Origin: Bacilli bacterium
GTDB taxonomy: Bacteria; Bacillota_I; Bacilli_A; RF39; UBA660
Reading direction: 5' to 3'
Length of the DNA: 32,188 bases
NCBI GenBank assembly: GCA_017541325.1
Contig: JAFXZI010000009.1
Location: forward strand, 1-32,188
Each line of letters starts with the position of its first letter. The first letter of the stretch is position 1. Shown here one piece after another: positions 1 through 32,188 of the stretch. The notes below the pieces were generated by a model. That model made no database searches. It saw only the letters and a program-made list of their open reading frames with translations, and was not told the origin of the DNA. The position numbers and the translations under genes were made by a program.

Positions 1-161
1 ATTGTTAGTCCTTCTGCTTTTGGTGGAGTTAATTCTTCTACACTAGTACTTGTCTCTTCTGTTATCTTTTCAATACTTTTTACTGTTACTCCTGTTTGTG
101 CATTTGCAAATATAGGACACATCAATATAAGTGCAAATAATACTAATATATATTTTTTCAT
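1..161 (-). CDS. Exported protein, 3' part outside window (N-terminus only)
   Basis: A reading frame begins with ATG at 161 and runs off the left edge, giving 53 visible codons. It is preceded by a good ribosome binding site (GGGTG, about 5 bases upstream) and by a consensus promoter at 194-222. The N-terminus MKKYILVLFALILMCPIFA is a classic signal peptide: two lysines, a hydrophobic core, and an ANA-type cleavage site before Q-T-G. The mature part that can be seen is Thr/Glu/Ser-rich (for example TEETSTSVEELTPPKAEGL), which suggests a flexible linker or stalk. The cysteine in the hydrophobic core is not in a lipobox, so this is probably not a lipoprotein. The function cannot be judged from this fragment. 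Confidence 0.75.
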   Translation of the reverse strand, partial: MKKYILVLFALILMCPIFANAQTGVTVKSIEKITEETSTSVEELTPPKAEGLT

Positions 162-193
162 TTTTTCACCCTTTCATATTTTATTACAATATC

Positions 194-222
194 ATTATAT
201 AAAAATTAAAGATTAATGTAAA
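194..222 (-). promoter_or_regulatory. Sigma-A-type promoter for the exported protein at 1-161
   Basis: Read on the minus strand, TTTACA is followed after exactly 17 bases by a perfect TATAAT. The -10 box ends 33 bases before the ATG. Transcription is probably independent of the gene at 270-1118, because a terminator lies between them. Confidence 0.7.
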
Positions 223-252
223 TTAATATGTTAATCAAATCCGTAAATTGAC

Positions 253-279
253 ACAAAAAAAGAGTTCTTTTAGAACTCT
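253..279 (-). terminator. Rho-independent terminator after the PVE-rich membrane protein
   Basis: Perfect 8-bp stem AGAGTTCT / AGAACTCT at 261-279 with a 3-base loop. On the minus strand it is followed by a run of seven T. The stem overlaps the stop codon of the gene at 270-1118. Confidence 0.8.
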
Positions 280-1118
280 AATGTTTCAACATCTGTATTA
301 GGAGTTGCAGTTGGTTTTTCAACTGGTTTCTCTTCTTCTTTTACTTCTTCTGCTGGTTTTTCTTCAGTTGGTGCTTCTGTTTTTTCTTCTACTGCAGGAA
401 CTTCTACTGGTGCAGCTTCTTCAGCTGGTTTTTCTTCAGTAGGAGTTTCAGCTTTTTCTTCTACTGCAGGAACTTCTACTCTAGGAAGTGCTCCTGTATT
501 TTCAAGAGGATCTGCTCCACCATAAACTTGCTTTGGTTCTTCTACTTTTGTTTCAGTATTTTCTGTTGGATCTGCTCCACCATAAACTTGTTTAGGTTCT
601 TCCGCTTTTACTTCTTCAGTAGGAGTTTCAACTTTTTCTTCTACTGCAGGAACTTCTACTGGAGCTGTTGCCTCAGTTGTTGGTGCTTCAATATTTAATA
701 CTCCAACTTCTTCAGCTGGTGTTTCAACTGCAGGAACTTCTACTGGTTCAACTGGTGCTGCTTCTTCAACAGCAACTGGCTCAACTGGAGTTACTTCTTC
801 AGTTGGAGCTTCAACTGTAGGAACATCTACTGTTGGAACTTCTTCAGCAACTGGTGTTTCTACTACTGGTACTTCTGGAGCTGCAACTGCAACTTCTTCA
901 GCTGGTGCTTCAGCAACTGGCGCTGCTTCTACTGGAGCTGGTGTATCTGTTTGTGGTGCTGCAACAGCTTCTATAGTAGTACCTTCTGGTTTCTTTTTTC
1001 CTCCTGCTATAAATAATATTAATCCAATGATTACTAGTACTAATCCAGCAGTAACTAGTATCCCTGGAAGTGTTGTAAACCAATTTAAATCAAAACTTAA
1101 ATATTCTAAAACGTTCAT
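270..1118 (-). CDS. Single-pass membrane protein with long Pro/Glu/Val/Ala-rich repetitive tail
   Basis: 282 residues from ATG at 1118, chosen because GGGAG lies 9-10 bases upstream; a longer in-frame start at 1178 has no such site. Residues about 15-40 form one hydrophobic helix (GILVTAGLVLVIIGLILFIAGG) followed by KKK, so by the positive-inside rule the tail is probably cytoplasmic. The remaining 240 residues are low complexity. Units of the type PVEVPAVEE and TPTEE recur many times, and a distinct unit EEPKQVYGGADP-x-ENT occurs twice back to back. The composition (E, P, V, A, T, no Cys) indicates an intrinsically disordered tail. It has its own promoter and terminator. A similar composition is seen in the tail of the pilus ATPase at 10281-12017, but I see no shared domain. 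Function unknown. Confidence 0.8.
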   Translation of the reverse strand: MNVLEYLSFDLNWFTTLPGILVTAGLVLVIIGLILFIAGGKKKPEGTTIEAVAAPQTDTPAPVEAAPVAEAPAEEVAVAAPEVPVVETPVAEEVPTVDVPTVEAPTEEVTPVEPVAVEEAAPVEPVEVPAVETPAEEVGVLNIEAPTTEATAPVEVPAVEEKVETPTEEVKAEEPKQVYGGADPTENTETKVEEPKQVYGGADPLENTGALPRVEVPAVEEKAETPTEEKPAEEAAPVEVPAVEEKTEAPTEEKPAEEVKEEEKPVEKPTATPNTDVETLEF

Positions 1119-1149
1119 AAATTTACATCTCCCTCGATATTCTAATAAC

Positions 1150-1178
1150 AATATACCAAAATAAAAGAAGAAATGCAA
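1150..1178 (-). promoter_or_regulatory. Promoter for the PVE-rich membrane protein
   Basis: On the minus strand TTGCAT, a 17-base spacer and TATATT, with TG one base upstream of the -10 box (extended -10). The ATG follows 32 bases after the -10 box. Confidence 0.6.
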
Positions 1179-1187
1179 TTAAAATTA

Positions 1188-1856
1188 TTAAATTACTCTA
1201 AAATAATTCCACACTTCTCCATTAGGTTTTACACTAAATTTTAATACTTCTTTTGTCGTTGGATGAGAAAACTCTAAACTATATGCAAAAAGTGCAATTT
1301 GTTTTTTATCTTCTTTTCCATATCTTTGATCTCCATATAAAACATGACCACGACTTGCAAATTGTACTCTTATTTGATGATGTCTTCCTGTTTTTAAATC
1401 AATATCGACTAAAGCTAAATTATTCTTTTTATCTCTTTCTAACACTTTATATGATAATTCTGCATATTTTCCTTTGTCTTTTGTAGTTACAATTGTATTA
1501 TAATTACTATCTTTTAATAAATAATCTATAAAAGTATCTTCATCTTTTAAATTATTATCATTTACAATAGCATAATATTTCTTTTTTAAATTTCCATTTC
1601 TTACTTCGTTAGATAAACGAGAGGCAGCTTTAGATGTTTTAGCAAAAACCATTACTCCACCAACTGGTCTATCTAATCTATGTACAAGTCCTAAATATAC
1701 ATTTCCAGGTTTATTATATTTTTCTTTTATATATTCTTTTATGATAGTTAACATGTCTAAATCATTAGTATTATCAGCTTGACTTAATATATTTGCTGGT
1801 TTAACTACTACTACTATATGATTATCTTCATATAAAATATCTAATTTATCTTTCAT
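1188..1856 (-). CDS. RluA-family pseudouridine synthase (no S4 domain)
   Basis: 222 residues. It isomerises uridine to pseudouridine in RNA, most likely ribosomal or transfer RNA. The family signature HRLDRPVGG is at residues 59-67, with D62 as the expected catalytic aspartate. YEDNHIVVVVKP near the N-terminus and LKTGRHHQIRVQ and LYGDQRYG further on are also typical. There is no N-terminal S4 RNA-binding domain, so it is a short RluA type and the target site cannot be assigned. It starts 11 bases inside the 3' end of the upstream methyltransferase gene, so translation is probably coupled. Pairing two RNA-modification enzymes in one transcript suggests a joint role in ribosome maturation, which is inference. 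Confidence 0.9.
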   Translation of the reverse strand: MKDKLDILYEDNHIVVVVKPANILSQADNTNDLDMLTIIKEYIKEKYNKPGNVYLGLVHRLDRPVGGVMVFAKTSKAASRLSNEVRNGNLKKKYYAIVNDNNLKDEDTFIDYLLKDSNYNTIVTTKDKGKYAELSYKVLERDKKNNLALVDIDLKTGRHHQIRVQFASRGHVLYGDQRYGKEDKKQIALFAYSLEFSHPTTKEVLKFSVKPNGEVWNYFRVI

Positions 1857-2709
1857 AAATAGTAGTTACTCCACAAGGCAATTTTAAATCACTATTTTTA
1901 ATAGGTAGACCTAACTCATAAGAAACTATATCACCAGCGTATTTTTTTCTGACTGTTAATTTTAAACAGTTAGATACTACTTCTTTAGAAAGTCCTGTTG
2001 AATAAGAATTAATTATCATAAATAAAAATTCATCACTTAACAGTTCAGTACATAGTTCAATTAAATTATATAAATCTTTTTCAATATCCCATACTTCTCC
2101 ATTGCTTCCTCTACCATATGAAGGAGGATCCATTATAATTCCATCATATTTATTGCCACGGCGTATTTCTCTTTTTACAAACTTTACAACATCATCAACT
2201 ATATACCTTACTGGTCTATCATCTAAATTATTAATTTTTACATTTTCTTTAGCCCAATCAACCATTCCTCGAGAAGAATCTACATGAACGACACTTGCTC
2301 CTTCTTTAAGACACGCAACGGTTGCTCCACCAGTATAAGCAAAAAGATTTAATACTTTAGTCTCCCTATTTGCATCTTTAATCTTTTTTCTCATAAAATC
2401 CCAGTTAACAGCTTGTTCTGGAAATAATCCTGTATGTTTAAATCCCATTTGTTTTAAATTAAAAGTTAAGTCTTTATAATTGATTGTCCAACTACTAGGA
2501 ACATTTTTAATATTTTCCCAGTGTCCTCCACCTTTATTGCTACGAATATAATGAGCATCAATAAAATTATATTTATTTAATAAATTTCCAGTATTCCAAA
2601 TAACTTCTGGATCTGGTCTTAATAAATAAATATTTCCCCATCTTTCTAATTTTTCCCCATTTGATGCATCAATTACTTCATAATCTTTCCACTCTTCTGC
2701 AACTATCAT
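1846..2709 (-). CDS. Class I SAM-dependent RNA methyltransferase (RlmI/RlmK-like, COG1092 type)
   Basis: 287 residues. It transfers a methyl group from S-adenosylmethionine, probably to a base of 23S rRNA. SAM-binding motif I NLFAYTGG is at residues 121-128, the acidic ribose-binding segment VVHVDSS follows at about 140-146, and the catalytic-type motif DPPSYG is at 194-199, as in the RlmI/RlmKL/RlmL-C family. There is no PUA domain, making it shorter than E. coli RlmI; such shortened forms are common in Firmicutes. The start has GAGGTG 7 bases upstream and an extended -10 promoter at 2727-2735. The 3' end overlaps the RluA-type gene by 11 bases. The exact methylated position cannot be read from the sequence. 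Confidence 0.88.
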   Translation of the reverse strand: MIVAEEWKDYEVIDASNGEKLERWGNIYLLRPDPEVIWNTGNLLNKYNFIDAHYIRSNKGGGHWENIKNVPSSWTINYKDLTFNLKQMGFKHTGLFPEQAVNWDFMRKKIKDANRETKVLNLFAYTGGATVACLKEGASVVHVDSSRGMVDWAKENVKINNLDDRPVRYIVDDVVKFVKREIRRGNKYDGIIMDPPSYGRGSNGEVWDIEKDLYNLIELCTELLSDEFLFMIINSYSTGLSKEVVSNCLKLTVRKKYAGDIVSYELGLPIKNSDLKLPCGVTTIYER

Positions 2710-2726
2710 ACGAACACCTCGAATAC

Positions 2727-2735
2727 ATTATATCA
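2727..2735 (-). promoter_or_regulatory. Extended -10 promoter for the methyltransferase/pseudouridine synthase pair
   Basis: On the minus strand TGATATAAT, a perfect extended -10. No good -35 box is seen at the usual distance. It lies directly downstream of the aminopeptidase terminator. Confidence 0.55.
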
Positions 2736-2761
2736 TAAGAAAAAGAAGGTTTTACCTTCTT
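2735..2761 (-). terminator. Rho-independent terminator after the M29 aminopeptidase
   Basis: Stem AAGAAGG / CCTTCTT at 2743-2761 with a 5-base loop, followed on the minus strand by TTTTTCTT. It overlaps the aminopeptidase stop codon. Confidence 0.75.
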
Positions 2762-3989
2762 AATTAAAATATTCGCTAAAGTTACCTGAATTAAATATTT
2801 CTATTTCTTTTTTATCTTTAGTAATTCCAACAATACTTAAATCTTTTGTACCAATCATAAAATCAACATGACTATCACATTTATTAATTCCTAATTCATA
2901 TAATTCGTCTTTACTCATTTTAGTTCCATCTTTTATACACTCTGGAAAAGAGTCACCAAGTGCAATATGACATGCAGCATTTTCATCAAATAGAGTTTCT
3001 CCAAAAACCATTTTTGTATTAGATATAGGGGAATCATATGCAACTAAAGCAATTTCTCCTAAATATTCAGAATTTTGACAGACACTTATCATTTCTTTTA
3101 AAGTATCTGCACCTTCCTTTGCGCTTCTAAAAGATGCTTTTCCGCCTTCAAATGAAATACTAAAATCAGTAATTGTGACTCCATTATAATTAAGTGGTTT
3201 TGAAGAATAGACAATTCCCTCTGCTGTATCATATTTAGGAGATGTAAATATCTCTTCTGTAGGAAAATTAACAAGTACTTTTTTACCATTTTCTAAATAC
3301 TCATATCCTGTTGCCCATAAATGATTATTTGGAAGTTTTATTCTAAAATCAGTACCATTTTTACTTTTATATATTAATTCTTCAAATTGATAATTATTCA
3401 ATTTATCTGCAATTCTTTCAAGTCTAGATAATTTCTTATCCCATTCAAGTTCCGGATTATCATTTTTAATTAAACAAACGTCAAATATTTTATTCCATAA
3501 ATCATCTACTGGATTATCACTATCTTTAAATAAACTACTAGCCCAAGCATAAGTTGGAACTGCTGCTATACACCATGATAATCTTGATTTATCTCTTTCA
3601 CTATCAAAGAATTTTCTTGTTGTATAACTATAAGCAGTTAATTCTTTTATCTTTTTAGGATCAACATCTTTCATAAGTCCTGGTGTTTCTGATGCAAGCA
3701 TTAAAAAAGCCGCTTTACGTTTAGCATATTCATCCCACATCTTTTTATTAAAAAAATTAGTTTCTTTTAAATCTTCGACACTTAGATTAATTAAAGCATC
3801 GTGTTTAAGATATGGATCTATTAAATCATAATAAATATCTCTTACTCCTCTTTTATAAGCTAATTCAGATACAATTCTTATAAAGTCTAATCTTTCTGGA
3901 TTAGCACTTATAAATAGTGGTTGATCTTTTTCAACTTTTAAACAAGTATCTAATAATACTTCTGCATACTTTACCATCAAATCTTTCAT
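2760..3989 (-). CDS. Aminopeptidase, M29 family (AmpS/PepS/AmpT-like)
   Basis: 409 residues, the usual full length of this cytoplasmic metallo-aminopeptidase family, which removes N-terminal residues from peptides. The M29 landmarks are in order: NFPTEEIFTSP at 241-251 (ligand E245 or E246), GEIALV at 311-316 (E312), ACHIALGDSFPE at 339-350 (H341) and SHVDFMIG at 373-380 (H374 and D376). These are the positions expected to hold the two metal ions, and all are present. The gene has an extended -10 promoter and its own terminator, so it appears monocistronic. It is divergent from the PH-domain gene at 4060, with only about 70 bases between the two starts. The likely role is peptide turnover. 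Confidence 0.93.
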   Translation of the reverse strand: MKDLMVKYAEVLLDTCLKVEKDQPLFISANPERLDFIRIVSELAYKRGVRDIYYDLIDPYLKHDALINLSVEDLKETNFFNKKMWDEYAKRKAAFLMLASETPGLMKDVDPKKIKELTAYSYTTRKFFDSERDKSRLSWCIAAVPTYAWASSLFKDSDNPVDDLWNKIFDVCLIKNDNPELEWDKKLSRLERIADKLNNYQFEELIYKSKNGTDFRIKLPNNHLWATGYEYLENGKKVLVNFPTEEIFTSPKYDTAEGIVYSSKPLNYNGVTITDFSISFEGGKASFRSAKEGADTLKEMISVCQNSEYLGEIALVAYDSPISNTKMVFGETLFDENAACHIALGDSFPECIKDGTKMSKDELYELGINKCDSHVDFMIGTKDLSIVGITKDKKEIEIFNSGNFSEYFN

Positions 3990-4012
3990 ATTATCTACCT
4001 CTTTCTATATTA

Positions 4013-4021
4013 AGTATATCA
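4013..4021 (-). promoter_or_regulatory. Extended -10 promoter for the aminopeptidase
   Basis: On the minus strand TGATATACT, an extended -10. It lies only a few bases from the oppositely directed -10 box at 4028-4036, so the two promoters overlap and may compete. Confidence 0.5.
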
Positions 4022-4027
4022 CATTTA

Positions 4028-4036
4028 TGATATAAT
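4028..4036 (+). promoter_or_regulatory. Extended -10 promoter for the PH-domain protein
   Basis: TGATATAAT, a perfect extended -10, 23 bases before the GTG start. It overlaps the divergent aminopeptidase promoter region. Confidence 0.55.
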
Positions 4037-4059
4037 TATTTTAGATATGGAGTGATAAA

Positions 4060-4470
4060 GTGGAAGAAAATAAAAAAGTAAAAAGTTTTGAAGAAACTGA
4101 ATTTGATATTTTATGGGAAGATAAACCTGCTGGATTATGGCAAAGATTCTTGACTCTAATTCATCTTAATTTTACTACTTATCAAATTACTAAAGATGAA
4201 CTTATAGTTATAACTGGATTCTTTAAAAGAAGAATGAATACTTGTGAATTATACTTATTAAAAGATCCTGATTTAACTGATAACATATATCAACGTATCT
4301 TAAAAATATCAACTATATCAGTTAGAGTTGACTCTAATGATAGAACAAACGATGGAAAAATTATTAGAATTAAAAATATTAGAAATGGATCTAAAGTTAG
4401 AAAACTACTTAGAGATGCTATAGAAGATGACGTTACTGAAAGAAAAATTACATATTTTGATAAAGTATAA
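4060..4470 (+). CDS. Bacterial PH-domain protein (DUF304/YdbS-like fold)
   Basis: 136 residues from a GTG start at 4060, supported by GGAG 7 bases upstream; the nearby ATG at 4047 runs into TGA at once. The pattern FDILWEDKPAGLWQRF, then LNFTTYQITKDELIVITGFF and an ending rich in RIKNIRNGSKVRKLLRDAIE is characteristic of small bacterial pleckstrin-homology-like (bPH) proteins, where an inverse-facing strand reads 'x-Y-x-I-T-x-D-x-L-x-V-x-x-G-x-F'. There are no transmembrane helices, unlike many YdbS relatives. The partner is unknown. It is a single gene with its own promoter and a bidirectional terminator. The fold assignment is by pattern, and the function is not known. Confidence 0.7.
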   Translation: MEENKKVKSFEETEFDILWEDKPAGLWQRFLTLIHLNFTTYQITKDELIVITGFFKRRMNTCELYLLKDPDLTDNIYQRILKISTISVRVDSNDRTNDGKIIRIKNIRNGSKVRKLLRDAIEDDVTERKITYFDKV

Positions 4471-4495
4471 AAAGAGCTTAATAGCTCTTTTTTAT
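4471..4495. terminator. Bidirectional terminator between convergent genes
   Basis: Perfect 8-bp stem AAAGAGCT / AGCTCTTT with a TAAT loop at 4471-4490. T-rich tracts follow on both strands. It serves the plus-strand PH-domain gene and the minus-strand zinc-ribbon gene. Confidence 0.8.
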
Positions 4496-5121
4496 TTTAT
4501 TTCTAAAGTTTTAAATATCTCTAATAATTTAGTTTCTGCTTCTTTATAATCATTATTACCATGAACAATATAAAAAGACATTATTTTTGTTTTGTAACAT
4601 AAAATATACATTCTGGCTTTTATATCACTTGTTGTATAATTTAAATCTAAATAATATTTATCTTCAATTTGTTTAAAGCTAGAAGATATATTACTATATT
4701 CTTTGTTATCATAAGTAAGTAATTCATCATATAACATATTATATAAATCTTCTCTTGATGAATCTACTTCAGTATTAAAACCTAAATCAATCATTTCTTT
4801 ATCAAATTGAATATATATTTGATCATTATTATTTAATAATAATACATCGCTTCTATCATTTTCTTCAATTGATTTTTTACTACTAAACCAACTACTTTTC
4901 TTATATGTAAAACTATAATTGGCACCAGTATAAGTTAATTCAATATTTTCATAGGCAAAAGACACAGTTGTAATAAATCCAACCGAAAAAAGAATAAGTC
5001 CTATCACAATTAAAATAAAATCATATTTATTATTATGATAGTCTTTATTACCTCTTCCACAGCAAGGACATATAGTTGCATTTTTACTAAGTTTTTCTCC
5101 ACATTCTGGACAAATATACAT
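4492..5121 (-). CDS. Zinc-ribbon membrane protein with extracytoplasmic C-terminal domain
   Basis: 209 residues from ATG at 5121. This start is preferred over the GTG three codons upstream because that GTG is itself part of the Shine-Dalgarno AGGTG. A treble-clef zinc ribbon opens the protein: CPEC (C4, C7) and CPCC (C18, C21). One transmembrane helix follows at about 33-57 (FILIVIGLILFSVGFITTV). The rest, about 150 residues, is polar and Tyr/Asn/Ser-rich and should lie outside if the ribbon is cytoplasmic. The C-terminal part, with YSFTYKKSSW near its start and an ending LLEIFKTLEIK, resembles a small stress- or lipoprotein-type alpha/beta domain, but I cannot name it. Function unknown; zinc-ribbon-TM proteins often act as envelope sensors or assembly factors. 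Confidence 0.75.
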   Translation of the reverse strand: MYICPECGEKLSKNATICPCCGRGNKDYHNNKYDFILIVIGLILFSVGFITTVSFAYENIELTYTGANYSFTYKKSSWFSSKKSIEENDRSDVLLLNNNDQIYIQFDKEMIDLGFNTEVDSSREDLYNMLYDELLTYDNKEYSNISSSFKQIEDKYYLDLNYTTSDIKARMYILCYKTKIMSFYIVHGNNDYKEAETKLLEIFKTLEIK

Positions 5122-5151
5122 AGTCTTCACCTATTATAAATTTAACATAAA

Positions 5152-5187
5152 ACAAAAAAATAATTCTTTATTTGACAAAGAATTATT
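5152..5187 (-). terminator. Rho-independent terminator after the extracellular anchored protein
   Basis: Perfect 11-bp stem AATAATTCTTT / AAAGAATTATT at 5159-5187 with a 7-base loop. A T-rich tract (TTTTTTGTTTT) follows on the minus strand. Confidence 0.8.
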
Positions 5188-5212
5188 TTTAATTTACATA
5201 TTTTTACTGTAT

Positions 5213-6373
5213 CTATTTTACAATATATGGATCTGTTTTAGTTCCTGAACCACTTTCATATATTAGTTTATTTGATAAGTAATAAACATATTTATATCCA
5301 CTTGAACGATTTGTTTCTACTGGAGAAATATTTTGGTTTGATATAAATACTGAATGAGAATCTTCACTATTTGGTGTTGCTAACCAGAACATTGATGATC
5401 CTACTAAATAATTATAGTTTCCACAATTTGGATCTCCAGTTCCTGTACATTCAGTAGAAATTGATGCATTAATAACATCATAAGTAGAAAGAAGTCCTAT
5501 ATAAGTATTCTTTAATACTTTTGAACACTCAATTGATCCATCGTTAACTGTATCATCAATTGATCTTTCACCAACACACATGTTTTTAGAAACTGCTTTT
5601 TTCTTTAAAACATTGTCGTCTTTTATTTTTGTATTATAGTACTCTTTACTATAATCATATATTCTACTTAAATAATAATTATTCATTCCACTATTCTTTT
5701 CAGTTTCAGAATTATATCTATTATCAAAGTAACTAGCTTTTGCATTATTTTCTTGAATTACTACAAAATCGTTATTTCCATCAATTCTTACAATTCTATA
5801 AAGCATCTTATCTATCTTTATATAATTATCTACGTTTTGTCCTCTATAAACATAACCATATAATAATTCATTTTTAGATAAATCGTATCCATCATCATCT
5901 ACACCTAATGTAGTAGGAGCTTCTATAAAATCAGAAACAGCATATAAACCTTCTCCACTAGTAACAGTATTTTCTATTAATTTAGCATATAATAAAGCTG
6001 TTTGATACTTACTTCCACAATCTAAGTATGCAGTATAATCATAGTCTTTTTTATTTTTACCTACAATTACTTTTCCTTTACATTCATCGTTTTTTGTTAA
6101 TTCAGATAAATCCTTCATATAACCACCAGATGAAAGAACTGTTGTATCAACTTCAATATCTTTACCTTGTTCTTTTGGTAACATACTTGGATTATCTTTA
6201 TAGTATTTTTTTGCTGCAGAAACCATTGTTTTTTCAATGTTAGCATATGATTTTTTTCCTCCAGAAGATAAACTTAAAATTATCATAGCAATAACAATAA
6301 TAATTATTACTACAAATATAAAAACAATCATTCCTAAAAATCTTCTATCTAAATTTCTTAATCTATCTATCAT
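5213..6373 (-). CDS. Membrane-anchored extracellular protein, pseudopilin-like N-terminus
   Basis: 386 residues from the second of two adjacent ATG codons, which gives 7 bases to GAGG rather than 4. The N-terminus has a basic cap (DRLRNLDRRFLG), a strongly hydrophobic helix at about 14-36, then SSGGKKSYANIEKTMVSAAKKYY, an amphipathic continuation resembling the alpha-1 of pseudopilins. Two small regions with paired cysteines follow (C near 100 and near 117; further Cys near 268, 285, 313 and 321). The C-terminus SGSGTKTDPYIVK is a motif I associate with surface proteins of Firmicutes. It is 76 bases downstream of the pilus-linked VirB2-like gene but has its own strong promoter and terminator. 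A minor pilin or other surface role is possible. The family is not recognised. Confidence 0.75.
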   Translation of the reverse strand: MIDRLRNLDRRFLGMIVFIFVVIIIIVIAMIILSLSSGGKKSYANIEKTMVSAAKKYYKDNPSMLPKEQGKDIEVDTTVLSSGGYMKDLSELTKNDECKGKVIVGKNKKDYDYTAYLDCGSKYQTALLYAKLIENTVTSGEGLYAVSDFIEAPTTLGVDDDGYDLSKNELLYGYVYRGQNVDNYIKIDKMLYRIVRIDGNNDFVVIQENNAKASYFDNRYNSETEKNSGMNNYYLSRIYDYSKEYYNTKIKDDNVLKKKAVSKNMCVGERSIDDTVNDGSIECSKVLKNTYIGLLSTYDVINASISTECTGTGDPNCGNYNYLVGSSMFWLATPNSEDSHSVFISNQNISPVETNRSSGYKYVYYLSNKLIYESGSGTKTDPYIVK

Positions 6374-6391
6374 CATAACACCTCTATATTA

Positions 6392-6420
6392 ATTATAATA
6401 TATCAAAAAATATTATACAA
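6392..6420 (-). promoter_or_regulatory. Promoter for the gene at 5213-6373
   Basis: On the minus strand TTGTAT, a 17-base spacer and a perfect TATAAT. The start codon is 19 bases downstream of the -10 box. Confidence 0.7.
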
Positions 6421-6421
6421 T

Positions 6422-6448
6422 AAAAAAAGAACAATGATCTGTTCTTTT
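6422..6448 (-). terminator. Rho-independent terminator after the VirB2/TrbC-like gene
   Basis: 9-bp stem AAAAGAACA / TGTTCTTTT at 6425-6448 with a 6-base loop, followed by a T run on the minus strand. Confidence 0.75.
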
Positions 6449-6449
6449 A

Positions 6450-6749
6450 TTACACTTCATTCCAACATTTAAGAGGAGTTTCGTCGTTAGATTGTCCAAC
6501 CATATCAATTAATAAGTTTACAACGAATACCAAGAAGAATATTGATACTGCTGCGATAGCTCTCTTAATAAGTTTTCCAGTAGCAGCTTTAATTTCTTTA
6601 TCGTCGCTTGAGAAGACAGCTTTTCCAAGGTCCCATGCTCCCATAATTATTAATCCAATTGGTAAAACAAATTCAAATATTAAAAATATTAATTTTATAA
6701 ATTTAATAATAGGCCCAATACTACTGCAATCTATATCTAAAAAAAACAT
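6450..6749 (-). CDS. Two-helix membrane protein, VirB2/TrbC-like
   Basis: 99 residues from ATG at 6749. The ATG nine bases earlier touches the AAGGAG site and is too close to be used. There are two long hydrophobic helices at about 16-38 (KLIFLIFEFVLPIGLIIMGAW) and 64-86 (AIAAVSIFFLVFVVNLLI). They are joined by a charged loop, DLGKAVFSSDDKEIKAATGKLIKR. Helix-charged loop-helix with a small size is the layout of the VirB2/TrbC pilin family of type IV secretion and of similar proteins found in Firmicutes. One Cys lies near each end (DCSS and KCWNEV). It sits directly downstream of the TadZ-like gene but has a good promoter of its own at 6773-6801. No other type IV secretion genes are in the window, so a conjugation role is not supported. 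A link with the pilus is inferred from position. Confidence 0.7.
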   Translation of the reverse strand: MFFLDIDCSSIGPIIKFIKLIFLIFEFVLPIGLIIMGAWDLGKAVFSSDDKEIKAATGKLIKRAIAAVSIFFLVFVVNLLIDMVGQSNDETPLKCWNEV

Positions 6750-6772
6750 CTCATTCATCTCCTTCTAATAAA

Positions 6773-6801
6773 ATAATATCTTATTTAAATATTTATGTCG
6801 A
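6773..6801 (-). promoter_or_regulatory. Promoter for the VirB2/TrbC-like gene
   Basis: On the minus strand TCGACA, a 17-base spacer and TATTAT, each box one mismatch from consensus. Together with the next terminator it makes the downstream gene a separate transcript within the pilus region. Confidence 0.6.
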
Positions 6802-6830
6802 ATTTATAAACAAGATTTGACATTAAATTA

Positions 6831-7811
6831 TTAATTATTAACGTGTATAACTCCTATTCTTGTTAAGAAATTAGTTAATACTGCATCATTACTTCTATCA
6901 TTAAATGGTCTAATAGCGCTAAATATTTTTAAACCACTTTCTCCTGCAAACTCAGCAATATCATCATTTGAAATCATACTTTTATTAATAACAATTTTTT
7001 TATCTTTTAATCTATTAAATGCTTCTCTATCTCTTTTAACAATTTTATTAATCTTAATAATAGATGGTTCAATCAAGTAATATATTTCACTTACCGAATT
7101 TTCATCTAAATCATTCATATCAATTAGAACTAAATCATATCCACCAGATCTAGATAGTTCTGGTAAAAACTCTGCTTTGTTAATAGATACTAATGTATTA
7201 TCATTAAAATATGTAAAATCTCTTTTTCCTACTTCGATAGCTTTAACATTTAATCCATGATATTTTTCTAATTCTTTCTTCATTCTAACAATTAGAGTTG
7301 TCGCTCCAGCTTGATCAGTAATATTCTTAAATCCAATAATTCTAATTTGTGGAATAGAAATTACTTGTGGTGATTCAATTTCAGTTGTTGTATGTTCTTG
7401 AGGCATAATCATAGCTGGTTGAATTGGTGTTTCTAATTGTTGTAAATGAGCTACATCTTTATATGTATTAGGGTTTTCCAATAAATATTTTACTCCCTCT
7501 AAATTAGTCGTAAAATTATAGAATCCCATAGAAATTAATTTTGATAGAAAGATATTAGACGAGTACTCTCCACCAGAAGGTAATACCAATATAATCTTTT
7601 CAACAGGTAAGCCTATTGAAAGTTTTTGAATATTTGAAATATTATTATAATCCCTTATGGCTGTTAAATCTAATATCATTCTACCAAAAAAGAAATTGGA
7701 AAATGTACCAATTATCTCTTCTGCATCAAATTCTCCACGCATTGTCTTTATGATTTCAACATCTAAACCAGACAATATGGATTCTTGCTTATTTGTAATT
7801 AAAACATTCAT
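6831..7811 (-). CDS. tadZ: TadZ/CpaE-like pilus localisation protein with degenerate P-loop
   Basis: 326 residues with two parts: an N-terminal response-regulator-like alpha/beta domain (about 1-120) and a C-terminal ParA/MinD-type domain (about 155-326), joined by a Pro/Gln/Thr linker. The order is that of CpaE/TadZ, which places the Tad machine in the cell. The nucleotide-binding loop is altered: IIGFKNITDQAGATTLI at about 158-174 replaces the usual KGGxGKTT, so the invariant lysine before TT is alanine. A strand with a Walker-B-like aspartate remains (YDLVLIDMNDLD, D231). The receiver-like domain lacks an obvious phospho-acceptor acidic cluster. GGAGG 9 bases upstream supports the start. 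It closes the run of Tad genes, 15 bases after the TadE-like gene. ATP hydrolysis is doubtful; ATP binding might survive. Confidence 0.8.
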   Translation of the reverse strand: MNVLITNKQESILSGLDVEIIKTMRGEFDAEEIIGTFSNFFFGRMILDLTAIRDYNNISNIQKLSIGLPVEKIILVLPSGGEYSSNIFLSKLISMGFYNFTTNLEGVKYLLENPNTYKDVAHLQQLETPIQPAMIMPQEHTTTEIESPQVISIPQIRIIGFKNITDQAGATTLIVRMKKELEKYHGLNVKAIEVGKRDFTYFNDNTLVSINKAEFLPELSRSGGYDLVLIDMNDLDENSVSEIYYLIEPSIIKINKIVKRDREAFNRLKDKKIVINKSMISNDDIAEFAGESGLKIFSAIRPFNDRSNDAVLTNFLTRIGVIHVNN

Positions 7812-7826
7812 AAGACAAAACCTCCA

Positions 7827-8273
7827 TTATATATCACATCTACCTGAACCAGATACTGCAAAGTATCCAGAAGAGCATTCTGGAATACTAGAGATATCTT
7901 TGCTTCCCTTTTTTAAATTAGGAATACCGCTTGTTTGTCCAGTTATTGCAAGTTTAGGATATAAATCTCTATTAACTAATGGCATAGAAAACTCTACAAT
8001 TAGTTTTACAGTGTAATATTTATTTTTATTTGGAGCTATATTATAACAAACACAAACTGGTCCATTATATCCTTGTCTAGCTATTACTTGTCTATCTATT
8101 ACTTCTTTTGTTTGATCCGTTACTCCTTCATATTGTTCAATATATGAAACAACAGCGTTTTTGCTACGGAAAACACGACCATAATTAATAACTATAGCCA
8201 TAAAAGCAATATAAACAAATAAGAATATTAAAACTATATATAAAAGTATTGTTCCTCCAATTGCCTCACGCAT
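7827..8273 (-). CDS. TadE-like minor pilin
   Basis: 148 residues. The short leader MREAIG precedes a hydrophobic helix, GTILLYIVLIFLFVYIAFMAIV, then INYGRVFRSKNAVVSYIEQYEG. Such a charged, amphipathic continuation of the helix is the hallmark of TadE/TadF pseudopilins. The external part has four cysteines (VCVCYN near 85-88, PECSS near 132 and GRCDI at the very end). The first six residues match those of the small pilin upstream (M-K/R-E-A-x-G), which suggests both are cut by the same prepilin peptidase after the glycine. The Shine-Dalgarno site is GAGGGTG. It lies between the major pilin and TadZ genes in the same transcript. Probably a minor subunit or initiator of the Tad pilus. Confidence 0.8.
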   Translation of the reverse strand: MREAIGGTILLYIVLIFLFVYIAFMAIVINYGRVFRSKNAVVSYIEQYEGVTDQTKEVIDRQVIARQGYNGPVCVCYNIAPNKNKYYTVKLIVEFSMPLVNRDLYPKLAITGQTSGIPNLKKGSKDISSIPECSSGYFAVSGSGRCDI

Positions 8274-8310
8274 AATATTACACCCTCTTTATTAATAATA
8301 AATTTATTTT

Positions 8311-8499
8311 TTAATGACCAGCATTGTGACCAGCTCCACCAGCAGCATCATCTATTTCAGCATTATCCTCAGCATTACTCCATCTATTTGTAATATTATC
8401 TAAAATATCTGGAACGAATGCAGTAACGAAGATAAGAATAGCAGCTACAGCAACAACTGTAACTAATGTCATATTTAATTCTCCAGTTGCTTCTTTCAT
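8311..8499 (-). CDS. Small Flp/Tad-type pilin (probable major pilin)
   Basis: 62 residues, the right size for a Flp pilin. After the leader MKEATG comes E-L-N-M-T-L, then a single hydrophobic helix (VTVVAVAAILIFVTAFVPDIL). A short polar and acidic C-terminus ends AGGAGHNAGH, which is Gly/His-rich. Cleavage after G6 would leave a mature protein of 56 residues starting with Glu. It has a very strong Shine-Dalgarno site (GGAGGGAG) and its own near-consensus promoter at 8531-8559, as expected for the most abundant subunit. It sits right after tadC and before the tadE-like gene. I read it as the major pilin; the alternative is a small scaffold subunit. Confidence 0.8.
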   Translation of the reverse strand: MKEATGELNMTLVTVVAVAAILIFVTAFVPDILDNITNRWSNAEDNAEIDDAAGGAGHNAGH

Positions 8500-8530
8500 G
8501 TTTTTGCTCCCTCCTCTCTACTATAACTTA

Positions 8531-8559
8531 ATTATAATTTATTTAGATTAGCATTTCAA
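8531..8559 (-). promoter_or_regulatory. Internal promoter in front of the pilin gene
   Basis: On the minus strand TTGAAA, exactly 17 bases, then a perfect TATAAT, ending 32 bases before the pilin start. It lies in the 74-base gap between tadC and the pilin gene and would raise pilin synthesis above that of the assembly proteins. Confidence 0.8.
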
Positions 8560-8573
8560 TATCGGTTTACATT

Positions 8574-9353
8574 TTAACCCATCATGAACATCATAGCTGC
8601 AAGCATGATTACCATTGATCCTCCACCAGTACATACTAGCATGATCATTGTTTTTCTTTCCATTACTTGTAATCTTTGCTTATATTTATCTTCTCTTGCT
8701 TTATTTTGAAGAGATGATACACTTCTTGAGAACATTATCAATTGTTGATATTTATTCTCTTGAGCACCAATTCCTAATCTATATAATAGTCTCATCATTC
8801 TCATAGAGTCTCTTACTGGATATTGAATTGCAAAATCCATGTAAGGTTGAATTGATGAATCTCCTGAATTAATTTTCTCTACCATTGTACGAAGTCCAGG
8901 TTTAAATATTTCTGGAGCATCTTCTATACTACGAGCTAACGCTACTGGAACAGTATAGTTTTGGCATAAAATTTCAAGACCTTTTAAATAGTAAGGTAAC
9001 ATTTGGTCTATTTTAATCATATATTTCTTATAATAACCTTTTAAATTGTTATAAGGCATTTTATATATTAAGAATATTACTACTATCATAAATACGAAGT
9101 TTATAAATGTAAAATTAGTAAATATTAATAGCATAATAACAGCTGAATATATAAATGTTTGTTTAATTCTTTTATTAAACAAATCATCTGGATTAATTTT
9201 TTCTCCATATTTTGCAGAAACATAGAAATCCCAATCTTTCTCTTTTAGCATTTTTATATAGAAATCATTTTCATCTATAAATTTATTTGTGTCAACAGTT
9301 CTTGTATATATAAGAGCAAACATTACAAGAGCCGCAATAATTAGTATCGTCAT
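8574..9353 (-). CDS. tadC: Tad pilus inner-membrane platform protein TadC-like (T2SSF domain)
   Basis: 259 residues. It has one helix at the N-terminus (about 2-17), two at about 66-100, a cytoplasmic T2SSF-type helical bundle (about 105-225) and a final helix pair at about 234-258 containing CTGGGSMVIMLAAMMFMM. The bundle holds the family-typical elements LPYYLKGLEILCQNYTVPVALARSIEDAPE and, after it, RMMRLLYRLGIGAQENKYQQLI. TadC pairs with TadB to form the platform that couples the ATPase to pilus extension. The start lies 2 bases after the tadB stop, and its ribosome binding site (GGGGG) is inside the end of tadB, so the two are coupled. Confidence 0.85.
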   Translation of the reverse strand: MTILIIAALVMFALIYTRTVDTNKFIDENDFYIKMLKEKDWDFYVSAKYGEKINPDDLFNKRIKQTFIYSAVIMLLIFTNFTFINFVFMIVVIFLIYKMPYNNLKGYYKKYMIKIDQMLPYYLKGLEILCQNYTVPVALARSIEDAPEIFKPGLRTMVEKINSGDSSIQPYMDFAIQYPVRDSMRMMRLLYRLGIGAQENKYQQLIMFSRSVSSLQNKAREDKYKQRLQVMERKTMIMLVCTGGGSMVIMLAAMMFMMG

Positions 9354-9355
9354 AT

Positions 9356-10264
9356 CTACTCAGCCCCCACATTCTCATTATAATATTTTTCACCATTAAC
9401 CAAAAAATAACTATTAAGCAGTACTATCGTATGCAAAGCAACCAATATTATTGGTTCTTTTAACAATTGTCTATATGTATCAACTTGGATTAAGTACTGA
9501 ATTAACATTATAAGTAAATATAGCATTAATCCATATTGAATAAATTGACGATGGAAGTTCTTCCTATCCATTCTGTCACGATATACTCCTTCAACTAGTG
9601 TATCTATATCTTGTAACATATTTTCAAGAACATCATTTGTATCTCTTGAACCTTCTTTTGTTATTTGAAGGAACAATTGGTGCATATTCTTTGTCATATA
9701 GAAGTCATATCTCTCATTCATATATGCAAGAGAATCATCAATTGTACCATTTTGATATGACATATCTATCATTATTTTTAAATCTGATAAAACTGGATCT
9801 TGTAATACTCCTGATGCATATACTCCTTCAAGAGCTTTAACAAAAGATTGTGTTGTTTGGAATTCCATTATAGTGTTTGTTGTATATACTTGTACTTGTT
9901 CAAATATAAATTCACTATATAATCTTTTACATCTTAAGTATTGTAAATATGGAATAATAGCAATTGCTGCAGATACATAGATTATAGATATAAATATATT
10001 ATAAAAGTACAAATATGATACTAAGAATGCTCCTCCACCGAATAGAGCAACTTGTACACCATAATCTTTAGCTGTATAATTTTGACCTAATTCTTTAACC
10101 TTTTCACGAACTGTCTTATATGAAAATGGAGCATATTTATCATAAACAACGGTAGCACCATTGATTACGAATTTATATAAAGAATCTCCTTTTTTTACAT
10201 AATAAAGTACTGCAAAGGTTCCTAGAAATAGTAAAATTATTAATTCTAATACAGGTATATGCAT
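9356..10264 (-). CDS. tadB: Tad pilus inner-membrane platform protein TadB-like
   Basis: 302 residues with the TadB layout: an N-terminal helix (about 4-22), a helix pair at about 68-107, a cytoplasmic T2SSF-type domain (about 108-235) and two C-terminal helices (about 240-261 and 271-290). Within the domain, TTNTIMEFQTTQSFVKALEGVY and ENMLQDIDTLVEGVYRDRMDRK match the conserved helices of the family. It works with TadC as the membrane platform for the CpaF/TadA ATPase. It begins 16 bases after the ATPase gene and is followed at once by tadC. The start codon is the first ATG of the frame, with GAAGG almost touching it and AAGGG further back, so the exact start is slightly uncertain. Confidence 0.85.
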   Translation of the reverse strand: MHIPVLELIILLFLGTFAVLYYVKKGDSLYKFVINGATVVYDKYAPFSYKTVREKVKELGQNYTAKDYGVQVALFGGGAFLVSYLYFYNIFISIIYVSAAIAIIPYLQYLRCKRLYSEFIFEQVQVYTTNTIMEFQTTQSFVKALEGVYASGVLQDPVLSDLKIMIDMSYQNGTIDDSLAYMNERYDFYMTKNMHQLFLQITKEGSRDTNDVLENMLQDIDTLVEGVYRDRMDRKNFHRQFIQYGLMLYLLIMLIQYLIQVDTYRQLLKEPIILVALHTIVLLNSYFLVNGEKYYNENVGAE

Positions 10265-10280
10265 ACCTTCACCGACCCTT

Positions 10281-12017
10281 CTATCCTACATTAGGATTAT
10301 TATTTTGAACTGGAATAGTATTGTTTGTAACTTGAGTAACAGGTGCTTGTTGTACTGGTTGTTGAACAGGAGGTGCTACAGTATTTACAACAGGAATTGT
10401 TTGTTCAGTTTGAGGTGCAACAACTACTTTTGGTTGTTCCTCCGTCTTAACTTCTACAGTAGTAGTTTGAACTTGTGGTATTGGATTTACAACCTCTTCT
10501 TTTGGTTTTTCAACACTAGCTACTTGTGGTTGAACCTCTTTTTTCTCTTCGACAACTGCTTCTTGTGCAACAGGAGGCGCAGTATCTTCTTTTGGAGGAT
10601 CTACCTTTTTCTCATCTACTACAGGAGTAGTTTCAACCTTTTCTTCTTTTTCCTCTTTGTTTTCTTGACCTTCTGCACTTAATTCATCATCATAATTTTG
10701 AATTTTTTCAAGGTTACCATTACTCTCTCTAATATTACTAATATCTATACCTTGTCCTTCTATATATTGAAGTAAGTGTTCACTTATAGGTTTATAAGTT
10801 ACTTCTCCACTAATAGTTTTTTGATAAATTACATTAGAAACACAATTATTATCATCATCTACATAGAATTCACATACTTCTCCAATTTCACGAATATATT
10901 TTCCTTGAGTTGGATCAAAACGACCTCTTAAATATACTCCTAATTGAATGTAACGATACATTGTATTTAAGAATTGTCCTACATCGATATTTGACTCAAG
11001 CAAACTATATAAACGATATGGGATATTTGATGCTTTATCAGCGTGGATTGTTGATAATATAAAGTGTCCTGATGATATAGAGTTACGTACAGCTGTAACA
11101 GCTTCTGCACTACGTACCTCTGAAAGTAATATCCATATTGGGTTTTGTCTCATGCAGGTAACAAGAACATCAGAATAACTTGCTATATTATTAGTCTTCA
11201 TTGCAACAATATCACGATGTGGATAAATTCTATCCAAGTGAAGTTCTAACGTATCCTCAATAGTAACTATTTTTTCATTTTCAAAAGTATGACTTGCTAG
11301 ATATTTTAAGAACTCCGTTTTACCTGAACCAGTTTCTCCACACATTATAATGTTACAGTGTCCTTGAACTGCTTTAATTAAGAAATCATGCACACTAAGT
11401 GATACATAATTATCTTCCATTAATTTTTCTTTTTTAAGACGAATCTTTGCTGGTGTTTTACGGAAAACTACCGCAATACCATTTCTTGCAATAGATTCAT
11501 GAATAAAGTTCATACGTAACTCAGCTGATTCTGAGTCCAAGAATGGATGCGCCATATTAAATGTTTTACCCATTACGTTAGAACATTGGAATGCTATTTT
11601 TTCAATAAGAGAATCATTTACTCCAGGTTCTTCTACTCTATAAACACCTTTACTTAAAGTTTTTAGCCACAACTGACCACCATTACTATATGAAATATCT
11701 GTAACATCATCATCTTCTAGAAATTTCTTTAAAGGTCCAAATTCCATAGATGAGAAAATACTTTCATTTCTTTGTCTCTTTTGAAGTTCTTCTTCATCTC
11801 TTAATTCTTGAACCATGTCTAAATCTTCAAAACCTAAATCATTGTTAGCTTTTACTGGTTCAGTATTTTCAGTTGAAGCTGGAGTTGGTTCTGGAGGTGC
11901 AGTTTCTTCTACAACTGGCGCTGGTGCTGGTTCTTGTTGTTGTGTAGGAATTGGTATTTGTGGCACTTGTTGATTATTTAGTTGACCCATTCCATTTAGA
12001 TTCATCGCTTCCTCCAT
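10281..12017 (-). CDS. cpaF: CpaF/TadA-type pilus assembly ATPase with disordered N- and C-terminal tails
   Basis: 578 residues. The motor of the pilus: a VirB11-like hexameric secretion ATPase. The core covers about 85-425. It has Walker A GETGSGKT at 227-234, an Asp-box TIEDTLEL at 252-259, Walker B-like IWILLSEVRSAEA at 294-306 with E300, and a His-box GHFILSTIHADKA at 317-329, all intact. Before the core comes a Gln/Pro-rich stretch (about 10-55). After it comes a 150-residue tail rich in Glu, Pro, Val and Gln (about 430-578), including VAPQTEQTIPVVNT-like blocks. Tails of this size are unusual for CpaF. The start has AGGGAG 7 bases upstream; an alternative ATG four codons in also has a GGAGG site. 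It is the second gene of the pilus transcript. Confidence 0.93.
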   Translation of the reverse strand: MEEAMNLNGMGQLNNQQVPQIPIPTQQQEPAPAPVVEETAPPEPTPASTENTEPVKANNDLGFEDLDMVQELRDEEELQKRQRNESIFSSMEFGPLKKFLEDDDVTDISYSNGGQLWLKTLSKGVYRVEEPGVNDSLIEKIAFQCSNVMGKTFNMAHPFLDSESAELRMNFIHESIARNGIAVVFRKTPAKIRLKKEKLMEDNYVSLSVHDFLIKAVQGHCNIIMCGETGSGKTEFLKYLASHTFENEKIVTIEDTLELHLDRIYPHRDIVAMKTNNIASYSDVLVTCMRQNPIWILLSEVRSAEAVTAVRNSISSGHFILSTIHADKASNIPYRLYSLLESNIDVGQFLNTMYRYIQLGVYLRGRFDPTQGKYIREIGEVCEFYVDDDNNCVSNVIYQKTISGEVTYKPISEHLLQYIEGQGIDISNIRESNGNLEKIQNYDDELSAEGQENKEEKEEKVETTPVVDEKKVDPPKEDTAPPVAQEAVVEEKKEVQPQVASVEKPKEEVVNPIPQVQTTTVEVKTEEQPKVVVAPQTEQTIPVVNTVAPPVQQPVQQAPVTQVTNNTIPVQNNNPNVG

Positions 12018-12047
12018 AGTAATTCTCCCTTTCTATTATTTTAAAAT

Positions 12048-12974
12048 TTATTGTTTTTTATTAGTATCTTGTCCTGTTTGCGCTTTGGTATCTGTACCAT
12101 TTTGTGTACCGTTTTGTGTTCCATTTTGAGTACCAGTTTGATTTGTTTGATCATCTATTTTAGCTGTTCCATCTGTTAAGTCTATTCCTTCCATACGTCC
12201 AGAATATTCAAATTCATCAGCACGTGAATCAATATATTCTTCAAATGCATCAGAAACAACTTTAGCTTCTTCTTCTACTTCGCTAGCACTTCTTCCAGTT
12301 GGAACTGGTCTAATATCGACACCTAACTTAGCACATTTTAATAAATTGTAGAATTCTTTTCTATCAACTGCGAACATGATATAAGTCGTTTGTCTAACCT
12401 CATCAGAATTTTCAAAAACATTTTCTCCGTTTGCAGTTTTAACAGCAAGTACTCTTACGTCTTCTATATATGTACCAACCATAGGTTGTTGTGTAGTTGG
12501 ATCAATTACACTTACATATATATCCATATAACTATCTGGTAAAATAGAGTTTACGTAACTCATGTCCATGTTAACTTTAAAGTATGTCAAAACTTGACCT
12601 TTCTTTAATTCGTAAACAGGCTCATTTTGTCTTTCTTTAACCACTGATGACTCATAGAACAAACTTCCTTTTGGAATTAAAGTGTTTATTGCAGCATAAT
12701 GGTTAATAATATCATCTTTCTTTAAAATAACTGACCCTTTCATCTTGTCTAGGGCAGCTTTTGCTACTTGCATATAACTAATTTTTTCTTCTGTAATCTT
12801 TTCTCTTGGTTGAATATCATCATTAGCATATGGTACTTGTACTGGTTGGATAGCACTATTAATCTTCATAGTATAACCAACATATAATACAGCTATACCA
12901 ATAAATGCACATAAAATTGTAACCGTATTTCTATTTCCTAAAAACTTTTTTAATTTAATTTGTGTACTATTCAT
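12048..12974 (-). CDS. cpaB: CpaB/RcpC-like pilus assembly protein (SAF-type domain)
   Basis: 308 residues from ATG at 12974; the GTG three codons earlier is part of the Shine-Dalgarno AGGGTGA. An N-terminal membrane helix lies at about 18-37 (TVTILCAFIGIAVLYVGYTM). The extracytoplasmic part starts like other CpaB proteins, with PVQVPYANDDIQPREKITEEKI, then VILKKDDIINHYAAINTLIPKGSLFYESSVV, a SAF-like block in which the 'I-x-x-G-x-x-[LF]' pattern is clear, and a second block (SILPDSYMDIYVSVID). The C-terminus carries a short tandem repeat of T-Q-N-G (three and a half copies), a low-complexity tail. CpaB guides pilus assembly; in Gram-negatives it works with a secretin, which this organism seems to lack. 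It is the first gene of the pilus operon. Confidence 0.8.
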   Translation of the reverse strand: MNSTQIKLKKFLGNRNTVTILCAFIGIAVLYVGYTMKINSAIQPVQVPYANDDIQPREKITEEKISYMQVAKAALDKMKGSVILKKDDIINHYAAINTLIPKGSLFYESSVVKERQNEPVYELKKGQVLTYFKVNMDMSYVNSILPDSYMDIYVSVIDPTTQQPMVGTYIEDVRVLAVKTANGENVFENSDEVRQTTYIMFAVDRKEFYNLLKCAKLGVDIRPVPTGRSASEVEEEAKVVSDAFEEYIDSRADEFEYSGRMEGIDLTDGTAKIDDQTNQTGTQNGTQNGTQNGTDTKAQTGQDTNKKQ

Positions 12975-13032
12975 ATTATTCACCCTTTCTATTTTAATAT
13001 TTAGTACATAACTCTATTACACCATCGTGTTA

Positions 13033-13050
13033 TATAGGCGACTCCCTATA
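13033..13050. promoter_or_regulatory. Inverted repeat in the pilus operon leader (possible operator)
   Basis: TATAGG, six bases, CCTATA: a perfect 6-bp inverted repeat and the only GC-containing block in an otherwise AT-rich 277-base gap. It falls at the predicted transcription start of the candidate pilus-operon promoter (13056-13084). It could be a repressor site or a short hairpin at the mRNA 5' end. The role is inferred from position only. Confidence 0.35.
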
Positions 13051-13055
13051 ATAAT

Positions 13056-13084
13056 ATTTTAGTATTTTTAAAATTCTACTTCAA
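13056..13084 (-). promoter_or_regulatory. Candidate promoter of the pilus assembly operon
   Basis: On the minus strand TTGAAG, 17 bases, TAAAAT, about 82 bases upstream of the cpaB-like start. Several weaker combinations exist nearby, so this is the best candidate rather than a firm call. The rest of the 12975-13251 gap is AT-rich with no ORF. Confidence 0.35.
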
Positions 13085-13176
13085 TATTAATTATTACTTG
13101 ATTAACTAACTTTTCAAAATTTTACACAATAAAAACGCTAGTCACACTATACAAACCCTCTAGTATAAATTAATTA

Positions 13177-13182
13177 TATAAT
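13177..13182 (+). promoter_or_regulatory. Possible -10 box for the thioredoxin-like lipoprotein
   Basis: A perfect TATAAT, 70 bases before the start codon, without a convincing -35 box. An imperfect inverted repeat AATAACA / TGTTATT (about 13180-13208) lies just downstream and might be regulatory. Confidence 0.3.
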
Positions 13183-13251
13183 AACAATTATCAAAATACA
13201 ATGTTATTGTTTATTTTAAATAAATATGTTAATATTTTTTAGAGGTGTTTT

Positions 13252-13671
13252 ATGAATAAAAAGATTATTACTAGTCTTTTATTTGTATTATGTTTCTTTA
13301 TTGTTGGATGTGGCAAAACTACTAATTATCTAAACGATATATCATACAAAGAATTCAATAAAAAAATTAATAATAAAGATTCTTTTGTATTAGAGATTGT
13401 ACAAACTGGATGCCATAATTGTACAGAATTTACACCTAAATTCAAAAGCGTGTTAGAAGATAATAAAGTAGTCGCTTATAGTCTTAATCTAACTGATCTA
13501 AGTCAAGAAGATGCAACAAAGTTTTTAGAAGACTATAATGTTGATGGTACTCCAACAGTAATCTTCTTTAAAGACGGCAAAGAAACTAGTACAATGGATA
13601 GACTATCAGGAGCTAATGTATCTAAAGATACAATAAAATCTAAGTTAACAAAAACCGGTTTTATTAAATAA
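13252..13671 (+). CDS. Thioredoxin-like lipoprotein
   Basis: 139 residues. The signal peptide MNKKIITSLLFVLCFFIVGC ends in a lipobox (I-V-G-C, lipidated C20), so the protein is anchored on the outer face of the membrane. A thioredoxin fold follows: the active-site CHNC is at 54-57 (QTGCHNCTEFTPKFKS) and the cis-proline motif GTPTVIFF is at about 99-106 (P101). The dipeptide between the cysteines is His-Asn, unlike the Gly-Pro of reducing thioredoxins and closer to oxidase or isomerase types. It is the only plus-strand gene within the pilus/Cys-rich region. It lies between the divergent pilus operon and the convergent Cys-rich gene cluster, which makes disulfide formation or isomerisation of those proteins the natural guess. 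SD is GAGGTG. Confidence 0.88.
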   Translation: MNKKIITSLLFVLCFFIVGCGKTTNYLNDISYKEFNKKINNKDSFVLEIVQTGCHNCTEFTPKFKSVLEDNKVVAYSLNLTDLSQEDATKFLEDYNVDGTPTVIFFKDGKETSTMDRLSGANVSKDTIKSKLTKTGFIK

Positions 13672-13673
13672 AA

Positions 13674-13699
13674 AAAAAGAACGTTTATACGTTCTTTTT
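13674..13699. terminator. Bidirectional terminator between the lipoprotein gene and the Cys-rich cluster
   Basis: Perfect 10-bp stem AAAAAGAACG / CGTTCTTTTT with a 6-base loop. T or A runs on both sides let it act on both convergent transcripts. Confidence 0.85.
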
Positions 13700-14198
13700 A
13701 TTTTGAAGCGAATGGTTCATCTGTTTCAAGGATTCCAGATAGAACATTAGTAACTGTTGCATCATCTACTTTTCTCATACCAAATGCTCTTTGGATGAAA
13801 CTAAAGTTTTGAGTTGATTCAATTTTAACTGTAACTTTAGGAGGACATTCATCAATATCTAGGAATGTAATCTTATAGTTCCTATTTAAATCAGCTTCTT
13901 CAGAGAATTTAGCAAGGAATAATTCTACGAATCTTTCCTTTATAATTCTAACTGTTCCAGGAACTCCTGCATTACAATGCACTGATTCAGGATCTGATGT
14001 TTGAGTAATACCATCATATCCAAGTCCTTGTTGATATGCAACTTTATCTACTGCATCTAACATAGCAGATTTAGTTATTTCTTTTAATGAGTAATAGTTT
14101 TGTTGGTCACTAATTGTAACTTCTCCAAATACATTGATTAGTACAATTCCAAGTAAACCTAAAACTAAGAATAAATAACCCCAAAGTGATACTTTCAT
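13698..14198 (-). CDS. TadE/pseudopilin-like membrane protein following the Cys-rich modules
   Basis: 166 residues. One N-terminal hydrophobic helix (about 5-27: LWGYLFLVLGLLGIVLINVFG) leads into an amphipathic continuation (QQNYYSLKEITKSAMLDAVDKVAYQQG). This is the shape of TadE/TadF-like minor pilins. The outside part has two cysteines (HCNAG near 74 and DECPP near 118), likely one disulfide. From memory it resembles a Firmicutes DUF family found with such loci (possibly DUF5411), which I cannot verify. It starts 16 bases after the large Cys-rich gene, with a strong GGAGG site, and ends at the bidirectional terminator, so it is the last gene of that transcript. It probably links the Cys-rich proteins to the pilus machine, which is inference. 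Confidence 0.7.
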   Translation of the reverse strand: MKVSLWGYLFLVLGLLGIVLINVFGEVTISDQQNYYSLKEITKSAMLDAVDKVAYQQGLGYDGITQTSDPESVHCNAGVPGTVRIIKERFVELFLAKFSEEADLNRNYKITFLDIDECPPKVTVKIESTQNFSFIQRAFGMRKVDDATVTNVLSGILETDEPFASK

Positions 14199-14214
14199 TT
14201 CCTAACCTCCTATC

Positions 14215-17200
14215 CTATCTACAATCCATTGTAGCATCATTTGTTTCATCATACTTTTCTATTAAACCATTGATTTCTTCATGTATGAATTTACTACAAT
14301 ATGCCCTTGGATCAACAACACTTGTATATTTATCTGATTTTCCAAAAGACTTATATACTGTTGTATCTTTATATCCTGTTTCATCCGTTTTGTTCTTTTC
14401 AACTATTTTTTTCATTTGTTTTAATTGTTTAGATGTAATTTCAAATGAATATTCATAATTATCAGATTTACCATCAGTTAAATCTCTATAATTTGCTTCA
14501 TCAGTATTTGTAATATATTTTTCTTTACCATACCAGTTATTTCCTATATTACCAGTTGTTGTTCCACGATCTGGGAATGGATTACTTAATGATATATTTC
14601 TGTATAAATGTTCAGCTCCACCCTTACAAGTTTGTAGATCTCTTGTACATACTTCTTTACATTCAGTTAATTTTCCAGACTCAGTTCCATATAAAGCATC
14701 ACACTTATCTACACAACAACTATAAGTACATCCACAATCTCCATCACATTGTTTAGTACAACACTCATCATAGAAACATGTTTTATATTTAGCTGTATCT
14801 TCAGCAGCATATTTACCACAAGTCTCATCACAATCTGTACAAGTTTTTACTACTGTTTGCCAGTTACATCCTTCACACATTTCAGGACAGTATTTTGCAC
14901 GACATACTTGGTTAGAACCACAATATGCATCACAACTACATTTTTCTTTATAACATGCTATATATTCATCTGATCCTTCAGTATACATATCACATGCTGT
15001 ACAATATTTAGCAGTTAAATTATAGTCACACTTGTAATCATATGATAACTCATCACATAATCCTCCAAGTAATGATAATTTTAATTTATCAGGTACACCG
15101 TTAACTTCATTTACATAGTCAACAATATCTTCTCCATTGAATTCTGGGAATGTATATCCGTATTCAACAACCTTACAGAATCCATTAGCAGCTGTAACAT
15201 CTTTATCACATCTTTCATCAGGAGGTTTAATTCCTTTTTCAACGTGATATACTGTACCAGCAGTATTAGCTTGAGTAGATACATAACTATCTGGTATTGA
15301 GTATACAATCATTTCTTCATATTTAATTGTATTTCCTCCACCATCTATTTTTCCACCAGTACCTTTACATACATAGCCTTGACCTTCAATTGTTACTGTT
15401 TGAGTTCCCTTTGCATCATATCCGTTCATAACACATAAATAACTCTTTTTAGTAATATCAGTTTCTCCTACAGGAGTACATGTAAGTGGTATTAATTGGA
15501 TAGGTGTATCTTCAGAACCTTGCTTCTTTTCATATTTATATGTTTTTAAAGTAACTTCATTTTTAGTTAAATTCTCAGGAGTTTTTTCTGTAGAAATTAC
15601 ATTAAATCTTGTTTCTGCGTTAACTTTTGTCTTAGTTAAATCTTTAACTATTTGATCATAATATGATTGAGCAGTTTCTTGAATCTTTATATTCTTATTA
15701 ATTCTTTCTAATCTCTCAGAATCTTTTTCATATTTTTTTGCAGTTCTATATTCTTCAAGCATTTTTTCAGCTCCAGCTTTCGCTTTTCCCATAGCTTGAA
15801 TATCTGCATATAATTGTGAATTTTTCTTTAAATCTTCATCAAAATATTCTGCAGTTCTATCTTTCTTATTATCTCTTTTTGGTACAAACCAATATACTCC
15901 AGGATGATTTTTTCTATAGTTTTCATTAGTTTTGTACTCAAGTTGACATTTTCTTGTATAAGATACAGCATATGCAAAGTGAAGATTTGATAGTTTAGAG
16001 TCACTTAAATATAAAGTAGGCTCATTAGGAAGATTCTTTAAGTTCATTGTTTCATCACAATTAATTCTAAAATATTTTATTTTTGAATAATAGTGACTTG
16101 CAAGAACGAATTTTACTTCATGATCATCTTCATTTTTATTTTCATCATAACAAACTGTAGCTGATACAGAATCACTCTTACCATCTGTATTAGTTGAGTT
16201 TGCAGGATCACATACTGCTTCTTTGTGTTTTACCTTACTTGGATCAGCTTTATAATCTTCACATTTATTACCAGGGCATCCACCTTCAGGCTTTACAGTT
16301 GTACATCCAGTAAAACATGTGTTAAAGTTATCTTTTTGGTTTTCATTACACCATGAGATAGCACAAGCTGCTCTTTCAGGAGTACCATCTTTTGTATATT
16401 CACAAGAAGATTCACAAGTATATCCACAATTCCAACAAACTGAACGGATATTCCAAATAGCAAAACCTCTTGATACGTTACATGCTGCTTGATTAGCTTC
16501 TTTATATCCCCCAACCATGTAACTAGTACTAGTATATGATGTTTTCTTAATTAAAGTTGGAACTATATTTAAATTAAGAACTTCTTTATCACTTACTCTA
16601 AAGTTTTTCTCTCCAACATCTGGGTCTTTACCACTTTCAATACGTAATGCATTATATAATGGTCCATATCCATGAACTAACGCAGATTCAGAAACTGTTC
16701 CATAGTAATGGTCAGCACCATTTTTCCAGAATCTATATAATACTTCTGCAGTTATATAATAACTATGAGTGTTACTCATCAAGTCATCTAACTCTTTTTC
16801 TGTTAAACCAAACAAAGCTTTAACTTCATTTAAATTTTTAGATCCGCCCTTTTCAAGTTTATATAATAAGTTGGTAGAATACCAACCACCAGTTGGTTTA
16901 TCACCATCATGAGTAAATACCCAGTCGTTAACACTACCATTTTTGAAAGCTTTATGTAGTTTTCCTGTATTATCATATTTTACTTGGTTTTTGTCTTTAA
17001 GAGCTGAATATTGAGCATAGCTAAGTGGGTGATCTCCACCATAACCATCTTTATACTTTGAATTTCCTACTGATGGACAAGATGCTTTAATTTTTAAGTT
17101 AGGATTTGATGGGTTACTATATCGACCATATCCAAGAGAATCTGTTCCCCAAACATCTACTCCATGACCAACTAGTTGAATTCCTGATGCACCTTTACCA

Positions 17201-17418
17201 TTATATTTATATATTTGGAATCTAACACCAACATAAGTATAATCAGATGTGCTTAAGCATGTTACACTACCACATCCACCACCATGCCCAGTTGGATCAA
17301 CTGGACGAGAAGATGTAGCTCCACCATCAATTCCAGGAGTAGTACATACTTGAGCATAAGCGCCAACCGGAATCAATGTTATTATCAATAATAATATTAA
17401 TGTTCTTATCTTTCTCAT
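14215..17418 (-). CDS. Large secreted cysteine-rich protein, module copy 1
   Basis: 1,067 residues. The signal peptide RTLILLLIITLIPVGAYA is cut before QVCTT. In order: an N-terminal domain (about 55-290) beginning VGVRFQIYKYNGKG and containing GVDVWG and YYITAEVLYRFW; a first Cys-rich zone (about 320-405, with CWNCGYTCESSC); a Lys/Glu-rich coiled coil (about 540-600); a beta-rich part; a second very dense Cys zone (about 787-932, with 27 Cys by my count, including CCTKQC and YSCCVDKC); then NPFPDRGTTTGNIGNNWYGKE near 940 and a polar C-terminus ending DCR. There is no transmembrane segment or LPXTG motif after the signal peptide, so it is secreted or held by a partner. Its ATG overlaps the stop of the upstream anchor gene (ATGA). 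It is a clear paralogue of 18244-21276. The family is unknown to me; an adhesin role is likely. Confidence 0.85.
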   Translation of the reverse strand: MRKIRTLILLLIITLIPVGAYAQVCTTPGIDGGATSSRPVDPTGHGGGCGSVTCLSTSDYTYVGVRFQIYKYNGKGASGIQLVGHGVDVWGTDSLGYGRYSNPSNPNLKIKASCPSVGNSKYKDGYGGDHPLSYAQYSALKDKNQVKYDNTGKLHKAFKNGSVNDWVFTHDGDKPTGGWYSTNLLYKLEKGGSKNLNEVKALFGLTEKELDDLMSNTHSYYITAEVLYRFWKNGADHYYGTVSESALVHGYGPLYNALRIESGKDPDVGEKNFRVSDKEVLNLNIVPTLIKKTSYTSTSYMVGGYKEANQAACNVSRGFAIWNIRSVCWNCGYTCESSCEYTKDGTPERAACAISWCNENQKDNFNTCFTGCTTVKPEGGCPGNKCEDYKADPSKVKHKEAVCDPANSTNTDGKSDSVSATVCYDENKNEDDHEVKFVLASHYYSKIKYFRINCDETMNLKNLPNEPTLYLSDSKLSNLHFAYAVSYTRKCQLEYKTNENYRKNHPGVYWFVPKRDNKKDRTAEYFDEDLKKNSQLYADIQAMGKAKAGAEKMLEEYRTAKKYEKDSERLERINKNIKIQETAQSYYDQIVKDLTKTKVNAETRFNVISTEKTPENLTKNEVTLKTYKYEKKQGSEDTPIQLIPLTCTPVGETDITKKSYLCVMNGYDAKGTQTVTIEGQGYVCKGTGGKIDGGGNTIKYEEMIVYSIPDSYVSTQANTAGTVYHVEKGIKPPDERCDKDVTAANGFCKVVEYGYTFPEFNGEDIVDYVNEVNGVPDKLKLSLLGGLCDELSYDYKCDYNLTAKYCTACDMYTEGSDEYIACYKEKCSCDAYCGSNQVCRAKYCPEMCEGCNWQTVVKTCTDCDETCGKYAAEDTAKYKTCFYDECCTKQCDGDCGCTYSCCVDKCDALYGTESGKLTECKEVCTRDLQTCKGGAEHLYRNISLSNPFPDRGTTTGNIGNNWYGKEKYITNTDEANYRDLTDGKSDNYEYSFEITSKQLKQMKKIVEKNKTDETGYKDTTVYKSFGKSDKYTSVVDPRAYCSKFIHEEINGLIEKYDETNDATMDCR

Positions 17419-18146
17419 TTTTTCTTTACCCCCAAATCAATTTTGGCTTTTTTCTTATCATCAGATACTAGTTTAAATATAACTCCAGCAATACCTGCAA
17501 TAATAAGAATTGTAATTGGAACTGTTATTCCTGCGTTATCTATATACATATCAATAACGCTTTTTTTCTTTGTAGCTGTTGCTTTTTCTTTTTTCTTCTT
17601 TTCTTCTTTATTTTCTTTGTACTCTTTAGCTTGCTTTGCAACTTCTACTTTAAATTCTTCATTTACATACTTTGAAGTATCTGCATTTACTGCACATATA
17701 GGATACTCATTAGTATGTCCAACACATTCTTCAGCTTCACTGTATCTGTTATAAAAAGGTAATTTTACAGGAATTGATCTAATCTTTTCTCCGTTACATC
17801 CAGATTTTTGAGTACCATATATTTGAACCCTAAGTTTGTATCCTCCACTAATCATTCTAATAGTTAATACTCCATTTTTAGCTTCACTACTTGAATAAGT
17901 ATTATTACCAATTCTAACCTCAAAATTATCTGAAATATTTGATATATATAAATCATGATAATATAGCGAAGGATCGTAATCTCCTTCTGGACTTCTTTCC
18001 TCTTTTACGAGTTCATAATTTACTTCTATTAGATTGGCTTCTGTTTTTAAATCATTTAAATTTTTACATGTTGCTGCATCAACTTTAACATTAAAAACAA
18101 ATGCACTAAATATAAGAAGTAAAATAAACATTATTTTCTTTCTCAT
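17415..18146 (-). CDS. Exported protein with C-terminal membrane anchor, module copy 1
   Basis: 243 residues. Signal peptide KIMFILLLIFSAFVFNVKVDA, then an outside domain (about 26-160) with cysteines at TCKN, SGCNG, EECVG and PICAV. A Lys/Glu-rich helical spacer (about 165-195) follows, then a transmembrane helix at about 206-228 (AGITVPITILIIAGIAGVIF) and a basic cytoplasmic tail ending KIDLGVKKK. It is a paralogue of 21278-22045: SGC/TGC-GGE-IR-I-LP-YN and the tail motif are shared. The last codons TTG GGG G also form the ribosome binding site of the Cys-rich gene, whose ATG overlaps this stop by four bases. Tight coupling and matched duplication suggest that this protein anchors or chaperones the large partner at the membrane. 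Promoter at 18173-18201. Confidence 0.82.
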   Translation of the reverse strand: MRKKIMFILLLIFSAFVFNVKVDAATCKNLNDLKTEANLIEVNYELVKEERSPEGDYDPSLYYHDLYISNISDNFEVRIGNNTYSSSEAKNGVLTIRMISGGYKLRVQIYGTQKSGCNGEKIRSIPVKLPFYNRYSEAEECVGHTNEYPICAVNADTSKYVNEEFKVEVAKQAKEYKENKEEKKKKEKATATKKKSVIDMYIDNAGITVPITILIIAGIAGVIFKLVSDDKKKAKIDLGVKKK

Positions 18147-18172
18147 CTTCCCACTCCTATCATACTAATATT

Positions 18173-18201
18173 ATTATAATTTTTTTAAAAGAATAATTCA
18201 A
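18173..18201 (-). promoter_or_regulatory. Promoter of Cys-rich module copy 1
   Basis: On the minus strand TTGAAT, 17 bases, perfect TATAAT, 27 bases before the anchor gene. It lies directly downstream of the terminator of copy 2, so each copy is its own transcription unit. Confidence 0.75.
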
Positions 18202-18208
18202 CTAATTT

Positions 18209-18245
18209 TAAAAAAAAGATAAAGATGAATTAATACATCTTTATC
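18209..18245 (-). terminator. Strong terminator after Cys-rich module copy 2
   Basis: Perfect 10-bp stem GATAAAGATG / CATCTTTATC at 18218-18245 with an 8-base loop, followed by eight T on the minus strand. It overlaps the stop codon of the gene at 18244. Confidence 0.85.
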
Positions 18246-21200
18246 ATTTACAGTATACATCTGTAGATTTATAATCTATATTCATACTTTTTAACTGATC
18301 ATTTAAAAATTGACTACAATATGCACTTCTTGATTTTGTTCCTTTTGCTTTTGTTGATTGTTTAAAGAATTTATATGCTGTTGAACCTTTATATGATTGT
18401 CCAGCAATATTTTCATTTGAAGATCTTATTGCTCTTCTTATTGCTTTTAAATCATTTGAATCAATATCAAAGGAATATTCATATTCATCATTCATACCAG
18501 ATGTTTTATCATAATATCTTCCATTAATATTATCAGCATCAGTTATTATTTGTTCTTTATTATACCAGTTTAATCCAATACTTCCAACTGTTGTACCACG
18601 ATCTGGGAATGGATTAGCTTGAGATATAGATCTATATAGATATCCAGAATTATCTCTAGGACAATCAGTTATAATACATTTTTCTATTGCAGTTGTGTTC
18701 CCTGCATATTTTTCATTACACTTACTAACACAGCACCCAGAAAGACATCCTAAATTACCATTACATTTCTTATTACAGCATTCATCATAGAAACAATCTA
18801 AATATTTTTCTGGTTTAGTCTTTAATGATCCACACATATCATCACAATCATCACAAGAATCTGTTTCTTTTAACGTTTTCCAATTACAACCTTCGCATAA
18901 TTGTGGACAATACATTGAACGACAAACTTGATTTGCTCCACAAAATGAATCACAACTACATTTATCAGATAAACATTTTTTATATGCTTCTGAATTATGA
19001 TTTGTAATATATGCACATGCTTCACAATAATTTTCTTCAAAGTCGTAATCACAGTTATAAGTTAATTTAAACTCATCACAACTTCCACCTTCAAATTCTA
19101 AGACTATTTTTTTATTAGCTGCATTTACTGTTCTTATATAACTATTTCTATCATTACCATCAAACGGAGCTAGTGCATAAGAATACTTAACAACTTGGCA
19201 AAAACCATTTGGTGTTGAAATAGCATCTTGGCATTCTTCTTTTTCAGTAAATGGTCCAACATCATCAGTATGAGCACCAACATAACTATCAGGAGTTGTA
19301 TATATTACAGATTCCTTATAAGTATATCTTGTATTAGTATTCTTTACTGCTGTTCCGCCTTCTCCATTACATAAATAAGTATTTCCGTCTATTTTTACAT
19401 TTGTTACATTTGTTCCAGCATTAGTTAGACAAATAAGTCTTTCTTCAGTAACTACTTTGCTATCAGTTTTACAAACAATAGGAATTAATTGAACAGTAGT
19501 CTTTCTAAGATCTGTTATCTCAGCATTTGATTTATAATCAAATTTTCTTAAAGTAATTTTATTTGCTTTCAAATTATCTGGAGCTTTATCATCAGTAATT
19601 GTTTTAAGTCTTTGTGTTGCAGTATTTTTTGTATTATTAAGTTGAGTTGAAATCTCAGCTATATTCTCTATAACTTTCTTTTGAATATCAATTTCCTTTT
19701 TCTCAGCTTTTTCTTTTGTTAAACTATCTATCTTTTTCTCTGCTGCTTTTTTAGCTACAGCTAATGAATCTATATCATACTTAATCAAACTATTATTATA
19801 GTTTTCAGTCCAACCATCAGAACTTCCTGGTTTAGAACGATAATATAATGTACAAGTTTTAGTATAGTCTAGTCTATAACTAAATTGTATATACATTGGT
19901 TTTTCTGAATCTAGATATATATATTGATTATTTGGCAAGTTTTTAAAATTCATCTTATTATTACAAGTTATTTTATAATATTTAGTTGTTTGATAATTAT
20001 ATCCAGTAACAACATAAGATTCGTCCTTTTTATCATTAAATGACTTGTTGTCGTCATAACATACATTTGCTTCTAAAGTAATTTCTCCACCATTTTTCTC
20101 TTTATTAAAATCTTTACAAGCTTTGGTCTTTTCAGAAGTTGATACTCTACTAGCTCTAAATGCATCACATTTTTTACCATCAGAACTAACACATCCAATA
20201 TTTTTTGGTGTTCCTTCACGACATTCATTTATACAACTAGTTATTTCGCTTCCTGTTTTGTTGCCATTACACCAAGCAACTGCACAAGCAACACGACCAG
20301 CAGTATCAGCTTTAGTATTCTTACAATCTTCTTTACAAGATTTCGCACAATCCTTACAAACTTCTTTGATGTTCCATGCTTCCCAACCATATGCATAATT
20401 ACAAACAGTTTTAATTGAAACAGGATGATATCCCCAGTTTTCAAACGGAACACTAGAAGGCCAAACTTTTTTAATATATTTTGGAACAAGTCCATCTACA
20501 TCAGGGTCATTTGGAGTTGTTATTAAAATGTTATTAGAATATCCAGATCCATGTGTATATCCTGTTTCTGATGGAGTTCCATGGAAATATGTCCCATTAT
20601 GCGCATCTATATATTGATACATTACTTCAGCAGTAACATAATAATTTTTAGGTTTTTCAAGAAGTCCTTGTAATTCTTTATCTGACATTTTGAAAATACT
20701 TTTTACTGTAGCATAATCACCTTTTAATAAAGGATCAAAGAAATTAGTTTTTAACCATCCTGATTTAGGTTCAGCTCGATCATGATAATAATCAAAAGCC
20801 CAAGTTGCAACTTTATATTTATCCCTTGCTGTTGCTAAAGATGAGTCATAATAAACATTTCCATATTTACCTGTTCTATATTCTTTTCCACTAACAGAAA
20901 GTTTAGCTCTCTTTGCTCTAGCAGCTCCTAAAGTTCCCGGCCAAGAACAATCATTTATTTTTAAGTTTAAGTTATTATTACTTGGTTTTGTAAACATTCC
21001 ATCATTAGGAGTAACTCCCCAAACATCTGCACCTTTTCCTAATAGAACAATGTTACTTTTACTCGTTACTTTATATACTTGGAATCTCATACCAATTCTA
21101 AGAGGTGGATAATTTATACAAGTATTTCCATCCCAGTTATCACAACCACTACCAGTTGAACTTCCAAAAGGGTGAGAACTACCTCCACCTGAAATCAAAC

Positions 21201-21276
21201 TCGAAGAACATTGAGCATTTACATAAGTAGGAACAAATAATACTAATAATAACAAAAATAATATCTTCTTCTTCAT
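18244..21276 (-). CDS. Large secreted cysteine-rich protein, module copy 2
   Basis: 1,010 residues from ATG at 21276, chosen for the GGGGGAT site 9 bases upstream; an in-frame ATG at 21297 would overlap the previous gene and has no such site. Signal peptide KKKILFLLLLVLFVPTYVNA before QCSSS. The domain order equals that of 14215-17418: VGMRFQ-like start (here IGMRFQVYKV), GADVWG, YYVTAEVMYQY, first Cys zone (about 304-382), a coiled coil (about 495-545), a second Cys zone (about 730-875, 25 Cys by my count, with nearly identical spacing and the blocks CSCDSFCGANQVCR and FYDECCNKKC), then NPFPDRGTTVGSIGLNWYNKE near 885. There is no anchor after the signal peptide. It is clearly diverged from copy 1, so the duplication is old and the copies may bind different targets. 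Confidence 0.85.
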   Translation of the reverse strand: MKKKILFLLLLVLFVPTYVNAQCSSSLISGGGSSHPFGSSTGSGCDNWDGNTCINYPPLRIGMRFQVYKVTSKSNIVLLGKGADVWGVTPNDGMFTKPSNNNLNLKINDCSWPGTLGAARAKRAKLSVSGKEYRTGKYGNVYYDSSLATARDKYKVATWAFDYYHDRAEPKSGWLKTNFFDPLLKGDYATVKSIFKMSDKELQGLLEKPKNYYVTAEVMYQYIDAHNGTYFHGTPSETGYTHGSGYSNNILITTPNDPDVDGLVPKYIKKVWPSSVPFENWGYHPVSIKTVCNYAYGWEAWNIKEVCKDCAKSCKEDCKNTKADTAGRVACAVAWCNGNKTGSEITSCINECREGTPKNIGCVSSDGKKCDAFRASRVSTSEKTKACKDFNKEKNGGEITLEANVCYDDNKSFNDKKDESYVVTGYNYQTTKYYKITCNNKMNFKNLPNNQYIYLDSEKPMYIQFSYRLDYTKTCTLYYRSKPGSSDGWTENYNNSLIKYDIDSLAVAKKAAEKKIDSLTKEKAEKKEIDIQKKVIENIAEISTQLNNTKNTATQRLKTITDDKAPDNLKANKITLRKFDYKSNAEITDLRKTTVQLIPIVCKTDSKVVTEERLICLTNAGTNVTNVKIDGNTYLCNGEGGTAVKNTNTRYTYKESVIYTTPDSYVGAHTDDVGPFTEKEECQDAISTPNGFCQVVKYSYALAPFDGNDRNSYIRTVNAANKKIVLEFEGGSCDEFKLTYNCDYDFEENYCEACAYITNHNSEAYKKCLSDKCSCDSFCGANQVCRSMYCPQLCEGCNWKTLKETDSCDDCDDMCGSLKTKPEKYLDCFYDECCNKKCNGNLGCLSGCCVSKCNEKYAGNTTAIEKCIITDCPRDNSGYLYRSISQANPFPDRGTTVGSIGLNWYNKEQIITDADNINGRYYDKTSGMNDEYEYSFDIDSNDLKAIRRAIRSSNENIAGQSYKGSTAYKFFKQSTKAKGTKSRSAYCSQFLNDQLKSMNIDYKSTDVYCK

Positions 21277-21277
21277 A

Positions 21278-22045
21278 TTATATATCCCCCAAATCAACCT
21301 TAATTCTACTTTTATTATCTCGTTTAGTTTTTATTACTATTAAAATTACCAATATTATGAATGATATTGTAATAGGAATTGTTAAATCTTTATTATTTAA
21401 ATACCAATTCTTAAAACTTATATAAAAAGGTTCCTTTTTCTTTATAGCAGTTTCTACAGTAGGATGTTTTTCGTCATATATTCTTTTTTCTTTTTCTAAT
21501 TCTGCTTTAAATTGTTCATCATTAGCTATTGCTGAAGTATTTGATGTTTTTGAACAAACTTTATATTTATCTTGATAACCTTCACATTCAGGATAGACAC
21601 TATATACATTATAATATGGTAGTCTAAACTTAATAATTCTTATTAGTTCTCCACCACATCCTGTTTTATATGTTGCATATATTCTAATTTTTACGTTACT
21701 ACCACCAGCTAGAAATAAATTATTAAAATATAATTTTCCATCTTTTACTTCATTATAATATTTAGTATTCTCTCCAACTTCTACAAAAAATTCTTCCATT
21801 ACATTATATAAAATTAAAGAATAATGATAAGTATCTTTCATTGCACCAGCTGGTAATTTTTTTATATCACTATATTCTTTTACATATGCATTTAATACTG
21901 TTTCATAGTCTATTTGTTCTGCAATTTGTTTTAAATTATTTTTTATTTCTTTTGTACATGTTTTTTCTTGAGCATTTACTTTAAAATTAAAAATAAATAA
22001 AAAAATAAATATAGCATATACAACAATAAATATTTTCTTTTTCAT
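21278..22045 (-). CDS. Exported protein with C-terminal membrane anchor, module copy 2
   Basis: 255 residues from ATG at 22045; the ATG two codons earlier lies on the AGGATAGG site. Signal peptide KIFIVVYAIFIFLFIFNFKVNA, outside domain with cysteines at KTCTK, TGCGG, PECEG and KVCSK, a charged helical spacer (FKAELEKEKRIYDEKHP), a transmembrane helix at about 219-240 (DLTIPITISFIILVILIVI) and a basic tail ending RIKVDLGDI. It has the same layout and the same four-cysteine pattern as 17415-18146. Its stop is one base from the ATG of the Cys-rich partner, and the GGGG of its last codons is the partner's ribosome binding site. Probably the membrane partner of the protein at 18244-21276. Confidence 0.82.
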   Translation of the reverse strand: MKKKIFIVVYAIFIFLFIFNFKVNAQEKTCTKEIKNNLKQIAEQIDYETVLNAYVKEYSDIKKLPAGAMKDTYHYSLILYNVMEEFFVEVGENTKYYNEVKDGKLYFNNLFLAGGSNVKIRIYATYKTGCGGELIRIIKFRLPYYNVYSVYPECEGYQDKYKVCSKTSNTSAIANDEQFKAELEKEKRIYDEKHPTVETAIKKKEPFYISFKNWYLNNKDLTIPITISFIILVILIVIKTKRDNKSRIKVDLGDI

Positions 22046-22069
22046 AATCATCCTATCCTATCATTATAA

Positions 22070-22097
22070 TTATAAAAAAAATAAGTATTTTTTACAA
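22070..22097 (-). promoter_or_regulatory. Promoter of Cys-rich module copy 2
   Basis: On the minus strand TTGTAA, 16 bases, TATAAT. A second TATAAT follows immediately at 22064-22069. The gene starts about 20 bases downstream. Confidence 0.65.
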
Positions 22098-22128
22098 TAA
22101 AAAAGAACAATTTATTTGTTCTTTTTTT
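22098..22128 (-). terminator. Rho-independent terminator after the lipid kinase
   Basis: GAACAA / TTGTTC at 22105-22121 with a 5-base loop, extended by A and T runs, with a long T tract on the minus strand. It overlaps the 3' end of the kinase gene. Confidence 0.75.
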
Positions 22129-23044
22129 CTGATATAAATATTTTTTTTAAATTCTTTTGAGGAATCATTACAGGAAAATCACTTATTATATCTATTTTAT
22201 ATTTACGAGCTTTTCCTATTAATTCTTCTCCATCTACACACCATTTATCATTTTCATTAGCAAAATCTATTTCTAATTTATCTGTTTTATAAAAGTAAAA
22301 ACCAGGAACTTTTGTAATATCTCCAGCAGTTAAATATAAAAGACTTTTTACTATATCTTTTCTTTTAGTTAAATTACAAAAAAGTACTTCAAATTTTTTA
22401 TCATCTAAATAAACATTATTATAAAAATTACTAATACCGGCTATATGATTAGCATTACTAATTAGAATAAAAGAAAATAGTCCTTTATATTCTTCTCCAT
22501 TAACTTTATAAGTTAATTCGTGCAATTTGGTTCTGCCAAAAAAATGTTTAACCGCCTCGTTTAAATATGCTAAATAACCAAGTCTTTTTTTAGCAGATCT
22601 ATTTGTTTCAAAAGGAATGGTCATAAATTTACCAAAACCTGCAACATATACAAATGCTTTTTTATTTACAGTACAAATATCAATATTTCTTTTTTCTCCT
22701 TCAAGAAGCATTTTTAGATTTTTTATAACATCATTACCATATCCAAACATTGCACCTATATCATTTGTTGTACCAAGAGGTATATGTGCTAAAAGAAGCC
22801 TTTTTTCTCTTTCTAGATTTCCATTAACAGCTTCATTAAATGTTCCATCTCCACCCACACTTATAACTAAATCAACATCATCAGAAAGATTTCTAACTAC
22901 TTCTGTTATATGTCCCTTATATTTTGAAAATATTATTTCTGGATCATAATCGTTTTCAAGTAAAATATCAACATAGCTAGCTAAAAAATTCTTCTTTATT
23001 TTTTTACCGCTATGAGAATTATAAATGACGACACATTTTTTCAT
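22112..23044 (-). CDS. Diacylglycerol/lipid kinase family protein (DgkB/YegS-like)
   Basis: 310 residues, the normal length. It phosphorylates diacylglycerol or a related lipid alcohol with ATP at the cytoplasmic face of the membrane. The catalytic signature GGDGTFNEAVNG is at 64-75, and the second nucleotide-site motif PLGTTNDIG is at 89-97. The C-terminal acidic segment DKWCVDGEELIG fits the conserved D-G-E of the family. N-terminal VVIYNSHSGKK is the usual first strand and loop. It is the last gene of a three-gene transcript with the polyprenyl synthase and a small anchored protein, which suggests a lipid-recycling or lipid-carrier context. The start has AAAGGTG 6-7 bases upstream. Confidence 0.9.
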   Translation of the reverse strand: MKKCVVIYNSHSGKKIKKNFLASYVDILLENDYDPEIIFSKYKGHITEVVRNLSDDVDLVISVGGDGTFNEAVNGNLEREKRLLLAHIPLGTTNDIGAMFGYGNDVIKNLKMLLEGEKRNIDICTVNKKAFVYVAGFGKFMTIPFETNRSAKKRLGYLAYLNEAVKHFFGRTKLHELTYKVNGEEYKGLFSFILISNANHIAGISNFYNNVYLDDKKFEVLFCNLTKRKDIVKSLLYLTAGDITKVPGFYFYKTDKLEIDFANENDKWCVDGEELIGKARKYKIDIISDFPVMIPQKNLKKIFISEKKNK

Positions 23045-23070
23045 ATTCTCACCTTTTCTATAGTAATCTT

Positions 23071-23445
23071 TTATTCTATTATTTTACTTAAATAATCTAT
23101 ATCTTTAACTTTATATATTACTTTATAAGTATCATTTCCATAATAAATAATAAAATATTTATCATAGATCATATTATTCTTTTTAGTTTCTTTTACACAT
23201 TCAGGAAGTCCTATTTCATCAAATGAGCAATCATCTTGCTTTTCATTAATATCTATTATTCTTTTCAATTCATCATCAACAATACTATTGCTATTTAAAG
23301 TAATATAATTCATCTTTTGATTTTTCTTAGCATAAAAATTATACTCTACAATGGTTATTTTTTCCATTTCTCTGTATTTTCTTATAGTAATTCCCAAAGA
23401 AAACATAAAGATAAAAAATGATATAACTAATAAAAACTTTTTCAT
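23071..23445 (-). CDS. Small membrane-anchored protein of unknown function
   Basis: 124 residues. An N-terminal helix (FLLVISFFIFMFSLGITI) acts as signal anchor; the rest is polar and probably outside. Two cysteines (DDCSF near 78 and PECVK near 88) could form a disulfide. The C-terminal part (DKYFIIYYGNDTYKVIYKVKD) is likely beta. The ATG comes one base after the stop of the polyprenyl synthase gene, with only a weak AAGAGA site, so translation probably depends on coupling. I do not recognise the family. It is flanked by two lipid-metabolism genes in the same transcript. Confidence 0.7.
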   Translation of the reverse strand: MKKFLLVISFFIFMFSLGITIRKYREMEKITIVEYNFYAKKNQKMNYITLNSNSIVDDELKRIIDINEKQDDCSFDEIGLPECVKETKKNNMIYDKYFIIYYGNDTYKVIYKVKDIDYLSKIIE

Positions 23446-23446
23446 A

Positions 23447-24808
23447 TTATTTATCTCTTAATTCTAAGTATGTAATAAATCCTTGTAAAATATTCTTATA
23501 ATCTTTTTTCATACTTCTATTTATTCTAATTAATTCTTTGCTCTCATTAAATAACTCTTCTTGTTTTTTTATAGCATAATCATATGCACCACTTTTAGTA
23601 AATATTTCTCTTACTTTTTCTACATCTTTTTCAGTTAAAGTATTCTTTCCATAGTACTTTAACAACTCATCTTTATATTCTGTATTAATTGTATATGAAT
23701 ATAATATAGTTTGTTTGTATTCTTCTATATCAGAGTTATTCTTTCCCATCTTTTTAGCACTACTATATATACCTAAAATATCATCTTTAATTTGAAAGGC
23801 AATTCCTAGTGGTTCAGCAAGTTTTTCTAAAGAAGTAATTGCTTTATCACTAGCACCACCTAAAGTCATCCCTAAAGCAAGTGGTCCAGTAATTGTATAC
23901 CAAGCAGTCTTTAATCTATATATTTCCATTATATCTTTTTCAATAACATTATATTTAGAATCATATTTTCCAACAAAAGGAAGCATTACATCTATTATTT
24001 CACCTTTACCAGTATAAATTAAAATATCATTATATAATTTTAATAATCTAGCTAAGTTACTATTATTTGAATAACTAGTAGTTATAATATTGCTTGATAG
24101 AAAGAATCCAACATCTCCAATGCACAAAGCAAGAGCTTTAGATGTATCTATTTTATTATTATCAAAATCTTTATCTTTTAAATCACATTTATTAAATTTT
24201 TCTTCATATTTTTTATGAATAGTAGTTTTTCCTCTTCTAGTATCTGCTTTATCTATAATATCATCGTGAACTAAAATAGATGTTTGAAACGTTTCATAAG
24301 CAACAGCAAGAGGCATATAATAGTCATCTTCTTTTTTACTAGATAAATGATACCCAAGTGAAATTAAAAATGCCCTAATATATTTACCGCCAGAATTCAT
24401 TACAGTAAAATTATCCATTAATTCTCTAACAATAGGATTATCTTTTTTATTTATGAATGTTTTATTGAATTTATTCATATTCTTATCTATTTCTTTAATT
24501 GTTTTAATATATAAGAAATAGAATTCAGTAAGATTTTTATACTCTAATAAACTATCATAACTAGTGTTTTTAGTCCCTATTATTAAAATGTTACTATTAC
24601 TAGTAAATTTTTTCTCTCTCTTTATAAAATCGTAATAATCACTTATGTCATTACAAATAATAACTTTAGATTTTTGATTCCATAAACTAAATAGGTCTCC
24701 AACATTACTACTTTCTTCATCATTAACAATAATAACAAAGTCGGTTTTTTTAGCTATATTTGAATCATACTTTATTTCATTACATCCTACTTTAGGAATT
24801 AATATCAT
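23447..24808 (-). CDS. Polyprenyl diphosphate synthase family protein with extra N-terminal region
   Basis: 453 residues. The catalytic part (about 120-453) is a trans-prenyltransferase that extends allylic diphosphates with isopentenyl diphosphate. GGKYIR is at 140-145, the first aspartate-rich motif HDDIIDKADTRRG at 181-193, KT at 300-301, and the second motif QIKDDILGIYSS at 339-350. The second motif ends in Gly rather than Asp (DDILG), a variant seen in several chain-length subgroups. The N-terminal 110 residues are extra compared with the usual 290-340 residue enzyme. They are alpha/beta-like, with short strands such as KTDFVIIVND and SNILIIGTK, and no motif I can name. SD AAGGAG, promoter at 24837-24865. 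It is the first gene of a transcript with the small protein and lipid kinase. Product chain length cannot be read. Confidence 0.85.
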   Translation of the reverse strand: MILIPKVGCNEIKYDSNIAKKTDFVIIVNDEESSNVGDLFSLWNQKSKVIICNDISDYYDFIKREKKFTSNSNILIIGTKNTSYDSLLEYKNLTEFYFLYIKTIKEIDKNMNKFNKTFINKKDNPIVRELMDNFTVMNSGGKYIRAFLISLGYHLSSKKEDDYYMPLAVAYETFQTSILVHDDIIDKADTRRGKTTIHKKYEEKFNKCDLKDKDFDNNKIDTSKALALCIGDVGFFLSSNIITTSYSNNSNLARLLKLYNDILIYTGKGEIIDVMLPFVGKYDSKYNVIEKDIMEIYRLKTAWYTITGPLALGMTLGGASDKAITSLEKLAEPLGIAFQIKDDILGIYSSAKKMGKNNSDIEEYKQTILYSYTINTEYKDELLKYYGKNTLTEKDVEKVREIFTKSGAYDYAIKKQEELFNESKELIRINRSMKKDYKNILQGFITYLELRDK

Positions 24809-24836
24809 AATATCACTCCTTAAACAAACTATTTTG

Positions 24837-24865
24837 ATTGTATCATTATTTATATAAAAATTAAA
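24837..24865 (-). promoter_or_regulatory. Promoter of the polyprenyl synthase - lipid kinase operon
   Basis: On the minus strand TTTAAT, 17 bases, TACAAT, with TG one base before the -10 box (extended -10). Confidence 0.5.
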
Positions 24866-24867
24866 TA

Positions 24868-25662
24868 TTATTTACTTATCTTAACCAGTATTGGATAATG
24901 ATCACTAAAATATCTTAAGTCTTTAGATTTAATAATATTTATCTCTTCTATTTTCCATTTTTTAGGAATAAAAACATGGTCAATTGGTAATTTATCTTCT
25001 TGATATTTCCATGTTTTTTCATCATTCGGTACTCTAACATATCCAATTGATTCCATATTATTTACAAAATTCTTAAATCTAGGCATATTCATATCCATAT
25101 TAAAGTCTCCAGTAAGTATTACAGGATATTTTGATTTAGATATTAATTTTTGTAAATAATTTAATTGTCTTATTTGAATTATATTAAGTCTATGCTCTAA
25201 ATGGGTATTAATAAAATTAATTCTTGAAAAACCAGGAATTTCTATAATACAAGAAGTAACAACTCTAGGTCTTAATGATTTTCTTTTTATTCCATCTATA
25301 ATATCTTTAAGATTATGAGGTAACCATGGAAGTCTATGAGTACGAGATTTTATTACTTTATGTTTAGTAATAATACTAGCAGTTTCATTAAAACGATCTA
25401 CAATACTTATTTTTTTTACTAAAAATGTACTTCCATATCTAAAAGAACCAAACATCTTATATTTTGGTTTAAGTACAACATTCAATCTTTTAATAAATTT
25501 TCTTACTAATTCTTGAGTCCCTAATGCATCAATCTTATACTCATCTAAGAATTCTCTTAGAATTAAAGCATTATCTTGACCACTTGGATCAATTCCATCA
25601 TAATTACTAATTCTATATTTATTTTGAATATTCATACTACCAACTATAATACTTTTACTCAT
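24868..25662 (-). CDS. Endonuclease/exonuclease/phosphatase (EEP) family protein
   Basis: 264 residues from ATG at 25662; upstream in-frame codons overlap the tRNA terminator and look non-coding. The metal-dependent phosphodiesterase fold is shown by the ordered motifs: N11 in GSMNIQ, E51 in LGTQELV, H154 in INTHLEHR, D186 and N188 in LTGDFNMD, D228-H229 in PIDHVFIP and D254-H255 in YFSDHYPIL. The full catalytic set is present. There is no signal peptide, so it should act in the cytoplasm. The substrate could be nucleic acid, a phospholipid head group or a phosphoinositol-like compound; the family is too broad to choose. The ribosome binding site AAGGG is rather distant (about 12 bases). Confidence 0.85.
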   Translation of the reverse strand: MSKSIIVGSMNIQNKYRISNYDGIDPSGQDNALILREFLDEYKIDALGTQELVRKFIKRLNVVLKPKYKMFGSFRYGSTFLVKKISIVDRFNETASIITKHKVIKSRTHRLPWLPHNLKDIIDGIKRKSLRPRVVTSCIIEIPGFSRINFINTHLEHRLNIIQIRQLNYLQKLISKSKYPVILTGDFNMDMNMPRFKNFVNNMESIGYVRVPNDEKTWKYQEDKLPIDHVFIPKKWKIEEINIIKSKDLRYFSDHYPILVKISK

Positions 25663-25700
25663 ATAGATATCCAACCCTTCTAATAATATTATAACGCAAT

Positions 25701-25740
25701 GACAAAAAAATAAAAACCTTGTAATTAAACAAGGTTTTAT
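25701..25740 (-). terminator. Terminator of the tRNA operon
   Basis: Perfect 10-bp stem AAAACCTTGT / ACAAGGTTTT at 25713-25738 with a 6-base loop. A T-rich tract follows on the minus strand. It lies 10 bases beyond the last tRNA. Confidence 0.85.
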
Positions 25741-25747
25741 TATCAAA

Positions 25748-25823
25748 TGGTGTCCCGCTGGAGATTCGAACTCCAGACCCTTTGATTAAAAGTCAAATGC
25801 TCTACCGACTGAGCTAGCGGAAC
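25748..25823 (-). tRNA. tRNA-Lys (anticodon TTT)
   Basis: 76 bases with encoded CCA. Acceptor GTTCCGC / GCGGGAC (one G-T pair). Anticodon arm TTTGA-CTTTTAA-TCAAA gives TTT. T-loop GTTCGAATC is intact. Last tRNA of the operon. Confidence 0.95.
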
Positions 25824-25827
25824 AAAA

Positions 25828-25902
25828 TGGCTGCCTCGGCTAGATTCGAACTAGCGCATGTCAGAGTCAAAGTCTGATGCCTTACCGCTTGGCTACGAGG
25901 CA
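25828..25902 (-). tRNA. tRNA-Gln (anticodon TTG)
   Basis: 75 bases with encoded CCA. Acceptor TGCCTCG / CGAGGCA shows the U1-A72 pair typical of bacterial tRNA-Gln. Anticodon arm TCAGA-CTTTGAC-TCTGA gives TTG. T-loop intact. Confidence 0.95.
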
Positions 25903-25909
25903 ATATATA

Positions 25910-25993
25910 TGGTGGAGAGAGATGGATTCGAACCATCGAACCCGAAGGAACAGATTTACAGTCTGCCGCGTTTAGCCACTTCGCTACCTCTCC
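25910..25993 (-). tRNA. tRNA-Tyr (anticodon GTA)
   Basis: 84 bases with encoded CCA. The long variable arm marks a class II tRNA. Acceptor GGAGAGG / TCTCTCC (last pair G-T). The anticodon arm contains CTGTAAA, giving GTA. Confidence 0.95.
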
Positions 25994-26000
25994 AAAATAA

Positions 26001-26076
<76 letters not shown>

Positions 26077-26082
26077 ACATTA

Positions 26083-26159
26083 TGGTGGGCGATATAGGAC
26101 TCGAACCTGTGACCCCCTGCTTGTAAGGCAGGTGCTCTAACCAACTGAGCTAATCGCCC
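26083..26159 (-). tRNA. tRNA-Val (anticodon TAC)
   Basis: 77 bases with encoded CCA. Acceptor GGGCGAT / ATCGCCC is fully paired. Anticodon arm CCTGC-CTTACAA-GCAGG gives TAC. First tRNA of the operon. Confidence 0.95.
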
Positions 26160-26183
26160 GAATATATCGGTTTGACAATTAAA

Positions 26184-26212
26184 AATATAACAAATATATA
26201 CTTCTTTGTCAA
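26184..26212 (-). promoter_or_regulatory. Strong promoter of the five-tRNA operon
   Basis: On the minus strand a perfect TTGACA, 17 bases, TATATT, with TG one base before the -10 box. It lies 25 bases upstream of tRNA-Val and is the best -35 box in the window, as expected for a stable-RNA operon. Confidence 0.85.
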
Positions 26213-26241
26213 CCAAAAAAATCAAGTTTTTTCATCTTTAC

Positions 26242-26270
26242 TTTACTAATTAAAAATAAATTGCTATTAT
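26242..26270 (+). promoter_or_regulatory. Candidate promoter of the Nfu gene
   Basis: TTTACT, 17 bases, TATTAT, with TG one base before the -10 box. The start codon is only 15 bases beyond, giving a very short leader. Confidence 0.45.
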
Positions 26271-26285
26271 TTTATTGGTGATTTT

Positions 26286-26528
26286 ATGAAAAAAAATGTA
26301 AAACGTGATGTAGAAAAAGAAATAATAGACGTATTAGATAGAATTAGACCTTATTTAGAAGGTGATGGTGGTGGTCTTGAATACATTAAATTTGAAGACG
26401 GAATTGTTTATGTAAGGCTACTGGGTGCATGTCAAGGATGTAGTTTAATAGATGTTACACTAAAAGAAGGAATAGAAGCAATGCTTATGGATGAAATTCC
26501 AGAAGTAATGGGAGTTACGCAAATATAA
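26286..26528 (+). CDS. nfu: NifU C-terminal-domain (Nfu-type) iron-sulfur protein
   Basis: 80 residues, a stand-alone Nfu domain that carries an Fe-S cluster between assembly scaffold and target proteins. The family signature RPYLEGDGGGLEYI is at 21-34, and the cluster-binding C-x2-C is GACQGCS (C49 and C52). It probably acts as a homodimer with the cluster bridged between subunits. It is a single plus-strand gene with a weak GGTG ribosome site and a bidirectional terminator. A ferredoxin lies about 4 kb away, but no suf or isc genes are in the window. Confidence 0.93.
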   Translation: MKKNVKRDVEKEIIDVLDRIRPYLEGDGGGLEYIKFEDGIVYVRLLGACQGCSLIDVTLKEGIEAMLMDEIPEVMGVTQI

Positions 26529-26534
26529 ACAAAT

Positions 26535-26562
26535 AAAAAAGGACTTTTACAAGTCCTTTTTA
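26535..26562. terminator. Bidirectional terminator between Nfu and the acidic protein gene
   Basis: Stem AAAAAGGACTT / AAGTCCTTTTT with a TTAC loop, with A and T runs on either side, between converging genes. Confidence 0.85.
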
Positions 26563-28599
26563 TTATCTTACAATTCCTTCTGCTACACTAGCTGTTTCTA
26601 CAACTGGATTTGGATTAGATAAAACTGATCCTGTTGTAGTATATCTATTTAATACTTCCACTTTCTTTTCTTGTGGCATCCTACCAAATATATCTACCAT
26701 TAAAGCAAGTGGAGTTATTTTTTCAGTTTGACATGCAGTTTGAATATCTTCTAATGTAAACTTTGCTTCTCCTGTTGCAGGGTCTTTTATTTCTTCTGTT
26801 AAGAATCTTAATGCTGTTTCATCATCACCAAACATTTTACTAATTCTTTCTTGTTCTCTATCATATGGTTCATCTCCAGAAAGATCCTCATCTTCATATG
26901 ATAATACATCTTTAACTGTTGCATCCCATTTATTAAGATCAAATCCCTCAGCAACTTCAGCATCTTGTGTTTCAGTTGTTTCTTCAGGAACATAATCTAT
27001 TACATAATCAGTTAACGGATTTGTTACTTGTTCTTCCATAGGTTCATCAATACGTACCAACTTTCCAGTTGTTTGGTCATATTTTAATCCAGCTTCAAGT
27101 AATGCTTTATATACTGAATTAATATCTGGTTCTGTAGTTTCTTCCTGAACAGCTGCAACTTCTTCCGCTTGATGTTCACTAGCTTCAGTAGTTGTCTCTT
27201 CTACTGCTTCAGCAGTTTGTTTTTCTCCAAGAATTTGTTTTAAAGTATTAACTAAAGAATCTCTACTTTCTTGAAGTTCAGAACTTTCTTCAGTTACTTC
27301 TTCAACTGTTTCTTCTTTATATAAAACAACTTCATTTCCTGAAATTTCTTCATAACATCCAATTGCTTTTGCTTTATGTTTAGAATCTTTTAAATATGCA
27401 ACTTGATCTGATAATTCCGTAAATCCTAATGTACTTAATTCTTCATTAGACACTTCATAACCAGCTAAAGCTTTTTCAAATACTACTCTTTCACTTTCAT
27501 CATATGTACCATTTTTTCCCCATTTACTAGCAAGTAATAATAAACTTACTAATCCAGGGTATGCTGATGCATCTATATATGCACCTTTATGCACAACACA
27601 TATTTTTTGATTATCTTTGATAAAATCTGGATAAGTATTTTTTTCTCTATTAACTTTTTTTAGTCTATATCCTTCTTCATAAATAGAATGCATTGCATCA
27701 AATAATGTTGGTGCTGCCGTAATTATTTCTATTAATGCTTCTGTTGGTTCAGTACCAAAAACTATAGGTTCCACAACAATAGGTTCAGCATTTTCTGCTG
27801 TTTCTGCAGAAGTACTTTCTTTTTTTGTTTCATGACTAGTATTACCAAGTATAAGACTTGCAAATGCATCAACACCAGTTTCTGGTTCTTTTCCAAGTAT
27901 TAAATCTGTAAAGCTAGTTAAGTACTTAGCTTTTCTTTCTGCTAATTCTTCATCACTTAATAAACTTCCTAAATCATATACTTCTCCAAGTTTAGCATTA
28001 ACTGTATCAACAACTGGTGCTTCTTCTAAATTAGTTGTTTCTAATGTTTCACCAGGAGTTACTACACTTAATCCTTCTAGTTTAGTAATATCTACAGTTA
28101 ATTCATCTGGATTTTCTGAAATAACAGATTTTGCAACATCTTCAATTGCGCTTTCTACTTTTGCATACTTCTCATTCTTTTCTATTCCAGCTTTTGTAAA
28201 TCCATTTAATAATCTAGTTAATCTACCTGGAACTCTAATTGCTTTTACTCCTACACCATTTAGTGAAATTTTATTTTCTAAATCATCAAAGGCAAAAATA
28301 CTTACACTTAATTGTGCTAATTTTTCTGCTTGTCTATTGAATCTTTCAATGTCAGTTCTTACTTCTTCTGTTCTAACTTCATCTTCTTGCTTTTCGCTTA
28401 TTTCAGTAGCAATAGCAACAAGTCTGTTATACTCTTCATTATATCTTTCAATTCTATGAGCTAAAGCTGCATCAGAAGCACGAAGGCCAACAATAGTTTT
28501 TCCAGTTAATTTAGCTTTATTAGGTTTAACAGAACCTGCCCTAACAGTAGTTACAGCTTCAGTTCTTCTTAAAAATCCTTCTTTTCTCTCGTCTTCCAT
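26563..28599 (-). CDS. Large acidic cytoplasmic protein of unknown function
   Basis: 678 residues, no signal peptide and no transmembrane segment. The N-terminus (MEDERKEGFLRRTEAVTTVR) is charged. A helical region at about 40-100 (ALAHRIERYNEEYNRLVAIA) follows. Acidic Glu/Thr-rich low-complexity tracts at about 265-280, 430-485 and 540-560 separate more ordered blocks. One of these, at about 310-410, contains YPDFIKDNQKICVVHKGAYI and reads like a folded domain. The last block (FLTEEIKDPATGEAKFTLEDIQTACQTEKITPLALMVDIFGRMP) looks like a small helical domain. It shares a transcript with the DUF1292 gene 25 bases upstream. The start has GGGAGG. I do not recognise the family; a multidomain scaffold with disordered linkers is what can be seen. 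Confidence 0.75.
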   Translation of the reverse strand: MEDERKEGFLRRTEAVTTVRAGSVKPNKAKLTGKTIVGLRASDAALAHRIERYNEEYNRLVAIATEISEKQEDEVRTEEVRTDIERFNRQAEKLAQLSVSIFAFDDLENKISLNGVGVKAIRVPGRLTRLLNGFTKAGIEKNEKYAKVESAIEDVAKSVISENPDELTVDITKLEGLSVVTPGETLETTNLEEAPVVDTVNAKLGEVYDLGSLLSDEELAERKAKYLTSFTDLILGKEPETGVDAFASLILGNTSHETKKESTSAETAENAEPIVVEPIVFGTEPTEALIEIITAAPTLFDAMHSIYEEGYRLKKVNREKNTYPDFIKDNQKICVVHKGAYIDASAYPGLVSLLLLASKWGKNGTYDESERVVFEKALAGYEVSNEELSTLGFTELSDQVAYLKDSKHKAKAIGCYEEISGNEVVLYKEETVEEVTEESSELQESRDSLVNTLKQILGEKQTAEAVEETTTEASEHQAEEVAAVQEETTEPDINSVYKALLEAGLKYDQTTGKLVRIDEPMEEQVTNPLTDYVIDYVPEETTETQDAEVAEGFDLNKWDATVKDVLSYEDEDLSGDEPYDREQERISKMFGDDETALRFLTEEIKDPATGEAKFTLEDIQTACQTEKITPLALMVDIFGRMPQEKKVEVLNRYTTTGSVLSNPNPVVETASVAEGIVR

Positions 28600-28624
28600 T
28601 ACAAGAACCTCCCTTTATTTATTA

Positions 28625-28933
28625 CTATTGAGCGTCTGTTCCTTCCTCTTCTTTTTCTTCATCTTCATCAGGCTTAGATAATTCTTTTAGAACATTTTTA
28701 ATTCTAGACCACTCTTCGTCTGTTTCTACTCCACCTAAAACAGGGTCACTATCGTCATTTCTAATTAGTGAAGCAACATAAATAGTAACATTACCATTAT
28801 CGTCAGTTTCATTTTTTGTATAGATAATATATTCCTTTTTTGTATCTGTAAATTCAAATGATAAAAGGACTTCAACCTCGTCGATTGAACCATCTTCTAA
28901 TACAATAGACATAACTTTCTTTTCTTCTGACAT
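28625..28933 (-). CDS. DUF1292 family protein (YrzB-like)
   Basis: 102 residues. LEDGSIDEVEVLLSFEFTDTKKEYIIYT is the family core (an acidic beta protein with the pattern F-E-x-x-x-K-x-Y-I-x-Y-T). NVTIYVASL and the EEWSRI region continue it, and a run of acidic residues ends the protein. YrzB is conserved across Firmicutes, often near alaS and yrrK, but its role is unknown; here it instead precedes the large acidic protein. Shine-Dalgarno GGGAGG. First gene of a two-gene transcript. Confidence 0.88.
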   Translation of the reverse strand: MSEEKKVMSIVLEDGSIDEVEVLLSFEFTDTKKEYIIYTKNETDDNGNVTIYVASLIRNDDSDPVLGGVETDEEWSRIKNVLKELSKPDEDEEKEEEGTDAQ

Positions 28934-28966
28934 ATTAATGCCTCCCTTTATTCTATACTACTATTA

Positions 28967-28996
28967 ATCTTATCATGATTTAGAACTATTTTTCAA
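28967..28996 (-). promoter_or_regulatory. Promoter of the DUF1292 / acidic protein operon
   Basis: On the minus strand TTGAAA, 18 bases, TAAGAT, with TG one base before the -10 box. Confidence 0.55.
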
Positions 28997-28998
28997 TA

Positions 28999-29292
28999 TT
29001 ATTTTTCATTTTTAGGTCTTTTTAATAAGAAATACTTACATTCATAAGAACAGAACGTTTTTATATAATTATCTAAGTCTTTAATATCATTTATTTTTTT
29101 AACTTTTTTATTTTTGCTATCGTAAAATCCTTTAAGTCTTAATTTTCCATATGAATAATCACCAAATATATAATCAAACTCATTAAAATAATCGGTTTCT
29201 CTAATAGCTTCATTAAATTCATCTACATCAAAACCGTCTTTATATTCTTTAACAAGTTCATAATCTAAATTGTTATATTTTACTGTTTTCAT
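28999..29292 (-). CDS. YutD-like protein
   Basis: 97 residues. The sequence YELVKEYKDGFDVDEFNEAI, then FDYIFGDYSYGKLRLKGFYD and a final SYECKYFLLKRP match the YutD (DUF1027) family of Bacilli in order and spacing, including the D-Y-I-x-G-D-x-x-x-G-x-L-R-L-[KR]-G-F core and the C-x-x-x-C-x-Y-F-x-L ending, here C87 and C91 approximately. YutD is a small cytoplasmic protein of unknown function. It starts 8 bases after the S1-domain gene, with GGAG as ribosome site, so the two form an operon. Confidence 0.82.
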   Translation of the reverse strand: MKTVKYNNLDYELVKEYKDGFDVDEFNEAIRETDYFNEFDYIFGDYSYGKLRLKGFYDSKNKKVKKINDIKDLDNYIKTFCSYECKYFLLKRPKNEK

Positions 29293-29300
29293 ATATACTC

Positions 29301-29654
29301 CTACTTATCTATTTCATCATACTTTTCTTCAACCCAATCATCTAATTTGATTGATAAAGTTTCAAATCCACTATCAGTTTCTTTTATTTTTCCTCTACTC
29401 TTTTTATTAATACGATAATCAATATCTTTAATACTTAGTTTTAAATGACATGTATCATCATCTTTTTCAAGTATTTTAACTCTAATAGTTTCTCCAATTT
29501 CAACAAAACTATTAGGATCTTTTACAAATTTATTTGATATTTCAGATATGTGAATTAATCCACTATAATATTCGTTTAAGCTAACAAATATTCCATAGTT
29601 TTCAATTCCAGTAACACATCCTACTACTATTTTACCTACTTCATATTTTGACAT
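29301..29654 (-). CDS. S1 RNA-binding domain protein (GSP13/YugI-like)
   Basis: 117 residues from ATG at 29654, which has GAGGG 6 bases upstream; a longer frame to 29684 has no ribosome site. One S1 OB-fold domain fills residues 1-75: KYEVGKIVVGCVTGIENYGIF, then SGLIHISEIS and VKILEKDDD with HLKLSIKDID at the end. A charged tail follows. Single-S1 proteins of this type bind RNA or ribosomes and include Bacillus general stress protein 13 and CvfD of streptococci. It is paired with the YutD-like gene downstream. Confidence 0.85.
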   Translation of the reverse strand: MSKYEVGKIVVGCVTGIENYGIFVSLNEYYSGLIHISEISNKFVKDPNSFVEIGETIRVKILEKDDDTCHLKLSIKDIDYRINKKSRGKIKETDSGFETLSIKLDDWVEEKYDEIDK

Positions 29655-29672
29655 ATACATCCCTCTAAAACA

Positions 29673-29681
29673 ATTGTAGCA
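29673..29681 (-). promoter_or_regulatory. Possible extended -10 promoter for the S1/YutD-like pair
   Basis: On the minus strand TGCTACAAT (extended -10), 19 bases before the S1 gene. No clear -35 box is seen. Confidence 0.35.
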
Positions 29682-29691
29682 CAAAATAAGA

Positions 29692-29713
29692 GTTAATACT
29701 AATCTGTATTAAC
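29692..29713 (-). terminator. Likely terminator after the tail-anchored protein
   Basis: Perfect 8-bp stem GTTAATAC / GTATTAAC with a 6-base loop. The T tract beyond it is broken (TCTTATTTTG), so read-through into the S1 gene is possible. Confidence 0.5.
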
Positions 29714-29715
29714 CC

Positions 29716-30540
29716 CTAAATAACATTAATTTTCTTTAATACAAAGAAACTAACAATTGCAATTATTATTAAAATTATTAGTATAACTAAAATTATTATT
29801 CTTCTTTTAGCTTTATTTTCTTCTTTTATTTCATCTCTTAATTCGAAGTCTTGTTCAGATAAATCCATACTTCTAGTATAGAAAGAATTAACTATTTTAC
29901 CACTATCACTAATTGTTTTATTTAAATCTAATTCTTCTGATGAATCTTTTTCTTCTTCAACAAGTATTTCTTTAGCAATTTCTTCTTGTAACTCTTCATT
30001 TGATAAAGCAGTCATTGCATTAGTAGCCATTAAATCACTCATTAAATCTTTTCCATCATCTGCTTTTTCTTCTTTTATTTCTTCAAGTATAGTATTTGAT
30101 GTAATAGTATCTATTAATTCTCTAATACCTTCTTTTTCTAAATCTTCATCCATTTTTTCTTTTTTAGAAAGATATTTTTGATTTAAATCATTAAGTATAT
30201 TGTATTCCATATCTTGAAGTTTTCTTCTTTTATCTGCTTCTTCAGTAGCACTTCTATTCTTTTTAGCTTCTTCTAAAACAGAATTAATATCATATACTTT
30301 TTCTTCTATTTCTTCATTTATGATGCTATCTTGATTCTTTTCAACTCTAGTTTTCCTTGTTTCTAAAAAAGGTTCAGAATCATCCTTTAAAGATATTTTT
30401 CCAAAATTGGTTAAGTCTACAGTACCTTCATAACCAACTTTTCTATTAGCATCATCATATAAATATTTATTCTTATTAGTACGACTTGATCTAGGATCTT
30501 TTGGTTGTTCTTGATTGTATTTAGAAGCCCTTCTTTCCAT
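29716..30540 (-). CDS. Tail-anchored, highly charged protein of unknown function
   Basis: 274 residues from ATG at 30540; the GTG three codons upstream is part of the GGAGGTG ribosome site. Residues 1-245 are cytoplasmic in character and rich in Glu, Lys, Asp and Asn, with helical stretches (VYDINSVLEEAKKNRSATEE and RKLQDMEYNILNDLNQKY) and probable coiled coil. A single hydrophobic segment at about 248-268 (IIILVILIILIIIAIVSFFV) ends in KKINVI, the layout of a C-terminally anchored protein. There are no cysteines and no recognisable domain. The N-terminal segment (RRASKYNQEQPKDPRSSR) is basic and polar. Possibly a division or envelope-associated scaffold, but nothing in the sequence proves this. 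Confidence 0.7.
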   Translation of the reverse strand: MERRASKYNQEQPKDPRSSRTNKNKYLYDDANRKVGYEGTVDLTNFGKISLKDDSEPFLETRKTRVEKNQDSIINEEIEEKVYDINSVLEEAKKNRSATEEADKRRKLQDMEYNILNDLNQKYLSKKEKMDEDLEKEGIRELIDTITSNTILEEIKEEKADDGKDLMSDLMATNAMTALSNEELQEEIAKEILVEEEKDSSEELDLNKTISDSGKIVNSFYTRSMDLSEQDFELRDEIKEENKAKRRIIILVILIILIIIAIVSFFVLKKINVI

Positions 30541-30565
30541 ATCAAGCACCTCCTACTATACATTC

Positions 30566-30594
30566 ATTTTATCATAGACAAATATAATTTTAAA
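30566..30594 (-). promoter_or_regulatory. Candidate promoter of the tail-anchored protein gene
   Basis: On the minus strand TTTAAA, 17 bases, TAAAAT, with TG one base before the -10 box. A TATAAT for the divergent ferredoxin gene (plus strand, 30583-30588) overlaps it. Confidence 0.4.
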
Positions 30595-30637
30595 TAGTAA
30601 AATGTAAATAGATGATTATATCTCGGAGGTGAAACTA

Positions 30638-30826
30638 ATGAAAATTAAAGTAGAAGGTTGCATTGGATGCGGTGCTTGTTTAGGTGTTGCTCCAGAAGTA
30701 TTTGTAATGAATGATGATGGTATGTCTACTCCAAAAGCAGAAAAAGTTAGTGCAGAACATGAAGAATCTGCAAGAGAAGCTATGGAAGTATGTCCTGTAG
30801 GGGCAATAAGCGAAGTAGAAGAATAA
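30638..30826 (+). CDS. Ferredoxin with a single [4Fe-4S] cluster
   Basis: 62 residues from ATG at 30638, with GGAGG 8 bases upstream; the GTG nine bases earlier is part of that ribosome site. The cluster ligands are C8, C11, C14 (CIGCGACLGVAPEVF) and C52 (EVCPVGAI), the arrangement of monocluster 4Fe-4S ferredoxins of Bacilli. It is an acidic, soluble electron carrier; its partners are not in the window. Single gene, closed by a bidirectional terminator. Confidence 0.93.
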   Translation: MKIKVEGCIGCGACLGVAPEVFVMNDDGMSTPKAEKVSAEHEESAREAMEVCPVGAISEVEE

Positions 30827-30850
30827 AAAAAGAACCAATCGGTTCTTTTT
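30827..30850. terminator. Bidirectional terminator between ferredoxin and RluB genes
   Basis: Perfect 10-bp stem AAAAAGAACC / GGTTCTTTTT with an AATC loop, between converging genes. Confidence 0.85.
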
Positions 30851-31562
30851 ATTTTGTTAATTCATATAATTTAGATACTTCTTTATGATTAAGTTTGCGA
30901 TATTCTCCAGATTTTAATCCTGTAAGATCTAAAAATGCATATCTTTCTCTTTTAAGTTTTAATACTTCGTGATTAACTGCTTCAAACATTTTTTTAACTT
31001 GATGATTACGACCTTCATGAATAGTAATTTCAACAATAGATGTATTACTATTTTTATCCACACTTCGTACTTTAACACGAGATTTTGATGTTTTTATACC
31101 ATCAATTACAACTCCGTTTTTTAAAGACATTTGTTCACTTGGAGTAAGAGTACCATTTATTTTAGCAATATATACTTTATCAATATTACTTTTAGGATGC
31201 ATTAATTTATTAGCAAGTTCTCCATCATTTGTAAGAAGTAAAAGACCAGTCGTATCATAATCAAGTCTTCCTACGGGATAAATACGTTTATCTGTATCTA
31301 TTAAATCAACTACAGTTTTTCTATTATGTTCATCACTAACTGATGTAATAACTTCACGAGGTTTATTAAGTAAAAAATATACTTTTTCTTCTCTATTAAT
31401 CTTTATACCATCAACTATTATTTCATCTTTATCATTTACTTTAGTACCAAGAGTTGTAATAACTTCACCATTAACACTAACTTTACCAGATGTAATTAAT
31501 TCTTCTGCTTTACGACGAGATGTAATACCAGCTGATGAAATAACTTTTTGTAAACGTTCCAT
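30849..31562 (-). CDS. rluB: RluB/RsuA-family rRNA pseudouridine synthase
   Basis: 237 residues from ATG at 31562, with GGTG 6 bases upstream; the longer open frame runs through a terminator and has an unlikely Phe-rich start. An N-terminal S4 RNA-binding domain occupies about 1-60 (MERLQKVISSAGITSRRKAE, then GKVSVNG). The synthase domain has the signature GRLDYDTTGLLLLTNDGEL at 98-116, with D101 as the catalytic residue, and EGRNHQVKKMFEAV later, as in RluB. In Bacilli this enzyme modifies a uridine of helix 89-93 of 23S rRNA; the precise target is inferred from the family. An extended -10 TGTTATAAT is at 31578-31586. Confidence 0.9.
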   Translation of the reverse strand: MERLQKVISSAGITSRRKAEELITSGKVSVNGEVITTLGTKVNDKDEIIVDGIKINREEKVYFLLNKPREVITSVSDEHNRKTVVDLIDTDKRIYPVGRLDYDTTGLLLLTNDGELANKLMHPKSNIDKVYIAKINGTLTPSEQMSLKNGVVIDGIKTSKSRVKVRSVDKNSNTSIVEITIHEGRNHQVKKMFEAVNHEVLKLKRERYAFLDLTGLKSGEYRKLNHKEVSKLYELTK

Positions 31563-31577
31563 AAAATCACCATAATA

Positions 31578-31586
31578 ATTATAACA
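31578..31586 (-). promoter_or_regulatory. Extended -10 promoter of the RluB gene
   Basis: On the minus strand TGTTATAAT, 15 bases before the ATG. The -35 region is a T tract and is not convincing. Confidence 0.45.
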
Positions 31587-31591
31587 AAATA

Positions 31592-31616
31592 TAAAAAAAA
31601 AGAACATAATGTTCTT
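31592..31616 (-). terminator. Terminator of the gene at the right edge
   Basis: Short stem AAGAACAT / ATGTTCTT at 31600-31616 with almost no loop, followed by eight or nine T on the minus strand. It overlaps the stop codon of the gene at 31615. Confidence 0.65.
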
Positions 31617-32188
31617 ATCCTCGTATATGTTCATCCCATTTTCCAAACATTTTATCTTGTGTTTTTGCATGATCTACAGTTGCATCTTGTTGTATTTTGA
31701 AAACTTTAGTCTGAGTATCCTGTAAAATTTTCCATCTTTCAATTTCAGCTTTTTGTTGAGAGGCAGCAATATCTCTTTGGATAGAGGCAGCAACAGCTTT
31801 TTCAACATAAGTTTTTTGTGTTTCTTCTGGCGTTGTATTAAAAGGTGCAAAATACTTCCAATCATATTCTCCTTCAGTTCCAGTTGATGGGTATAGTTGA
31901 GGAGGTTTATAAGGAGCATATAACATTTGAGTAACTCTTCTTCCACCACCACGAGATGCCACTGGCACTTCATCTCCAGAAGTCATTGGTGTGTTAGGCA
32001 TTATTTCTGGATTTGTTCCAACATGTTCGTTTCCTAGATTTGGAATCTCTCCTGTTGCTAATAACGCAGAATCCGCATCCATTGCTCCACTAATCGTTTC
32101 ATCGGCATTAAGAAACATTTTCTCTACTTCTGCGATTATATCTTTTTCTGCTGTTTGAACTGCTTCTGCATATTCTGTTAAACTTGTA
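31615..32188 (-). CDS. Hypothetical protein with C-terminal coiled coil, 5' part outside window
   Basis: The frame stays open to the right edge (191 visible codons). An ATG at 32118 exists but has no ribosome site, and the codons upstream of it (for example AEAVQTAEKDIIAEVEKMF) continue a plausible helix. I therefore treat the gene as cut. The middle is Pro/Gly/Thr-rich (NPEIMPNTPMTSGDEVP) with an Arg-rich spot (SRGGGRRV) and a Tyr/Pro stretch (MLYAPYKPPQLYPS). The C-terminus (about the last 70 residues) is a Gln/Lys/Ala-rich helix likely to form a coiled coil. There is no signal peptide or membrane helix in the visible part. Function unknown. Confidence 0.7.
   Translation of the reverse strand, partial: TSLTEYAEAVQTAEKDIIAEVEKMFLNADETISGAMDADSALLATGEIPNLGNEHVGTNPEIMPNTPMTSGDEVPVASRGGGRRVTQMLYAPYKPPQLYPSTGTEGEYDWKYFAPFNTTPEETQKTYVEKAVAASIQRDIAASQQKAEIERWKILQDTQTKVFKIQQDATVDHAKTQDKMFGKWDEHIRG

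Follow-up and report, generated by a model that had tools for sequence, protein, structure and literature searches.

PilY1 proteins of type IVa pili are about 1000 amino acids in size. They are soluble, with a type I signal peptide, a variable N-terminus and a conserved C-terminus, and are encoded together with minor pilins, M. xanthus having three such clusters; PilY1 is located at the pilus tip, on a minor-pilin complex, and primes the pilus (PMC7541494). In Myxococcus, the Kil Tad pilus has four exchangeable minor-pilin tips with many predicted disulfides (PMC12075869), and Miller et al. (2022) described DUF5411-CpaF-GspF operons with an internalin-like protein in Roseburia, Ruminococcus and Eubacterium (PMC9523054). 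Tad pili are widespread, but for Gram-positive gut bacteria little is known of what occupies the tip, and our literature searches found no paper on the Tad pili of the large family of uncultured gut Bacilli (the host family) that includes the genome studied here.

Two tandem pairs at the head of a Tad operon

The window, by which we mean the whole stretch of 32,188 nucleotides analysed, contains two pairs of genes, each for a membrane-anchored partner and a giant protein, at 18244-22051 and 14215-18146 on the minus strand, at the head of a Tad operon. Transcription runs in the order partner B, giant B, partner A, giant A, DUF5411 and then CpaB-CpaF-TadB-TadC, and the features are as follows:

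21278..22051 (-), partner B, 257 aa; open reading frame (ORF) and family alignments
18244..21276 (-), giant B, about 1010 aa, 51 Cys; ORF and homology to giant A
17415..18146 (-), partner A, 243 aa; ORF, alignments and AF2 model
14215..17418 (-), giant A, 1067 aa, 53 Cys
13698..14198 (-), DUF5411 (PF17424) protein, 166 aa, TadE-like, pilin-type; Pfam E 1.6e-35
13252..13671 (+), thioredoxin-fold lipoprotein with CHNC motif and lipobox IVGC; Pfam Thioredoxin 8e-11
12048..12983 (-), CpaB/RcpC-like protein; Pfam RcpC 8.3e-06, below its curated cut-off
10281..12017 (-), CpaF/TadA-type ATPase; Pfam T2SSE 3.9e-25
9356..10264 (-), TadB-like platform protein, multi-TM; by position and topology
8574..9353 (-), TadC-like platform protein; by position and topology
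8311..8499 (-), small Flp-like pilin candidate, 62 aa, MKEATGELNMT and then a hydrophobic helix; ORF
7827..8273 (-), second TadE-like protein, 148 aa
6831..7811 (-), cytosolic protein, 326 aa, no Pfam match; putatively TadZ/CpaE from its conserved position
6450..6758 (-), VirB2-like small membrane protein, start of the T4SS-type half

The initial annotation had described the interval 13698-22045 as a tandem duplication of a two-gene module, and this holds: both pairs are ORFs in that place, and the giants are homologous over their full length (E 4.3e-169, 38% identity, residues 4-1059 of 1067). The interval also takes in the DUF5411 gene at 13698-14198, which had been called TadE-like, correctly as to place and topology; its product matches PF17424 with 122 bits against a gathering cut-off of 30, and it is the third element of the module, duplicating with the pair in relatives. 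The start of giant B is most likely the ATG at 21276, because the listed TTG at 21297 would overlap partner B, and partner A overlaps the ATG of giant A by four bases. In a search with giant A, giants A and B were the sole copies in the 1.25 Mb genome.

Giant A comprises an N-terminal domain, Cys zone 1 (319-412), a long predicted helical stretch (about 524-610), which agrees with the shared central coiled coil noted at the outset, Cys zone 2 (761-931) and a conserved C-terminal block (932-1067). The second zone holds 27 Cys in giant A, 25 of which have an aligned Cys in giant B, matching the counts of 27 and 25 first given, and 50 of the 53 and 51 Cys of the two proteins align, as against the 2.8 that chance would give in 973 aligned columns. 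The C-terminal block, first recognised as NPFPDRGTT, is kept across the host family as YRxIxLxxPFPxR...GxNW...IT; these last 136 residues are the best conserved part of the giants, with a mean column conservation of 0.50 versus 0.30-0.40 elsewhere and 21 strongly conserved columns. By simple hydropathy rules, which were used for all signal peptides and membrane segments in place of SignalP, the giants have an N-terminal hydrophobic helix followed by an Ala-type (A-x-A) cleavage site and no further membrane segment, as in a PilY1-like soluble exported protein with a type I signal peptide.

That no named family could be recognised was borne out for the giants by searches of Pfam, NCBIfam and PDB sequences, none of which gave a relative, and by Pfam rescans of 16 family members, which gave no match; for the partner, no family model was found in Pfam or NCBIfam and no PDB sequence match rose above chance. 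Weak Pfam matches of giant B to AAA_11, and of one to three of 42 giants to CBM_14, XkdX and TED, were set aside as chance; the thioester (TED) match, to PF08341 in one of the 42, had an E value of 0.0087, too weak to count. The giant model was weak (mean pLDDT 59.4), and the fold search made from it matched the central helical stretch only. Two short giant relatives of 406 and 414 aa, with 4-6 Cys, were seen at L173 5009-7483, so Cys richness and great length are not essential features.

The partner consists of a signal peptide, a sandwich domain, a charged helix, a single C-terminal membrane helix as anchor and a short basic tail, in line with the exported protein with C-terminal transmembrane anchor first proposed, with Cys 27, 117, 141 and 151 (partner A numbering) invariant in family alignments. 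In the AF2 model of partner A (mean pLDDT 90.9), about seven strands form a sandwich, which is followed by a helix of 42 residues and a membrane helix; the ectodomain is thus predicted to be an Ig/fn3-like sandwich, as is that of partner B by homology. A fold search retrieved fn3/Ig-like sandwiches with no clear best match (Z at most 7.2, rmsd 2.6 over 73 residues), and matches at Z of about 7 would reflect a common arrangement that tells no function. A partner-profile match was also present within a 327-aa multi-membrane-span protein of a T4SS-type half (L101 16195-17178). In much of the host family, the gene immediately before the partner encodes a conserved protein of some 535 aa that has about five membrane helices and gave no match in Pfam (L042 13648-15243, L040 1845-3461, L114 3249-4847); the window's operon lacks it.

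Downstream of the module the Tad core is present, with a CpaF/TadA ATPase, a CpaB/RcpC-like protein and the platform proteins TadB and TadC, the latter two recognised by topology and order only; the TadB-like protein is 57-94% identical across the host family. The Flp-like candidate, assigned by place and sequence rather than by profile, has a counterpart in 13 of 13 relatives examined. The gene at window positions 5213-6376 encodes a protein of 387 aa, with a hydrophobic helix like that of pilins at the N-terminus and a GSGTKTDPYIVK motif, common to relatives, at the C-terminus; its NCBIfam matches were weak and to surface-associated proteins only.

In many relatives the Tad genes are directly followed by genes for VirB2-like proteins (weak matches to PF18895), TrbL/VirB6, PrgI, a VirB4/TraG ATPase and a peptidoglycan hydrolase. 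In the window genome (G000) this T4SS half is found at the beginning of another contig, L157, which also encodes a VirD4-type coupling protein and, beside TrbL, a paralogue of the VirB2-like protein; in the sister genome G006 a single contig carries both halves, separated by unrelated genes, and they can be more than 10 kb apart in the window's genus. Conjugation-type T4SS modules, containing VirB2-like, TrbL/VirB6, PrgI and VirB4/TraG proteins, a SpoIID+glucosaminidase hydrolase and a VirD4-type coupling protein, were seen at L157 (G000:C2) 3642-13934, L106 14484-20846 and L074 15191-20111, and such a module is joined to, or near, the Tad genes in many host-family genomes. Near the T4SS half of L157, the product of a gene at 1353-1910 carries the N-methylation motif of type IV pilins (PF07963), in a genome in which no prepilin peptidase was detected.

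Synteny, copy number and rates in the host family

Whole-genome searches of 145 host-family genomes, nearly all of different genera and mostly metagenome assemblies, found the giant in 69, the partner in 96 and DUF5411 in 119. Gaps between giant and DUF5411 were at most 1 kb in 61 of 70 cases, and the order partner, giant, DUF5411, CpaB-CpaF-TadB-TadC was recurrent. A second sample came from a TadB-alignment search of named genome contigs, a search of these with giant A alone having given no match; it yielded 71 DUF5411 loci from MAGs of uncultured Bacilli, 'Tenericutes' and Erysipelotrichaceae, many from animal gut and including Candidatus Faecisoma merdavium. Directly upstream of the 71 DUF5411 genes were a giant (by profile) in 55, another large ORF in 2 and the partner alone in 12. 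Giants occurring mostly without the partner and far from tad genes, a pattern that by the initial annotation's own terms would have refuted it, were not what we found: in 39 of the 44 loci that could be checked, the giant was immediately preceded by the partner, and a search not conditioned on Tad genes found a giant match followed by DUF5411 on the same strand in 61 of the 69 giant-bearing genomes. The 12 loci in which the partner precedes DUF5411 with no giant between were L114 (4882-5954), L106, L090, L092, L100, L122, L125, L131, L149, L132, L098 and L089, and Candidatus Faecisoma merdavium is among them; several are preceded by genes that we take to encode pyruvate formate-lyase and its activase. 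Among 296 genomes sampled across the class, partner matches were confined to the host family, and DUF5411 reached at least one other family (G585), with CpaB and Tad genes; no giant match was found in G585, in which the contig ends close upstream of DUF5411.

The duplication in the window is not unusual, since two or three copies recur in other genera, and copy-number change is a habit of the host family, the unit duplicated being the pair or the triple. For example, G061 has three giants and at least two partners, G092 has two giants and G075 has two partner-giant-DUF5411 sets; duplication of the module with its own DUF5411 was also found in G004, G007 and G008. In G004 and G007, two giant classes, with 50-59 versus 30-31 Cys, are both present, each with its own DUF5411, which falls into the corresponding class. 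Orphan giants away from both DUF5411 and partner were found in G117, G094 and G138. In the giant tree, giant A of the window grouped with the third copy of G006 and giant B with its first two (SH-aLRT 98-100), and the partner tree agreed, indicating that the split between A and B is older than that between the two species, as the first reading of an old duplication had supposed, and that the pairs stayed together; the trees of partner, giant and DUF5411 have matching splits. Between the window genome and G006, giant A is 50%, giant B 42% and partner A 61% identical, as against 82% for DUF5411, 92% for TadB, 90% for a neighbouring lipid kinase and 83-90% for most neighbouring genes, the giants being the fastest-evolving products of the locus. 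These rates and the conservation of the C-terminal block are consistent with, if not proof of, exposure of the variable part and a docking role for the constant one.

Cysteine pairing and oxidation

Obligate anaerobes tend to keep Cys out of exported proteins, and a bias toward even Cys counts serves as a sign of oxidative folding (PMC12453122). Outside the high-Cys clade to which the window belongs, 29 of 33 complete giants had an even Cys count after predicted cleavage, with counts from 26 to 52. Within that clade, the mature count was odd in 12 of 12 giants with a Cys at most about four residues from the mature N-terminus and even in the single giant without one; no probability is attached to this parity because the giant sequences are related, and the cleavage sites were set by simple rules. 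Mature counts leave out signal-peptide Cys (two each in G004_up and G007_up, one in G005_1). The N-terminal Cys is Cys25 of giant A (codon at window 17344-17346), with counterparts in L030, L031, L032, L033, L036, L038 and L039. The even counts suggest that the giant ectodomain is fully disulfide-paired, and the odd ones that a single N-terminal Cys is left over in the window's genus, perhaps for an intermolecular bond.

The thioredoxin-fold lipoprotein, encoded between DUF5411 and CpaB on the opposite strand, has PDI/PedC-like NCBIfam matches below threshold, is syntenic in the window's genus and some other lineages, and is the natural candidate for an oxidase/isomerase acting on the giants. 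Searches for the membrane recyclers VKOR and DsbD found none in the window's genus. A protein of more than 50 Cys in small-genome gut Bacilli contrasts with the exclusion of Cys from the exported proteins of obligate anaerobes (PMC12453122), raising the question of how such a giant is oxidised without a known recycler.

A candidate pilus tip and its described counterparts

By analogy with known tips, the partner, giant and DUF5411 most likely represent a swappable tip adhesin module of a monoderm Tad pilus, a reading to which we give a probability of roughly 55%. The giant would be exported by Sec and oxidised outside the membrane, in the window's genus probably with the help of the adjacent lipoprotein; the membrane-anchored partner would hold it during assembly, its conserved C-terminal block would dock on the pilin-type DUF5411 protein, and DUF5411 would prime the filament. 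At the pilus end, the N-terminal and central parts, variable and stabilised by disulfides, would then be displayed to bind a surface or another cell, and tandem copies would be alternative tips. The earlier suggestion of a pilus-linked adhesin or surface complex thereby gains stronger genomic support and a more specific form, in which the tip location, docking order, disulfide state and adhesive function are still what we infer.

This reading is favoured because the gene order recurs and the linkage appears in a search unconditioned on Tad genes, because the module duplicates with its own DUF5411 and the trees split alike, and because the giants evolve fastest, as expected of exposed binding parts, with the C-terminal block as their best conserved part. 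It is also favoured by the even Cys counts, read as full disulfide pairing, by a logic shared with the PilY1 and KilLMN tips, and by the presence of a Flp-like pilin and, in 106 of 117 host-family genomes, a prepilin peptidase. Several points count against it. Docking on DUF5411 is postulated for a giant whose model is poor; in DUF5411 no residue is clearly conserved as a prepilin cleavage site, the Gly of WG not being invariant; the 12 of 71 loci with partner and DUF5411 alone indicate that the giant is not always needed there; and orphan giants adjoin neither partner nor DUF5411. In addition, no prepilin peptidase was found in the window genome, which is 97% complete, though most relatives have one, and an assembly gap may be responsible; a non-pilus machine, considered for this reason, was dropped in view of the relatives.

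Of the other explanations, the one that survives best, although we regard it as unlikely, is a membrane-anchored surface adhesin, in which the partner is the permanent membrane anchor of the giant and the link to Tad merely regulatory. The near-constant position of the partner directly upstream of the giant, its layout of exported domain, helix and membrane anchor, and the co-duplication of the two all fit such an anchor, but the linkage to DUF5411 and Tad in most genomes would be left unexplained, as would partner-DUF5411 loci without giant and giants without partner. That the Tad/GspF machinery is a secretion system with the giant as cargo, as in the Clostridia operons of Miller et al. (2022), seems to us quite improbable: a secretion role was predicted for operons of CpaF, GspF and DUF5411 with an internalin-like protein (PMC9523054), and in many relatives the Tad genes adjoin a T4SS-type half, but the giant carries a Sec-type signal peptide of its own, a monoderm host, which the lineage suggests, would have no obvious need of a second export step, and no secretin was seen in the loci read. 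Least probable is that the whole locus is one contact-dependent transfer machine whose giant recognises the recipient, since, although Tad genes adjoin those for VirB2-like, TrbL/VirB6, PrgI, VirB4 and hydrolase proteins in many relatives and G000 also has a VirD4-type coupling protein, no relaxase was noted in the parts read, the two halves can be far apart in the window's genus and the giant is located at the Tad end.

If the module is a Tad pilus tip, it would be a concrete candidate across the host family, defined by three genes, naturally variable in copy number and with exposed parts that evolve fast, and tip exchange would become testable outside Myxococcus. A wider picture, which we regard as doubtful, would be a single chromosomal contact machine of Tad pilus and conjugation-type T4SS core, with exchangeable, fully disulfide-bonded tips and genus-specific intermolecular disulfides through the single conserved Cys of the mature N-terminus, in bacteria in which VKOR and DsbD were not found.

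Among described systems, the operons of Roseburia, Ruminococcus and Eubacterium are alike in combining DUF5411, CpaF and GspF with a large surface-type protein (PMC9523054), but that protein has remote internalin-B homology, and Cys-rich giants and a partner are not described. Bulleidia extructa likewise keeps a Tad operon in a reduced Gram-positive (Bacillota) genome (PMC12786226), but has TadE, TadF and TadG and no described giant/partner pair. The giants resemble PilY1/PilC in size, type I signal peptide, lack of a membrane anchor and variable N-terminal and conserved C-terminal parts, and their genes likewise lie beside a pilin-type gene, in several clusters per genome as in M. xanthus; they differ in being Cys-rich, in having a dedicated membrane-anchored partner and in belonging to a Tad rather than a T4aP operon. 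Neither Pfam, searched with 42 giants, nor the sequences of the PDB gave a match to the PilY1 domain, a beta-propeller, which the weak giant fold model does not argue against; with no propeller detected we would not file the giants as PilY1. With KilLMN/TadEFG they share several paralogous tip clusters per Tad machine, variable distal domains, many predicted disulfides (PMC12075869) and a TadE-like protein, here DUF5411. However, the giant is not pilin-like, has a Sec-type signal peptide and, by the simple rules used, no retained N-terminal pilin helix, for which reason it was not filed as TadG/KilN, and the anchored partner is a separate protein. By analogy, the module would thus follow the same logic as the PilY1 and KilLMN tips with other parts, unrelated in sequence.
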